Shown here in pieces: positions 1-52,671 of a stretch of DNA of 52,671 bases. Position numbers and translations under genes: made by a program. The notes beneath the pieces are model-generated. The model was not told the origin of the DNA, did not search any database, and saw only the letters and a list, made by a program, of their open reading frames with translations. This DNA is from Actinobacteria bacterium 69-20. Lineage in GTDB: Bacteria > Actinomycetota > Actinomycetes > Mycobacteriales > Nakamurellaceae. Every line of letters starts with the position of its first letter. Positions within the stretch are counted from its first letter, which is position 1. The stretch spans positions 1-52,671 of the forward strand of contig MKSW01000028.1 in NCBI GenBank assembly GCA_001897425.1, read 5' to 3'.

Positions 1-417
1 CGCCCACTGACGTCACCCCACCGGAAACCATCCACAGGTTCCGATCATTGCTCCGATCTCACGATCGATCGCTGTTGTACGAATCTGGTCGGCCGCACGT
101 TGCGAGCGCAAGGACGCCCGCAGGATCGTTTGCCCTGGTGTTGCTCCTCTGTATGCATGGGCCGTTACCTCAGTTGGTTGCTCGACCCGGGTTAGGCGGC
201 GGGTCAACCCGCCGAGTAGCGAGTGCACGACGGTGCCTTCCGTCCGTACACTGTATGATGGCACACCATATGATGGCAACGCCTTTCTGGCCGTACCCGT
301 CCTACGCGCTGTTACCTGGCCGACCCAGCCTCGCCTTCAGAGGGTTCTCGTCCACCGGACCCGAGAGCATCTAGCGGCTTGACTCAGCTCAGTCCTGCAC
401 AAGTGAATCGGAGCCTC
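1..417. other. Gene-free left end
   Basis: I see no supported gene here. The stretch is less GC-rich than its surroundings and holds a short direct repeat, ATGATGGCA, at about 253-261 and 270-278. Two TATGAT hexamers nearby could act as -10 elements for the peptidase gene that follows, but no matching -35 is clear. Open frames on both strands give proteins of no recognisable family. Confidence 0.5.
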
Positions 418-1260
418 ATGCGGGTATACATTTCGATCGACATGGAGGGCGTCGCCGGCGTTGCGACGCTTGACCAGGTGGTTCGCGGCGGGCACGGGTA
501 CCTGCGTGCCCAGCATTTGATGACCGCGGAGGCAAATGCTGCGGTGAGCGGAGCGTTCGCAGCGGGTGCTGATGCGGTGACCATCAACGACAGCCACGGG
601 ACGATGGACAACCTCCTCCATGAGGAACTCGATCCACGGGCCCGGCTGGTGTTCGGCGCACCGAAACTCGACTGCATGTGCGCGGGCATCAGCGGCGAGT
701 TCGATGTCGCTATGTTTCTCGGCTATCACGCACCAGCGGGTGCCGATGGAGTCCTGGCACACACGTATTCATCGCACTTTGTCGGAGTTCGGTTGAACGG
801 AGCGATGACCTCCGAGGCCGAATTGAACGGGCTGCAAGCAGCCGCGGTCGGCGTACCGGTTGGAGTGCTCACCGGAGACAACGTCATCTGCGAGATCGCC
901 GCTGCGCAGTTCCCGGGTATCCGGACCGTCACGGTCAAAACGGCCGTGGGACACTTTGCGGCTGACTCGCTCTCTCCTGCGGCGGCGTGCGAACGCATCC
1001 GCAATGCCGCGTTCGAGAGCGTATCGGACGGCGGTGCCGCTCCGGTCTCGCTCCAAGCCCCACTCGTGCTCGAGATCGACATGCCGACACCTGTCGCAGC
1101 CGAACTCGGCGCTCTCATGCCGACGATTGAACGACTCAGCTCGTTCACTCTGCGCGGAACCTTCGAAACACCCCGCGACGCACTAGGGTTCGTGATGCTG
1201 TGCAGCGAACTCGCGTCGTCCGGGCTGCGCGCAAAGCTCCCGCTGTTGAACCGAGTTTAG
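418..1260 (+). CDS. M55 family D-aminopeptidase-like protein (DppA type)
   Basis: The 280-residue product opens with MRVYISIDMEGVAG, the metal-binding start of the M55/DppA zinc peptidases. A second hallmark follows at about residues 53-59 (INDSHGTMDN). DppA enzymes are cytoplasmic decamers that release N-terminal D-amino acids from small peptides such as D-Ala-D-Ala. The ATG at 418 is preferred: a GGAG lies just upstream and the family core starts immediately. A TTG at 379 in the same frame would add 13 residues that do not look conserved. Length matches the family (about 270-280). No dipeptide transporter is adjacent, so substrate and role are inferred from family only. Confidence 0.82.
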   Translation: MRVYISIDMEGVAGVATLDQVVRGGHGYLRAQHLMTAEANAAVSGAFAAGADAVTINDSHGTMDNLLHEELDPRARLVFGAPKLDCMCAGISGEFDVAMFLGYHAPAGADGVLAHTYSSHFVGVRLNGAMTSEAELNGLQAAAVGVPVGVLTGDNVICEIAAAQFPGIRTVTVKTAVGHFAADSLSPAAACERIRNAAFESVSDGGAAPVSLQAPLVLEIDMPTPVAAELGALMPTIERLSSFTLRGTFETPRDALGFVMLCSELASSGLRAKLPLLNRV

Positions 1261-1276
1261 AGCAACCGCTCCCGTG

Positions 1277-1298
1277 AGCCCGCACCCGTTCGCGGGCT
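1277..1298 (+). terminator. Hairpin after the M55 peptidase gene
   Basis: AGCCCGC at 1277-1283 pairs perfectly with GCGGGCT at 1292-1298 around an 8-base loop, 16 bases after the stop codon. There is no clear U tract, as is usual in high-GC actinobacteria. Likely terminator of the peptidase transcript. Confidence 0.5.
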
Positions 1299-1335
1299 AT
1301 CGAGTGGGAATCGAATGTAGCGGCGTCGACCGACA

Positions 1336-1707
1336 GTTGCCAACGGCGCCGGGGCGCTGGCGGACCGGTTCGATTGCCGCCGGGTAATCCAGGTCGCGCA
1401 GATCATGTTTATGACGGTGTCGCTGGGCTGGGCGCTGGCGTTCGCGACCGGCACGCTGTCCATCCCGCTGGCGTGTGTGCTGCTCACGGTGCATGGCATG
1501 GCGGGGGCGCTGTGGGGGCCGGCCGAGCAGCTGATGCTGCAGGACTTCGTCGGGCGGGGCGAACTGGAGAGCGCGGTTCGGCTGAACGCGACGGCGCGGT
1601 CGCTGGGGATCCTGTTCGGGCCGGTGGTCGGTTCGGCGCTGCTGCTCGGACTCGGACCGACCGGCGGGATGTTCGCGAACATGGCCATCTATCTGCCGGT
1701 GGCGCGG
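1336..1707 (+). pseudogene. Internal fragment of an MFS drug/siderophore exporter
   Basis: In one frame the DNA reads through a typical MFS_3 (EntS-like) core: the loop GALADRFD between helices 2 and 3 (about 1351-1374), then hydrophobic helices, then GPAEQLMLQDFVGRGELESA and the next two helices ending IYLPV near 1704. The first two helices and everything after helix 6 are missing. An in-frame TAG lies at 1318 and the frame has no credible start. The 3' side runs straight into the tail of the opposite-strand AhpD-like gene. This is a decayed remnant cut at both ends, which suggests a rearrangement between the peptidase gene and the next locus. Confidence 0.75.
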
Positions 1708-1717
1708 GGCCTTCCGG

Positions 1718-2155
1718 CTACGCGGGAGCTTCGCCGGCCTCCAGTGCGTCGGCGAATTCGCAGAAGGCGCTGTAGGCGCGCGGGCCGTAGATGGTCGCCG
1801 GGCCGCCCTTCATCAGGAACGTGACGCCGATCGCCTCGGCCGCCTCCTGGCGGGTGGCACCGGCCCGGACAGCGGCCTGGGCATGGGAGGCGATGCAGCC
1901 GTCGCAGCCGTCGACCACGGCGATCGCCACCGCGATGAGCTCCTTGATCTTGGTCTCCAGCTCGCCCGGAGCGAACGCGGCATGGTGCATCTCGCCGAAG
2001 CCTTTGTACACGTCCGGGATCGCCCGGCGCAGCTCGCGGTGCAGTGGGCTGAGGGCCTTCAGGACGGCCTTGCCGTGCGGCGAGGGGGCGGTGCTGCTCT
2101 GCGTCTTGGGTTCTGTCACAGCCTGTGTCTTGGGCTCGGTGATGGTCTGCGTCAT
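1718..2155 (-). CDS. Carboxymuconolactone decarboxylase/AhpD-family protein
   Basis: The 145-residue protein has the AhpD-like peroxidase signature: Glu72, then Cys84-x-x-Cys87 (CDGC) and His91, followed by a Gly/Ala-rich helix. In AhpD this cysteine pair and histidine relay reducing power to peroxiredoxins, so a thiol-redox role in the cytoplasm is likely. About 27 N-terminal residues are a polar tail with repeated TEPKTQ. The ATG at 2155 is chosen because GAGGAG lies 6 bases upstream. A farther in-frame ATG at 2212 lacks such a site. The gene follows the LysR gene on the same strand, with a CsoR/CstR-like palindrome in between, so its expression may respond to metal or sulfane sulfur. Confidence 0.82.
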   Translation of the reverse strand: MTQTITEPKTQAVTEPKTQSSTAPSPHGKAVLKALSPLHRELRRAIPDVYKGFGEMHHAAFAPGELETKIKELIAVAIAVVDGCDGCIASHAQAAVRAGATRQEAAEAIGVTFLMKGGPATIYGPRAYSAFCEFADALEAGEAPA

Positions 2156-2232
2156 GGTGACTCCTCGATCTGTGGGTCTTCTGTGGTCTGCTGTGGGTCT
2201 CTGCTCGGGCATGCCGACAGGGCCACCGTAAC

Positions 2233-2248
2233 ATACCCCCAGGGGTAT
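2233..2248 (-). promoter_or_regulatory. CsoR/CstR-like operator palindrome
   Basis: ATACCCCCAGGGGTAT is a perfect 7-bp inverted repeat around a 2-base centre. C-rich/G-rich palindromes of this form are the binding sites of CsoR/RcnR/CstR-family repressors (copper or persulfide sensors). It starts directly after the LysR stop codon and lies 78 bp upstream of the AhpD-family start. The right half reads TATGTT on the minus strand, a possible -10. No CsoR-family gene is in the window, so the regulator is inferred. Confidence 0.45.
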
Positions 2249-3154
2249 CTACCGATCGGCACGGGCGAGCTGGATGAGGGCTGCGGCCGCGCCGTCCGGC
2301 CGAGTGCCGCGCAGCCATACGGCACGCAGTCGGCGGCGCAGAACCAGGCCGACGACCGTCACGGCCACCAGCCGGCCGGCGGCGAGATCCCCGCGGACCG
2401 TGAGCTCCGAGAGCACCGCCGGTGCCGCACCGGCCGCTGCCGCGGTGCGGATCGCCGTGGTGGTGGAAAGTTGCAGCGCCGGTGGGGCGAGGTTCGCCGC
2501 TCCCCCGACAGCGCGCTCCAATACCTGCCGGGTACCCGATCCGGGTTCACGCAGCAGCAGCGGCGTCGCGCAGAACTCGGCCATCGACAACGGCGACCGG
2601 CGCCGCGCCCATGGATGCGACGGAGAGACCACGACCAGGAGCCGATCGGTGCCGACCTCGATCCGGGCCAGCGCCTTCGGGATCGACGGTCCCTCTACGA
2701 ACCCGACCGGGACGGAGCCGGCCTGCACCGCCGCGATCACATCGGTCGAGTTCGCGACCCGCAGATTCACGGCGAGGCCGGGATGTTCGGCGTGCAGGCG
2801 CGCCAGCCATTCCGGCAGCACGTACTCGGCGATGCTCAGCGACGCGGCGACCGCAAGCTCGGCAGATCGCTTCCGGCGCAAGGCTTCCGCTCCGCGCGAG
2901 AGCTCTTCCATCGCCAGCAGGACCGGCTCCGCCCAGCCGACCACGAGCTCGCCGGCCGCGGTGAGCCCGGACCCCGTCGATCGCCTCACCAGAAGCTGCA
3001 CGCCGAGCCGCCGCTCCAGCGCGTCGATCCGCGCGCTGGCGGACGGCTGGCTGATGCCGTGCGCCGCGGCGGCCTTGCCGAGGCTGCCGCGTTCGGCCAC
3101 GCTCGCCAGCAGCGCCAAGGAGCCGATATCCGGGTGCGGCGCGAACCCCGTCAT
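2249..3154 (-). CDS. LysR-family transcriptional regulator (YeiE-like position)
   Basis: The 301-residue product has an N-terminal winged HTH (residues about 9-68, with SLGKAAAAHGISQPSASARI) and a substrate-binding domain from about 95 to 295, the normal LysR size and layout. It is divergent from a YeiH/UPF0324 transporter gene, the same arrangement as yeiE-yeiH in enterobacteria, where the LysR protein YeiE responds to sulfite. By context it probably controls the transporter. An interrupted palindrome overlaps its own start codon, consistent with autoregulation. The ligand is unknown. Confidence 0.87.
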   Translation of the reverse strand: MTGFAPHPDIGSLALLASVAERGSLGKAAAAHGISQPSASARIDALERRLGVQLLVRRSTGSGLTAAGELVVGWAEPVLLAMEELSRGAEALRRKRSAELAVAASLSIAEYVLPEWLARLHAEHPGLAVNLRVANSTDVIAAVQAGSVPVGFVEGPSIPKALARIEVGTDRLLVVVSPSHPWARRRSPLSMAEFCATPLLLREPGSGTRQVLERAVGGAANLAPPALQLSTTTAIRTAAAAGAAPAVLSELTVRGDLAAGRLVAVTVVGLVLRRRLRAVWLRGTRPDGAAAALIQLARADR

Positions 3155-3168
3155 AGCCGGATCCTATG
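3152..3168. promoter_or_regulatory. LysR-type box over the regulator start codon
   Basis: CATAG at 3152-3156 and CTATG at 3164-3168 form an inverted repeat with 7 bases between, fitting the T-N11-A style of LysR sites. It covers the start codon of the LysR gene and lies in the divergent promoter region shared with the YeiH-like gene. Confidence 0.35.
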
Positions 3169-3253
3169 ACGGCGCCAGGCAATCGGCGACTACCCAACCC
3201 CGTCGCGGGCTAGGAGGCTGGGTCATGTTACGACTCAAGCGCATCAACAGCAG

Positions 3254-4321
3254 GTGCATGGTCAGGTGGAAGCTCAGGTGAATGGTCGGGTGGAGACGCT
3301 CGCGGAAGAACGTCGTCATACTCGGATGCTCGGCGCGATCCGGCCGCGGATCCCGGGGCTCGCCGTCGCGGCCGGGGCCGTCGCGGTCGCCTTCGCGGTG
3401 AACCGCGCGCTGCCGTCGCTGAGCCCGCTGACGATCGCCGTGATCCTCGGCGCCATCCTCGGCAACGTCGGGGTGGACCTGGCCGTGCTGAAACCGGGGC
3501 TGGGGTATGCCGCGAAGAAGCTGCTGCGGGCCGGGATCGTGCTGCTGGGCCTGAAGCTCGCGATCGGGGACGTGCTGCACCTGGGCGGGCGCGGCCTGGC
3601 GATGGTCGTGGTGATCGTGACCATCACGTTCTTCGGAACACAGCTGCTCGGCCGCGCAATGGGCCTGTCCAAGGGGACGAGTCTTCTTGTGGCGACCGGG
3701 TTCTCGATCTGCGGCGCGTCCGCCGTGGCCGCGATGGACGGGGTGACGAAGAACCGCGAGGAGGAGGTGGTGACGGCCATCGCGCTGGTGACGATGTGCG
3801 GCAGCCTCGCCATCGTGGTGCTGCCGTTGCTCAAGGGGCCGCTCGGACTGTCGGACGCGGCCTTCGGGTCGTGGGTCGGCGCCAGCGTGCATGACGTCGC
3901 CCAGGTGGTGGCCACCGCCTCGGTGATCGGGCAGGCGGCCCTGGCTCCGGCGGTGATCGTGAAGCTGACCCGCGTGGTCTTGCTCGCGCCGTTGGTCGCG
4001 GGGATGAGCCTGTGGCAGCGCAGGGGTTCGGCGCGCACGAACCAGGCCCCCGGCGAGAAGCGACCGCCGATCGTTCCGCTGTTCGTCGTGGGCTTCCTGG
4101 CGATGGTCGCGGTGCGGTCGACCGGTCTGGTGCTCGCGGGTGTGTTGAACGTTGCGCAGACCTGCGAGACGGTGCTGCTCGCGGCCGCGCTGTTCGGGCT
4201 GGGGACCAGCGTGAACCTGAAGACGCTGTTCACCACCGGCGGCCGCGCGGCCCTGCTGGGGCTCGCCTCCTGGGTGCTGATCGCGGCACTCGCGTACGCC
4301 GGAGTGCGACTGATCGGGTAA
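3254..4321 (+). CDS. YeiH/UPF0324 family putative sulfate exporter
   Basis: The protein (up to 355 residues) has about ten hydrophobic helices and family landmarks: GAILGNV near residue 71, a KKLLRAGIVLLGLKL segment near 92-106, GTSLLVATGFSICGASAV near 139-156, and GASVHDVAQVVATAS near 209-223. These define the conserved PSE/UPF0324 inner-membrane family whose transport role is presumed, not proven, to be sulfate or sulfite export. The start is ambiguous: in-frame GTG codons occur at 3254, 3266, 3278 and 3290, embedded in a short CAGGTG-type repeat, with an ATG at 3326 that better fits the usual N-terminus. It is divergent from the LysR gene, its likely regulator. Confidence 0.87.
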   Translation: MHGQVEAQVNGRVETLAEERRHTRMLGAIRPRIPGLAVAAGAVAVAFAVNRALPSLSPLTIAVILGAILGNVGVDLAVLKPGLGYAAKKLLRAGIVLLGLKLAIGDVLHLGGRGLAMVVVIVTITFFGTQLLGRAMGLSKGTSLLVATGFSICGASAVAAMDGVTKNREEEVVTAIALVTMCGSLAIVVLPLLKGPLGLSDAAFGSWVGASVHDVAQVVATASVIGQAALAPAVIVKLTRVVLLAPLVAGMSLWQRRGSARTNQAPGEKRPPIVPLFVVGFLAMVAVRSTGLVLAGVLNVAQTCETVLLAAALFGLGTSVNLKTLFTTGGRAALLGLASWVLIAALAYAGVRLIG

Positions 4322-4380
4322 CGAGTCATCAAGCAGCGGCGCCATATCCGCGCCGGCTTAAGTCCGGATGCGGTGTGCCG

Positions 4381-5862
4381 ATGACAGGACACATGGGGCT
4401 ATCCGTCCACGCGTCGGCGAGGGACAGCATTCCCGCGCGACCGCGCCCGGCGGAAGGCCCGGCCGTCAGCGCGGCAACTGGCGTCGTCGGCAGTGCGGCA
4501 ACTAGCGTCGTCGACAGCGCCGCGGCGTGCGGCGTGGTCGACGCCCTGGTCTTCCGCCAGATCGGACGCGACACCTGGGCGCATGTAGGCGGCCTCGGCC
4601 GGGGCAAGGGCTGGGCGGGAATCATCAACCTCGACGAGACCGAGGGCGCGCTCGCGCTCCGCATTCCTGGCCGTGTCGGCGAGGTGTACCGGGAACGGTT
4701 CGCCGAACCGGAGCGGTTGTTCGGGCAGATTGATGCCACCGGCGGCGCGGTGGTGCGGGTCTCCGTCGACGTGGCCGTCGCACTGGGGAACCCCACCGAC
4801 CGGATCGTCGCCGACGACGCCCAGCTGTTGCGGCTGGCCCAACTCGTCGACGCCGAGATCCCCGAGATCGACCCGTCGAAGCAGCTCGCCGACGAACTCG
4901 CGGTGCTCACGGCGGTCCGCGAGTTGATGGACGCTCCCATCGACTGCGGCCTCGATGCAGCCGTGCGGCACCTGACCGTGGTCGCCACCAAGGCATTGTC
5001 CTGTGAGATCGGCGTACTCCGCGACGGGTCCGGCACCCTGACCGTGGTGGGCGACGAGACCGTCGCCGCCGCCGACTGGCACCGGGTGATGGACGACCTC
5101 GAATCGAATCCGCGCCGCGACCCGTGCTGCTGCCACGACACGTCGTCATCGCCGTCGCGCCTGCTCCGCGAGCTGCTTCCGCAGACACGACCCGTGCTCG
5201 CCACGCGCGTGCCGGAACCGGTCGGCGGATATCTCCTGCTGATCCACACCTCGGCCAACCCGCGCGACTTCTCCCTGCGGTGCCGACGGCTCGCGCGGAA
5301 CATCGTCGAGACCGGGGCAGTCGTGGCGCGGACCGCGATCCTGCATGACGAGCTGCACGCCGCCGCGAAACAGGCCTCGGCCGTCGCCCGCACCGATCCG
5401 CTCACCGGCCTCGGCAACCGGCTGGCGTGGGACGAGGCCATCGTGCAGGCGCAGGCGGCGGTCGACGCGGGCGGAACCTTCTCCGTCGTGACCCTCGACG
5501 TCGACGGCCTGAAGGACATCAACGACCGCTACGGCCACAACGCCGGCGACGACCTGCTGCGCCGGTGCGCCGCGGTGATCCGCGACCATTGCAGTGGAGT
5601 GGATCTGGCGGTGCGTCTGGGCGGGGACGAGTTCGCGATCCTGGTGCCGCATGCGCTCGGCTCGGCGGATCCGAGGTACGTCTCGTTCGCCACCGCGCTG
5701 TCCGGCCTGCGGTCGACGCGGGACACCGTGACGGCGAGCCTGGGGGTGTGCACCGTGAACCCCGGCGGCAACGTGTTCGACGCCGTGCGCGAGGCGGATA
5801 TGCAGATGTACGGCAATAAGCGGCAGCGGCGTACGGCACGCGCCCCGATCTGGGCCATTTAG
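4381..5862 (+). CDS. Diguanylate cyclase with GAF-like sensor region
   Basis: The 493-residue protein ends in a GGDEF domain (about 337-480): DPLTGLGNR at 339-347, DVDGLKDIND at 373-382, and the active-site GGDEF at 414-418. It should make cyclic di-GMP from two GTP. The first 330 residues include a GAF-like fold (about 165-320) and an Ala/Ser-rich N-terminal stretch, with no membrane segment, so it is probably a soluble sensor. The inhibitory I-site normally reads RxxD five residues before GGDEF; here it is SGVD (405-408), so product inhibition through that arginine is lost. The ATG at 4381 is chosen; a GTG two codons upstream is equally possible. Confidence 0.85.
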   Translation: MTGHMGLSVHASARDSIPARPRPAEGPAVSAATGVVGSAATSVVDSAAACGVVDALVFRQIGRDTWAHVGGLGRGKGWAGIINLDETEGALALRIPGRVGEVYRERFAEPERLFGQIDATGGAVVRVSVDVAVALGNPTDRIVADDAQLLRLAQLVDAEIPEIDPSKQLADELAVLTAVRELMDAPIDCGLDAAVRHLTVVATKALSCEIGVLRDGSGTLTVVGDETVAAADWHRVMDDLESNPRRDPCCCHDTSSSPSRLLRELLPQTRPVLATRVPEPVGGYLLLIHTSANPRDFSLRCRRLARNIVETGAVVARTAILHDELHAAAKQASAVARTDPLTGLGNRLAWDEAIVQAQAAVDAGGTFSVVTLDVDGLKDINDRYGHNAGDDLLRRCAAVIRDHCSGVDLAVRLGGDEFAILVPHALGSADPRYVSFATALSGLRSTRDTVTASLGVCTVNPGGNVFDAVREADMQMYGNKRQRRTARAPIWAI

Positions 5863-5963
5863 CGTTCGTTTCGCGTACCGTCGGCGGCGGCGCCGGTTCG
5901 GGCACCGACCATCACCGCAGCGCCGATCTTTGCGGCTATCGCCGCGGCGGCGATCATAGAGGT

Positions 5964-6869
5964 GTGAAGAGCCCACCCCCGCTGCCCGATCGCGACGGCG
6001 TCTCCGCGGCCCGGCTCACCATGCCGCGAGGCGGAGCGTGGCCCACGGTGGCGGCGTTCCTGCTGGAGCGCACGCACGGCGCCGAGGAGGTGCGCCGCCG
6101 GTTGGCCGCCGGCGAGGTGGTGCTGGGCGACGGCAGCGTGGTGGGCGCCGAGACGCCCTACCGCGGCGGCGAAACCGTCTACCTGTACCGCGATCTGCCC
6201 GACGAGGCGCCGGTTCCGGGCGAGATCGACGTGCTGTACGCCGATTCCGACATCGTGGTCGTCGACAAGCCGCATTTCCTGGCGACCATGCCGCGCGGAC
6301 GGCACGTGGTGCAGACGGTCGTGGTGCGGATGCGACGGCAGCTCGGCCTGCCGCAGTTGTCCCCCGCGCACCGCCTGGACCGGCTCACCGCCGGCGTGCT
6401 GCTGCTCACCGTCCGGCCTGAGGTGCGCGGCGCGTACCAGCTCCTGTTCGAGCGGCGCGAGGTCGCGAAGACCTACCTCGCCCTGGCGCCGATCCGCGGT
6501 GACCTACGGCTTCCGACCGTGGTCCGATCGCGAATCGTCAAGCCCCGCACCAGCATTCAGGCGGTGGAGGTACCCGGCGAGGCGAACGCCGTCACCCACG
6601 TCGACCTCGAAAGCGCGTTCACCGCACCCGACGGCCGCGTGCTCGGCCGCTACCGGCTCACGCCGCTCACCGGCCGCACGCACCAGCTGCGGGTGCACCT
6701 CGCGCGCCTCGGCATCCCCATCGTGAACGACCCGCTGTACCCGGTGCTGCAGGAGCACCGGCCGGGTGATTTCTCCCGGCCGCTGCGGCTGCTGGCATCG
6801 ACCCTCGAGTTCACCGACCCGCTGTCCGGCCGGTCGCGGCGGTTCACCTCGAGGCGGTCGCTCCTATGA
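5964..6869 (+). CDS. RluA-family pseudouridine synthase
   Basis: The 301-residue protein carries the RluA catalytic motif HRLDRLTAG at 136-144 with the nucleophilic Asp139, a conserved VVDKPH segment at 99-104, and GRTHQLRVHLA near 237-247. Such enzymes isomerise uridine to pseudouridine in 23S rRNA or tRNA. The actinobacterial members of this length (about 300) are usually annotated RluC/RluA-like; the exact target base cannot be told from sequence. The GTG at 5964 is used because the S4-like N-terminal part (RRRLAAGEVVLGDG) follows at the expected distance. Confidence 0.87.
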   Translation: MKSPPPLPDRDGVSAARLTMPRGGAWPTVAAFLLERTHGAEEVRRRLAAGEVVLGDGSVVGAETPYRGGETVYLYRDLPDEAPVPGEIDVLYADSDIVVVDKPHFLATMPRGRHVVQTVVVRMRRQLGLPQLSPAHRLDRLTAGVLLLTVRPEVRGAYQLLFERREVAKTYLALAPIRGDLRLPTVVRSRIVKPRTSIQAVEVPGEANAVTHVDLESAFTAPDGRVLGRYRLTPLTGRTHQLRVHLARLGIPIVNDPLYPVLQEHRPGDFSRPLRLLASTLEFTDPLSGRSRRFTSRRSLL

Positions 6870-6921
6870 CGGTGATGACGACGTTCGCGGATAAGCTCTG
6901 AGCTGGACAGAGGGAGGCAGC

Positions 6922-7452
6922 GTGCCGAGTTGGCTGGAGGGGCGAGGTTTCGCCATCACGTTCGGCGTGCTCTTCGGCATCGTGCTGCTGCGGGCACAGG
7001 CCACGTACTGGGCGGGCCGCGGCGCCGTGACCGGCGCGCGCCACACCCGCCTCGGTCGGCGACTGGACGGTGCGCGAATGACGAGGGCTGTCGCCGCGCT
7101 GAATCGCTGGGGCCTTCCGGTGGTCACCGTGTCCTTCCTGACGGTCGGCTTCCAGACCATGGTCAACGCGGCGGCCGGGCTCACCCGGATGCGCTGGGGC
7201 CGCTACACGGCCGCGATGCTGCCGGGGTGCGCCGCCTGGTCGGCCATCTACGCGACGGCCGGTTTCGCCGCGCTCACCGCGTGGATGCGCCTGCACGGGG
7301 CGTGGAAGTGGGCGGCGTTCGGCGCCGTCATGTTGGTGATCGCCGGCGGCGTGGCCATCGTGTGGCACGTGCGGCATGTGCGGCGCAAGCGCCTGATGCA
7401 GGGCGACGGGATCGGGGCGATCAGTCCCGGCGCTCCAGCAGTGCCGGATTGA
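6922..7452 (+). CDS. VTT/DedA-family membrane protein
   Basis: The 176-residue product has four or five hydrophobic helices and the VTT-domain arginine/glycine pattern, including NRWGLPVVTVSFLTVGFQTM near 62-81 and the following GLTRM. DedA/VTT proteins sit in the cytoplasmic membrane and many act as lipid scramblases or in envelope homeostasis. The GTG start at 6922 has a strong AGGGAGG 6-7 bases upstream. The 3' end overlaps the convergent helicase gene by 32 bases. Confidence 0.75.
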   Translation: MPSWLEGRGFAITFGVLFGIVLLRAQATYWAGRGAVTGARHTRLGRRLDGARMTRAVAALNRWGLPVVTVSFLTVGFQTMVNAAAGLTRMRWGRYTAAMLPGCAAWSAIYATAGFAALTAWMRLHGAWKWAAFGAVMLVIAGGVAIVWHVRHVRRKRLMQGDGIGAISPGAPAVPD

Positions 7453-9769
7453 TCTCGGCCGGCAGCGCGACGCTGTGCACGATGCCCAGTTGTTGCGTGG
7501 CCCGCGTCATGGCGACATAGAGGTCGCCGAGCCCGTGAACGCCCGCGGCGACGATGGCCGCCGGTTCGACGAGGATCACCCGGTCGAACTCCAACCCCTT
7601 GGCCTGCTTGACGTCCAGCACCACCACGCGCCGCCCCGGGCCCGCCTGATCCGACGCCTCGGGCACGAGATCCTTGACAGCGCCGAGAATATCGCCGTGC
7701 CCGGCGGCGTGCAGCACGGCCAGTTGGCCTGCCGGCATCGTCTCCGCCTCGGCGGAGACCGCCGCAGCCACCGCGGCCCGGAGCCCGGCCCCGTCGGCTC
7801 GCGTGACCCACGGTCGCACGCCGGTGTTGCGGATCGATGACGGCGGGGAGAGGTCCGGATCGATGGCGGCGAGCACGGGCGCGGCCAGCGCCATGATCTC
7901 GCCGGGGGTGCGGTAGTTGACGGTGAGCTCGGCGAGCCGCCAGCGGTCCCTCGCGTGCGGGGCCAGCGCCGCCGCCCAGTTGGAAGTTCCTGCGGCGTCG
8001 GAGGTTTGGGCCGTGTCGCCGACCACCGTCATCGATTTGAGCGGGCAGCGGCGGAAGATCGACCGCCACGCCATCGGCGAGAGCTCCTGCGCCTCGTCCA
8101 CCACCACGTGCCCGTAGGTCCACTCCCGGTCGGCGGCGGCGCGGTCCGCGGTGCTGCCCTGCGGCGCGGCCGTGTCGTGCAGCGCGGCGATGTCCTCTGC
8201 GGTGAGCATGCTGAGGGTGAAGCCGATGCCGGAGTCGCTGACCCCGGCCTCCTCGGACCCCAACGCCTGCAAGGTATCTCGCGCGAAGGTCAGCTCCTCG
8301 GCCAGCGCGGCCTGCCGAGCACGGTCCGATTCCGGGATCGCGCCCAGCAGCTCCCACGCCTCGTCGATGAGCGGGATGTCGGACGTGGTGAGCGTGCTGC
8401 CGACCGGCCGCAGCAGGAGCTCCCGCTGTTCGGCGTGCAACGAGGGTGCGGCACGGCGCAGCCGCTCCGCGTCGGTGAACAGGTCCTGCACCAGCCGCTG
8501 CGGGGTGACGAGCGGCCAGATGTCGGCCAGCGCGGCCTGGATCACCGTGTCACCGGCCATGTCTCGCACGACGTCCGACAGATCCGGCCGTATCGCATCC
8601 GGCTCGAGCGAGGCCACCCCGGGCCGTTCGACCACCTGTTTCGCCAGCCCGTTCAGCACGGTGCGTACGAAGATGCTGCGCGCCCGGTTGTGCGGTCGGC
8701 GGGAGGCCCAGGCGCGCCGCTGCGCCCGGCGCAGCAGGTCCGGATCGAGCACGACCGTGCCGTGGTCGTACGGCACGCGCCGGGCGGTGGCCGGCACGCG
8801 CTGCCGATCCAGTACGGCGTGGTCGAGAATCTTCGTCATGCGCAGTGAGCCCTTGAGGGCGGCGGCCTGCGGGCCGTCCTCGGCGGTCGCCTCGATCCCG
8901 GGCAGCAGCGTGCCGATCGTCGCGAGCACCACGGACGTTTCGCCGAGCGACGGCAGCACCTGGCCGATGTACTGCAGGAATGTGGTGCTCGGGCCGATCA
9001 CCAACACACCGTGCGAGCCGAGCCGCTCGCGGAAGGTGTAGAGCAGGTACGCGGCGCGGTGCAGCGCCACGACCGTCTTCCCGGTGCCCGGACCGCCCTG
9101 CACCACGAGCACACCGGCGCGGTCCGCACGGATGACCGCATCCTGCTCGGCCTGGATGGTCTCGATGATGTCGCCCATGCGCCCGGTGCGCGGTGCGTTG
9201 AGCGCCTCGATGAGCGCGCCGTCGCCGACGACCCCGACATCGGCCACGGACTCGTCGAGCATCGCGCCGTCCGCCTTGAAGAACTCGTCGGACACTGCCG
9301 TCACACGACGCTTCCTGGTGCGAATATGCCTGCGGCGCACGACATCCTGCGGGTCGAGCGCGGTCGCCGTGTAGAACGGAGCGGCCATCGGCGCCCGCCA
9401 GTCCATCAGGACCTGCTCGCGCGCCGGGGTATCGTCGGCGAGCCCCATCCGCCCGATGTGCAGGGCGTGTCCGTCTTCGAGGTCCAACCGGCCGAAGCAC
9501 AGCCGGTCTTCGGCGGCGGCGAGCATGGACAGCTGCTGTGCGTAGCGGAACTGCAGGGCGTCCCGGGTGAACAGACCCGATGGCGTGCCGTCGTTCTCGA
9601 ACATCGCAGCGTCCTTCTGACCCTGCACGTGCCGTCGCTCCGCGTCGAGCAGCCGGTACAGCAGGTCGAGGTGCTTCTGTTCGGCTTCGATCGCGGAGCT
9701 GCGTGCCTCCAACGGCCCGTCCAACGGCTGGTCCAACTTCGATGGCCTCCTGGCAAATGTGGCGGCCAT
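7421..9769 (-). CDS. HelR/HelD-like RNA polymerase recycling ATPase
   Basis: The 782-residue protein is a superfamily 1 helicase-like ATPase. It has Walker A GGPGTGKT at 225-232, Walker B VVVDEAQE near 555-562, VVGDTAQTSD near 582-591 and a UvrD-like C-terminal part (VLDVKQAKGLEFDRVILVEP). The long N-terminal coiled coil (about 19-60) and insertion between motifs match HelD/HelR. These proteins dissociate stalled RNA polymerase from nucleic acid; actinobacterial HelR also displaces rifamycins. I found no rifampicin-associated element upstream. Only 42 bases separate it from the preceding methyltransferase gene, so the two are probably cotranscribed. Confidence 0.85.
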   Translation of the reverse strand: MAATFARRPSKLDQPLDGPLEARSSAIEAEQKHLDLLYRLLDAERRHVQGQKDAAMFENDGTPSGLFTRDALQFRYAQQLSMLAAAEDRLCFGRLDLEDGHALHIGRMGLADDTPAREQVLMDWRAPMAAPFYTATALDPQDVVRRRHIRTRKRRVTAVSDEFFKADGAMLDESVADVGVVGDGALIEALNAPRTGRMGDIIETIQAEQDAVIRADRAGVLVVQGGPGTGKTVVALHRAAYLLYTFRERLGSHGVLVIGPSTTFLQYIGQVLPSLGETSVVLATIGTLLPGIEATAEDGPQAAALKGSLRMTKILDHAVLDRQRVPATARRVPYDHGTVVLDPDLLRRAQRRAWASRRPHNRARSIFVRTVLNGLAKQVVERPGVASLEPDAIRPDLSDVVRDMAGDTVIQAALADIWPLVTPQRLVQDLFTDAERLRRAAPSLHAEQRELLLRPVGSTLTTSDIPLIDEAWELLGAIPESDRARQAALAEELTFARDTLQALGSEEAGVSDSGIGFTLSMLTAEDIAALHDTAAPQGSTADRAAADREWTYGHVVVDEAQELSPMAWRSIFRRCPLKSMTVVGDTAQTSDAAGTSNWAAALAPHARDRWRLAELTVNYRTPGEIMALAAPVLAAIDPDLSPPSSIRNTGVRPWVTRADGAGLRAAVAAAVSAEAETMPAGQLAVLHAAGHGDILGAVKDLVPEASDQAGPGRRVVVLDVKQAKGLEFDRVILVEPAAIVAAGVHGLGDLYVAMTRATQQLGIVHSVALPAEINPALLERRD

Positions 9770-9811
9770 CCAGCCTACGCCATGGGCGCGAACCGAGGTG
9801 ACGGGCTGGCG

Positions 9812-10465
9812 TCAGGGCCGCCGGGCCAGCACCACCGTGTCGATCGCGGGGCGCGGCGCGCCGGGCACCTCGCGCAGCGGCTCGGCGGCGACCTCCACCA
9901 GCATGTCCGGCGCGACCTTGCCCAGATCGTCGATGATATCTGTTGCGGTGTAGAGAATCTCGGGGTTCTGCGGACCTCCGGTGCCGTCGGTGATATTGCG
10001 TGTGTTGTGGCCTATCACCAGGATCCGCCCGCCGGGGCGCAGCGCCGCTGCCGCGCGCTTCAGTACGGTCCGGCGCACCGCCGCCGGCAGGTGCGCGTAG
10101 ACGATCATCGCGAGGTCCACCGGGTCCGGCGTGAATATCAGGGCGTCCGCGCAGATCCACGTGACGGGTATGACGCTGTGTTGCTGCGCCATTGCCGCTT
10201 CGAGTTGCCGCGCCTTCTCGAGCGCCTTCGCGGAGAAGTCCACACCGGTGACGTGCCAGCCGCGCTCGGCGAGGTAGACGGCATTGCGGCCCTCGCCGCA
10301 CGCGATGTCGACGGCCCGGCCCGGTGGCAGATCCGCGGTGTGCTGCGCGACGAAGCGGTTCGGGCCGGCACCCCAGATGAGTTCGCTGGCCGCGTAGCGG
10401 GCGTCCCAGTCGGCGGCCGTCGCTGTCGGAGCAGCAGCATGGCCCGGACCGTGTTCGTGCGTCAT
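9812..10465 (-). CDS. Class I SAM-dependent methyltransferase (TehB-like)
   Basis: The 217-residue product has the class I motif I as VDIACGEGRNAVYLA (about 52-66), motif II GVDFS near 75-79 and a post-motif acidic stretch CADAL near 104-108. An aromatic WDARYAAS start resembles the TehB/thiopurine methyltransferase-like group. The substrate is unknown. The ATG at 10465 is preferred to an upstream in-frame codon at 10510 that only adds basic residues. It precedes the HelR-like gene on the same strand. Confidence 0.82.
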   Translation of the reverse strand: MTHEHGPGHAAAPTATAADWDARYAASELIWGAGPNRFVAQHTADLPPGRAVDIACGEGRNAVYLAERGWHVTGVDFSAKALEKARQLEAAMAQQHSVIPVTWICADALIFTPDPVDLAMIVYAHLPAAVRRTVLKRAAAALRPGGRILVIGHNTRNITDGTGGPQNPEILYTATDIIDDLGKVAPDMLVEVAAEPLREVPGAPRPAIDTVVLARRP

Positions 10466-10505
10466 GGCTCTATTCTGGCGCCCTGCGCTGATGCGGCGCC
10501 GACGA

Positions 10506-10538
10506 GGCACCGATCAGCCACCGATCAGCCGCCGATCA
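10506..10538. repeat. Three tandem 11-bp units over the ackA stop
   Basis: Three near-identical units (GGCACCGATCA, GCCACCGATCA, GCCGCCGATCA) run head to tail across the last codons and stop of ackA. The repeat probably arose by slippage and encodes the C-terminal residues of acetate kinase. Confidence 0.7.
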
Positions 10539-11718
10539 ACGCTGCGGCCTGCCGGGCAATGGCCAGTTCCTCGTTGGTGGGGACGACGAGCACGGTGACC
10601 GGTGACCCGTCCGGCGAGATGATCCGGGCCGCCGCTGAGGAGGCCTCGGGTCCAGCCGCGTTGCGCTCGGGATCGATCGAGATGCCCAGCGCCGTCAGGT
10701 TTTCGGTGGCCCGCGCCCGGACGGTCGAGTCGTTCTCGCCGACCCCGGCGGTGAAGATCAGGGTGTCGAGGCGCCCGAGGATCGCGTGGTAGGCGCCGAT
10801 GTACTTGCGCAGCCGGCGGGTGTAGATGTCGAGCGCCAATTCCGCCTGTTGCGCATCGACGCCGCCGGCCGCGATCTGGCGGTGCACGTCGCGCAGGTCG
10901 ACCGTGCCGGTCAGGCCCTTCATCCCGGAGTGCCGGCTGAGCAGGTCCTCCAGCCCGTCGGCGTCCAGGTGCGCGGCACGCATGAGATGGATCAGCACGC
11001 CGGGGTCGACATCGCCGCCGCGGCTGCCCATCACGAGGCCCTCGAGCGGGGTGAGGCCCATAGACGTGTCCAGGGGTCGGCCGCCCGCGATGGCGGAGGC
11101 GGAGGCGCCGTTGCCCAGGTGCAGCACGATCTGCCTAAGCTCGGCGTACGGCCGGCCCAGGTACGCGGCCGCGGCACGCGAGACGTAGTCGTGGCTGATG
11201 CCGTGAAATCCGTATCGCCGGATCCCGTACTGCCGCGCCAGGTCGCGATCGATGGCGTAGGTGGCGGCGACCTCCGGTAGCGCTGCGAAGAAGGCGGTGT
11301 CGAAGACCGCGACCTGCGGAAGGGTAGGAAAGGCGTCGATGGTGCACTCGATGAGGGCAGCGTTCGCCGGATTGTGCAGCGGCGCAAGGGGAATGAGGTC
11401 CCGGATGGTCTGCAGCACGTCAGGCGTGATGAGCGTCGGCTCCCGGAACCGCTCCCCGCCGTGCACCACGCGGTGCCCTATCGCGCGCAGGTCGACGGCG
11501 TGCGGATCGAAGCCGGCCACCGACATCTCCTCCCGTGCCGTGGCGAGGGCGGAGGCGTAATCGGCGGTGTTTCCCATGGAGCCGCCGGCTGTACCGCCCC
11601 CGGTACTGCCTATGCGCTCGACGATGCCCTTGACGGCGACGCGCCCCGAGTCCGGTTCCAGCAGTTGGTATTTGAGCGAGGACGAGCCCGCATTGAGAAC
11701 CAGTACGTACGCCGTCAT
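10525..11718 (-). CDS. ackA: Acetate kinase
   Basis: The 397-residue protein begins VLVLNAGSSSLKYQLL, the acetate kinase phosphate-binding start. It continues with GHRVVHGGE, FDTAFFAALPE, YGFHGISHDYV and HLGNGASASAI, all standard family blocks. It interconverts acetyl phosphate and ADP with acetate and ATP. It starts 5 bases after the pta stop, with AGGGA as its ribosome site inside the end of pta, so the two form one operon. The pair gives substrate-level ATP and acetate overflow, useful when respiration is limited. That fits the DosR box seen upstream of pta. Confidence 0.95.
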   Translation of the reverse strand: MTAYVLVLNAGSSSLKYQLLEPDSGRVAVKGIVERIGSTGGGTAGGSMGNTADYASALATAREEMSVAGFDPHAVDLRAIGHRVVHGGERFREPTLITPDVLQTIRDLIPLAPLHNPANAALIECTIDAFPTLPQVAVFDTAFFAALPEVAATYAIDRDLARQYGIRRYGFHGISHDYVSRAAAAYLGRPYAELRQIVLHLGNGASASAIAGGRPLDTSMGLTPLEGLVMGSRGGDVDPGVLIHLMRAAHLDADGLEDLLSRHSGMKGLTGTVDLRDVHRQIAAGGVDAQQAELALDIYTRRLRKYIGAYHAILGRLDTLIFTAGVGENDSTVRARATENLTALGISIDPERNAAGPEASSAAARIISPDGSPVTVLVVPTNEELAIARQAAALIGG

Positions 11719-11723
11719 CGCCG

Positions 11724-13838
11724 CTATCCCTGGGCCTGGATCGCGGTAATGGCCACCGTATTGACGATGTCGTCCACGGTCGCGCCGCGGGACAGGTCGT
11801 TCACCGGCTTGGCGAGCCCTTGCAGCACCGGCCCGATCGCCACCGCCCCGGCGCTGCGCTGCACGGCCTTGTAGGTGTTGTTGCCGGTATTGAGATCCGG
11901 GAAGATCAGCACGGTGGCGCGCCCGGCGACCGGGGATGACGGCGCCTTGGCCGCCGCCACGGTCGCGTCGACGGCGGCGTCGTACTGCATCGGGCCGTCG
12001 ACCGCGAGGTCCGGCCGCCTGGACCTGACGAGATCCGTTGCGATACGCACCTTCTCGACGTCCGCGCCGCTGCCCGAGGTGCCGGTCGAGTAGGACAGCA
12101 TGGCGATACGCGGGGCGATGCCGAACTGCTGCGCCGTCCCGGCGGCGGAGATCGCGATATCGGCCAACTGCTCGCTCGTCGGGTCCGGGATCACCGCACA
12201 GTCCCCGTACACCAGCACCCGGTCCGCCAGGCACATCAGGAACACGCTGGAGACGACCGAGGTGCCGGGCGCGGTGCGGATGATCTCGAACGCGGGCCGG
12301 ACGGTGTCGGCCGTGGTGTGCGCGGCACCGGACACCATGCCGTCTGCGTACCCGAGAGCCACCATCATCGTGCCGAAATACGAGGGCTGGCCGACGATCT
12401 CGTTCGCCTGGGCTACTGTCACACCCTTGTGCGCCCGCAGGACCGCGTAGCGCTCGGCGAACTCGGCGCGTAGCGCGGGATCGTCCACCGAGATCACGTG
12501 CGCGGCCGCGATGTCCAGGCCGAGCGCGGACGCCCGGGATCGGACGGCGGCCTCGGCACCGAGCAGCGTGATGTCCGCGACGCCCAGGCGCAGCAGCGAG
12601 GCGGTGGCGCGCAGGATGCGGTCGTCGCCGCTCTCCGGGAGAACGATCCGGCGGCGTGCCGAGCGGGCCCGCCCGATCAGCCGATACCCGAACATCAGCG
12701 GCGTGACCACATCGGAGGCCGGGACGTCGAGAGCCCTTTGCAACTCCTCGGCGTCGATGGAATCCGCGAACACCCGCAACGCGGTCTCCACCTTGACGGC
12801 CGAATCGGCGGTGAGCCGGCCGCGGACCTCGGCGAGAGCCGTTGCGGTGGCGAAGGTGTCGTGCCGCGACACCGCTATGGGCAGCTCCTGGTCGAGCCCG
12901 TCCAACAGGGCCTGGATGGGCTCCGGCGGCAGATACCCGCCGGTGAGCACGATCGCCGACAGGTGCCCGTAGGTGCCCGCCTGGTGGGCCAGGACCAGCC
13001 CGGGCAACAGGTCCGACCGGTCCCCCGGCGCAATCACCGTGCAGCCGGGGCGGAGCCTGGTGAGCACGTTCGGCAACGACATCGCGGCGACGACGAACCC
13101 CATGGACTCCCGCCGCAACCAGTCCGGGTTGCCGCGCAGCAGGGTCGCGTCGCAGGCCTCGAGCAGCGCGGAGACCGGCGGGGCGACCAGCACCGGCACC
13201 TCCGGGATGACGCCGATCGGCATGCGCGGCAGCGACTCTCGCGACTGCGGCTCCCGTGGCCGGGCCTCTCGCGGGTTCGCGGACAGCCAGGCCGTGAGCC
13301 CCGCCCGCACCGCCTCCTCGGATCCGGGATCGACGCGGTTGGCGATGATCGCGATCGTCTGCGCATGGGCGGCCGTGAGCTCCGCCAGGGCCACGTCGGC
13401 GACCGCGCACACGTCGTGCGGGCCGCGCCCGTGGCCCGAGATCACCAGCACCACCGGGGATCCGAGGTCGGCCGCCACCCGGGCGTTGAAGGTCAGTTCG
13501 CCGGGCGTGGCCACATCGGCGAAGTCGCTGCCCAACACGACGAGCGCGTCGAAGTCGCGGGACAGTTCGTTGAAGCGCCGCACGATCTCGGCGTGCGCGG
13601 CCGCGGCATCGCGGTGCACGTCGTCATAGGTGACGCCGATGGCGGTCTCGCGACGCTGGTCGATGGCCGGATGCGCGAGCAACAGATCCACCACAAGATC
13701 CGCGTCCGGTGACGGCGTCACGGGGCGAAACACGCCGACCCGCCGCACCTGTCGGGTGAGCAGATCGGCGAGGCCGAGCGCCACGATCGATTTGACCGAC
13801 GCGCCCTCGGCCGCCACCACGAAGACGCTGCGAGTCAC
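11724..13838 (-). CDS. pta: Phosphate acetyltransferase, long form
   Basis: The 704-residue protein is the long Pta type: a BioD-like P-loop-derived N-terminal domain (about 1-190), a DRTGG domain (about 210-330), and the catalytic PTA_PTB domain (about 375-700). The last includes RIVLPESGDDRIL and DGMVSGAAHTTADTVRPAF. It exchanges acetyl-CoA and phosphate for acetyl phosphate and CoA. A GTG at 13838 gives the family start TRSVFVVAAEG. The frame stays open to 14006, but the extra 56 residues are encoded by a hairpin-rich repeat and are unlike any Pta. First gene of pta-ackA, likely under DevR control. Confidence 0.93.
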   Translation of the reverse strand: MTRSVFVVAAEGASVKSIVALGLADLLTRQVRRVGVFRPVTPSPDADLVVDLLLAHPAIDQRRETAIGVTYDDVHRDAAAAHAEIVRRFNELSRDFDALVVLGSDFADVATPGELTFNARVAADLGSPVVLVISGHGRGPHDVCAVADVALAELTAAHAQTIAIIANRVDPGSEEAVRAGLTAWLSANPREARPREPQSRESLPRMPIGVIPEVPVLVAPPVSALLEACDATLLRGNPDWLRRESMGFVVAAMSLPNVLTRLRPGCTVIAPGDRSDLLPGLVLAHQAGTYGHLSAIVLTGGYLPPEPIQALLDGLDQELPIAVSRHDTFATATALAEVRGRLTADSAVKVETALRVFADSIDAEELQRALDVPASDVVTPLMFGYRLIGRARSARRRIVLPESGDDRILRATASLLRLGVADITLLGAEAAVRSRASALGLDIAAAHVISVDDPALRAEFAERYAVLRAHKGVTVAQANEIVGQPSYFGTMMVALGYADGMVSGAAHTTADTVRPAFEIIRTAPGTSVVSSVFLMCLADRVLVYGDCAVIPDPTSEQLADIAISAAGTAQQFGIAPRIAMLSYSTGTSGSGADVEKVRIATDLVRSRRPDLAVDGPMQYDAAVDATVAAAKAPSSPVAGRATVLIFPDLNTGNNTYKAVQRSAGAVAIGPVLQGLAKPVNDLSRGATVDDIVNTVAITAIQAQG

Positions 13839-13848
13839 AGTGCTGGAT

Positions 13849-13957
13849 TGGGGGTACCTCCCGCTCGCGGAGCGAGTGGGGGAATCGCTCGGCGCTCCGC
13901 TCGGCGGCCCTGCGACTTCGTCGCGACGGGCCTGCCTCCCTTCGGCTTCGCTCACGG
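13849..13957. repeat. Hairpin-rich intergenic repeat (REP-like) in the pta leader
   Basis: The segment holds a 9-bp stem with a 3-base loop (13860-13868 with 13872-13880, one G-T pair), a perfect GCGAC/GTCGC hairpin at 13912-13924, and further GCTCGG/CTCCGC and CTTCGGCTTCG motifs. The GGGGTACCTCCCGCTCG opening resembles dispersed palindromic repeats seen between genes in many high-GC actinobacteria. If transcription of pta starts near 13956, nearly all of it lies in the 5' untranslated leader. Confidence 0.6.
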
Positions 13958-13962
13958 AAAAG

Positions 13963-14006
13963 ACGCTACCGGGCGGGCGCGCGGCAAAGGCAGGGACTTT
14001 CGTCAC
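13963..14006 (-). promoter_or_regulatory. DosR box and promoter of pta-ackA
   Basis: GGGACTTTCGTCAC at 13993-14006 matches 12 of 14 positions of the DosR/DevR core GGGACTWWAGTCCC. It shares CARGGGACTTTCGTCA with the third box upstream of devR in this window. On the minus strand a TAGCGT hexamer (13963-13968) lies so that the box centre would be about 43 bases upstream of the predicted start point near 13956, the usual position for DevR activation. The box is also 24 bases from the UMF1 start on the other strand, too close for activation there. Confidence 0.6.
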
Positions 14007-14029
14007 GGCGCGCCGTAGACTTCCGGATC

Positions 14030-15394
14030 ATGACGGAATCCACACCATCCGCACCGGCCACTGCGCCGGTCGCCGTGCCCGCGACGCGCGGCCAGGTCGC
14101 GGCGTGGGCGATATGGGACTGGGGCTCCGCAGCGTTCAACGCCGTCATCGTGACGTTCGTGTTCTCGGTGTACCTGACCAACTCCGTCGGCAAGGGGCTG
14201 TGCACGCCGAGCCAGCTGACCGAGGACGGTGCCTGCCCGGCGGCCTCCTCCTGGCTCGGGTACGCGCTCGGCATCGCCGGGTTCTTCATCGCCGTGCTCG
14301 CGCCGGTCACCGGCCAGCGGGCGGACGCCGGCGGGCATCGGCGGCTGTCGCTGGGCGCGTTCACCGGTGTCGCGGTGCTCGCGACCGCGGCGTTGTTCTT
14401 CGTCAAGCCGCACGACAGCTACCTCTGGTTCGGCCTACTCCTGATGGGCATCGGCTCGGTGGTGATGGAGTTCGCCGGGGTCTCCTACAACGCGATGCTG
14501 CGGCAGGTCTCCACGCCCGAGAACATCGGCCGCGTCTCGGGTTTCGGATGGTCGATGGGGTATTTCGGCGGGATCGTGCTGCTTCTCGTCTGCTACGTCG
14601 GGTTCATCTCGGACTCGGCCCTCTTCGGGGTGCCGACCGACGAGTCGCTCAACATCCGCGTGGTGGCGCTGTTCGCCGCCGCCTGGCTGGCGGTCTTCGC
14701 GATCCCGGTGCTGCTGAAAGTCCCTGAGGTGCCAGGGGTTCCGCCGGAGGCACGGCTCGGATTCCTTGCGTCGTACCGGAAGTTGTTCCGCGACATCGGC
14801 GCGCTGATCCGCACCGAGCGACACACCGCCTACTTCCTGTTGGCGAGCGCGCTGTTCCGGGACGGGCTCGCCGGCGTCTTCACCTTCGGCGCCGTGCTCG
14901 CCGTCCAGGTCTACGGATTCAATCCCGGCGACGTGCTGATCTTCGGTGTGGCAGCGAATGTCGTGTCGGCCCTCGGCGCCGTCACCGCGGGCCGCTTCGA
15001 CGACCGGATCGGCCCGAAGACCGTGATCACAGTATCGCTGATCGGGATGCTGGCGGCCGGGGTCGTGCTGCTCTTCGTCTCCGGGCAGGGGATGTTCTGG
15101 ATCTTCGGGCTGATCCTGTGCCTGTTCGTCGGGCCGGCGCAGTCCTCCTCGCGCACCTTCCTGGCGCGGCTCGCGCGGCCCGGCGCCGAGGGCGAACTGT
15201 TCGGCCTGTACGCGACCACGGGGCGGGCCGTCTCGTTCCTGGCGCCAGCATTGTTCGGCGCGTTCGTCGCCGTCTTCCACGCGAACCGCGCCGGCATCGT
15301 CGGGATCCTGCTGGTGCTGGCGGTGGGGCTCGTCGCGCTGCTTCCGGTGCGCCGTCCGGTCGACACGCTCACGGGTGTGACGATAGGCCGGTGA
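14030..15394 (+). CDS. UMF1-family MFS transporter (Atg22-like)
   Basis: The 454-residue protein has about 12 membrane helices and begins, after a short polar tail, with AAWAIWDWGSAAFNAVIVTF, the signature of the UMF1/Atg22-like MFS branch. Other family blocks are TPENIGRVSGFGWSMGYFGG and a long central loop before helix 7. Substrates of bacterial members are unknown; fungal Atg22 exports amino acids from the vacuole. Its stop overlaps the GTG of the following crcB gene by four bases, so transport through it may be linked to the fluoride channel pair, or the pair merely shares its promoter. Confidence 0.85.
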   Translation: MTESTPSAPATAPVAVPATRGQVAAWAIWDWGSAAFNAVIVTFVFSVYLTNSVGKGLCTPSQLTEDGACPAASSWLGYALGIAGFFIAVLAPVTGQRADAGGHRRLSLGAFTGVAVLATAALFFVKPHDSYLWFGLLLMGIGSVVMEFAGVSYNAMLRQVSTPENIGRVSGFGWSMGYFGGIVLLLVCYVGFISDSALFGVPTDESLNIRVVALFAAAWLAVFAIPVLLKVPEVPGVPPEARLGFLASYRKLFRDIGALIRTERHTAYFLLASALFRDGLAGVFTFGAVLAVQVYGFNPGDVLIFGVAANVVSALGAVTAGRFDDRIGPKTVITVSLIGMLAAGVVLLFVSGQGMFWIFGLILCLFVGPAQSSSRTFLARLARPGAEGELFGLYATTGRAVSFLAPALFGAFVAVFHANRAGIVGILLVLAVGLVALLPVRRPVDTLTGVTIGR

Positions 15395-15783
15395 TCTCCC
15401 GCGACCCCCGCGCACTCGCGGCCGTCTTCATCGGCGGCGCAGCAGGCACACTGGCGCGGGCGCTGCTCGCGCAGGGATGGCCGGCGGTGCACGGACAGTG
15501 GCCCTGGGCGACGTTCACGGCGAACGTCGCCGGGGTGGCGGTGCTGGCGGCCGTGCTGCTCACCGTGCACGAGCGGCTTCCCTATCGCCGGCTGCTGCTC
15601 GGCACCGGTCTGTGCGGCGGGCTCACCACCTTCTCCACCGTCCAAGTGGAGCTCGTCGTGATGCTGCGCGATCGCGAGTTCGCTTTGGTGGCAACGTATC
15701 TCACCGCATCCCTCGCGGCTGGCCTGCTTGCCGCGCACGTCGTCACCCGCGTCGTCAACATCGTCCGGGAAGAGCGGGAATGA
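15391..15783 (+). CDS. crcB: CrcB/Fluc fluoride channel subunit 1
   Basis: The 130-residue protein has four membrane helices and Fluc landmarks: GGAAGTLARALLA at 15-27, the pore Asn in TFTANVAGVAVLA (about 42-54) and GLCGGLTTFSTVQVE (about 73-87). Fluc channels are dual-topology dimers that let fluoride out of the cell. Actinobacteria often encode two subunits as a heterodimer, as here. GTGA at 15391-15394 couples translation with the UMF1 gene. Confidence 0.9.
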   Translation: MISRDPRALAAVFIGGAAGTLARALLAQGWPAVHGQWPWATFTANVAGVAVLAAVLLTVHERLPYRRLLLGTGLCGGLTTFSTVQVELVVMLRDREFALVATYLTASLAAGLLAAHVVTRVVNIVREERE

Positions 15784-16154
15784 CGGCTATGACGACGTTC
15801 TCGTGGATCGCCATGACGCTGGCGGGCGGACTCGGCGCGGTGCTGCGGCTCGTGGTGGACAGCGCTGTGAAGTCGCGGCTCGGCGCGCGCTTCCCGTACG
15901 GCACGCTGGTGGTCAACCTGTCCGGCGCGTTCCTGCTCGGCCTGGTGACGTCGGCCGCGTTGCCGTCGCCGATGTCCCTGATCGTCGGCACCGGAATGAT
16001 CGGCGCATACACGACGTTCTCGACGTGGATGCTGCAGACGTATGAGCTCGCCGATGGACGCGAACTGCGCTATGCCGCAGCGAATATCGTCATCCCCGCC
16101 GCCGGCGGACTGGCCGCCGCCGCCCTCGGCTACTGCCTCGGCGCGCTGGTCTAG
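15780..16154 (+). CDS. crcB: CrcB/Fluc fluoride channel subunit 2
   Basis: The 124-residue partner has GGLGAVLRLVVDS, the pore Asn in GTLVVNLSGAFLLG and GMIGAYTTFSTWMLQT, again four helices. ATGA at 15780-15783 overlaps the stop of the first crcB; a second in-frame ATG at 15789 is possible. Its stop TAG overlaps the convergent VWA gene's stop by four bases (CTAG at 16151-16154), leaving no space for a separate terminator. No fluoride riboswitch is visible upstream of the three-gene unit. Confidence 0.9.
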   Translation: MTAMTTFSWIAMTLAGGLGAVLRLVVDSAVKSRLGARFPYGTLVVNLSGAFLLGLVTSAALPSPMSLIVGTGMIGAYTTFSTWMLQTYELADGRELRYAAANIVIPAAGGLAAAALGYCLGALV

Positions 16155-18151
16155 AAGCTGGTGACGAGGTCGCCGAGTACCTCGTCGATCGTGGTGGGAT
16201 CGGTGGCGTCGTAGTAGTGGGCGCCGCTTTGTTTGGCGATGGCCTCGAGGGTGGGTGTGTCGGCATCGGCGCCGTAGGCGAGCGAGAAGACCAGCACCGG
16301 CGTCGACGAGTGGTGCAGTTTCGTCAGGGCGTCGAGCATGGCGGCGCGGGTCGTCGGATCGGTGGTGTCGTTGTGCCCGTCGGAGAGCAGCACGATGGCG
16401 TTGATCATGCCCGGCTGGTAATCGCGCGCCATCTCGGCTTCGAAGGCGGACACCGCCCGGTAGAGCGGTGTTTGCGAGATCGGCCTCAGCCTCTGCAACG
16501 CGCTGGTGAGCGCGGCACGGGATTGTTGCAGAGGGGCGACCGGGGCGACGAGGCCGGGCGTCATTCCCTGGTCCTGGTAGTTGGAGAACGCGGCCAGGCC
16601 GACGCTGTCTCGCGGACCGAGGTAGTCGAGCGATGCCACGACCGCGTCGCGCGCGGCGTCCAGCTTCGTCCTACCGGGTGAGATCGTGGCGCTCATGGAT
16701 CCGGACACATCGACCAGATACAGCACCCGAGCCGCTTTACGCACCGTCGGGAACTGTTGCTGGATGGCGGAGACGATCGCAGGCGTCGGGTCGGGCACCG
16801 CAGTGACGTGATCCGCGAAATGGCCGAGCGCGGCTGGGCCCTGCCCGGCCGTTCCGTGCAGATCGCGGAAACCTCGGTCGCGGACCACCTGCTGGCCGGA
16901 CGCGGTGCCGAGGAACCGGACGAAATCGGCGGCGGCGGCGCGTTGCGCGGTGGTGATCCACGGCGCCGTGAGGGTGATGGCGGTGCTGGTGGCTTCGTAG
17001 CTGCCGCCGGCCGGGTACACGGGCACCAAGGGGTGCGCGGGTGGCGCCTGCTGCACGGTGGTGATTCCGTCTCGGCTGGACAGGCCGCGGTTGTAGTCCC
17101 ACACGAGCTTTTCGTCGACGATCACGGCGGACAGGAAGTCCGCGACGTTTCCCGCGTCCTCGGCCTGGCGGGCGTGCCACAGGAAATGCTCCGGGGTGGC
17201 CATGTAGTGGCTGACGCCCAGCTCGTCGCGGCGGACCGCGTCCACCACCGCGCCACTGGCGATCGAGGCGGCCGTCACCGAGGTGGCGCCGGCCGCGGCC
17301 TGGTACTCCGCGGCCATGCTCATCAGGCCGGATGTGGCCACCAGCGGGCTCGTCTTGCCGAACCGGAACGGCCCCCACTGCGGCTGCCCGTGGTCGGCCC
17401 ACATGGTCGGGTCGGCGGCGGCGGCAAAGACCTGCTGCCAGTAGGGCGGGGTTGTGGACCATCCGAGGGCGTCGGCCATGGCCTGCGGCATCGCGAGCAC
17501 GATGGCCGTTCGGGCGACGTCGACGCTGTCCGCCGGAACGATCTGTTGTCCGGCTGTCGTTTCGCGTGCCACGTCTCGCCACACGGGGGAATCCGGTAGC
17601 CACACGACCGGCCGCTGGGCGGCAGGTGTGGTGGCGAATCCGCTGGCTGCGCTGGTCGCGGCCACCCCCGACCGTTGCGGTGTGACGGTGATCGTCACAC
17701 ACTTACCATCGATGTTGCGCGGTTTGCTGCGGTAGGCCGCTGCCTCGGCGTTCACCAGATCCTGGTTCTCCAGCGACGCGACGACGGGGACGGTGATGCA
17801 TGGCGCCGCGCCGGCAGTGGTTGCTGGCTGGTCGGGCGGGAAAACCGCATCGACGGCCGCGGGTGTGGTGCCCGGGCTGCCGGTCGGCGCAGTGCTGGTA
17901 GTCGCGGCGCCCGTCGGCTGCGTCGAGGATATGGTCGGGGATGCGGATGGCGGCGTCGAAGCCGCCAGCTCCGAGTGCGTCGGCAACACCGAGATCGATG
18001 AGTTCGCAGGCCCGCCGGCATTATCGGCCCCCGGCCTCGTGAGAGCCCAGGCCGCCGCTGCGAGACCGAGGAGCGCCGCGGCGGTGCCTACCGGGATGAG
18101 CCATCGCCGCGTGTGACGCGGCCCCGTGTTCGTCGTTTCATGCCGGCCCAT
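16151..18151 (-). CDS. Membrane-anchored solute-binding/VWA-domain protein
   Basis: The 666-residue product has one N-terminal membrane helix (about 17-37), then a Ser/Thr/Pro-rich linker to residue 100. A periplasmic-binding-protein-like domain follows (about 118-450; blocks RPVVWLPDS and WADHGQPQWGPFRFGKTSP), and then a C-terminal von Willebrand A domain (about 475-660) with an intact MIDAS site D481-x-S483-x-S485 and later LSDGHND. Proteins with this order are found in mycolate actinobacteria and are presumed to act outside the membrane, perhaps binding a ligand and a metal-dependent protein partner. The true function is unknown. The ATG at 18151 is used; upstream in-frame sequence lacks features. 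Confidence 0.78.
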   Translation of the reverse strand: MGRHETTNTGPRHTRRWLIPVGTAAALLGLAAAAWALTRPGADNAGGPANSSISVLPTHSELAASTPPSASPTISSTQPTGAATTSTAPTGSPGTTPAAVDAVFPPDQPATTAGAAPCITVPVVASLENQDLVNAEAAAYRSKPRNIDGKCVTITVTPQRSGVAATSAASGFATTPAAQRPVVWLPDSPVWRDVARETTAGQQIVPADSVDVARTAIVLAMPQAMADALGWSTTPPYWQQVFAAAADPTMWADHGQPQWGPFRFGKTSPLVATSGLMSMAAEYQAAAGATSVTAASIASGAVVDAVRRDELGVSHYMATPEHFLWHARQAEDAGNVADFLSAVIVDEKLVWDYNRGLSSRDGITTVQQAPPAHPLVPVYPAGGSYEATSTAITLTAPWITTAQRAAAADFVRFLGTASGQQVVRDRGFRDLHGTAGQGPAALGHFADHVTAVPDPTPAIVSAIQQQFPTVRKAARVLYLVDVSGSMSATISPGRTKLDAARDAVVASLDYLGPRDSVGLAAFSNYQDQGMTPGLVAPVAPLQQSRAALTSALQRLRPISQTPLYRAVSAFEAEMARDYQPGMINAIVLLSDGHNDTTDPTTRAAMLDALTKLHHSSTPVLVFSLAYGADADTPTLEAIAKQSGAHYYDATDPTTIDEVLGDLVTSF

Positions 18152-18435
18152 GGTTCGACTCCGTTCCGGTCGCCGTCTGCCTGCCCCGTTGCGGCTCCGC
18201 CGCCTCTCCGGGTCATGCTCGTGCGTGCGCTCACGGTACGTGACGCGACGGCAGGCTGCAGAACTGCGCGAATACCGCTTCGCCCTGGACCGTGCGACCT
18301 CTCCGGGTATTGTTCCGCACATGCGGTGATCGGGGTATGGCTGTTTTCCATGGGATTCGACGCGGATATGGGATTTCACGGCAGGCAGCGACGCCGGCGG
18401 GATCCGCTGACCTGCAGTTGAGGATTGGATGCGCC
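18152..18435. other. Divergent intergenic region, VWA protein / HTH-membrane protein
   Basis: This 284-bp gap separates divergent genes. CCTCTCCGGGT occurs twice (about 18210 and 18299). A TATTGT hexamer near 18308 could be a -10 for the rightward gene. No gene or strong operator is visible. Confidence 0.4.
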
Positions 18436-19281
18436 GTGCGGTACCCGGACGCCCTTCGCGTGGAGGCGATCCGGCGCGTCCAGCGTGACGGCCAGTCGGT
18501 CGGCCGGGTCGCAGCGGACCTGTCCATCGCCCCGTCCACGCTGCGCGGCTGGGTACGCCCCCGATCTGAGTTCGTCGCGTCGCCGGCCGAAAGGTCCGAA
18601 ATCCGGCCGGGAAACCCGCGCGCTGCCGAGATTCCGGTGTCGAGTATTCCCGTGCCGGGGACGGATGCCGGGGAACGCGGCCGGCCGACGGCGCGGCTAC
18701 CGATCATCAGCACACCGGCGGATCCCGTTCCGCCCGCCGGTGAATCGACCGTCGGCCGAACCTACCCCAGCGCGTACCTGGCCGCGGTGCTGGCGTTGGC
18801 GCTAGCGGTCGCACTGGCCGCGCTGCTTCGGCCGTCGCACGCCCTGCTGCACATCGGGATCGTCATTCACCTGCTCGGGTTCACCGTCGGCTTCGGCGCC
18901 GTGACTGTGGTCGACTGGTACGGCCTGTTGTGGCTGGCGGGGCGGCGCGACCTCGTCGAGGTACGTCGCCTGGTCGACGCCGCGACACCGCTGATCTGGA
19001 TGGGCATCGTCGCCCTGCTCGCATCGGCGCCGCTCGTGCACCCCGATCTGACAGCCGCCCACACCTGGATCAAGATCGGCGCAGTCCTCATCGTCGTGGT
19101 CAACGGTGTGTGGACGCAGGGCCTGTCGACTCAGCTTGCGACGCTGCCTGTCGCGCGCCGCGACCGCGCACACACACCGCTCACCTTGCGCCGCCGCATC
19201 TACGCCTCCGCGGCGACCTCACAGGCTGCCTGGTGGACCGCCATCGTCATCGGCCTGATCAGCGACGCTGCGCGCAATTAG
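18436..19281 (+). CDS. Transposase-type HTH fused to a four-helix membrane domain
   Basis: The 281-residue product starts with RYPDALRVEAIRRVQRDGQS and VGRVAADLSIAPSTLRGWV (residues about 2-41), a helix-turn-helix of the kind that opens IS3-type transposase OrfA proteins. A Pro/Ser-rich linker (about 45-110) follows. Then come four hydrophobic helices (about 115-278) with conserved-looking polar spots such as HIGIVIHLLGF and GAVTVVDWYGLLWL. No catalytic transposase domain is present. It may be a membrane-tethered DNA-binding protein, or an accidental fusion. The GTG at 18436 has GAGGA about 11 bases upstream. I do not recognise the membrane domain with certainty. Confidence 0.6.
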   Translation: MRYPDALRVEAIRRVQRDGQSVGRVAADLSIAPSTLRGWVRPRSEFVASPAERSEIRPGNPRAAEIPVSSIPVPGTDAGERGRPTARLPIISTPADPVPPAGESTVGRTYPSAYLAAVLALALAVALAALLRPSHALLHIGIVIHLLGFTVGFGAVTVVDWYGLLWLAGRRDLVEVRRLVDAATPLIWMGIVALLASAPLVHPDLTAAHTWIKIGAVLIVVVNGVWTQGLSTQLATLPVARRDRAHTPLTLRRRIYASAATSQAAWWTAIVIGLISDAARN

Positions 19282-19395
19282 CGCTGCGGCGAGGCGAGCA
19301 AAGTCGCGTCGAGATTGAAGGTGCATCTCATGGCCTTCTCACCCACGGCGTCTTGCGTGGAGGTCGTACAACGAACCCTCACACGGGGATGGTGA

Positions 19396-21048
19396 ATGAC
19401 GATGAGCGACGATAAGCGCCCGGACGAAGCCCCCACGTCTCCGGCGGAACCCGACCCCACTCAGCAATTCGCCGGGGGGCCGGGTTGGCAATCGACCTGG
19501 CAATCAACCTGGCAACCGGGCTGGCAGCACGGTCCGAGCGGCGGATGGCAACCCGGGCGGCAGGCCGAGCCTCCGCTCCCGCCGCCCACCGGGCAGGCTC
19601 CCCGGCAGACCCCGCCGCGCAAGCGGCGCTGGGTCGTTCCGCTCGTGTCGGCGGCCGCGCTGGTCGTCGCGGCCGCGGTCGGTGCCGGTGTGGGACATGC
19701 ACTCTGGCCGGACACGTCGGTCGCTGCGTCGGGGCCGATCGCCATGCGCGGCGGTGCCGCGACGGCGCCGTCGACCGGCCAGGCGGGCGGCTCGAACGGC
19801 AGCTCCGGCAACTCGGGGAGCTCGAGTAACTCGGGGAGTTCAGGCAACTCGGGTAGCTCCGGCAATTCCGGTAACTCAGGAAGTTCCGGCAACTCGGACG
19901 GCGATTCCGATGGGAACGACCAGTTCCCGGACTTCGGCGGGTTCCCGGGCTTCGGCAACGGGTCGGGTAACGGATCGGGCAGCGGTTCCGGGAATGGCTC
20001 CGGCAACGGATTCGGGAATGGTCAGCAGCGGTCCGGCGCGGTGAGTTCCGCACCGGGGTCGCCGAGCAACGTCACGGCGATCCGGAACAAGGTCGAGCCG
20101 GGCATGGTCGACATCAACGTCGTGTTCCAGTACCAGCAGGTTGCCGGGGCCGGCACCGGCATCGTGCTCACCAAGAACGGCGAGGTGCTGACGAACAACC
20201 ACGTGATCGACGGCGCGACGAGCATCTCGGTCACCGATCTCGGGAACGGGAAGACCTACGGCGCAACGGTAGTCGGCTACGACCCATCCGGTGATATGGC
20301 CCTCCTGCAACTGAAGGGAGCGTCCGGGCTCACCACCGCGACGATCGGCAACTCGTCCACCGTGCAGGTGGGTGACGCGATCGTCGGCGTCGGCAACGCC
20401 GGTGGCAGCGGCGGAACACCGTCCGCGGCAGGCGGTTCCGTCACGGCGCTGAACCAGAGCATCTCGGTGGGCGACGAGATGTACGGCACCACGGCACATC
20501 TCACCGGCCTGATCCAGACGAACGCGGACATCCAATCCGGCGACTCGGGCGGTCCGCTCGTGACGAGCTCCGGAGCCGTGATCGGCATGGACACCGCGGC
20601 GTCCGTGGGTCAGGCCGCGACCGATAGCGGGCACGAGGGATACGCGATCCCGATCGCCACGGCGATGTCGGTGGTGAAGACGATCCAATCGGGGCAGGGC
20701 ACCGACGCCATCCACGTCGGCCCCACCGCGGCGCTGGGCGTGCTGGTCACCAGCAGCACGCAGTCCGGCGAGCAGGGCAATCAACTGCCCGGGCAGCAGC
20801 CGGGCACGGCCACCCCGCAGGGCGCCGTGATCGCGGGCGTGATCGCCGACGGGGCAGGCGCGACAGCCGGGCTGGAGATCGGCGACGTCATCACCTCGAT
20901 CGGCGGCCACACCGTGACGTCCCCGGCGCAGCTGAGCACGCAGATGCTCACCTACCACCCAGGGCAGTCCGTGGCGCTCGGCTGGTCCGACCCGAACGGC
21001 GTGGCGCACCACGCCACAGTGATCCTCGGCACGGGCCCGTCGGCCTGA
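19396..21048 (+). CDS. HtrA/DegP-like membrane serine protease with PDZ domain
   Basis: The 550-residue protein has a cytoplasmic N-terminus with WQ repeats (about 31-53) and a basic stretch, one membrane helix (about 79-102) and a long Ser/Gly/Asn linker (about 120-212). A trypsin-like domain follows with the full triad His269 (TNNHVID), Asp300 (GDMALL) and Ser384 (GDSGGP), and then a C-terminal PDZ domain (about 430-548). This is the mycobacterial PepD/HtrA layout, acting outside the membrane on misfolded or envelope proteins. The ATG at 19396 is used; ATG 19402 is also possible. A long hairpin follows the stop. Confidence 0.9.
   Translation: MTMSDDKRPDEAPTSPAEPDPTQQFAGGPGWQSTWQSTWQPGWQHGPSGGWQPGRQAEPPLPPPTGQAPRQTPPRKRRWVVPLVSAAALVVAAAVGAGVGHALWPDTSVAASGPIAMRGGAATAPSTGQAGGSNGSSGNSGSSSNSGSSGNSGSSGNSGNSGSSGNSDGDSDGNDQFPDFGGFPGFGNGSGNGSGSGSGNGSGNGFGNGQQRSGAVSSAPGSPSNVTAIRNKVEPGMVDINVVFQYQQVAGAGTGIVLTKNGEVLTNNHVIDGATSISVTDLGNGKTYGATVVGYDPSGDMALLQLKGASGLTTATIGNSSTVQVGDAIVGVGNAGGSGGTPSAAGGSVTALNQSISVGDEMYGTTAHLTGLIQTNADIQSGDSGGPLVTSSGAVIGMDTAASVGQAATDSGHEGYAIPIATAMSVVKTIQSGQGTDAIHVGPTAALGVLVTSSTQSGEQGNQLPGQQPGTATPQGAVIAGVIADGAGATAGLEIGDVITSIGGHTVTSPAQLSTQMLTYHPGQSVALGWSDPNGVAHHATVILGTGPSA
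19786..20025 (+). repeat. Low-complexity SSGNSG/GNGSG coding repeat
   Basis: Imperfect tandem TCCGGCAACTCGGG-type units encode SGNSGS repeats (about 19786-19896), and GGCAACGGATCG-type units encode GNGSG repeats (about 19954-20025). This forms the extended linker between membrane helix and protease domain of the HtrA-like protein. The copy number is likely to vary between strains. Confidence 0.8.
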
Positions 21049-21065
21049 TACCGGTGATTTGCGGG

Positions 21066-21104
21066 CGATGCCCGGGCACGCTGGCGCAGCGCGCCCGGGC
21101 ATCG
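21066..21104. terminator. Long hairpin between HtrA-like and SDR genes
   Basis: CGATGCCCGGGC (21066-21077) pairs perfectly with GCCCGGGCATCG (21093-21104). An inner CGCT/AGCG stem extends it. It begins 18 bases after the HtrA stop and lies between convergent genes, so it can stop transcription from both sides. No U tract. Confidence 0.7.
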
Positions 21105-21168
21105 TGGATGGCCGGCCGCATTCCACAGTCACCGGCGGCACACGGTTCTTCGCGGCGCCGAGAGGCCC

Positions 21169-21978
21169 CTACAGGTGGTGCACGACGCCGCCGTCGCAGC
21201 GCACCGCGGAACCCGTCATATACGCGGCCTGCTCGGAACACAGGAACGCGGTGACGGCACCGAACTCGGCGGGCGTGCCGTAACGGCGCAGCGGAACGGA
21301 TGCCGCGTTGGCGGCGGCCACGTCCGAAACGGATCGCCCGTCTCGCTCGGCCTGCGCCGCGTCCAGCGCGCGGATCCGATCGGTGTCGATCCGCCCCGGC
21401 AGCACCATGTTGGCGGTGACGCCGTCCGGGCCGACCTCGGTGGCGAGCGTCTTCAAGTAGGCGGCGAGCGCGGAACGGCCGATGTTGGACAGTGCCAGGT
21501 TCGCCAGCGGCTCGACGACGCTGTACGAGCCGATCGCGACGATCCGGCCCCAGCCGCGCCGGCACATGCCGGGCAGCACCGCCTGCACGAGCCGCTGCTG
21601 GAAGATGAGCAACGTTTCCACGGCGGTCCGCGTGTCGTCGGCCGAGATGTCCGCGGCGGCAGCAGGTTTCGGGCCGGGGCCGTTGAGCACCAGGATGTCG
21701 ATATCGGCACCGGAAAGGCGCCTGGCCTCCGCGGCGAGAGACTCGGCCGCACCGTCAGCGGTGATATCGCACGGCACGGCGTGCGCCCCGGGGAGCCCGG
21801 TGGCGATCTCGCGCGCCAGATCCCCCCGCCGACCGGATATGACGACGTTCACGCCTTCGGCGGCCAGCGCCTCCGCGGTGGCCCGACCCAATCCGGCCGT
21901 GGAGGCACACACCAGCGCGGTTCGCCCCGCTATCCCGAGATCCACATCGCCGACGTTAGTCGGCGCGAACAGCGTCAT
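21169..21978 (-). CDS. SDR-family protein lacking the usual Tyr-Lys pair
   Basis: The 269-residue protein has a Rossmann start ALVCASTAGLGRATAEALA (about 20-38) and the classical SDR NG block as LVLNGPGP. Where active SDRs carry YxxxK, it reads LSNIGRSALAAYLKTLA: the tyrosine and the lysine four residues later are replaced by Ser/Asn and Arg/Ser. A known SDR subgroup with an SNxxR-type site has this change, usually called 3-oxoacyl-ACP reductase-like. Its activity is uncertain. The ATG at 21978 is preferred to a TTG at 21993. Confidence 0.75.
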   Translation of the reverse strand: MTLFAPTNVGDVDLGIAGRTALVCASTAGLGRATAEALAAEGVNVVISGRRGDLAREIATGLPGAHAVPCDITADGAAESLAAEARRLSGADIDILVLNGPGPKPAAAADISADDTRTAVETLLIFQQRLVQAVLPGMCRRGWGRIVAIGSYSVVEPLANLALSNIGRSALAAYLKTLATEVGPDGVTANMVLPGRIDTDRIRALDAAQAERDGRSVSDVAAANAASVPLRRYGTPAEFGAVTAFLCSEQAAYMTGSAVRCDGGVVHHL

Positions 21979-22038
21979 ACTCGGCGACTGCAATCCGCGA
22001 CGCGCCGGACCTACCGGAACAGACCTCCCGGAAAGACA

Positions 22039-22074
22039 GCACCGCCCGGATCGGTGAACCGACCCGGGCGGTGC
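22039..22074 (-). terminator. Hairpin terminator of the small membrane protein gene
   Basis: GCACCGCCCGG (22039-22049) pairs perfectly with CCGGGCGGTGC (22064-22074), with an inner TCGGT/CCGA stem. On the minus strand it follows the membrane protein stop by 19 bases and is followed by GTCTTTCC, a weak U-rich stretch. Confidence 0.75.
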
Positions 22075-22092
22075 CGCCGTACGGTGGATGGA

Positions 22093-22662
22093 TCACGCCA
22101 GCGAGTGCTCACGCTCTCGCGTCTGCGGGCGGGTCGGCTCTTGCCGGCCTGCATGCCAGAATCCCAGCAGCGCGAGGATCAACATCACACCTGCGGCCAC
22201 GTAGGCACCGATCGCGGCGATCCCCGCGATGGTCCCCATGGTCCCGAACGCGTAGGCGTTGAGCAGCAGCCCACGCAAGGTCTCACCCTTGAACATGGTC
22301 GCGACCTGGCCGGCCAGCTTTGTGTCCTGCGGGTTCGCCTGCGCCAGGGTGCTCAGCTCGGCGTAGGTCTTGCCGCCGGCGACCTCCTCCAGGTGCACGG
22401 CGATGAAGTTGTTCGCATACACCTCGGCCTGCGCGCCGGTGGTGAGCTGCTGCCCGCCGTACTGGCGCATCGGCGCGAACTGATCGCCCTGCACGGCCTT
22501 GCTGTCGGCCGGCGGGAAGAAGATCTTCTGGGCGGCCAGCTGATCGTGCACCTCGGTGCCGATGAAGTTGTGTCCCCAGCTGAGCAGGATGCCGGCCACC
22601 AGGAGGACGGCCGCCAGAGCCAGCCCCAGCCAACTCACCAGTTTGTCCATTGCTGCGCGCAT
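22093..22662 (-). CDS. Conserved actinobacterial membrane protein
   Basis: The 189-residue protein has an N-terminal membrane helix (about 8-28), an extracytoplasmic loop of about 90 residues (with VYANNFIAVHLEEVAGGKTYAEL), and two C-terminal helices (about 130-170). It resembles actinobacterial proteins often mislabelled as LigA-like; no enzymatic motif is present. Function unknown. It is divergent from devR, and three DosR boxes lie 145-212 bases upstream of its start, so it may belong to the DevR regulon. ATG 22662 is used (AAGGA just upstream); ATG 22650 is an alternative. Confidence 0.72.
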   Translation of the reverse strand: MRAAMDKLVSWLGLALAAVLLVAGILLSWGHNFIGTEVHDQLAAQKIFFPPADSKAVQGDQFAPMRQYGGQQLTTGAQAEVYANNFIAVHLEEVAGGKTYAELSTLAQANPQDTKLAGQVATMFKGETLRGLLLNAYAFGTMGTIAGIAAIGAYVAAGVMLILALLGFWHAGRQEPTRPQTREREHSLA

Positions 22663-22806
22663 TGTCCTTGCACCCCTTGCCGTGTCGAGGAACTATCCTG
22701 TCAATCGCTTGTGCGGGCGATCGGTCCGCCGCCGGATCTTGCCCGGCAACTTGAATCATTGCGGCGTGATCGGGCGGTTTCGCGGGGCAGAAGGCATCAA
22801 TACGCC

Positions 22807-22874
22807 GGGACATTGATCCCCGGGCGGCAGGACTTTGGTCCCGACCAGCGTCATACGCGGATGACGAAAGTCCC
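22807..22874. promoter_or_regulatory. Three DosR/DevR boxes upstream of devR
   Basis: GGGACATTGATCCC (22807-22820), AGGACTTTGGTCCC (22829-22842) and ATGACGAAAGTCCC (22861-22874) match 11, 12 and 11 of 14 core positions of the DosR palindrome GGGACTWWAGTCCC. Start-to-start spacings of 22 and 32 bases put them near the same helix face. They lie 104-171 bases before devR and 145-212 bases before the divergent membrane gene. The whole 22663-22977 gap (315 bp) contains no other gene. Confidence 0.7.
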
Positions 22875-22977
22875 TTGCAGGATCGGTGTCGGATGCGATG
22901 GCATGGGAATATGACGGAACGGCGCCTACCGCGCCGATCTTTGAATAGTGGTGCAATCCCCTGGAAAGTAGGCCTCC

Positions 22978-23625
22978 ATGGTGCGGGTGTTTCTCGTCGA
23001 CGACCACGAAGTCGTGCGGCGGGGTATCGCAGACCTGCTGGAATCGGACGATCTGCAGGTGGTCGGCGAGGCGGGATCGGTGGCCGAGGCGCTGACGCGG
23101 GTGCCGGCCGTGCGCCCCGATGTGGCGGTGCTCGACGTGCGGCTGCCCGACGGGAACGGCGTCGAGCTGTGCCGGGAGCTGCGGTCGCGGATGCCTGAGC
23201 TCAGATGCCTGATGCTCACGTCCTTCGATGACGACGATGCGCTGTTCGGCGCGATCATGGCCGGCGCCTCCGGATTCGTGCTCAAGCAGGTGCGCGGTTC
23301 CGACCTCGTGTCGGCCGTGCGCACCGTGGCAACCGGCGGAAGCCTGCTCGACGCGCGCTCCACCGCTGCGGTGATGCGCCGCATCCAGGCCGAGCAGGAG
23401 GAGGCCGAGCCGCTCCGGACGCTCACCGAACAGGAGCGCGCGGTGCTGGAGCTGATCGCCGAGGGGCTGACCAACCGGCAGATCGGCGATCGGCTGTTCC
23501 TCGCGGAGAAGACCGTGAAGAACTACGTCTCGCACCTGTTGGCGAAGCTCGGCGTGGAACATCGCACCCAGGCGGCGATCCTCGCCACCAAGCTCTTTGC
23601 CGACAAGCGCGGGTCGAGTCTCTAG
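22978..23625 (+). CDS. devR: DevR/DosR-type response regulator
   Basis: The 215-residue protein is close to mycobacterial DevR throughout: [16 protein letters not shown] with acidic Asp8/Asp9, phospho-acceptor Asp53 in [11 protein letters not shown], switch Thr81 and Lys103. A LuxR-type HTH (about 148-205) includes [20 protein letters not shown]. DevR activates a dormancy regulon under hypoxia, nitric oxide or carbon monoxide after phosphorylation by DevS/DosT. Here it has three DosR boxes in its promoter region, so autoregulation is likely. Unlike mycobacteria, the kinase gene is not downstream in the same operon but convergent. Confidence 0.93.
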
Positions 23626-23648
23626 GGTCTCCGGGCTCTTTAGACTCT
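23624..23648. terminator. Possible bidirectional hairpin between devR and kinase gene
   Basis: AGGGTCT (23624-23630) can pair with AGACTCT (23642-23648) with one G-T pair and an 11-base loop, in the 33-base gap between the two convergent genes. Confidence 0.3.
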
Positions 23649-23658
23649 TGAGGCGCTT

Positions 23659-24813
23659 TTAGGAACTGGGGAGCGGCGCCGTCCAGCGCACCGTGGTGCC
23701 GCCCTTCCCGCCGACCGCCTCGAAACTGCCGCCGCATGAGGCCGCGCGTTTCGCCAGATTGTCCAGACCGCTTCGGGTGACGTCTTTCTCGATGCCGCGG
23801 CCGTTGTCGGTGATCTCGATGTCGAGCCGGTCCGACGCCGTCACGGACACCGTCACCGATGTGCCGCCGGAGTGCCGGACCGCGTTGCTCACGGCCTCAC
23901 GGACCACCGCCTCGGCGTGCTCCGACAACTCCGGCGACACGATGGTGTCCACCGGCCCGTGGCAGCGCAAGGTGACGCGCGGCCCGCTATCGCCCACGCC
24001 GGCCACAATGTCGGAGAGGCGACGACGCAGGTTCTTGCGCTGGTCGTGGGGGACGCTGCGCAGGTTGAAGATGGACGACCGCAGATCCGCGATGGCCTCG
24101 TCGATCTGCTGCACCGCCTGATCCACCCGATCCCGCGCGGGGCCTGCTTCGATCTTCGCCACCTGGCTCTGCAGGCTCAGGCCCACGGCGAAGAGCCGCT
24201 GGATGACGTGGTCGTGCAGATCGCGGGCAATGCGCTCGCGATCCGCCATGAGCTCGTACAGTCGCCGCTGCTCCTGGCGATCGGCCACCTCCAGCGCGAT
24301 CGACGCCTGCTCGGCGAGCCCGACCAGCTCCGGCTGCTGATCCGGTTGGAACGGGTCCCGGCCGGCCGCCCGCAGACAGATCACCAGCCCCCCGTCGCCG
24401 ACCCCGGCCGGGATCGAGGCGATCAGCACGGAGTCGATCCCGCGCCACAGAGCGGCGAGCTCCGGCTGCCGGGGCGCCGGGAACTCGTGCGCCGAGTAGG
24501 CGCCCAGCGCGTCCGTCACAGCCGCCACCCACGGATCCGACAACGGCACCGTGACACCGGAGGTGGGCCCGGTGGCCACCTGCGCCCGTGCCCCGGATGC
24601 GGCCCAGACCTTCAGGCCCTTCCCGTCGACGAGCAGCACGATGACGCCGTCCGCGTCGGTGAGTGCCGCGGACCGGTCGGCGATCAGCTGCAGCGCGTCG
24701 CCCACGGTTCCGCCCGACAACAGCTCGGACCGCACCGCCGCGAGAGCCAGTAACCACCGCTCCCGTCGCAGGAGCTGGGAGACCAGCCTCGAAGCGTGCT
24801 CCTCCTCCGCCAT
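23659..24813 (-). CDS. DevS/DosT-like sensor histidine kinase, short form without haem GAF
   Basis: The 384-residue kinase aligns with the C-terminal two-thirds of mycobacterial DevS. A single GAF domain (about 32-180) opens with a stretch like DevS GAF-B (ELLSGGTVGDALQLIA). The HisKA_3 box RERIARDLHDHVIQRLFAVG has phospho-acceptor His200, and the HATPase domain has NAVRHSG and ITDNGRGIEKD. DevS is about 578 residues and its first GAF domain binds haem; that domain is absent here. It probably phosphorylates DevR, but the signal must come from the remaining GAF or another partner. It is transcribed toward devR. Confidence 0.85.
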   Translation of the reverse strand: MAEEEHASRLVSQLLRRERWLLALAAVRSELLSGGTVGDALQLIADRSAALTDADGVIVLLVDGKGLKVWAASGARAQVATGPTSGVTVPLSDPWVAAVTDALGAYSAHEFPAPRQPELAALWRGIDSVLIASIPAGVGDGGLVICLRAAGRDPFQPDQQPELVGLAEQASIALEVADRQEQRRLYELMADRERIARDLHDHVIQRLFAVGLSLQSQVAKIEAGPARDRVDQAVQQIDEAIADLRSSIFNLRSVPHDQRKNLRRRLSDIVAGVGDSGPRVTLRCHGPVDTIVSPELSEHAEAVVREAVSNAVRHSGGTSVTVSVTASDRLDIEITDNGRGIEKDVTRSGLDNLAKRAASCGGSFEAVGGKGGTTVRWTAPLPSS

Positions 24814-24890
24814 ATGCCGCAGGACCCTTCCGGACGTCAGCCGTTGTCTCCCGGGAGCCTATTACGGAACCGGTCCATTACGCTTGCGCC

Positions 24891-27347
24891 ATGGGCGCAC
24901 AGGTCGGCGTGACGGCTGTGTCTGCTGCGTCTGCTGCGCCGGGTTCGGCTGCTGTGCCGGATTCAACTGCATGGGCACTCAGGCTGGCAAAGGTCCGACT
25001 GCTGCACGTCAGCAAGGGCACCGGCTGGGCGATCGGCCGGAGCGGCGTGCTCACCGCTCGACACGTGGTCGCGGCGCTGCTCGGTGACGGCACCGCCGTG
25101 AGTGGCGGGCCGCCCGAGGCCGAGGTGGTGCTCGGCGCGGCGCCGGAACGGTCCTTCGAGTTCGAGATCGTCTGGGATGACGCTGCTCTCGACCTTGCGA
25201 TCCTGTCCATCGGGGCACGCGGACGGGTGACGTGGCAGACCCTGCTCCGCCGGTCCGAGGAGCACCTGCTGGCGTATCCGGCGGCGGATCCGGTGCCCGA
25301 CGTCACCGTCGTCGGACTGGCCGGGCGCGCCACCGACGGGCGCGGCGGGTCCAGCCTTTCCTGGATGCTGGCCGCCCCGGAGGACGCGCGCGGCACGCTG
25401 GTCCCCGATCCGGACGGCGGCCACCACATCGTCGAGACCGACCGTTCCGAATTGTCGAGAGCCGCGTGGCGGCATGGTATGTCGGGTGCAGTGGTCCTCC
25501 GACAGGGACCGCAGCCGATGGTGCTGGGCATCGTCATAGGAAAGCTCCGCGGCCGCCGGAGCACACGCTTCGAGGTGAGCACGCTGCCGGACCCGGCGAG
25601 CAACGACGCACTGCGACAGGCGCTGGAGGCGGTCGGCGCCGCGCCGGTCGTGTTCAACATGGACGGCCCGGAGCTCCGCGAGTTCGTCACCGACGACTGC
25701 CTGGACGCGGCGTGGCGGCCCATCGCGGTGCCGGACATCCCGGATGCGGGCTGGTTCGGGACACGGCTTGCGCGAACCGATGTCGCCCGGCCCGAGGCGC
25801 CGTACGGCACGTTCGTCATGCGGCCGGAACGCACGGCGCTCGCCGACGCGCTCGATCGGGCGATCGCCGGGACCGGGCCGCGGATCATCGTGGTGCGTGG
25901 CCCGTCGGCCGCGGGCAAGTCGAGGCTCGTCGCGGAGGTGCTGCCCACCCACCCCGGGCTCGCCGACCACGTCGTGCTGCGGCCGAAGCCGTCGCGGTCG
26001 ATCCTGGACCTGCCGGAGCGGCTGCACCCCGGGACCGCGTTGATCTGGATGGACAACCTGCAGGACTACCCGGCGAACGCGCTCAGCCACGAGCGGCTCC
26101 GGGTGATGCTCGAGGACCATCCGCAGACCGTCGTCGTCGGAACGGTTCTCGACCCGCCGGAGCGCACCGGCAGCGCGCGGTTGGTCGACAGCGGCCAGAA
26201 CGCGCGCAGCGACGAGGATCTCGGCGCGGGATTCCCGCTGGCCAGTGCGAGCCTGTCCGGCGTGTTCACGACGATCGACGATGCCGGCCTCACGACAACC
26301 ATCGCGCTACCGGCGACGCCGCGGTGGATCCGGCCGCGCGCCGAGTCCGACCCGGCCACCTGGGCGCTCGCCCGGGCCACCAAACAGGGCCTCGGACTCG
26401 GCGAATACCTCTCCGGATACCACGAACTGGTCGATCACTACACGGCCGCGGGATGGGCCACCCGGACGCTCGTCGACCTGGTGGCTGATTGGGACCGGTC
26501 CGGCATCGGCGAACCGCTCGGCGCAGAGACCGCTCGGCTGCTGTGGGACCGGCTGATGCCCGCGCAGCTTCCCCGCGACGAGCTGCGGCTGTTCCTGCGC
26601 ATGACGCCGGCGGAGATCGAACGCCAGTGGCGTGGATCGCTGGCGTATGCGTGCCACACCGTCGTGGGCACCGGCGCTCTGCTGCGGATGACGCCGGGCG
26701 GACTGGTGTCCAGCGAGTTCGCCCGCATCCACATCGACCGCGGCGCGATCGGCGGGCAGATCTGGGACTACCTGCTGCACGAGCACCCGACCACGCCGGT
26801 GCAGCGCATCAGCCTGGGGCTGCGCGCGCTCGGGTCGGGCACGCCGCAGCGGGCGCTGCGCGCGTTCGAATCGATACTCTTCTTCCGGGATGACGACCTG
26901 GCGCGCGCCGACAACATGCGGCTGCTGGAGGTGGTGGCCCGCCGCGGAATCGCGCTCTACCACACGCGAACCGGCCGTGACGCGCAGGCGATCATGGTCT
27001 ACACCGATCTGGTCGACACGTTCGGCACCGAGACCGACGCCGACATCTGCGAGCAGCTGGCGCAGGCGCTGCTCGGCATCGGCCTCACGTTCTCGAAGCT
27101 GGGCAGCCACGGTCAGGCCGTCTCGGCCTATACGGAGCTCGTCGACAGGTACCGCGACCATCCGAGCCCGATCCTCGCCGAATACGTAGCCAAGGCGCTG
27201 CTCGGCCAGGCGAGCACGCTCGCCGAGCTCGGCCGCCATGACGAGGAGCGTGCCGCGTACGCCGATATCGTCGCCAGATACGGGGATGACGCCGCTCCGG
27301 CGGTGCAAGCGATCGTCGAGGTGGCCCGCGCGGCGTTGGATTCCTGA
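24891..27347 (+). CDS. Trypsin-like protease / P-loop NTPase / TPR protein, possible defence effector
   Basis: The 818-residue protein joins three parts. Residues about 35-235 are a trypsin-like protease with triad His58 (TARHVV), Asp101 (LDLAILS) and Ser198 (GMSGAVV). Residues about 310-560 are an NTPase with Walker A GPSAAGKS (337-344) and Walker B ALIWMD (383-388), resembling STAND/AAA modules. Residues about 640-815 hold four TPR-like units of about 44 residues (AYTELVDRYRD, AYADIVARYGDD). There is no signal peptide or membrane helix. Protease-NTPase-repeat proteins are a known plan of bacterial immune receptors (Avs-like and related), with the repeats sensing and the protease executing. 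That role here is inference. It stands alone, divergent from the kinase gene. Confidence 0.8.
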   Translation: MGAQVGVTAVSAASAAPGSAAVPDSTAWALRLAKVRLLHVSKGTGWAIGRSGVLTARHVVAALLGDGTAVSGGPPEAEVVLGAAPERSFEFEIVWDDAALDLAILSIGARGRVTWQTLLRRSEEHLLAYPAADPVPDVTVVGLAGRATDGRGGSSLSWMLAAPEDARGTLVPDPDGGHHIVETDRSELSRAAWRHGMSGAVVLRQGPQPMVLGIVIGKLRGRRSTRFEVSTLPDPASNDALRQALEAVGAAPVVFNMDGPELREFVTDDCLDAAWRPIAVPDIPDAGWFGTRLARTDVARPEAPYGTFVMRPERTALADALDRAIAGTGPRIIVVRGPSAAGKSRLVAEVLPTHPGLADHVVLRPKPSRSILDLPERLHPGTALIWMDNLQDYPANALSHERLRVMLEDHPQTVVVGTVLDPPERTGSARLVDSGQNARSDEDLGAGFPLASASLSGVFTTIDDAGLTTTIALPATPRWIRPRAESDPATWALARATKQGLGLGEYLSGYHELVDHYTAAGWATRTLVDLVADWDRSGIGEPLGAETARLLWDRLMPAQLPRDELRLFLRMTPAEIERQWRGSLAYACHTVVGTGALLRMTPGGLVSSEFARIHIDRGAIGGQIWDYLLHEHPTTPVQRISLGLRALGSGTPQRALRAFESILFFRDDDLARADNMRLLEVVARRGIALYHTRTGRDAQAIMVYTDLVDTFGTETDADICEQLAQALLGIGLTFSKLGSHGQAVSAYTELVDRYRDHPSPILAEYVAKALLGQASTLAELGRHDEERAAYADIVARYGDDAAPAVQAIVEVARAALDS

Positions 27348-27428
27348 CCTTCCTGACCGGCGCCTGTCCGACCGCGACGGGTCATAGTGGCGGGAGAACT
27401 CCCTTGCGGCCGCACGCAAGAGCCTAGG

Positions 27429-27496
27429 GTGTGAATGCTGCAGCATTCTGTCCGTTTTAGCCCGGTTCTATGCACACTCGCCTGCTGCATTCACAC
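27429..27496. repeat. Inverted repeat in convergent gap, copy A of a 51-nt element
   Basis: GTGTGAATGC (27429-27438) and GCATTCACAC (27487-27496) form perfect arms around a 48-base loop, and an inner AATGCTGCAGCATT (27434-27447) is itself a palindrome. It lies between the convergent protease-NTPase and gabD genes and may terminate both. Positions 27429-27479 align without gaps to 42686-42736 at 36 of 51 bases. Confidence 0.6.
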
Positions 27497-27501
27497 CGCG
27501 T

Positions 27502-28965
27502 TCAGAGGGCCAGGCCGACGTACTTCGTTTCCAGGTACTCTTCGATGCCCTCCGGGCCGCCCTCGCGGCCCAGGCCGGAGGACTTGATGCCGCCGAACGG
27601 CGCGGCCGGATTCGACACGATGCCCTGGTTGAGGCCGACCATGCCGGACTCGAGCCGCTCGGCCACGGTGATCGCGCGGGTGAGGTCCTTGGTGAAAGCG
27701 TAAGAGACCAAACCGAACTCGGTGTTGTTGGCGAGCGCGATGGCTTCGTCGTCGGTGGCGAAGGTGGTGATCGGCGCGACCGGGCCGAAGATCTCCTCGG
27801 CGAACATGCGCGCGGTCGGCGGCACGTCGTGCAGCACCGTCGGCGCGTAGAAGTGCCCGGGCCCGTCGATCACCCGGTTGCCGGTGAGCACCCGGGCACC
27901 GGCGTCGACGGCGTCGGTCACGAGTTCGGAAACCTTGGCGACAGCGGCGGAATCGACCAGCGGGCCGACGTCCACACCGTCGTCGATGCCGGAGCCGACC
28001 GTCAGCGCGCCCATGCGTTCGGCCAGCCGCTTGCCGAACTCGTCGGCCACGGACTCGTGCACGATGAACCGGTTGGCAGCCGTGCAGGCCTCGCCGATGT
28101 TCCGCATCTTGGCCAGCATGGCCCCGGCGACCGCACGGTCGAGATCGGCGTCATCGAAGACGAGGAACGGTGCGTTGCCGCCGAGTTCCATCGACACCTT
28201 GAGCACTCGCTCAGCAGCTTCGCGGATCAACGTGCGGCCGACCTCAGTGGAGCCGGTGAAGGTGAGCTTGCGGAGTCTCGGGTGGGCGATGATCGGCTGC
28301 GACACCGCACCGGAGTGGGACGTGGTGATGACGTTGACCACGCCGTCCGGCACCCCTGCCTCCTGCAGCACCTTCGCGAGAGCAAGTGTGGTGAGCGGAG
28401 TTTGGGCCGCCGGTTTGACGACGACGGTGCAGCCGGCGGCAAGCGCCGGGCCGATCTTGCGGGTGCCCATGGCGAGCGGGAAGTTCCACGGGGTGATCGC
28501 GTAGACGGGACCCACCGGCTGCTTCATCGTCAGCAGCCGCGTGCCGCCGGACGGCGCCACCGAATAGCGGCCGGCGATGCGGACCGCCTCCTCGGAGAAC
28601 CAGCGGAAGAACTCGGCGCCATAGGTCACCTCGCCGCGCGCCTCGGCGAGCGGCTTGCCCATCTCCAGCGTCATGAGCAGCGCGAAATCATCGGCCCGCG
28701 CATGCAACATCTCGAAGGCACGGCGCAGGACCTCGCCGCGTTCCCGCGGGTCGGTGGCGGCCCAGGCCGGGCCCGCCGCGACGGCCGCATCCAGCGCCTG
28801 GATCCCCTGTTCCGGGGTGGCGTCGGCGACCTCCGCGAGAGTGCCTCCGGTGGCAGGGTTCTCGACCGGCACGGCGCCCGATGTCGCGATCCACTGCCCG
28901 CCGATCAACAGGCCCTTCGGTACCGAGTCCACCACCGACGTGATCCGATCCGCTGAAACACCCAC
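27502..28965 (-). CDS. gabD: NAD(P)-dependent succinate-semialdehyde dehydrogenase
   Basis: The 487-residue enzyme is a typical class 3 aldehyde dehydrogenase. It has TPWNFPLAMGTRKIGPALAA, the cofactor loop FTGSTEVGR, catalytic Glu in ELGGNAPF and the active Cys in NIGEACTAANR, where GabD enzymes usually have GQxC. It oxidises succinate semialdehyde to succinate. GTG 28965 is favoured because AAAGG lies 8 bases upstream; other in-frame GTG codons lie at 28974 and farther. It follows gabT, completing conversion of GABA to succinate. The gap between them carries a 14-bp tandem repeat. Confidence 0.9.
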   Translation of the reverse strand: MGVSADRITSVVDSVPKGLLIGGQWIATSGAVPVENPATGGTLAEVADATPEQGIQALDAAVAAGPAWAATDPRERGEVLRRAFEMLHARADDFALLMTLEMGKPLAEARGEVTYGAEFFRWFSEEAVRIAGRYSVAPSGGTRLLTMKQPVGPVYAITPWNFPLAMGTRKIGPALAAGCTVVVKPAAQTPLTTLALAKVLQEAGVPDGVVNVITTSHSGAVSQPIIAHPRLRKLTFTGSTEVGRTLIREAAERVLKVSMELGGNAPFLVFDDADLDRAVAGAMLAKMRNIGEACTAANRFIVHESVADEFGKRLAERMGALTVGSGIDDGVDVGPLVDSAAVAKVSELVTDAVDAGARVLTGNRVIDGPGHFYAPTVLHDVPPTARMFAEEIFGPVAPITTFATDDEAIALANNTEFGLVSYAFTKDLTRAITVAERLESGMVGLNQGIVSNPAAPFGGIKSSGLGREGGPEGIEEYLETKYVGLAL

Positions 28966-28996
28966 AGCCCTCACCTTTCTCGATGTCACCTTCGTC

Positions 28997-29033
28997 GACG
29001 TCACTAGCTCGACGTCGCTAGCTCGACGTCACT
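28997..29033. repeat. 14-bp tandem repeat between gabT and gabD
   Basis: GACGTCACTAGCTC (28997-29010), GACGTCGCTAGCTC (29011-29024) and a partial third unit GACGTCACT (29025-29033) run head to tail. Each unit contains GACGTC and a CTAG core. The array lies 32-68 bases upstream of the gabD start, within the presumed gabT-gabD transcript. Confidence 0.75.
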
Positions 29034-29120
29034 GCCGGTTCTGCGCCACACGAACGGCGCGAACCCGGATCGTGCCGGTCTGCTACGTCAACAGCAGATT
29101 TCGCCCGCCCGTCGTCCCTG

Positions 29121-30575
29121 TCAACCGACGACCGCCGATTCCCGGCGCGTCGGGGCGCCCGCGGCCGCGAATACCTGCTCGACCACGGCCAGGCCCTCCT
29201 CGAGAAGGGCGTCATCGATGACGAGCGGCGGCAGGAAGCGGAAGACGTTGCCGAACGTGCCGCAGGTCAACGTGAGCACGCCCTCCGAGTGACAGATGCG
29301 GTTGACGGCGCCCGCGAGATCGGCGTCGGGCGTGATGGTGCCGGGCTTGACGACCTCGATTGCCATCATGGCGCCGCGGCCGCGGACCTCGCCGATCGAC
29401 GGGTAGCGCTCGGCGAGCTCGTGCAGCCGGCGGCTCATGATCTGTCCGATATGCCGTGCGCGGGCGGCGAGGTCGAGCTCCTTCATGGTCTCGATGGCGC
29501 CGAGCGCCGCGGCACAGGCGACGGGGTTCCCGCCGTAGGTGCCACCGAGGCCGCCGGGGTGCACGGCGTCCATAATCTCCGCCCGGCCAGTGACCGCGGC
29601 GAGCGGCAAGCCGCCGGCGATCCCCTTCGCCGTGGTGATGAGATCGGGTACCACGCCTTCGTTCTCGCACGCGAACCAGTCGCCGGTGCGGCAGAAGCCG
29701 GTCTGGATCTCGTCCGCGACGAAGACCACGCCGTGCTTCGTGCACCATTCGGAAAGTGCAGGCAGGAAGCCCTCCGCGGGGACGACGAAACCACCCTCGC
29801 CCTGAATGGGTTCAATGACGATCGCGGCGAGATTCTCTGCGCCGACCTGCTTCTCGATCATCGTGATGGCGCGTTCGGCCGCTTCCGCGCCCTTGATCGG
29901 CACCGGCTCGCGGAACGGATAGGACATCGGCGCCCGGTACACCTCACCGGCGAACGGGCCGAACCCGTTCTTGTACGGCGCGTTCTTCGCCGTCATCGCC
30001 ATGGTGAGGTTGGTGCGGCCGTGGTACGCGTGGTCGAACACGACAACCGCATTCCGCCCGGTCGCGACACGCGCGATCTTGACGGCGTTCTCGACGGCCT
30101 CGGCACCGGAATTGAGCAGCACCGACTTCTTCGCATGGCTTCCGGGAGTGAGTTCAGCGAGCTGTTCGCAGACCTCGACGTAGCCCTCGTACGGAACGAC
30201 CATGAAGCAGGTATGGGTGAACTGGTGCACCTGGCGCGCCACCTTTTCAGCGACCTTCGGCGCGGCATTGCCGACGCTGGTGACGGCGATGCCCGCGGCG
30301 AGATCGATGAGGCTGTTGCCGTCCACGTCGACCACCACACCCCCGCCGGCGGCGGCGATGTAGGCGGGCAGCCCCACGCTGACCCCGCCGGACACGGACG
30401 CGGTCTTGCGTTCGTGCAGGGCGCGGGAGATCGGCCCCGGAATCTCCGTCACAAGGTGACGATGCTGGGGAAGGGTCGGGCCGCCGAGGAGGCCCCCGTG
30501 GCTATCGGTGTGGCTCGCTGTGTGGCTGTCTGTGTCGCTGCCGCCGTGGATGTCACTCTGGACGTCGCTGCTCAT
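29121..30575 (-). CDS. gabT: 4-aminobutyrate aminotransferase
   Basis: The 484-residue protein is a class III PLP aminotransferase: LLNSGAEAVENAVKIAR (cofactor phosphate), VVFDHAYHGRTNLTMAMT, EPIQGEGGFVVP, VADEIQTGFCRTG and the PLP lysine in TTAKGIAGGLP. It moves the amino group of GABA to 2-oxoglutarate, giving succinate semialdehyde for GabD. The N-terminus carries an unusual Ser/Asp/His-rich repeat (SDTDSHTASHTDSHGG) before the usual start. It is divergent from the PucR-family regulator, as in the GABA loci of corynebacteria. Confidence 0.93.
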   Translation of the reverse strand: MSSDVQSDIHGGSDTDSHTASHTDSHGGLLGGPTLPQHRHLVTEIPGPISRALHERKTASVSGGVSVGLPAYIAAAGGGVVVDVDGNSLIDLAAGIAVTSVGNAAPKVAEKVARQVHQFTHTCFMVVPYEGYVEVCEQLAELTPGSHAKKSVLLNSGAEAVENAVKIARVATGRNAVVVFDHAYHGRTNLTMAMTAKNAPYKNGFGPFAGEVYRAPMSYPFREPVPIKGAEAAERAITMIEKQVGAENLAAIVIEPIQGEGGFVVPAEGFLPALSEWCTKHGVVFVADEIQTGFCRTGDWFACENEGVVPDLITTAKGIAGGLPLAAVTGRAEIMDAVHPGGLGGTYGGNPVACAAALGAIETMKELDLAARARHIGQIMSRRLHELAERYPSIGEVRGRGAMMAIEVVKPGTITPDADLAGAVNRICHSEGVLTLTCGTFGNVFRFLPPLVIDDALLEEGLAVVEQVFAAAGAPTRRESAVVG

Positions 30576-30676
30576 GGTGTGAATTTAGACCCGTTTCACG
30601 CGTGGTTCCGTTGGCGATCCATCCAATATCGTTGATGACGTTGTTCTTTGTGCACAGCGAATCCGGAGAGGACGCG
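30576..30676. promoter_or_regulatory. Divergent gabT / PucR-regulator promoter region
   Basis: This 101-bp region is markedly more AT-rich than the flanking genes (GTTGATGACG, TTGTTCTTTGTG) and must hold both promoters and the regulator's target. I cannot assign the operator with confidence. The regulator's own ribosome site GGAGAGG is at about 30665-30671. Confidence 0.45.
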
Positions 30677-32170
30677 ATGACGGCGAGCCTGGCGGCGCTC
30701 CTGAAGCGCGCGGACGTCGGGCTGACGCTGCTGAGCGGCGCGGGCACGGACCGGATCACCGAGCCCATCCGGTGGGTGACCACGAGCGAACTCGTCGATC
30801 CGACGCCCTACCTGCGCGGCGGCGAGCTGGTGCTCACCACCGGCATGCGGCTGCCGGCCGGTCGCATCGGTGTCGATGCGTACGTCGCGAGGCTGGTCGC
30901 CGCGGGCGTGGCCGGGCTCGGCTTCGGGGTCGGCCTCGCACACCAGACGGTGCCGGCGCGGCTCGTGCGCAGCGCCCGCGCGGCCGGACTGCCGCTGGTG
31001 GTGGTCGACGAGCCGACACCGTTCATCGCGATCGGCGAGGCTGTCGCGGACATGCGGATCCAGGCCGAGGTGCGGGAACTCGCCGAGGCCCTGCGCGCGC
31101 AACAGTCGATCACGCGCGCGGCCGTCACACACGGTCCGGAAGGGGTGACGCGGCGGCTCGCGGCGCTGCTGGACGGGTGGGTGATCGTCGCGGACATCGC
31201 GGGGCGCGTGCTGCACGAGGTGCCCGGCGGCATCTCGGACCGGGAGAACCGATGGCGGGCGGAGCTCGGCCGGCTGCGCAGTGGGCACCGCGCGTCGGCC
31301 GCCCTCGCCACACCCAACGAACACGTCACGGTGCAGACCCTCGGCGACGCCGATCAGGTACACGGATTCCTGGTGACCGGGCGGGTTTCGCCGCCGTCGA
31401 CCGCGCATCATTCGATGACGAACGTTGCGGCGGCGCTGCTTTCGGTCGCGCTGGGCCGGGAGCCCGACTCGGGTGGAGCCCGCGCAACCCGGGCGACGCT
31501 GATGGCATCGCTGGCGGCGCACCCGGACGTCATCGCGCCGCTGCTGCCCGCCCTCGGCGGGCCGGTGTTCGACCAGCCCGCCGTACGGGTGGTGGCCGTC
31601 GCCGGTCCGGCCGATGCGCTAGACGCCCTGCACGCCCACCTCGAGACCCTCGGCACCGCGCTCGCGTATCCGTGGACTTCGGCGGACGGCGAATCGCTGG
31701 TGGTGCTCGGGGAGGACCTGGACGCCCACGCCGCCGGGCTCACCGAGCCGGGCCTGGTCTGCGGGTGGAGCACGGCGCTGACGCCGGACGAGACGCCCCG
31801 AGGCACGCGAGAAGCGTTGCAGGCGCTGCGTTTCGCGGTGCGCTCGGGCGCGGCGAGCCGAACCTTCGACGAGACCGGCGCGGGTTCGCTCTGGACCGTC
31901 GCCGACGCCGACCGGACGTCCGCATTCGCGGCCCGGCTGCTCGATCCGCTCCGGCGGTACGAGCAGCAGTCGTCGGTGCCGTTGCGCGAGAGCCTGCACG
32001 CCTGGCTGGCGCATCACGGCCAGTACGACCCGGCGGCCGCCGCGCTGGGCATCCACCGGAACACCCTGCGCTATCGGATACGGAAGGCCAGCGCCCTCCT
32101 GCGCTGCGACCTGGACAATCCAACCGTCCGGATGGAGCTCTGGTTCGCCCTCGGCGCGGACGCCGTGTAG
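30677..32170 (+). CDS. PucR-family regulator of the GABA locus (GabR-like)
   Basis: The 497-residue protein has the PucR N-terminal domain (about 5-120; RWVTTSELVDPTPYLRGGELVLTTG is its hallmark region). A GGDEF-like middle part follows (about 270-400), and then a C-terminal PucR helix-turn-helix with AAAALGIHRNTLRYRIRKA (about 451-469). ATG 30677 is chosen for its GGAGAGG site; the frame is open to 30602. Divergent position next to gabT-gabD and the known corynebacterial GabR, a PucR-type activator, indicate that it controls GABA use. The inducer is presumably GABA or succinate semialdehyde. Confidence 0.85.
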   Translation: MTASLAALLKRADVGLTLLSGAGTDRITEPIRWVTTSELVDPTPYLRGGELVLTTGMRLPAGRIGVDAYVARLVAAGVAGLGFGVGLAHQTVPARLVRSARAAGLPLVVVDEPTPFIAIGEAVADMRIQAEVRELAEALRAQQSITRAAVTHGPEGVTRRLAALLDGWVIVADIAGRVLHEVPGGISDRENRWRAELGRLRSGHRASAALATPNEHVTVQTLGDADQVHGFLVTGRVSPPSTAHHSMTNVAAALLSVALGREPDSGGARATRATLMASLAAHPDVIAPLLPALGGPVFDQPAVRVVAVAGPADALDALHAHLETLGTALAYPWTSADGESLVVLGEDLDAHAAGLTEPGLVCGWSTALTPDETPRGTREALQALRFAVRSGAASRTFDETGAGSLWTVADADRTSAFAARLLDPLRRYEQQSSVPLRESLHAWLAHHGQYDPAAAALGIHRNTLRYRIRKASALLRCDLDNPTVRMELWFALGADAV

Positions 32171-32278
32171 GGCACGGGCGCGGTCGGCCGGAGGGCCTGG
32201 ATGGACACCGCGTCGCGTGAATCCCGCGGTCGCGGGAACGCCCGACGGCGCGATCATGCGGCGGTTATGATGACATCC

Positions 32279-32563
32279 ATGACGTCCGCGGCGAACGAAG
32301 AGGGCGGGGCGAGCGAGGAGGTCGTTCGCCAGCACGCCCACGAACTCGCTGTGCTCGCCGGTCAACATGGCATCCACGATCTTCGGTTCGCCTCGATGGG
32401 CCGGCTACGAGGCCGAGTGGACGAAGGTCGGGACATGCTCGATATGGTGGCGTTCTCCGCTGCCGCGGAAGACCTGCTCGGCGCGCCCGTTTCGCTGCTC
32501 TCCGACGCCGTCATCGACAAGCCGAACGTGTCCCGAGATCTCATCGACGCCGTCGCGCTGTGA
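32279..32563 (+). CDS. Degenerate MNT-type nucleotidyltransferase (antitoxin-like)
   Basis: The 94-residue product follows the spacing of minimal nucleotidyltransferases (MntA type): a leading helix, then GIHDLRFASMGRLRG where active proteins read VFGSVARG. DEGRDMLDMVAF follows where they read the DSDIDLLVDF metal site, and the family's end follows (AEDLLGAPVSLLSDAVIDK). The GS and both catalytic acidic residues are lost or shifted, so it is probably inactive as an enzyme. MntA neutralises HepT (HEPN) toxins by AMP transfer. The next frame overlaps by GTGA and may be the remnant partner. In-frame ATGs at 32267 and 32270 are alternative starts. Confidence 0.55.
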   Translation: MTSAANEEGGASEEVVRQHAHELAVLAGQHGIHDLRFASMGRLRGRVDEGRDMLDMVAFSAAAEDLLGAPVSLLSDAVIDKPNVSRDLIDAVAL

Positions 32564-32808
32564 CCTGGCCGGGCCATCCCGCGCGAGGGGCGGTCGTGGA
32601 GATGCGGCAATTGCTGCGCGAGCTTGAAGTGCTGGTCACGGAGGGTGGACGGCAACGGTACGACGACAAGGAGTACAGCAAGCGCGATCCGGGTCCGGCG
32701 CCGTTAGCGCCAGCGCCGTCATACCCGATCTTTATCTCCGCGAGTCCCTGCGTCACCAGTCGTGGATGGTACCGTCGGGGAGTCGGTTGTAGGGCAGGTA
32801 GGCGGTGA
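32560..32808 (+). pseudogene. Possible truncated HepT (HEPN) partner
   Basis: A GTG at 32560 overlaps the preceding stop as GTGA. The first part encodes MRQLLRELEVLVTEGGRQRY, similar in style to the first helices of HepT/DUF86 HEPN proteins. After about residue 42 the frame turns into proline-rich sequence and then runs antisense through the end of manD. No RX4-6H catalytic motif is present. I read it as the broken remainder of a HEPN toxin gene; the evidence is weak. Confidence 0.3.
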
Positions 32809-33991
32809 CGTAGGGGTATGTGCCGGCCTCGTCGGTGTCGAGATCGACGCCCAGGCCGGGATTGTCGCCCGGGTGCAGGTAGCCGTCGGTGAACGTCATC
32901 GACTGTTGGAAGACGCGGTTGGTGCGCTCACCGTGCTGCATGTATTCCTGGATGCCGAAGTTGTGGATGGCGAGACCCACATGTAGCTGCGCGGCGAACC
33001 CGACCGGCGAGATGTCCGTCGGCCCATGGAATCCCGACTTGATCTGGTACTGCGCCGCGTAGTCCATCACCTTCTTCAGCGTGGTGATCCCGCCGAAATG
33101 TGTGGACGCGGCGCGCACGTAGTCGATGAGCTGTTCCTTGATCAGACCCTGGAAATCCCAGATCGTGTTGAACACCTCGCCGATTGCCAGCGGCGTGATC
33201 GTGTGCTGGCGAACGAGTCTCAGCGCTTCCTGGTTCTCGGCGGGGGTGCAGTCCTCCAGCCAGAACAGGTCGTACGGCTCCAGCGACTTCCCGAGCTTCG
33301 CCGCCTGCAGCGGGGTCATGCGGTGATGCCCGTCGTGCAGCAGCGGCAGCTCTGGACCGAACTCACTCCGTACCGCCTCGAAAACAGTGGGCACGTGCCG
33401 AAGGTAGGAGGGCGTGTCCCAATCCTCTTGCGCCGGAAGGTTTCCGCGTTGCGCCGGTTCGAAATCGTAGCGGACGCCTTCATTCCCGGGCAGCGTCGTG
33501 TTGGAAGCGATGCCGTAGATGGATTCCAACCCGGGAACGCCGGTCTGAACCCGGATCGACCTATAGCCCAGCTCCTGGTGATGCCGGATGGAATCAAACA
33601 ACTCGGGCAGCTCCTTGCCGGAGGCGTGCCCGTAGGCCATCAGCCCGCTGCGCGAAGCGCCGCCCAGCAGCTGATACACCGGCAGGCCGGCCGCCTTCCC
33701 CTTCAGATCCCACAGCGCCATATCCACCGCCGCGATCGCCGCCATGGTGATCGGCCCGCGCCGCCAATACGCGCTGCGGTACAGGAACTGCCAGGTGTCC
33801 TCGATCCGGTGCGCATCCCGTCCGATCAGCAGCGGCACCACATGATCGCGCAGGTAGCTCACAGCCGCGAGCTCACGCCCGTTCACGGTGGCGTCGCCCA
33901 GACCGGTCAGGCCGTCATCCGTGGTGAGTTTCAGCGTCACAAAGTTCCGGTCCGGGCTGGTCACGATCACCTCGGCGCGATCGATCTTCAC
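32753..33991 (-). CDS. manD: D-mannonate dehydratase, enolase superfamily
   Basis: The 412-residue protein is an enolase-superfamily dehydratase of the ManD/RspA type: [20 protein letters not shown], then Tyr/Arg-rich [12 protein letters not shown], metal ligands in LLHDGHHR and [22 protein letters not shown] and [11 protein letters not shown]. It dehydrates D-mannonate to 2-keto-3-deoxygluconate. The GTG at 33991 is preceded by AAGGAAGGA. It is the last gene of the uronate operon on this strand. Confidence 0.87.
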
Positions 33992-34041
33992 TGGTCGTTC
34001 CTTCCTTGGGCGTGAAATCAACTGATATGACGATGTTCTCG

Positions 34042-34836
34042 TCAGATGGTCATCGCGGAGAACCCGCCGTCGACGTGGATCAGTGCGCCGGTCACGAAGC
34101 CGGAGGCGCGGGGCGACGCGAGCCACAGCAGCGCGCCGTCCAGCTCGCTGGCCTCGCCCAACCGACGCATCGGCGTGTGGCGAACAATGTCCGCGATGCG
34201 CTCCTCGCTGAGCAACGCCCGATTCTGTTCCGCCGGGAAGAAGCCGGGGACGATCGCATTGACCCGAACCCCTTCGGGCGCAAGCTCTCTCGCCAGGTAT
34301 TGGGTGAGGTTGTTGACGCCGGCCTTGGCGACGCCGTAACCGAACACGCGAGAGAGCGGCGGCCCGGACGACGCCGAGGAGATGTTGATGACGCTGGCGC
34401 GGCCCGGCCGGCGGCGCAACTGCGGCGAGAACGCTTGCACCGCTTTGAACATCGAGGACAGGTTGACGTCGAGCAGCCGCTGCCACTCGTCGTCGGTGAG
34501 TTCGTCGAACGGCGTCGAGGAGTTCACACCCGCGGCGTTCACGAGAATGTCGATGCCGCCGCGGCTCTCGGCGTCCGCCGCCGCCCGCTCGATCGACGTC
34601 CGGTCGGCGACGTCCACCGCGCAGAACCACGCGGCGCCGCCCGCATCCTGCACCCGCCGCACCGCCGCTTCGCCACGCTCGCGTGACCGGCCGAGCACCC
34701 CGACCTCGGCGCCCGCCGCCGCCAGCACCTCCACGAACCGGCCGCCCAGCACACCGGTCCCGCCGATCACTGCCGCGCGAAACCCCTTGAGACTGAACAG
34801 CTCCGTCAAGAATGGCGCGGGATCGTTATCGTTCAT
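34042..34836 (-). CDS. SDR oxidoreductase, probable D-mannonate/fructuronate oxidoreductase
   Basis: The 264-residue SDR has the nucleotide motif [11 protein letters not shown] (about 24-34), NAAG near 100-103, catalytic Ser in INISSASSG and YGVAK (Tyr-x3-Lys). Several bacteria use an SDR of this kind (UxuB/YjmF type) to reduce D-fructuronate to D-mannonate. It sits between mannonate dehydratase and tagaturonate epimerase genes, so that reaction fits exactly. Start ATG overlaps the epimerase stop (ATGA). Family alone would not exclude another sugar acid. Confidence 0.82.
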
Positions 34837-36269
34837 GGCCGGCTCGCGAATGGGCTCAGGTGGCGCCCGAGGTAGTCCGCCAGGGCTTGACTGTAGGCGT
34901 CGTCATACTCGGTGAGCACCTCCCGGAGCGCCACGTCGATCGGGCTCGCCGCACCTGCCGCCGTGCGCAGTGCGGCACCGTATCCGACATGCAGGATCTG
35001 GCGGGTGGCGGGGGTATCAAGCAGTGATGGAAGGTCCTTGTCGGCAACGGAAGTCGGGTCCGGTACGGATTTGAGATCGGCGGACACGTAGTAGCTCGCG
35101 CGCGCCGCGCGGTAAGCGCTGACGCTCGCGGCGTAGATCCGGCGAAACAGCGCAGGGTCGAACCGCGCCGCAACGCCGAGGGCCACCAGATAACTGGTGC
35201 CCGACGTCTTCAGATGCACGAGCCCACCGGTCGCCTCCATCACCCCTGCATAGATGCTGAACTTGTCCGAGCCGGAATGCATCCCGATCTTGTACGGACC
35301 GAGCGCTGCAGCGATCCCGGCGTGCGTGCGAATGCTCGCGAACAGCGCGTCGCGGTCGCCCGCGAATTCCACGCCCTTCTCGAATGTTCCGAGGTGCCGT
35401 GGCGCGAAGCTCACCCAGTGCACACCGAGCCGCGCCAGTTCGGTCGCGATGTAGAGATGTTCCGCCGCCGTGGTGGGCTCGTCGGTCTCGTCGACGGCGA
35501 TCTCCACCTCGACCTCGTGGCGCGCGCGGTCCATGAGGTGGCGGTACATCGCGGCGCCTTCGGCGACGGCGCGCCCATATTTCGCCATGGCGTGCGCGAG
35601 ATCGGCGTCGCTGACGGCGATCTCGCACGTACCGGCGTCGACTCGCAGCTCGGCATAGCGTCGCCGCGCGGCGGGGAGGCTGTCTTCCAGCTGCTCCCAT
35701 GGCAGACCTGCCAGATCGCGCTCAGTGGGGGTGCCTGCGTGCGCGGTGACGAAGTCGCCGACATCGATGGTGAATAGAGTGAATCCAGCCTCGAGGCAAC
35801 GATCGATGTCCGCGGTCGTCTTGAGGTGATCGGCATCCGCCCCGACGGCGCCGTGCCACCCGGCCTGGATGCAGCCGAACGTGGCGTCGTCCAGCACCTG
35901 CTGCGGGCTTCGACCCAGCCGGTCCATCTCGCGAATCGACTGTTGCGCGAAAATCGGCTGAACGCCTTGCCCGTAGGCCCGGAAGGCGGCTACATGCCCG
36001 GGAGTGGCGAGCCCAAGTCGATCTCCGGTACCGGCCGAGGTGCGCAGGCCGATCGGACGCGGGCGGAGCGACAGATTCGCGTCGCGCGCCGCCGCCGCAT
36101 TGTGCGCCGACAGCGGCCCCGTCAATCGGTAGCGTTCGCCAGCCGCCTCGGCGGCATCTTCGACGGTGCCTTCGAAGGCCGCGAGCGCGCGCGCATCGAA
36201 GGCTTCCACCGTGAGCCGGCGGCGGGTGCCGTGTCCGGTGATGCCGAGTTCAACGTTCACGGACGTCAC
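34833..36269 (-). CDS. uxaE: Tagaturonate epimerase family protein (UxaE-like)
   Basis: The 478-residue protein has the blocks of the UxaE family: GDRLGLATPGHVAAFRAYG, PIFAQQSIREM, the GADADHLKTTADID segment and IDVGDF, then KIGMHSGSDKFS and HLKTSGTSYLVAL. UxaE, described in Thermotoga, epimerises D-tagaturonate to D-fructuronate, joining galacturonate use to the mannonate branch. The GTG start at 36269 overlaps the stop of the NagB-like gene (GTGA). Its presence between the SDR and the isomerase suggests galacturonate or a related acid is the food source. Confidence 0.82.
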   Translation of the reverse strand: MTSVNVELGITGHGTRRRLTVEAFDARALAAFEGTVEDAAEAAGERYRLTGPLSAHNAAAARDANLSLRPRPIGLRTSAGTGDRLGLATPGHVAAFRAYGQGVQPIFAQQSIREMDRLGRSPQQVLDDATFGCIQAGWHGAVGADADHLKTTADIDRCLEAGFTLFTIDVGDFVTAHAGTPTERDLAGLPWEQLEDSLPAARRRYAELRVDAGTCEIAVSDADLAHAMAKYGRAVAEGAAMYRHLMDRARHEVEVEIAVDETDEPTTAAEHLYIATELARLGVHWVSFAPRHLGTFEKGVEFAGDRDALFASIRTHAGIAAALGPYKIGMHSGSDKFSIYAGVMEATGGLVHLKTSGTSYLVALGVAARFDPALFRRIYAASVSAYRAARASYYVSADLKSVPDPTSVADKDLPSLLDTPATRQILHVGYGAALRTAAGAASPIDVALREVLTEYDDAYSQALADYLGRHLSPFASRP

Positions 36270-37042
36270 GCTGGAGACAGCTCCTTCGCCGAGTCCCGGT
36301 CCAAGAACACCCGCGCCTGTGGCTGGCTCTGCAAGATCGACGCCGGACAGTCCGGGCTGATCGGCCCTTCCAACGCGGCGCGCACGGCCGCAGCCTTGCG
36401 CGCCTCCGGGACGGCAACCAGCACGGTGCGCGCGTGCAGCAGCGCCGGGATGGTGAGACTCAGCGCCTGCCTGGGCATGTCGTCGATAGATGCGAAGTGG
36501 CCCTCGCCGACCTGCTGACGGCGCGATACGTCGTCCATGGTGACGATGCGGACCAGATCGGTGGTGTCGAAGTCGGCCGGCGGGTCATTGAAGGCGAGGT
36601 GTCCGTTCTCCCCTATTCCCATGACGGTGACGGCCGGGTCAAGGTCGCGCAGCAGTTCCGAATAGCGTCGGAGCTCTTCGTCGATCGGCACGTGGTCGCC
36701 CACGACCCCCTCAAAACTCTTGGGGTGCACCCGATCGACGATGTTTTCGTGCATCCAGCGGCGGAAGCTCGCCGGATGGTCCGCGGCCATGCCCAGGTAC
36801 TCGTCCATGTGTAGCACCGTGATCCGCGACCACTCGATGTCGTCCCGTGCGGCGACCGCGCGCGCGAAGCTCAGCTGCGAGTTGCCCGTCGCAAGGATCA
36901 CCGCGATCGACTCCCGCTGCGCCAGCTCGCGCCGCGCCGCCTCCGCGAACACCTCGGCGACCGCTTCGCCGAGTTCTTCGTTCGTTTCGTAGATCGAGAC
37001 GGCGAGGTCTTTGTAGGTCGACTCCCGGAGTGGCTCATGCAT
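36266..37042 (-). CDS. NagB/6-phosphogluconolactonase-family isomerase or deaminase
   Basis: The 258-residue protein has the NagB/Pgl fold signatures: a phosphate-type loop VILATGNSQLSFARAV (about 48-63), LHMDEYLGM near 76-84, and the deaminase-like GIGENGHLAFNDPP near 132-145 with His in the active-site loop. It looks closer to glucosamine-6-phosphate deaminases than to lactonases. Its job in a uronate operon is unclear; it may act on an amino sugar acid or a lactone. ATG 37042 is chosen (GAGGA 8 bases upstream); it overlaps the end of the permease gene by 8 bases. Confidence 0.8.
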   Translation of the reverse strand: MHEPLRESTYKDLAVSIYETNEELGEAVAEVFAEAARRELAQRESIAVILATGNSQLSFARAVAARDDIEWSRITVLHMDEYLGMAADHPASFRRWMHENIVDRVHPKSFEGVVGDHVPIDEELRRYSELLRDLDPAVTVMGIGENGHLAFNDPPADFDTTDLVRIVTMDDVSRRQQVGEGHFASIDDMPRQALSLTIPALLHARTVLVAVPEARKAAAVRAALEGPISPDCPASILQSQPQARVFLDRDSAKELSPA

Positions 37043-37922
37043 CAGTTTCTTCCTCATTTCCCTTTGCTTGCGCAACGATTTGTGTCGGGCTCACGTATCT
37101 GAGCGCGATGATGAGGACGATGAGGGTCGTCAACATGTAGATGACAGCCATCGCGCTGATCGCCTGTTCGGGTCGGATGCCGGACGCGAACACGGCGTAA
37201 TAGAGGTCGACGATCAATGTCTGCGAGCCCGGGCCCGAGACCAAGAAGGTCAATTCGAACAATGCCACAGTCTGTATCAGCACCAACAGCGCGGCCGCCA
37301 ACAAGCCCGGTGTCATGAGGGGCGCAAGGATCCTCCGAAATATCTGCCAGGTATTCGCACTGCACATGCGGGCTGCTGACTCGATCTTCGGGTCGATCTG
37401 CTCGACGAATGGGGTGAGCACCAGGATCACGAACGGCACTGCGGGAACAGTGTTCGCGATGATCACGCCTGTCAGGGTGCCGCCGAAGTGAAGTTTGTAC
37501 AGGAGTGTCGCGAGCGGAATCCCGTACGTGATAGGCGGGACCATGATCGGCAGTAGGAAGCCGAGCATCAGCAACTTCTTGCCTGGGAACTGCTTTCTGG
37601 CCAGGACATACGCGGCAGGCGTGCCCAGGACAAGGCCGACCGCCACGACGACGAACGCCACTTCGACCGTCACGATCAAAGCGTCCGCCAGTTGGAAGGA
37701 GCCCCACGCTGTCGCGTAATAGTGGGTTGTCCACCCCTGTGGCAGCCAGCTGTCGAACCACTCGGTTCCGAAGGACGAGACGACAACCGTCCCCACAAGA
37801 CCCAGGAGATTGACGACGAAGAAGGCGATGGCGATCCAGAAGAGCCAACTAGGGACGAATCGCAGGGCTCGCGGTAGCGAGCGCCTCGGGCGCCGGCGGG
37901 TCGGCGTTCCGGTCATGGCCAT
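37035..37922 (-). CDS. ABC transporter permease (PotC/ThiP-like family)
   Basis: The 295-residue protein has six predicted membrane helices and the EAA-type cytoplasmic loop ESAARMCSANTWQIFRRILAP (about 184-204), which contacts the ATPase. It belongs to the 2TM MetI-like permeases of the spermidine/putrescine/iron group. With the next three genes it forms a complete importer, very likely for a sugar acid given the operon. Stop overlaps the NagB-like start. Confidence 0.87.
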   Translation of the reverse strand: MAMTGTPTRRRPRRSLPRALRFVPSWLFWIAIAFFVVNLLGLVGTVVVSSFGTEWFDSWLPQGWTTHYYATAWGSFQLADALIVTVEVAFVVVAVGLVLGTPAAYVLARKQFPGKKLLMLGFLLPIMVPPITYGIPLATLLYKLHFGGTLTGVIIANTVPAVPFVILVLTPFVEQIDPKIESAARMCSANTWQIFRRILAPLMTPGLLAAALLVLIQTVALFELTFLVSGPGSQTLIVDLYYAVFASGIRPEQAISAMAVIYMLTTLIVLIIALRYVSPTQIVAQAKGNEEETDA

Positions 37923-37925
37923 GAC

Positions 37926-38855
37926 TCAGCCCTTTCCGGTCGCCGTGCTGCCGCTGTAGAGGCGACTGCGAAGGCCCAGGACGATCGCGATCATCAGGAG
38001 TTCGACCACAGCCGTGATGACCGAGATAGCAGAGGCCAGCGGGTAATCGTATTGCTGAAAAGCGGCGTTGGCCGCCGCGACCGCGAGGACATGTGAGTCG
38101 CCGGACGGGTTTCCGAGCAGCGTCGCCGACGGGAAGACGGAAAACGCCAATACGAACGTGAGGCAGAACGTATTGGCGATACCAGGGCTGAGAAGCGGCA
38201 GAGTGATCCGGAAGAATCGCTGGCTCGCACCGGCGCCCAGGGTTCTCGCGGCAGCATCCATCGCTGGATTGATTCCAGAGACATAGGAGAGGATGAGCAG
38301 GAACGCGAACGGAAAGCCGGTGATAATGAGAGATATGATCACTCCCCACATGTTGTGCAGGAGCGGTAGCGGTTTATCTGTCAGGCCGATACCCATCAGG
38401 ATGCGGTTGACCCACCCGCGCGGGCCGAGGTAGTTCAACAGCCCCTCGGCCACGAGCACCGTACCGAGCGTGATCGGAGTGACAAGAAGGACATTCACGA
38501 TTCGTTGCGAGCGCTTCCGTCGCCGCATCGCGAGCGCGAGCGGGATGGCGGCAACGACGTTGAATATGGAGGCCGGGAGCGCAATGGAAAAGGTGTGTCC
38601 AATCGTGCCCCGTAGGAATGGGTCGAAAAAGAAGCGCACGTAGTTCCCGAGGAACCCGGAATGGTCCATCGGCTGAAATGACAACACGATCCCGTACACG
38701 GACGGGTATATGAACAGCAGCACGAGGAACAGGAACGCGGGAGCCACCAACCACAAGAGCCGATCGATTCCGCGGTCTCGGAGCCGGTGCCGCCAGGAGG
38801 GCTGCGCACTCGGCGCCTGAACGCGAGGGAGGTCCAGCGTGCCCATACTGCTCAC
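37926..38855 (-). CDS. ABC transporter permease (PotB-like family)
   Basis: The 309-residue protein has six membrane helices and an EAA loop MDAAARTLGAGASQRFFRIT (about 198-217). It pairs with the downstream permease as a heterodimer. Its start overlaps the ATPase stop by four bases (38852-38855), and only three bases separate it from the second permease, so the unit is translationally coupled. Confidence 0.88.
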   Translation of the reverse strand: MSSMGTLDLPRVQAPSAQPSWRHRLRDRGIDRLLWLVAPAFLFLVLLFIYPSVYGIVLSFQPMDHSGFLGNYVRFFFDPFLRGTIGHTFSIALPASIFNVVAAIPLALAMRRRKRSQRIVNVLLVTPITLGTVLVAEGLLNYLGPRGWVNRILMGIGLTDKPLPLLHNMWGVIISLIITGFPFAFLLILSYVSGINPAMDAAARTLGAGASQRFFRITLPLLSPGIANTFCLTFVLAFSVFPSATLLGNPSGDSHVLAVAAANAAFQQYDYPLASAISVITAVVELLMIAIVLGLRSRLYSGSTATGKG

Positions 38856-39967
38856 ACGGTCTCCCGCTCATGGATCGGGTCGCGCCGACTCTCGTCGGCC
38901 TCGGGATCCGCCCCGGCCGCGTAGACCATCACGTGGTCGCGCGGAACGTTGACGACCACCTGGTCGCCTGCGGTCACGCGTTGGTTGATCCTGGCGAAGA
39001 GGGAGGTGGTCTCGTTCACCTCGATTTCGATTTCGTAATCACGGCCCTGGTATTCAACCGTTCGTACGACACCTGGAATGTCATTGACGCCCGTCCTGCC
39101 GAGCGTCAGGCCATCCGGTCGAATGGCGACGGTGGCCTGACCGCGCACCGTACCGTTGGCGACAAGCTCGATTCCGCCGCCGGAGAGTCGGGTCAGTGTT
39201 GGATCGCCCTCCACGGGCCCGGCCACCATCGACAGCTGGTTCCGGTAACCCATGAAGTCCGCGACGAAGGCATTGGCCGGGCGTGCGTACACCTCTTCAG
39301 GTGCGCCAGCCTGCTGCATGCGCCCGTTCCGCAGAACGACGAGCCGGTCGGCAAGCGATAGCGCCTCCTCCTGGTCGTGGGTCACATAGACAGTCGTGAG
39401 GTTGAGCTCCCGGTGGAGCCGGCGGAGTTCGGTCCGCATCTCATGCCGCAATTTGGCGTCGAGATTCGACAGCGGCTCGTCCATCAGAACCAACTTCGGT
39501 TCCATCACGATCGCTCGCGCTATCGCGACACGCTGCTGCTGCCCACCGGAGAGTTGGTTCGGCCGTTTATCACCGTGCTCGGTCAGGTGAATGAGGTCGA
39601 GTGCCCAGTCCACCTTCCGCACGATCTCGTGCCGCGACACCCGCTGCATCTGCAGACCGAACGCGATATTCTTCCGAACCGACATATGTGGGAATAGTGC
39701 ATAGTTCTGGAACACCATCCCGAAGCCCCGCCGCTCGGGTGGCAGCAGGTCCACACGCTCGTCATCCAGATAGATCGCTCCCGCCGTGAGCGGCAGCAGA
39801 CCTGCGAGACAATTGAGCGTCGTGGACTTGCCGCACCCCGACGGCCCCAAGAGAGCTACGAACTCACCGTTCCGAATGGTCAGGCTGAAGTCCGCGAGGG
39901 CGGTCACACCCTTGAACTGTCGGCTGACTGCTGCCAGCTCGAGTTTTGTGAAGGCCAACGCTGACAC
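38852..39967 (-). CDS. ABC transporter ATPase (PotA/UgpC-like)
   Basis: The 371-residue ATPase has Walker A GPSGCGKST, Q-loop FQNYALFPHM, signature LSGGQQQRVAIARAI, Walker B VLMDEPLSNLD and the switch histidine in YVTHDQEEA. A C-terminal TOBE-type regulatory domain follows from about residue 240. It drives import by the two permeases. The GTG start lies 10 bases after the stop of the binding-protein gene. Confidence 0.92.
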   Translation of the reverse strand: MSALAFTKLELAAVSRQFKGVTALADFSLTIRNGEFVALLGPSGCGKSTTLNCLAGLLPLTAGAIYLDDERVDLLPPERRGFGMVFQNYALFPHMSVRKNIAFGLQMQRVSRHEIVRKVDWALDLIHLTEHGDKRPNQLSGGQQQRVAIARAIVMEPKLVLMDEPLSNLDAKLRHEMRTELRRLHRELNLTTVYVTHDQEEALSLADRLVVLRNGRMQQAGAPEEVYARPANAFVADFMGYRNQLSMVAGPVEGDPTLTRLSGGGIELVANGTVRGQATVAIRPDGLTLGRTGVNDIPGVVRTVEYQGRDYEIEIEVNETTSLFARINQRVTAGDQVVVNVPRDHVMVYAAGADPEADESRRDPIHERETV

Positions 39968-39976
39968 AGTCCATTC

Positions 39977-41203
39977 CTACTTCTGGAGCTTCTGACCGCC
40001 GATTTCCCTGTCCCATTTGTCGAACATCTTGGCCAGCGCATCATTGCTCAGCGGCGGAACTGCCTTGAACTTGGGCAAGAGTTCGTCGTATGTCGACGTG
40101 CGTCCGTACTTGTGGATCACGTCCTGGCTCTCCTTCGGCGCCATATCGAGCGTGACACCCTTCACCGCCGGGCCTGGATACATGTACCCCGTGTCATATG
40201 CCTTGGCTTGCTGTTCGGGCGAAAGCATCCACTTGATGAGGTCCAGAATCACGGCGAGTTTGTCCGCCGACTCGCCCTTGGGCACGGTGATGTAGCTCGA
40301 GTCCATGATCCAGGAGGTTCCGTCAAGGGCGACGACGTCGGCTCCTTCCGGAACGGTCCCGATAGCACGCGCGTTGATGTCCCAACCCGTCGTGGTGGCC
40401 ACCATCTTTGTGGAACCGTTCGCCAGAGCCTTCATCGTTGCCGTGGTCCCAGACGGGTAGAACGAGATGTACTGGCCCAATTCCTTGAGGTAGCTCCACG
40501 TCTTGTCCCAGCCGTTGATCGGATCCGAGGGGTCCTTGTCGCCGAGTATGTACGGGAGCCCCTGCACAAAGGCGCGACCGGGTCCCGAATTCGCGGGCTG
40601 CGCATACATGAACTGCCCCGGGTTCGCTTTCGCCCAGGCCAACAGCGCGTCGGCAGTGGTCGGTGGATCCGTCACGGTCCCCGGCATGAACTCGAGCAGC
40701 GGCCCGTAGTCACCGAAGTCATTGACGGTCGCGTAGCCGTCTGTCATGTCGAACAGTTGTTTCGCGCCGGGCTGGTAGGTGTCGACGGCTGCACCGATCT
40801 GCTTCTGGTAGTCGGGATACAGCTTCAGGAAGACTCCGGCGTTGACACCGAGGCCCAGCGCATCGTTCCCGGTCAGGACGATGTCGATCTGGTTGGCGCC
40901 GGCCGCCTGCTGAGCCTTGAGTTTGCTGACGATCTGTGTGGCATCACCGGTATCGAAGTTCACCTTGGCGAGGTACTGAGGGAACTTCTTCATGTACGCC
41001 TCGATCATCGGCTGAGCAACCTGCATATCGCCGGCCACGTCCACGAGATTCAAAGTGACCGGCGAGGAAGGCATCTTGAGTTCGTCCGCCGTGACGGCCT
41101 TGGACGAATCGCCGCTCGAGCTACCCGACGAGCACGCCGCCACCGTCATCACCAGGGCAAGCGCCACTGATCCCGCGACGAGTTTCCGTATGTTCCTCAA
41201 CAT
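39977..41203 (-). CDS. ABC transporter extracellular solute-binding lipoprotein
   Basis: The 408-residue protein begins with a lipoprotein signal peptide: basic start, hydrophobic core, and lipobox VAAC with Cys24, then a Ser/Gly linker. The rest is a PotD/SBP_bac_8-type binding fold (for example NQIDIVLTGNDALGLG and PSGTTATMKALANGSTKM). It would capture the substrate outside and hand it to the permeases. GGAGAAGAGG precedes the ATG. First gene of the operon, 160 bases downstream of the nearer LacI operator. The ligand is probably a uronate or oligouronide. Confidence 0.88.
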   Translation of the reverse strand: MLRNIRKLVAGSVALALVMTVAACSSGSSSGDSSKAVTADELKMPSSPVTLNLVDVAGDMQVAQPMIEAYMKKFPQYLAKVNFDTGDATQIVSKLKAQQAAGANQIDIVLTGNDALGLGVNAGVFLKLYPDYQKQIGAAVDTYQPGAKQLFDMTDGYATVNDFGDYGPLLEFMPGTVTDPPTTADALLAWAKANPGQFMYAQPANSGPGRAFVQGLPYILGDKDPSDPINGWDKTWSYLKELGQYISFYPSGTTATMKALANGSTKMVATTTGWDINARAIGTVPEGADVVALDGTSWIMDSSYITVPKGESADKLAVILDLIKWMLSPEQQAKAYDTGYMYPGPAVKGVTLDMAPKESQDVIHKYGRTSTYDELLPKFKAVPPLSNDALAKMFDKWDREIGGQKLQK

Positions 41204-41363
41204 TGAAGCCTCTTCTCCTTAGGGGTGGTGACGCTGTTCCCGTCGCGCGTGCGGCGCGGGCCTATCACCAGGTCAGCCGTGCCAAGAATGCAGTCCGCTC
41301 CGCGCCCGCGACGCCACATCACGCGGCATCCTGTCTCCGGAGGCCTCGCGATCCTTCGCATCC

Positions 41364-41423
41364 TGCAAGCGCTTGCATTGACGGAGACAATACTCGCATA
41401 CTCATCAGATGCAAGCGCTTGCA
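41364..41423 (-). promoter_or_regulatory. Uronate operon promoter flanked by twin LacI-type operators
   Basis: TGCAAGCGCTTGCA occurs twice, at 41364-41377 and 41410-41423, both perfect 14-bp palindromes with the CG centre typical of LacI-family sites, 46 bases centre to centre. Between them, on the minus strand, TTGCAT (41409-41414) and TATTGT (41387-41392) form a promoter with a 16-base spacer. One operator overlaps the -35 and the other lies just after the predicted start point. The remaining parts of 41204-41552 hold a long leader and no gene. Confidence 0.8.
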
Positions 41424-41552
41424 GGGAAACCTCACGCGACGGGGGAGACCAGATCGGGGCGATCGGGCTTCTGGCTGACGGTACCGACCACGCGTTGCTG
41501 AACTCGGTGGCGCAATACTCGGATGCCCGTGCTATCTGAAAGGCGGTGATCG

Positions 41553-42530
41553 GTGCTGAAGCGACCCACCCTGGACACGGTGGCGCAACAGTGCGGCGTG
41601 TCGACTTCGACTGTGTCTCGCGCACTTTCGCGTCCTGAGTTCGTGAAACCAGCTGTGCGAGAACGGATCCTCGCCGCAGCGACGCAGATCGGTTACCGGC
41701 CCAACAAGATGGCACGCGGCCTCGCGACGGGCCGGCTGGGCCGGTTGGGCCTGCTCGTGCCGGACGTGGCGAACCCGTTCTTCACCGAGTTGCTTCGGGT
41801 GGTGCACCACGTCGCATCCACAACGGCACGGTGTTCGCTGCTGATCGTCAACAGCGACGAACGACCCGGCGAAGAGGCCGATCTCATTGCCGGCCTGTCG
41901 GAGGAAGTGGACGGCGTGATCGTCGCATCGCCACGTGCGCCCACGAGTGCGCTGACGCAGGCGGTCGACGGGACGCCGGTGGTGTTCATCAATCGGCCCA
42001 TCACGGGGTACGACGCAGTGCTCATCGAATACGAGGACGCGATTGTGCAGGCCGGCGAGCACCTCATCGCGGAGGGGCACGAGACTATCGCGCTGGTACG
42101 CGGCCCATCAGCATCGTGGGCCGCCGCCCAACGAGCCAATGCGTTGACTCGATGGGCCAAGGGGCGACGGGTGCGGTTGATCGATCTGGGAGCGGGAGCG
42201 CCGACCTTCGAGGCCGGCCTCGATTCCGTGCGCCGCATCATCGACGGCGATGCCACCGCGGTGGTCGCTTACGACGACATGGTTGCCAGCGGCGTCATTG
42301 CAGGCCTGCACGCGGCGGGCCGCAGTGTGCCGGGTGATATTGCCGTGGTCGGATGCGACGACACCCTGCTCGCGAGGCTGCTGACCCCGGCGATGACAAC
42401 CGTGAGTCCGCCGTACGCGCAGATCGGCGTGGCGGCGATGAATCTGCTCAACGCCCGGATCGACGATCCGACCGCGCCGGCACGGCGAATCAAACTCCCG
42501 TGCACTCTGGTGATCCGAGAATCTTCCTAG
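41553..42530 (+). CDS. LacI-family transcriptional repressor of the uronate operon
   Basis: The 325-residue protein has an N-terminal LacI HTH (TLDTVAQQCGVSTSTVSRALS, residues 6-26), hinge region near 48-60 and a periplasmic-binding-like sensor domain (about 62-320) with LGLLVPDVANPFFTELL. It is divergent from the transport/catabolic operon, with two identical operators between them, so it most likely represses that operon and perhaps itself until a pathway intermediate binds. AAAGGCGG precedes the GTG start. No GntR-type UxuR/KdgR regulator is present. Confidence 0.9.
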   Translation: MLKRPTLDTVAQQCGVSTSTVSRALSRPEFVKPAVRERILAAATQIGYRPNKMARGLATGRLGRLGLLVPDVANPFFTELLRVVHHVASTTARCSLLIVNSDERPGEEADLIAGLSEEVDGVIVASPRAPTSALTQAVDGTPVVFINRPITGYDAVLIEYEDAIVQAGEHLIAEGHETIALVRGPSASWAAAQRANALTRWAKGRRVRLIDLGAGAPTFEAGLDSVRRIIDGDATAVVAYDDMVASGVIAGLHAAGRSVPGDIAVVGCDDTLLARLLTPAMTTVSPPYAQIGVAAMNLLNARIDDPTAPARRIKLPCTLVIRESS

Positions 42531-42544
42531 CGCACGGGGCCGCA

Positions 42545-42655
42545 GTCGAACTGCTGGCGACCGTCGATCTCGGCCCAGAAATCGAGGGCCTGGATGGATA
42601 CGAACTCCGCATGCGGCTGGCGACGATCGAGCCTGTCAGAATTTTCGGCCCGGGC
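42545..42655 (+). pseudogene. Remnant of a cupin-domain protein
   Basis: Just after the LacI stop, one frame reads VELLATVDLGPEIEGLDGY then ELRMRLATIEP and IFGPG, the typical opening of small cupin proteins. The metal-binding histidines and the rest of the barrel are absent, and there is no proper start. It looks like the 5' part of a deleted gene, perhaps once linked to uronate metabolism since cupins often join such operons. Confidence 0.45.
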
Positions 42656-42685
42656 ACGCGCCCCCGGCAGTTCGGACAGCCTGCC

Positions 42686-42736
42686 GCGTGCATGTAGCAG
42701 CATTCCGCCCGATATGTCCCAGTTACACGCACACCC
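42686..42736. repeat. Copy B of the 51-nt convergent-gap element
   Basis: This stretch aligns without gaps to 27429-27479 at 36 of 51 positions, including a shared GCAGCATT. It is followed by a small CACAC/GTGTG hairpin (about 42730-42743). It too lies between convergent genes (LacI regulator and hydrolase). Confidence 0.5.
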
Positions 42737-42770
42737 CGGTGTGTGACGGCAGTGGTGCACCAACGGTCGC

Positions 42771-44534
42771 CTACTCGCCGTTCGGGAGGGTCGCGAGCAG
42801 GGCGCGCAGGTGGGCCGTCTCGGCCGGGGTCCAGCCCGGGGGCTGGGTAACGGCGGCGAAGGCGTTCGCGTAATCCAGGGTGTACGTGTGGCCGCTGCCG
42901 GCTGGCATGTCGGTGGAGAAGATGATGTCCATGGTCACCTGCCAGAACGTGACGAGCGGGATCCACGTCATGGCCACGGTGCGGCCCGGCAGCGCGGGCT
43001 CGGCGAGCCAGGCCGGTCGGTCGAACAGCAGGCTCGGCGACCACCACACGATGGGGTCGTTGACGTGCTGCAGGTAGACGACCGACGGCCGGGCGGACGC
43101 AGGCAAGTCATCCGCCGCGGTGACGAAGCACACGGCCGCGCACCCGTCGATCGACGGCCGCTGCTCCGGCGAGCCGGCTAAGCGGTCGTCGGTCAGCGTG
43201 CGCCACAGCGAGGTGAAATTGGGGGTGCCGGCCCACACCGCCCCGTCCGCCCGCGTCTGGACATCGGCCAGTGAGCCGAAGGCGCCCTGGCTGCCGTAGG
43301 CGCCGAGACTCTCGCCGGTGACGATGAGCTTCGGCCGCTGATCAGCGGGCCGCTTCGCCCACGCGGCGTGCACGGCGTCGAAGAGGACCTTTCCCGCCGC
43401 GGTCGGCGTGTCCCGATCGGTGAGGAATGCGACGGTGCTCGGCAGGAACGAGTACTGCATGGCGGCGATCGCGGTGTTTCCGCCCCACATGTACTCGATC
43501 GCGGCGGCCGCGTCCTCGTTGACCCATCCGCGGCCGGTGGTGGTGACGACCACGAGCACGGCGCGGTTGAATGCGCCGGTCCGGTCAAGCTCGGCCACCA
43601 CCAGCTTCGCCTCGTCGCGCAACGACGGGGCGGAGTCGGTGCCGGCGTACACCCGGATCGGCTGCACGGCCGGCGCCTGGCGATAGGCGCTGAGCTGCGC
43701 GACAGTTGGGCCGGACGAGACGAACGTGCGGCCTTCCCTGCCGAGATCGGTCCAGCGCACGAGCGACGCCGCCGAGCCGGACCGCTCCATGGTCTGCGGC
43801 GGCCGGGCACCGGGCGCCGTGCCGCTGTCGGTGAGCGAGAACGATGCGCCGGCAACCTTGTTCACCACCGGCAGCAGCGCGTTCGACAACGTCGTGACGA
43901 GCAGGAACGCTACGAGCGCGGCCGCGAGGAGCTTGGCGACCGGCAGCGGGACCCAGCGCGCACCGAACCGGCCGATGCGGCGGGTCACCCAGCGCAGCGA
44001 ACGTGCGCCGGTGAGAACCGCCCGGCTGAGCGCGAACGCGATCAGCAGCACCAGCGCGTAGAAGTTCGCGTCGTCCCGGTTGGTGTGCGTGACCTCCCGC
44101 ACCTGGTACTGCCAGACCGCGCCGAGCACTCCGAACAGCGGGATCAGCACCCACGCCGACACGATCAGTGACCGCTTGACCATCCACCGACGATGGGGCT
44201 TGGCCAGCGGCCGGAACCCGAATTTGCGCAGCGCCCAGCCGACGATCACGCCGACGGCGTACCCCGTCACCGTGCAAATACCGCTCGCCACGCCCTGCAG
44301 ATACCAGGCCCGCGGCAGCAGCGACGGCGCCATCGACAGGCAGAAGAAGACCAGGCCGACGGCCATGCCGCCCACGCTCAGCGAGGAGAAGACGCGGCGC
44401 AGATGCCGCCCGAGCGCGCGCACCACCCTGAGCAGAAAACCCAGCACCCGGCGCACGGCGACCGGGATACGGGAGCGGGCCGGCGTGGCCGGGGCGGGGC
44501 GCGGCTCCGCTTGCGGAAACTGCACACCGGTCAC
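42771..44534 (-). CDS. Membrane alpha/beta-hydrolase (Abhydrolase_9 family)
   Basis: The 587-residue protein has several membrane helices in the first 260 residues, then a soluble hydrolase domain with nucleophile elbow GESLGAYGS, a preceding VVVTTTGRGWV segment and later VNDPIVWW. This is the actinobacterial Abhydrolase_9 layout of an N-terminal membrane domain plus C-terminal hydrolase; substrate unknown. The frame is open to 44606, but the GTG at 44534 is preferred: a TACTAT -10 lies 8 bases upstream, pointing to an almost leaderless transcript. Confidence 0.8.
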   Translation of the reverse strand: MTGVQFPQAEPRPAPATPARSRIPVAVRRVLGFLLRVVRALGRHLRRVFSSLSVGGMAVGLVFFCLSMAPSLLPRAWYLQGVASGICTVTGYAVGVIVGWALRKFGFRPLAKPHRRWMVKRSLIVSAWVLIPLFGVLGAVWQYQVREVTHTNRDDANFYALVLLIAFALSRAVLTGARSLRWVTRRIGRFGARWVPLPVAKLLAAALVAFLLVTTLSNALLPVVNKVAGASFSLTDSGTAPGARPPQTMERSGSAASLVRWTDLGREGRTFVSSGPTVAQLSAYRQAPAVQPIRVYAGTDSAPSLRDEAKLVVAELDRTGAFNRAVLVVVTTTGRGWVNEDAAAAIEYMWGGNTAIAAMQYSFLPSTVAFLTDRDTPTAAGKVLFDAVHAAWAKRPADQRPKLIVTGESLGAYGSQGAFGSLADVQTRADGAVWAGTPNFTSLWRTLTDDRLAGSPEQRPSIDGCAAVCFVTAADDLPASARPSVVYLQHVNDPIVWWSPSLLFDRPAWLAEPALPGRTVAMTWIPLVTFWQVTMDIIFSTDMPAGSGHTYTLDYANAFAAVTQPPGWTPAETAHLRALLATLPNGE

Positions 44535-44542
44535 GAAAAACC

Positions 44543-44548
44543 ATAGTA
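44543..44548 (-). promoter_or_regulatory. -10 element giving a near-leaderless start of the hydrolase gene
   Basis: TACTAT on the minus strand ends 8 bases before the GTG at 44534, so transcription should begin 2-3 bases before the start codon. Leaderless mRNAs are common in actinobacteria. No clear -35 is present. Confidence 0.5.
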
Positions 44549-44612
44549 CCGGCCGATTTTCGTGGTCGGCGCGGGCCGGCCCGGCTGCCGACGGGCGGCG
44601 GGTCACCTTGTT

Positions 44613-44668
44613 TCGGGTATGACGCGGTTCGCGGCCGGCCGCCAGGCCGCGAACCGCGTCATACCCGA
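44613..44668. repeat. Perfect 24-bp inverted repeat
   Basis: Bases 44613-44636 are the exact reverse complement of 44645-44668, with an 8-base loop. Each arm contains the CGGGTATGACG motif that recurs elsewhere in the window. It could form a very stable hairpin but lies between divergent starts, not at a gene end. Confidence 0.95.
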
Positions 44669-44910
44669 TGACACTGCGGCCGACACCGTGGAGTGCGACG
44701 AACGGGTGAAGTGGCCAAGATCATGCGCCGGAGGCACACTGAATTGTGTACGGAACTTCGCCGACGCACGTCGTCATGGTCGCGAGATCCGGGCCGCAGG
44801 GGCCGGGGGCGGCGGCCAGCGCGCCGACGTATCGCCACTGAGGTGGGCGGCGCTTCCTGCGCCCCGGCGTCTTCGCGACACCCGCCCGCCACGCTGACGG
44901 GAGGATCGGG

Positions 44911-47900
44911 ATGCGTCTTTCGATCACGGGGACCCGCAGGCCGCTGTCCGGCACCGTGCGCGTGCCCAATTCCAAGTACCACGCCCACCGCGCGTTGATC
45001 CTGGCGTCGCTGGCGCCGGGGACCAGCACCATCATCGGCCTCACCCAGGCCAAACATGTGGCGTACACGGTCGACCTGCTGCGCGGCCTCGGTGTGCGCG
45101 TCGTCCGCCGCGGCGATCGGTTCGTCATAGACGGTGGCGGTTACCACCCGGTCAGTGACGTGGTGAGCGCGGGCAGTTCGGGGAGCACGCTGTATTTCAC
45201 CCTCGGGCTGGCCTGCCTGGCCGACGCGCCGATCACCGTCACCGGCCAGAAGTACTTCCGGCGCCGCCCGGTCGCGCCCCTGCTCCGCGCGCTGACCGAG
45301 ATGGGCGTGCGGCTGGACTCGGCGGACGGCTGCCCGCCGGTACGCGTCCGGCCCGGGCGGCCGACCGGCGGGACGGTGCACATCTCGGGCTCGCTGTCGC
45401 AATGGATCTCGGGCCTGCTGCTGCTGGCGCCGTTCGCGACCGGACGGACCGTGATCGAGATCGATGACGAGCCGAACGAGCGCCCGTACCTGAAGCTCAC
45501 CGTCGACATGATGCGAAAATTCGGCCTGACGGTGGCGCATTCGGCGGATTGGCGGCGCTTCGAGATCGAGCCGGACCAGCAGGCGGTGCCCACCACCATC
45601 CAGCTGCCACCGGATCTCGGCTCCGCGGCGTTCGGGTTCGCGACGGCCGCGCTGCACCCGTCGGACATCGTGTTCCAGGGCCTGCCCTCGCTGCACGCCG
45701 CGGACCATCCGGAGGCTGCCGTGCTGGACATCGTGCAGCGCATGGGGTTGTCGCTGACGGCCGGCCCTGAGGCGACCGTGCGCGCCCGGCACGACGGATC
45801 CCGGCTCGCGCCGACCACGATGGACTGCCGGGACATCCCCGATCTGCTCCCGGTGCTCTCCGCGATGGCGGCGTTCGCGGACGGGACCACGGTGTTCGAG
45901 AACATCAGCCACGTGCGGCTGAAGGAATCCGATCGCGCGTCGGCGATGCTGCAGCTGAATCGGATGGGCGCCGATCTGGAACTTCAGGGCGATCGCCTTG
46001 TGGTGCACGGGGTCCCGAGTTTGCGCGGCGCGGACGTGTCCAGCTTCAACGACCACCGGGTGCTCATGTCGCTCGCGGTGGCGGCCACCCGCGCGATCGG
46101 GCGGACCACGCTCACCTACCCCAACGCCTACCGGATCTCCTACCCCGAGTTCCTGGACGCGATGACGACGATCGGGTTGGACATGGCCGTGCAGCCGGGG
46201 GCGGCTCCGTCTGCGGGGCGCCGGGCCGGGCCGTCGCCCGCGCGCATCTCCGATGTGCGTCGGACCCCGGACCAGTGGGTGCGCCGCTGGGCGACGGAGC
46301 GGCCGCACGACGTGGCGCTGGTGGACGTGCGGCCCGGGCGGATGCGCTCCTACACCTGGCAGGAGATCGTGGAGCGCGCCGACCGGCTGGCGTCCGCGCT
46401 GCTCGGGCTGGGGGTGCAGCCGGGCGAGCGGGTCGCCTACCAACTGCCGAACTGGTGCGAGTTCGTGGTGGTGTCGCTGGCGACCATGCAGATCGGCGCG
46501 GTGTGCTGCCCGCTGATGCCGATCTTCCGGCAGCGTGAGGTCTCTTTCGCCCTACGCCGGTCCGCGGCCCGGGTGCTGGTGATCCCGCAGGAGTTCCGCG
46601 GGCGCAACTACGTGACGGAGACGGCGGCGATGGTCGCGGAGGCGGCTGCCGGGTCCGTTGGCGGGGACGACGGCGACTCGCTGGCCCTGCAGCACGTGGT
46701 CGTGGTCCCGGCGTCGGACGCGGACTCTGATTCGGGTACGGCCGGGCCGGCGGAGATCGCCGCTCCGCTGTGGGGTGGCGGATCGGTGGTGTGGCACAGC
46801 TACCCCGAGTTGATGGCGGGCGCCGAGGTCAATGCCGATCTGCTGGCGTCACGTCGGCCCACCGCGGAGATGACGGCGCAGCTCCTGTTCACCTCTGGCA
46901 CGTCCGGCGAGCCGAAGGGTGTCCTGCACCGGTTCGAGGCGCTGACCCGCGCGGCGCTCATGGAGGCCGAGCACCTGGGCCTGTCGGCGCGGGACGCCAT
47001 CTACATCCCGTCCCCGCTCGCGCACCAGACGGGCTTCCTATACGGGATGTGGCTGGCGCTGGTGCTCGGCTCACGACAGGTGATCCAGGGCATCTGGAAC
47101 GGGTCCCACGCGCTGCGCGTGCTGCGCGAGACGCGATGCACGTTCGTGCAGGCGGCGACGCCGTTCCTGGCCGACCTGGTGACCGCGGTGGGCGACGGCG
47201 ACCGGCCGCCGACCGACCTGCGCATCTTCGTCGCGACCGGTGCCGCCGTGCCGCGCGGGCTCGCGGAACGGGCCACCCGGCAACTGGGCACGGCGGTGTG
47301 CGGCGCCTGGGGCACCACCGAAACCTGCCTCGGCACGCTGTCCGCTCCGGGCGACGAGCCGGTGAAGGTGTGGGGCACGGACGGGCGGCCGCTGCGCGGT
47401 ATCGACGTGCGCATCACCGATGACGAGGGGCGCGTCCTGCCTGTGGGTACGGAGGGCAATTTCGAGTTGCGCGGGCCGACGTTCTTCACCGGCTACCTGG
47501 ATCGGCCGGACTGGACCGCCGCGGCCCTCACCGCGGACGGTTTCTTCCGCACCGGTGATCTCGGCATCTTGGACGCCGACGGGTATATCCGCATCAGCGG
47601 CCGGGTGAAGGATGTGATCAACCGGGGCGGGGAGAAGGTGCCCGTCGCCGAGATCGAGCAGATCCTGTACGACCATCCGGCGGTGCAGGACGTGGCCATC
47701 GTGGCCATGCCGGACGATCGGCTCGGCGAACGCGCCTGCGCCTTCGTCGCGCTCCGACCGCACACGGACCTGTCGTTCCAGGGGATGCAGAAGCTGCTCG
47801 ACGCTCACCAGGTGTCGAAGCACTATTGGCCGGAACGCCTCGAGGTGATCGACAGGATGCCCCGGAATGCGGCGGGCAAGATCCAGAAGTTCGCATTGCG

Positions 47901-47952
47901 GGAACGGGCGCGCGGACTGCGCCCGCAGACGGAGGAGGAGCTCGACAGGTGA
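44911..47952 (+). CDS. EPSP-synthase-like / acyl-CoA ligase fusion (PlmJK-like)
   Basis: The 1013-residue protein joins an EPSP-synthase fold (about 1-427) to an acyl-adenylating ligase (about 455-1010) by an Ala/Pro/Arg linker. In the first half Lys22, Arg27, Arg119, Asp308, Lys338, Glu339 and Asp381-His-Arg are kept. Ser23 is Tyr, the PEP-binding Arg of the NAGTAMR motif is Ser92, and the late Lys is Ile409, so ordinary EPSP chemistry is doubtful. The ligase has TSGTSGEPKG (661-670), GTTE, RTGDLG and catalytic Lys990. A similar fusion is known from cyclohexanecarboxyl-CoA (CHC-CoA) loci (PlmJK of phoslactomycin). It probably dehydrates shikimate and activates the product as CoA thioester. 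GTGA links it to the next gene. Confidence 0.85.
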   Translation: MRLSITGTRRPLSGTVRVPNSKYHAHRALILASLAPGTSTIIGLTQAKHVAYTVDLLRGLGVRVVRRGDRFVIDGGGYHPVSDVVSAGSSGSTLYFTLGLACLADAPITVTGQKYFRRRPVAPLLRALTEMGVRLDSADGCPPVRVRPGRPTGGTVHISGSLSQWISGLLLLAPFATGRTVIEIDDEPNERPYLKLTVDMMRKFGLTVAHSADWRRFEIEPDQQAVPTTIQLPPDLGSAAFGFATAALHPSDIVFQGLPSLHAADHPEAAVLDIVQRMGLSLTAGPEATVRARHDGSRLAPTTMDCRDIPDLLPVLSAMAAFADGTTVFENISHVRLKESDRASAMLQLNRMGADLELQGDRLVVHGVPSLRGADVSSFNDHRVLMSLAVAATRAIGRTTLTYPNAYRISYPEFLDAMTTIGLDMAVQPGAAPSAGRRAGPSPARISDVRRTPDQWVRRWATERPHDVALVDVRPGRMRSYTWQEIVERADRLASALLGLGVQPGERVAYQLPNWCEFVVVSLATMQIGAVCCPLMPIFRQREVSFALRRSAARVLVIPQEFRGRNYVTETAAMVAEAAAGSVGGDDGDSLALQHVVVVPASDADSDSGTAGPAEIAAPLWGGGSVVWHSYPELMAGAEVNADLLASRRPTAEMTAQLLFTSGTSGEPKGVLHRFEALTRAALMEAEHLGLSARDAIYIPSPLAHQTGFLYGMWLALVLGSRQVIQGIWNGSHALRVLRETRCTFVQAATPFLADLVTAVGDGDRPPTDLRIFVATGAAVPRGLAERATRQLGTAVCGAWGTTETCLGTLSAPGDEPVKVWGTDGRPLRGIDVRITDDEGRVLPVGTEGNFELRGPTFFTGYLDRPDWTAAALTADGFFRTGDLGILDADGYIRISGRVKDVINRGGEKVPVAEIEQILYDHPAVQDVAIVAMPDDRLGERACAFVALRPHTDLSFQGMQKLLDAHQVSKHYWPERLEVIDRMPRNAAGKIQKFALRERARGLRPQTEEELDR

Positions 47953-49181
47953 CGGCCGGACATCTCACAGCAGCGACCGCAGGGACCACCGCAGCGACCG
48001 CAGAAAGCCCGCCGGCGGGGTCCGGTGCGGGAGACCCGGTTACATTCAAAGACATGCTCGCCGACGTCCGCGGTTTCGTCACCGGGCCGGGCGAGCGCTA
48101 CGCCGAACGGATCGAACGCGACGGGGCCGTGCCGCCAGACCTGTGGTCGGACTTGAAGTCTCGCGGATACCTGTCGCTGGCGGCGCCGCTCGAGTACGGG
48201 GGCCGGGGCGTGCCGTTCAGCAAGTACCTGGAGCTGATGGAGTGGTTCGCGAGGTCGCACGGCTCGATCCGCATGATCGTGCACGTGGTGAACGGGATCT
48301 GGCGGGCCATCGATCAATTTGCCACCGCGGAGCAGCGGCGCCGCTTCGTGCTGCCGGTGGTGGCGGGCGATATCCGCGTCGCCTTCACGTTGACCGAACC
48401 GACCGCCGGCACCGGCGCGGACCTGCGCTGCTCCGTCGAACGCGATGGGGACACGTACTACCTGTCCGGCGAGAAGCACATGATCACCTTCGGCGTGAAC
48501 TGCGACTACTGGCTGCTGTTCGCGCGCGTCGCAGGGACTCTCGGCGCCGACGGGACCGTTGCGCTGATGGTGCCCCGGGACGTTCCCGGCGTCGCCGTGC
48601 AGAGCATGGCCGAGACCATGGGCGTGCACGGCACCGACCACGCCCACCTGGTCTTCGACCGGGCGCCCGTGCCGGTAGCCAACAGGCTCGGCGCGGCGGG
48701 CGACGGGCTGCAGGTCGCGTTGGGCGGGTTCCTGGTGCCCAGCCGCATCTCGGTGGCCATGAGCTGCGTCGGCCTCGCCCGCCGGGCGCAGGAACTCGCC
48801 GTGCACCGGGCCACCCAGCGGGTGACGTTCGGCAAGCCCCTCTCGCAGCGGCAGGCGATCTCCTTCGCGCTCGCCGAGAACGCGGCGGACATCGAAGCGG
48901 CCCGCGCGCTGGTCCTACACGCGGCGCACGAATGGGAGGCCGGCAGCGACCGGGCACCCGTGCTCTCGTCCATGGCGAAGCTGGTGGCTGTGGACATGCT
49001 CACCCGGGTGACGGACAAGGCACTGCAGGTGCACGGCGGCCTCGGCTACTGGTCGTCCAGCCCGATCGAGCGGGTGTACCGGGACGCCCGGGCGCAACGG
49101 TTCGAGGAGGGCACCAACGAGATCCAGAAGACGGTGATCGCCCGCGATCTGTTCGCGCACGCCGCGGAGATGACGTGGTGA
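47949..49181 (+). CDS. Acyl-CoA dehydrogenase
   Basis: The 410-residue FAD enzyme has the family blocks RVAFTLTEPTAGTGADL and LSGEKHMITFG, the long C-terminal helices (RVTFGKPLSQRQAISFALAE) and LQVHGGLGYWSSSPIERVYRDAR. The catalytic-base region is RFEEGTNEIQ. The first 30 residues are a low-complexity Ala/Thr tail; the conserved part starts near ATG 48054, an alternative start. Within a CHC-CoA-type pathway such an enzyme would act on ring-bearing acyl-CoA intermediates. GTGA overlaps at both ends tie it to its neighbours. Confidence 0.88.
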   Translation: MTAGHLTAATAGTTAATAESPPAGSGAGDPVTFKDMLADVRGFVTGPGERYAERIERDGAVPPDLWSDLKSRGYLSLAAPLEYGGRGVPFSKYLELMEWFARSHGSIRMIVHVVNGIWRAIDQFATAEQRRRFVLPVVAGDIRVAFTLTEPTAGTGADLRCSVERDGDTYYLSGEKHMITFGVNCDYWLLFARVAGTLGADGTVALMVPRDVPGVAVQSMAETMGVHGTDHAHLVFDRAPVPVANRLGAAGDGLQVALGGFLVPSRISVAMSCVGLARRAQELAVHRATQRVTFGKPLSQRQAISFALAENAADIEAARALVLHAAHEWEAGSDRAPVLSSMAKLVAVDMLTRVTDKALQVHGGLGYWSSSPIERVYRDARAQRFEEGTNEIQKTVIARDLFAHAAEMTW

Positions 49182-50038
49182 CGGGCTCCGCCGACGGCAC
49201 GGCCGGCCCCCTCGGCGGCTCCCCCGACATGCCGACCGGCCCGTTCGCTGGAACGGTCACGCTGATCACCGGCGCCTCGCGGGGAATCGGCCGCTCGCTG
49301 GCACTCTCGCTGGCCGCGGACGGCGGGGCGGTGGTGATCAACTATAAGAAGAACGCGGACCTGGCCGAGCAGACCCTGGCCGACGTGCGGGCGATGGGCG
49401 GCAGCGGGATCTGCGTGCAGGCCGACGTCGAGCAGCCGGAGGACATCGACCGGCTGTTCGCCGCGGCCGCGGCGGAGTTCGGCCGGTTGGACTTCTTCAT
49501 CTCCAACGCGGCGGCCAGTTCGTTCAAGAAGATCCTCGACCTCGGCCCGCACCACCTCGACCGCTCCTTCGCGATGAACGTGCGCGCGTTCGTGCTCGGC
49601 GCGCAGCGGGCCGTGCCGTTGATGGACCGTGGCGGTCGCATCGTGGCCCTGTCCAGCTACGGGAGCGCCCGCGCCTACCCCACCTACGCGAACCTCGGTT
49701 CCGCCAAGGCGGCGATCGAGGCGTGGGTGCGGTACATGGCCGTCGAGTTCGCCCCGCACGGCATCAATGTGAACGCCGTCAACGGCGGGATCATCGAATC
49801 CGACTCGTCGAAATACTTCTATGACGTCCCCGGCATGCCCCCGCTGGACGACGTGCTGGCGAAGGTGCCGAAGGGCCGAATGGGCACCGTGCGGGAGGTC
49901 TCCGACGCCGTGCTGTTCCTGCTGTCCCGCGCCTCGGAGTACATCACCGGCCAGGTGCTGGTGGTCGACGGCGGCCTGTCCGTGGTCGCGCCACCGTTCT
50001 ACTCGGACGCCGGGCCGGAGCTGGCGCTGGATGTGTGA
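49178..50038 (+). CDS. SDR enoyl-thioester reductase, ChcA/FabL-like
   Basis: The 286-residue SDR has TGASRGIG (31-38), then NYKKNADLAEQ and SNAAASSFKKILDLGPHHL. The active site is Tyr170-x6-Lys177 (TYANLGSAK) rather than the Tyr-x3-Lys of ketoreductases; Y-x6-K is the mark of enoyl reductases such as FabI and FabL. From memory this pattern matches ChcA, the 1-cyclohexenylcarbonyl-CoA reductase of Streptomyces collinus, which reduces ring double bonds using NADPH. The N-terminal 24 residues are a Gly/Pro tail. It overlaps the dehydrogenase by GTGA and the next gene by 8 bases. Confidence 0.84.
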   Translation: MTGSADGTAGPLGGSPDMPTGPFAGTVTLITGASRGIGRSLALSLAADGGAVVINYKKNADLAEQTLADVRAMGGSGICVQADVEQPEDIDRLFAAAAAEFGRLDFFISNAAASSFKKILDLGPHHLDRSFAMNVRAFVLGAQRAVPLMDRGGRIVALSSYGSARAYPTYANLGSAKAAIEAWVRYMAVEFAPHGINVNAVNGGIIESDSSKYFYDVPGMPPLDDVLAKVPKGRMGTVREVSDAVLFLLSRASEYITGQVLVVDGGLSVVAPPFYSDAGPELALDV

Positions 50039-52238
50039 CGGGACCGCTGAGGGGATCTCTGAGCGGGCCGCCGCGGGGGCACCGGACGGAATGCCTGACG
50101 CGGTCTTCACGCCGGGCCGGATCGGCACGCTGCGTCTGCCGCATCGCATCGTGATGGGGTCGATGCACCTCGGCGTGGAGCGCGAACCCGGCTGTCGACA
50201 GGCGGCAGCGTTCTATGCGGCGCGGGCCCGCGGCGGCGCCGGGCTGATCGTGACCGGCGGCTGGGCCGTGAGCCCGGCGGGGGCAGGCGGCGCGGACTAC
50301 GGCATGGTCAATGACCCGGCCTGCCACCCTGGCCTCGCCCACATCGCGCGCGAGGTGCACGACGCGGGCGGATTCGTTGCGCTGCAACTGTTTCACGCCG
50401 GGCGATACGGCTCTAAATCGTTCTTCGGCGCTCCGCCGGTCGCGCCGTCTGCCGCTTCTTCCGTCATGTCGAGCCGCTTCCGTACGGAACCGCCCGAGGT
50501 TCTCGACGCGGCCGGGATCGCCGCGACCATCGAGGATTTCGCCCGTGCCGCCGCGACGGCGCGGGCGCTCGGATTCGACGCCGTGGAGCTGATGGGCTCG
50601 GAAGGCTATCTGCTGAACCAGTTCTGCTCCCCGCTCACCAACCTGCGCGACGACGCCTACGGCGGAGACGCGGCCCGACGACGCGCCTTCCCGCTGTCCG
50701 TACTCGCCGCGGTGCGGGCGTCGGTCGGCCCGGACTTCCCGGTGCTCTATCGGATGTCCGGCGCGGACCTGATGGATGGCTCCACCGCTCATGACGAAAC
50801 CCTCGATCTGGCACGAGCTCTCGCGGCAGGCGGGGCCGATGCGTTGAACATCGGCATCGGTTGGCACGAGTCGGCCGTGCCCACCGTGCAGGCCGTGGTG
50901 CCCGGCGGGGTGTGGAGCCCATTCGCCGCTTCCGTCCGCCGCGCCCTGTCTGCCGACCCGCACACCGCTTCCACGGTGGTGATCTCGGGCAATCGGATCA
51001 ACAGGCTGAGCCAGGCGCGGGAGATCCTCGCCGCCGGGGCGGCGGACTTCGTGTCCATGTCCCGGCCGTGGCTTTCCGACCCCAACCTGATCCGTGCGGC
51101 CCAGACCGGCCGCACCGTCAACATCTGCATCGGCTGCGACCAGGCGTGCATCGACCGGTCGCTGGTCGGCGAGCGCGTCTCCTGCCTGGTCAATCCCTCC
51201 GCGGGCTTCGAGGCCGACGGCCCGGCGTCCACGGCCCGGCCCGGCGCGCGCTACGTCGTCATCGGCGGTGGACCCGCGGGCCTCGCCGCGGCCCGGGAAC
51301 TCGCGCTGGCCGGGGCGCAGGTGACCCTGTTCGAGGCCGAACCCGAACTGGGCGGCCAGTTCCGGCTCGCGCGACTGGTGCCCGGCAAGCACGACTACGG
51401 CGGCACCATCGACTTCTACGCGGAGCAGTTGCGCGAGCTCGGCGTGACGGTGTCGCTCGGCCGCCCGATCGGCGCGGGCGACGCCACTGCCCGCGACGCC
51501 GCCCTGGACGGCGCCGACGCGGTGGTGCTCGCGACGGGGGTTCACCCGCGCACCGTGTCGATACCCGGAATGAGCGCACCGGGATCCGTTCCCTTGCTGA
51601 GCTACCCGGAGGCCTTCGCACGGCGAGACGATCTCGGCGAGCGGGTCGCGATCATCGGCGGCGGGGGTATCGCCGTCGACCTGGCGCACCTGCTCGCGCA
51701 TCCGAGCGCCGTCACCCCCGATTTCGACGACGGCGACCCGGGCCGAATCCGCGCCGCCCGCGCGCGGTTCGCAGCCGATCACCGACTGCCGGATCCCGGC
51801 GGCGCCAACTGCTGGGGGGCGCCCGATGCGGCGCTCGACACCGCGCCCGACACACCGACCGGGCAGGCGCCCCCACGTTCGGTGACGGTGATGCGGCGCT
51901 CCGGCAAGATCGGCGCCGGCCTCGGCCGCACCATGCGCTGGGTCGTGGTCGGCGAATTGCGCCGCGCGGGAGTACGGACGATCACCGGCGTGCGCTACCG
52001 CCGGATCACCGGCGAAGGGGTCGAGATCCTCACGGAGGGCGGGCCGGAGACGATCGCCGCGGACGTCGTCGTGGTGGCCGCCGGCCAGCTGCCGAACGAC
52101 GGCCTGGCCGCGGACCTGCGTCGCGCCGGTGCGCCGTTCCGCGTCATCGGCGGCGCCCGCAGAACCGAGAACCTCGACGCCGTGCGGGCTTTCGCCGAGG
52201 GCCGGGCCGCCGCGCGCGACCTGCTGGTAAGTATGTGA
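50031..52238 (+). CDS. 2,4-Dienoyl-CoA reductase-like flavoenzyme (FadH family)
   Basis: The 735-residue protein has a TIM-barrel old-yellow-enzyme domain (about 22-360) for FMN. An iron-sulfur cluster motif follows with Cys366, Cys369, Cys373 and Cys385, then an FAD-binding fold (VVIGGGPAGLAAARELALAG) and an NAD(P)H fold (VAIIGGGGIAVDLAHLLAH). This is the complete FadH layout (about 670 residues in E. coli). A FadH-like enzyme (AnsM/PlmM type) belongs to CHC-CoA pathways, reducing conjugated ring dienoyl-CoA. ATG 50031 overlaps the SDR stop; ATG 50091 is an alternative that starts nearer the barrel. Confidence 0.87.
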   Translation: MCDGTAEGISERAAAGAPDGMPDAVFTPGRIGTLRLPHRIVMGSMHLGVEREPGCRQAAAFYAARARGGAGLIVTGGWAVSPAGAGGADYGMVNDPACHPGLAHIAREVHDAGGFVALQLFHAGRYGSKSFFGAPPVAPSAASSVMSSRFRTEPPEVLDAAGIAATIEDFARAAATARALGFDAVELMGSEGYLLNQFCSPLTNLRDDAYGGDAARRRAFPLSVLAAVRASVGPDFPVLYRMSGADLMDGSTAHDETLDLARALAAGGADALNIGIGWHESAVPTVQAVVPGGVWSPFAASVRRALSADPHTASTVVISGNRINRLSQAREILAAGAADFVSMSRPWLSDPNLIRAAQTGRTVNICIGCDQACIDRSLVGERVSCLVNPSAGFEADGPASTARPGARYVVIGGGPAGLAAARELALAGAQVTLFEAEPELGGQFRLARLVPGKHDYGGTIDFYAEQLRELGVTVSLGRPIGAGDATARDAALDGADAVVLATGVHPRTVSIPGMSAPGSVPLLSYPEAFARRDDLGERVAIIGGGGIAVDLAHLLAHPSAVTPDFDDGDPGRIRAARARFAADHRLPDPGGANCWGAPDAALDTAPDTPTGQAPPRSVTVMRRSGKIGAGLGRTMRWVVVGELRRAGVRTITGVRYRRITGEGVEILTEGGPETIAADVVVVAAGQLPNDGLAADLRRAGAPFRVIGGARRTENLDAVRAFAEGRAAARDLLVSM

Positions 52239-52248
52239 CGGGGCATAC
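52231..52248. promoter_or_regulatory. Possible vapBC operator
   Basis: GTATG (52231-52235) and CATAC (52244-52248) form an inverted repeat 11 bases before vapB, overlapping the stop of the FadH-like gene. VapB antitoxins repress their own promoter through such sites. Confidence 0.4.
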
Positions 52249-52258
52249 ACTTGGAGGT

Positions 52259-52492
52259 ATGTCAACGACCCTCCACGTGCCGGAAGACCTGGCCGCCCGA
52301 CTCGCTGTTGAGGCACGCCGCCGCGGGGTCGACGTCGATGCGTTATCGGCCGAACTCCTGTCCGCAGGCCTCGCCGACAACGAGCTGGAGGCGTTCATCG
52401 GTGTCGGACGATCCGGTCGCAGTGATCTCGGCCGACGGCATCGCGCGATCAAGGCGGAACTCGTCGGAGACCGGTCGGCTCGCGACCTGTGA
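52259..52492 (+). CDS. vapB: VapB-type antitoxin
   Basis: The 77-residue protein opens with STTLHVPEDLAARLAVEARR, a ribbon-helix-helix-like DNA-binding N-terminus. A short acidic/basic tail follows with FIGVGRSGRSDLGRRH, as seen in mycobacterial VapB antitoxins. It would bind and neutralise VapC and repress the operon. GGAGGT sits directly before the ATG, and the stop overlaps the vapC start (GTGA). Confidence 0.78.
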   Translation: MSTTLHVPEDLAARLAVEARRRGVDVDALSAELLSAGLADNELEAFIGVGRSGRSDLGRRHRAIKAELVGDRSARDL

Positions 52493-52671
52493 TCGTCATC
52501 GTCGACACCGGCGTACTGCTGGCTGCTGCCGACGCGGACGACGCCGACCACGAGCCGTGCGCCGAGTTGTTGCGTGAGCACCGCGGTCGGCTGTGGGTAC
52601 CGGCGCCAGTCGTGCCGGAATGCTCCTGGCAGGTTAAACGCCACCTAGGGCGTGTCTCCCATAGGTTTGGG
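52489..52671 (+). CDS. vapC: VapC PIN-domain toxin, 5' part (runs off window)
   Basis: The frame gives VIVIVDTGVLLAAAD with PIN acidic Asp6, then HEPCAELLREH and VPAPVVPEC with Glu44, the first two of the metal-binding acids. VapC toxins are RNases that cleave tRNA or rRNA. Only 61 residues are inside the window. After KRHLG the sequence no longer resembles a PIN domain; the DNA there reads GGGCGTGTCTCCC, which may be the end of an inserted element. Whether the toxin is intact cannot be told here. Confidence 0.7.
   Translation, partial: MIVIVDTGVLLAAADADDADHEPCAELLREHRGRLWVPAPVVPECSWQVKRHLGRVSHRFG

Follow-up and report, generated by a model that had tools for sequence, protein, structure and literature searches.

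Four overlapping genes lie at the end of the window (the whole stretch of DNA analysed, 52,671 nucleotides), and the contig stops 433 bases past the fourth. The features are as follows.

44911..47952, forward strand: EPSP-synthase-like/acyl-CoA ligase fusion, PlmJK-like, 1013 aa (from ORFs, Pfam and NCBIfam)
44911..46200, forward strand: EPSP-like domain of the fusion, about residues 1-425 (from residue alignment)
46246..47949, forward strand: acyl-CoA ligase domain of the fusion, about residues 450-1000; nearest curated model cyclohexanecarboxylate-CoA ligase, below its cut-off
47949..49181, forward strand, GTG start: acyl-CoA dehydrogenase (ACAD), PlmL/AnsL-like, with the Glu in an FEEGT motif
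49178 (or 49175)..50038, forward strand, GTG start: short-chain dehydrogenase/reductase (SDR) with Y-x6-K, ChcA-like enoyl-CoA reductase
50031 (or 50091)..52238, forward strand, ATG start: FadH/2,4-dienoyl-CoA-reductase-like flavoprotein, PlmM/AnsM-like

ORFs, junctions and Pfam domains all agree with the earlier note, which had described these four genes as overlapping. The fusion/ACAD junction (ORFs and junction sequence) and the ACAD/SDR junction (junction sequence) are both GTGA overlaps, and the start of the FadH-like gene overlaps the SDR stop. In Pfam the fusion divides into EPSP_synthase (residues 10-418, 287 bits) and AMP-binding (residues 458-863, 233 bits); the ACAD has N, M and C domains, the SDR is adh_short_C2 (209 bits) and the FadH-like protein combines Oxidored_FMN with Pyr_redox_2. 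The Y-x6-K of the SDR is conserved without exception across the 52 SDRs aligned, and the FadH-like protein keeps Tyr193, His279 and four Fe-S-type cysteines. Searches of solved structures gave one match for the SDR at E 1e-40, annotated as enoyl-ACP reductase and FabL by NCBIfam, and none for the ligase domain at E 1e-60. All the parts of a cyclohexanecarboxyl-CoA (CHC-CoA) cassette are thus present (EPSP-like protein plus CoA ligase, ACAD, Y-x6-K SDR and FadH-like flavoprotein), in the order JK-L-ChcA-M on a single strand.

The EPSP-like domain shares the Pfam family and the catalytic residues of EPSP synthase (AroA) and passes the NCBIfam aroA cut-off (307.7 versus 287.25 bits), but it lacks the side chains that bind shikimate-3-phosphate (positions assigned after PMC12256929). 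Y23, Y95 and E190 stand where true AroA has S23, R100 and S197, and a one-residue deletion precedes S163, where true AroA has S169. The replacement of R100 by Tyr and of S197 by Glu and the absence of S169 are found in 77 of 77 aligned family members, whereas S23, R100, S169 and S197 are retained in 18 of 18 true AroA proteins. Catalytic K22, D311 and E339, with R342 and R383, are retained in the fusion, as are K22/D313/E341 and R124/R344/R386 (E. coli numbering) in the family. Opposite E. coli K411 the residue varies with the alignment used (Ile in 77 of 77 in one; Arg in 74, Gln in 2 and Glu in 1 in another). Since every one of the 77 domains has lost the shikimate-3-phosphate pocket yet keeps the catalytic residues, free shikimate is likely to be the substrate, judged by sequence.

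Most of 78 relatives match the fusion over its full or nearly full length. A second Nakamurella genome carries the same set in the same order (87-95% identical). PKS-type neighbours were found at 12 of the 78 loci surveyed, all in Streptomyces and in three clades; the other carriers belong to several actinobacterial families, the Eremiobacterota and Gammaproteobacteria MAGs, and include many Arthrobacter strains. Against four cassettes inside PKS-type antibiotic clusters (L092, L098, L099 and L102) the fusion has 57-59% identity in the best segment, with about 1000 aa matched, and falls in a common tree, so the two are homologous. A DAHP synthase gene diverges from the operon in nine of 12 Eremiobacterota loci (L032 scanned), the other three being cut off before that position, and a wax-ester/DGAT-family gene lies downstream of the cassette in L083. 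In genome G014 the contig continues for 16.5 kb past the cassette and holds no called gene long enough for a PKS module; neighbours in relatives' loci, here and around FabF2 (below), come from a simple gene caller that misses or splits some genes (the ketosynthase of L104, for example, was found by tblastn). No phage record matched the fusion at E 1e-100. Of the plasmid records, 47 matched at E 1e-50, none over 80% of the fusion, and the 20 of the 47 that were listed match the ligase domain only.

The host is a soil-type, Nakamurella-like actinobacterium, available as a 43-contig draft of 98% completeness. FabF and FabH genes lie close together on another contig (C3), a type II FAS whose FabH may be able to take the starter unit. 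A genome-wide search for the ketoacyl-synthase family gave five matches, two long and FabF-type, three weak and short; this search revealed neither a modular PKS nor a type I FAS, and no PKS gene was seen within the window. The earlier note's guess at a fatty-acid primer gains from the type II FabF and FabH, from this lack of a modular PKS or type I FAS and from the FabF2/LIG2 pair described next, while the note's mycolate-type alternative finds no support among the ketosynthases. Ten enoyl-CoA hydratase-family (PF00378) matches occur in the genome, none on the contig of the cassette and none distinguishable as ChcB.

On contig C32 a second FabF-type ketosynthase (FabF2) adjoins a ligase (LIG2). 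Both families also adjoin the cassette in non-PKS Streptomyces. Aligned with structures of FabF (beta-ketoacyl-ACP synthase II), FabF2 matches from end to end, but it differs from FabF in three respects. It scores below the NCBIfam fabF cut-off (TIGR03150, 478.9 versus 493.75 bits), passing only the broader subfamily PRK07314 (465 versus 387). It groups with cassette-linked ketosynthases in a single clade (14 rows, SH-aLRT 100) apart from the host's own FabF, in a tree where row L111, a bad 113-aa sequence on a very long branch, lies outside the clade used and a long-branch join was flagged elsewhere. At E. coli position 203 (Met counted) it has Leu instead of Phe, as do 30 of 30 FabF2 and 12 of 12 of the other cassette-linked ketosynthase type, against none of ten ordinary FabF. 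LIG2 hit only generic acyl-CoA ligase models among the 25 matches listed, all below cut-off, and no solved structure at E 1e-60. It adjoins FabF2 in 16 of 17 fetched places, and wherever the cassette of a fetched genome is without an SDR gene (five genomes), one lies beside the pair.

Among 37 cassette genomes, FabF2 is present in 22 of the 25 without PKS-type neighbours and in none of the 12 with them; for LIG2 the counts are 23 of 25 and 0 of 12. Culturable carriers of FabF2 include Streptomyces albus NRRL B-1811 and Arthrobacter koreensis DSM 16760. Restricted to non-PKS genomes in which no adjacent ketosynthase had been seen beforehand, FabF2 occurs in 16 of 19. Fisher tests, which ignore relatedness, give p 2.5e-7 (FabF2), 4.9e-8 (LIG2) and 3.2e-6 (the subset). 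The contrast is not independent, because the cassettes with PKS-type neighbours come from three Streptomyces clades; a tree-aware comparison leaves no more than two independent pairs (sign test p 0.5). Within the host's genus the fusion, FabF2 and LIG2 each occur in two of 17 genomes, the identical two. In a survey of 394 Actinomycetes that scored just a few top candidates from each genome, the cassette is found in three; FabF2 occurs in two of these and in none of the other 391, and LIG2 also appears in one of those 391 cassette-free genomes (G155).

We propose that the cassette probably converts shikimate to CHC-CoA, which would prime the type II FAS to give omega-cyclohexyl fatty acids, with FabF2 and LIG2 as partners of this fatty-acid branch. 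The EPSP-like domain would remove a ring hydroxyl from free shikimate by 1,4-elimination and the ligase domain would form the CoA ester. The FadH-like enzyme, the ACAD and the SDR would then reduce and dehydrate the ring, with a ChcB-like isomerase presumably encoded elsewhere. FabF2 may extend the bulky cyclohexyl chain and LIG2 may activate the ring acid or the chain. In its favour we count the phoslactomycin-type gene order, the doramectin cassette and the asukamycin fatty acids (see below), the DAHP synthase neighbours, the residues of the EPSP-like domain, the co-occurrence and co-location of FabF2 and LIG2, the FabF2 clade and the type II FabF/FabH. Against it we count the position of FabF2 and LIG2 on a different contig from the cassette, with no demonstrable physical link; the tree-aware result; the LIG2 of G155; the absence of FabF2 from two Sinomonas genomes and M. 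elymi and of LIG2 from S. albus B-1811 and an Acidothermus MAG; and the lack of a ChcB pick among the ten hydratase-family matches. The fatty acids reported from Arthrobacter are anteiso-branched and are not known to include cyclohexyl chains, which is also counted against.

Alternatively, the ring acyl-CoA made by these genes could be one that is only partly reduced, or hydroxylated, or it could be CHC-CoA destined for a small metabolite other than a lipid, built by FabF2 and LIG2. Such an outcome would suit the smallness of the FabF2/LIG2 pair, beside which gene calls recognise no ACP or FabH, and the purely generic, sub-threshold matches of LIG2 among those listed; moreover, sequence does not reveal the ring reductions and no ChcB is linked. 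We consider it unlikely, as the four CHC enzymes stand in the published order with their motif residues conserved, no other gene family is a regular neighbour of FabF2 at most of the 17 places fetched and the wax-ester/DGAT-family gene of L083 fits a lipid fate. That the cassette feeds a PKS missing from the assembly is suggested by the contig end just past it, the fragmented draft and the existence of PKS-linked cassettes. The high completeness with no type I ketosynthase found, the further 16.5 kb of G014 with no module-sized gene and the presence in the host of FabF2, absent from 12 of 12 PKS-type genomes, make this very unlikely.

The earlier note had held that closest homologues in degradation would speak against its reading. 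The model for degradative cyclohexanecarboxylate-CoA ligase does give the ligase domain its top score, and that for cyclohexane-1-carbonyl-CoA dehydrogenase ranks third for the ACAD, but both scores lie far below the curated cut-offs (485.6 versus 792.3 bits for the ligase), and the neighbours of relatives include DAHP synthase genes and antibiotic clusters. No degradative function of an EPSP-like domain is known to us. The aliA-aliB-badK-badH-badI set, the cyclohexanecarboxylate route as outlined in PMC9795900, is absent from the surroundings of the cassette. That these genes serve to degrade cyclohexanecarboxylate or benzoate is therefore highly improbable, and the outcome that the earlier note named as refuting its reading did not occur.

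Taking the fatty-acid reading further, we speculate that CHC-CoA serves a branch with dedicated machinery. Such a branch would occur in Actinomycetota and also, with another upstream ketosynthase of only distant relationship, in Eremiobacterota and a number of Gammaproteobacteria MAGs. LIG2 would load an acyl carrier with the ring acid, and FabF2 would catalyse the initial condensation or other early ones in place of FabH. The EPSP-like domain would be a shikimate dehydratase in which Glu190, at the place of AroA's 3-phosphate, protonates the leaving C3 hydroxyl, and PKS antibiotics would have borrowed the cassette from the lipid pathway within Streptomyces. This combination is doubtful as a whole.

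CHC-CoA genes are known from antibiotic producers. What is new here is probable FAS-type partners for the known cassette: two genes, FabF2 and LIG2, are named for its non-PKS form. In the part of the open literature covered, which was searched under other terms, no publication describing such a FabF-type partner turned up, and we do not claim that none exists. Omega-cyclohexyl lipids are predicted in culturable genera that, to our knowledge, are not known for them, and an old enzymological question, how an EPSP-synthase-like protein acts on shikimate without the phosphate pocket, becomes testable.

Among known systems, the cassette of S. rishiriensis L099 and four other Streptomyces has the same four-gene order and AHBA-type neighbours (L099 scanned), and we take these loci to be ansatrienin/mycotrienin ansJ-M plus chcA. 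They differ from the present one in their AHBA-type, adenylation-carrier-thioesterase and class II DAHP synthase genes, and neither FabF2 nor LIG2 was found in those five genomes. L043, L075 and L085, presumably asukamycin-type CHC starter supply, share cassette genes (no OYE was found in L043 and L085), but immediately upstream they carry two genes of FabH type and a small one of ACP size (L085 scanned), and no FabF2 or LIG2 of the type found here occurs in their genomes. In the asukamycin producer, CHC-CoA is also converted to omega-cyclohexyl fatty acids, as far as PMC4147253 describes, and S. avermitilis with an introduced CHC-CoA gene cassette makes doramectin without CHC feeding, according to the accounts in PMC6164871 and PMC4581413. 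A modular PKS, its domains scanned at one locus, stands next to the cassette in some Streptomyces; L092, L098 and L102 have the PKS before it and a regulator after it, the phoslactomycin-type order, and L093 is without a called OYE. The closest likeness is to lactomycin/phoslactomycin, whose plmJK-plmL-ChcA-plmM genes (lmP1-lmP4), with a single JK gene, lie between PKS and regulator genes in Table 2 of PMC5852498. The window has the same four functions, order and fused JK, which, with the PKS- and AHBA-linked cassettes of Streptomyces, bears out the earlier note's reading of a CHC-CoA cassette; it differs in a host with no PKS found and with an unlinked FabF2/LIG2 pair. The predicted product class, omega-cyclohexyl fatty acids, is that of Alicyclobacillus, as mentioned in PMC10562698, and of Curtobacterium, known to us from a cited title.

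The four overlapping genes claimed by the earlier note are borne out by the ORF coordinates and by the overlaps of starts and stops, and its protein names for them agree with Pfam and NCBIfam. Together they form what we call the cassette:

44911-47952, + strand, fusion of an EPSP-synthase-like domain and a CoA ligase (PlmJK-like)
GTG start at 47949 (within the fusion stop), + strand, acyl-CoA dehydrogenase (ACAD)
GTG start at 49178 (within the ACAD stop), + strand, SDR (ChcA-like)
ATG start at 50031 (across the SDR stop) to 52238, + strand, FadH-like flavoprotein (PlmM-like)

Residues that we take, from general family knowledge, to be catalytic are conserved among the aligned family members: Tyr and Lys of the SDR Y-x6-K motif in 52/52, the ACAD Glu in 65/66 (the remaining one has a gap), and Tyr, His and four Cys of the FadH-like protein in 54/54. 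Among solved structures, the SDR is closest to an enoyl-ACP reductase and the FadH-like protein to a 2,4-dienoyl-CoA reductase. Beyond the cassette the contig, which ends at 52671, holds one short ORF and one cut-off ORF (52260-52671); these presumably resemble a VapB/VapC-type antitoxin and a PIN toxin, and the short ORF has no Pfam match.

Searching contigs with the fusion as query identified 78 loci, including a few partial ones. EPSP-like domains from the window and 76 of these loci (broken L091 and partial L105 were omitted) were aligned with 18 true AroA sequences, from E. coli, the host and, for the other 16, the genus. In E. coli numbering, all 77 EPSP-like domains have Y23, H49, Y100 and E197 and lack one residue at 169, whereas all 18 AroA have S23, D49, R100, S169 and S197. 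K22, R27, R124, Q171, E341, R344 and R386 are retained in 77/77, as are D313 and K340 of E. coli, where the AroA of the genus have E and H. An excerpt of PMC12256929 describes the shikimate-3-phosphate (S3P) phosphate of tobacco EPSPS as bound by Lys358, Arg105, Ser206 and the Ser179 backbone, and E. coli Asp313, Glu341 and Lys22 as catalytically important. By numbering order and our alignment, tobacco Arg105 and Ser206 are E. coli R100 and S197. The alignment thus indicates that the S3P phosphate pocket is dismantled, with a negative Glu in its place, and that the catalytic set, much of the PEP site and one phosphate ligand, K340, are retained. Because the pocket appears lost and the catalytic set kept, we infer that the domain acts on free shikimate. 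The presence of R124, R344, R386 and T/S97 favours an anionic species in the PEP site, and the D49H exchange argues against ordinary PEP binding. Overall the domain still scores above the NCBIfam aroA cut-off (307.7 vs 287.25). Shikimate 1,4-elimination at C3 is known from labelling work.

The host genome (4.48 Mb, 43 contigs, 98% complete) has as its closest named relative the Nakamurella MAG JAFIHI010000200.1 (95% in the fusion). The earlier note had proposed looking for PKS genes elsewhere in the genome; a genome-wide ketosynthase (KS)-domain search found no modular PKS, and no type I FAS. Since neither was found and one FabH and one FabF lie near each other on contig C3, host fatty acids are presumably made by a type II FAS. 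Genome-wide, the remaining KS content is three weak KS-domain matches and a second FabF-type KS (FabF2), which lies on contig C32 beside a ligase (LIG2):

C32:24725-26014, host FabF2 (P0003)
C32:22741-24402, host LIG2 (P0004), divergent to FabF2

Window bases 5-53 (49 bases) are identical to the end of C32 (45554-45506); the orientation suggests that the two contigs leave the same repeat and are not joined. Comparison with the second Nakamurella cassette carrier (G014) showed that window 35664-41101 (∼ 5.4 kb, including ABC transporter-like genes) is unmatched at the corresponding place in G014:C105 (junction near 20450), and that transporter-looking genes at G014:C105 10448-14499, named mostly by eye, are missing at that place in the window. 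This carrier also has, 3′ of its cassette:

G014:C105 32585-35506 (L030 about 17689-20610), strand opposite the cassette, aldo/keto-reductase-looking gene and second FadH/OYE-type gene, the latter 33% identical to the FadH-like protein of the cassette

Host FabF2 and LIG2 are 58-64% and 59-68% identical, respectively, to family members in other genera. In a quick, unrooted tree, with rows picked from cassette loci, the genus and E. coli, host FabF2 falls within a 14-row clade (SH-aLRT 100) that also holds the KS of G014 and KSs linked to cassettes in Streptomyces, Acidothermus and Microbacterium, separate from the host's own FabF and other Nakamurella KSs. Six Streptomyces loci have the cassette followed by a KS of this family and LIG2; other loci have such a KS alone. 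Within the genus, fusion, FabF2 and LIG2 each occur in 2/17 genomes, the identical pair; in G010 the fusion matched over its ligase part only. Within the class, searched with a FabF2 threshold of E up to 1e-110 and with scoring limited to the few top candidates of each genome, the fusion occurs in 3/394 genomes and FabF2 in 2/3 of these and 0/391 others. LIG2 was found in the host and one cassette-free genome, G155 (G155:C24:123532-125166, 61%, in the host's order; cassette and FabF2 both absent at the thresholds used).

Among carriers we sampled 38 of the 78 loci (37 genomes), comprising all 12 of PKS type, the majority of lineages lacking an adjacent KS, and six loci whose cassette was already known to have a KS beside it (L036, L051, L053, L055, L073, L104). 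PKS type means a modular PKS, AHBA-type genes (the PKS itself then lying outside the fetched stretch) or a FabH pair within at most 10 kb per side, less at contig ends. Scores were bimodal (≥ 389 or ≤ 313 bits). FabF2 is present in 22/25 genomes without PKS-type neighbours versus 0/12 with them, and LIG2 in 23/25 versus 0/12, the class of the 25 resting on the fetched stretch, so that a PKS could lie further off. Among these 25, FabF2 was missing from both Sinomonas genomes and M. elymi, and LIG2 from S. albus B-1811 and the Acidothermus MAG; all 25 have at least one of the two. Removal of the six with a previously seen adjacent KS leaves FabF2 in 16/19. Fisher p values are small, but the tree gives just two independent pairs, and the contrast is therefore suggestive, not proven. 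The strongest sign that cassette and LIG2-FabF2 locus serve one pathway, the swapping of a pathway gene between them, is independent of it. LIG2 adjoins FabF2 in 16/17 fetched FabF2 neighbourhoods, and in three Arthrobacter and two Cellulomonas whose cassette lacks the SDR, an SDR 60-65% identical to that of the window sits next to LIG2-FabF2.

Of 12 Eremiobacterota loci, 11 have a KS of another kind (34-42% to FabF2 or FabF) immediately upstream and 9 have a divergent DAHP synthase (one domain-scanned); loci without one or the other are cut off there. Gammaproteobacteria MAGs have a KS immediately upstream in 4/5 loci, the fifth being cut off. Since these KSs group separately from FabF2 in the quick, unrooted tree, whose branches are long, the cassette may have acquired a KS on two or more occasions. 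Position 203 is Leu in 30/30 FabF2 and 12/12 other cassette-linked KSs; ordinary FabF have Phe (Leu in 0/10), which we take to line the acyl pocket.

We propose that shikimate would undergo ring elimination, conversion to the CoA ester, and reductions and dehydrations to cyclohexanecarboxyl-CoA (CHC-CoA), which would prime the FAS, FabF2 and LIG2 serving as its dedicated partners in this. That the cassette leads from shikimate to CHC-CoA is very probable, and a fatty-acid fate is likely; the exact roles of FabF2 and LIG2 are put forward with markedly less confidence. A lipid with a partly reduced ring, or a small metabolite, is another possible product.

Our own gene calls on 81 sequences (the 78 loci, the window and two contigs, one repeating L030) placed an ACAD-family gene in 68 of them, a FadH-like gene in 57 and an SDR in 53, several loci being truncated by contig ends. 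Loci of Specibacter, Arthrobacter and Paenarthrobacter (L057, L061, L063, L065, L066, L095) have a FadA/FadJ-like pair upstream of a cassette in which we detected no FadH-like gene. Arthrobacter cassettes (L058, L064, L067-L069, L071, L072, L079, L084, L097, L103, L107) occupy one conserved site between ribosomal-protein genes and EF-Tu/EF-G, named by eye. The Microbacterium elymi cassette (L091) reads as several broken pieces, in a genome with LIG2 and, at the threshold applied, without FabF2. Two Streptomyces loci (L070, L082) have a lone fusion beside large regulator-like genes; their genomes also hold a cassette, and FabF2, elsewhere (L036, L214). Downstream of the Actinoplanes cassette (L083, 17379-19409) lie an SDR and then, at greater distance, a gene for a wax-ester/DGAT-family protein (199 bits, under the cut-off of 310), which hints at storage lipids as the destination there.

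Three loci (L092, L098, L102) have the lactomycin/phoslactomycin order of PKS, plmJK, plmL, ChcA, plmM and regulator (excerpt of PMC5852498), with a PKS-family gene upstream (PKS domains scanned in L092 only, 3289 aa). AHBA-type genes adjoin the cassette in five Streptomyces, including S. rishiriensis (L099). There the AHBA-associated phosphatase scores above the cut-off of its NCBIfam model, and the aminotransferase and class II DAHP synthase are recognised by Pfam alone. Three others have a pair of FabH-type genes and a small gene of ACP size next to the cassette (L085 domain-scanned). Introduction of a CHC-CoA cassette is reported to have allowed doramectin formation without CHC feeding (passages of PMC6164871 and PMC4581413), and in the asukamycin producer omega-cyclohexyl fatty acids are described as a further destination of CHC-CoA (passage of PMC4147253).
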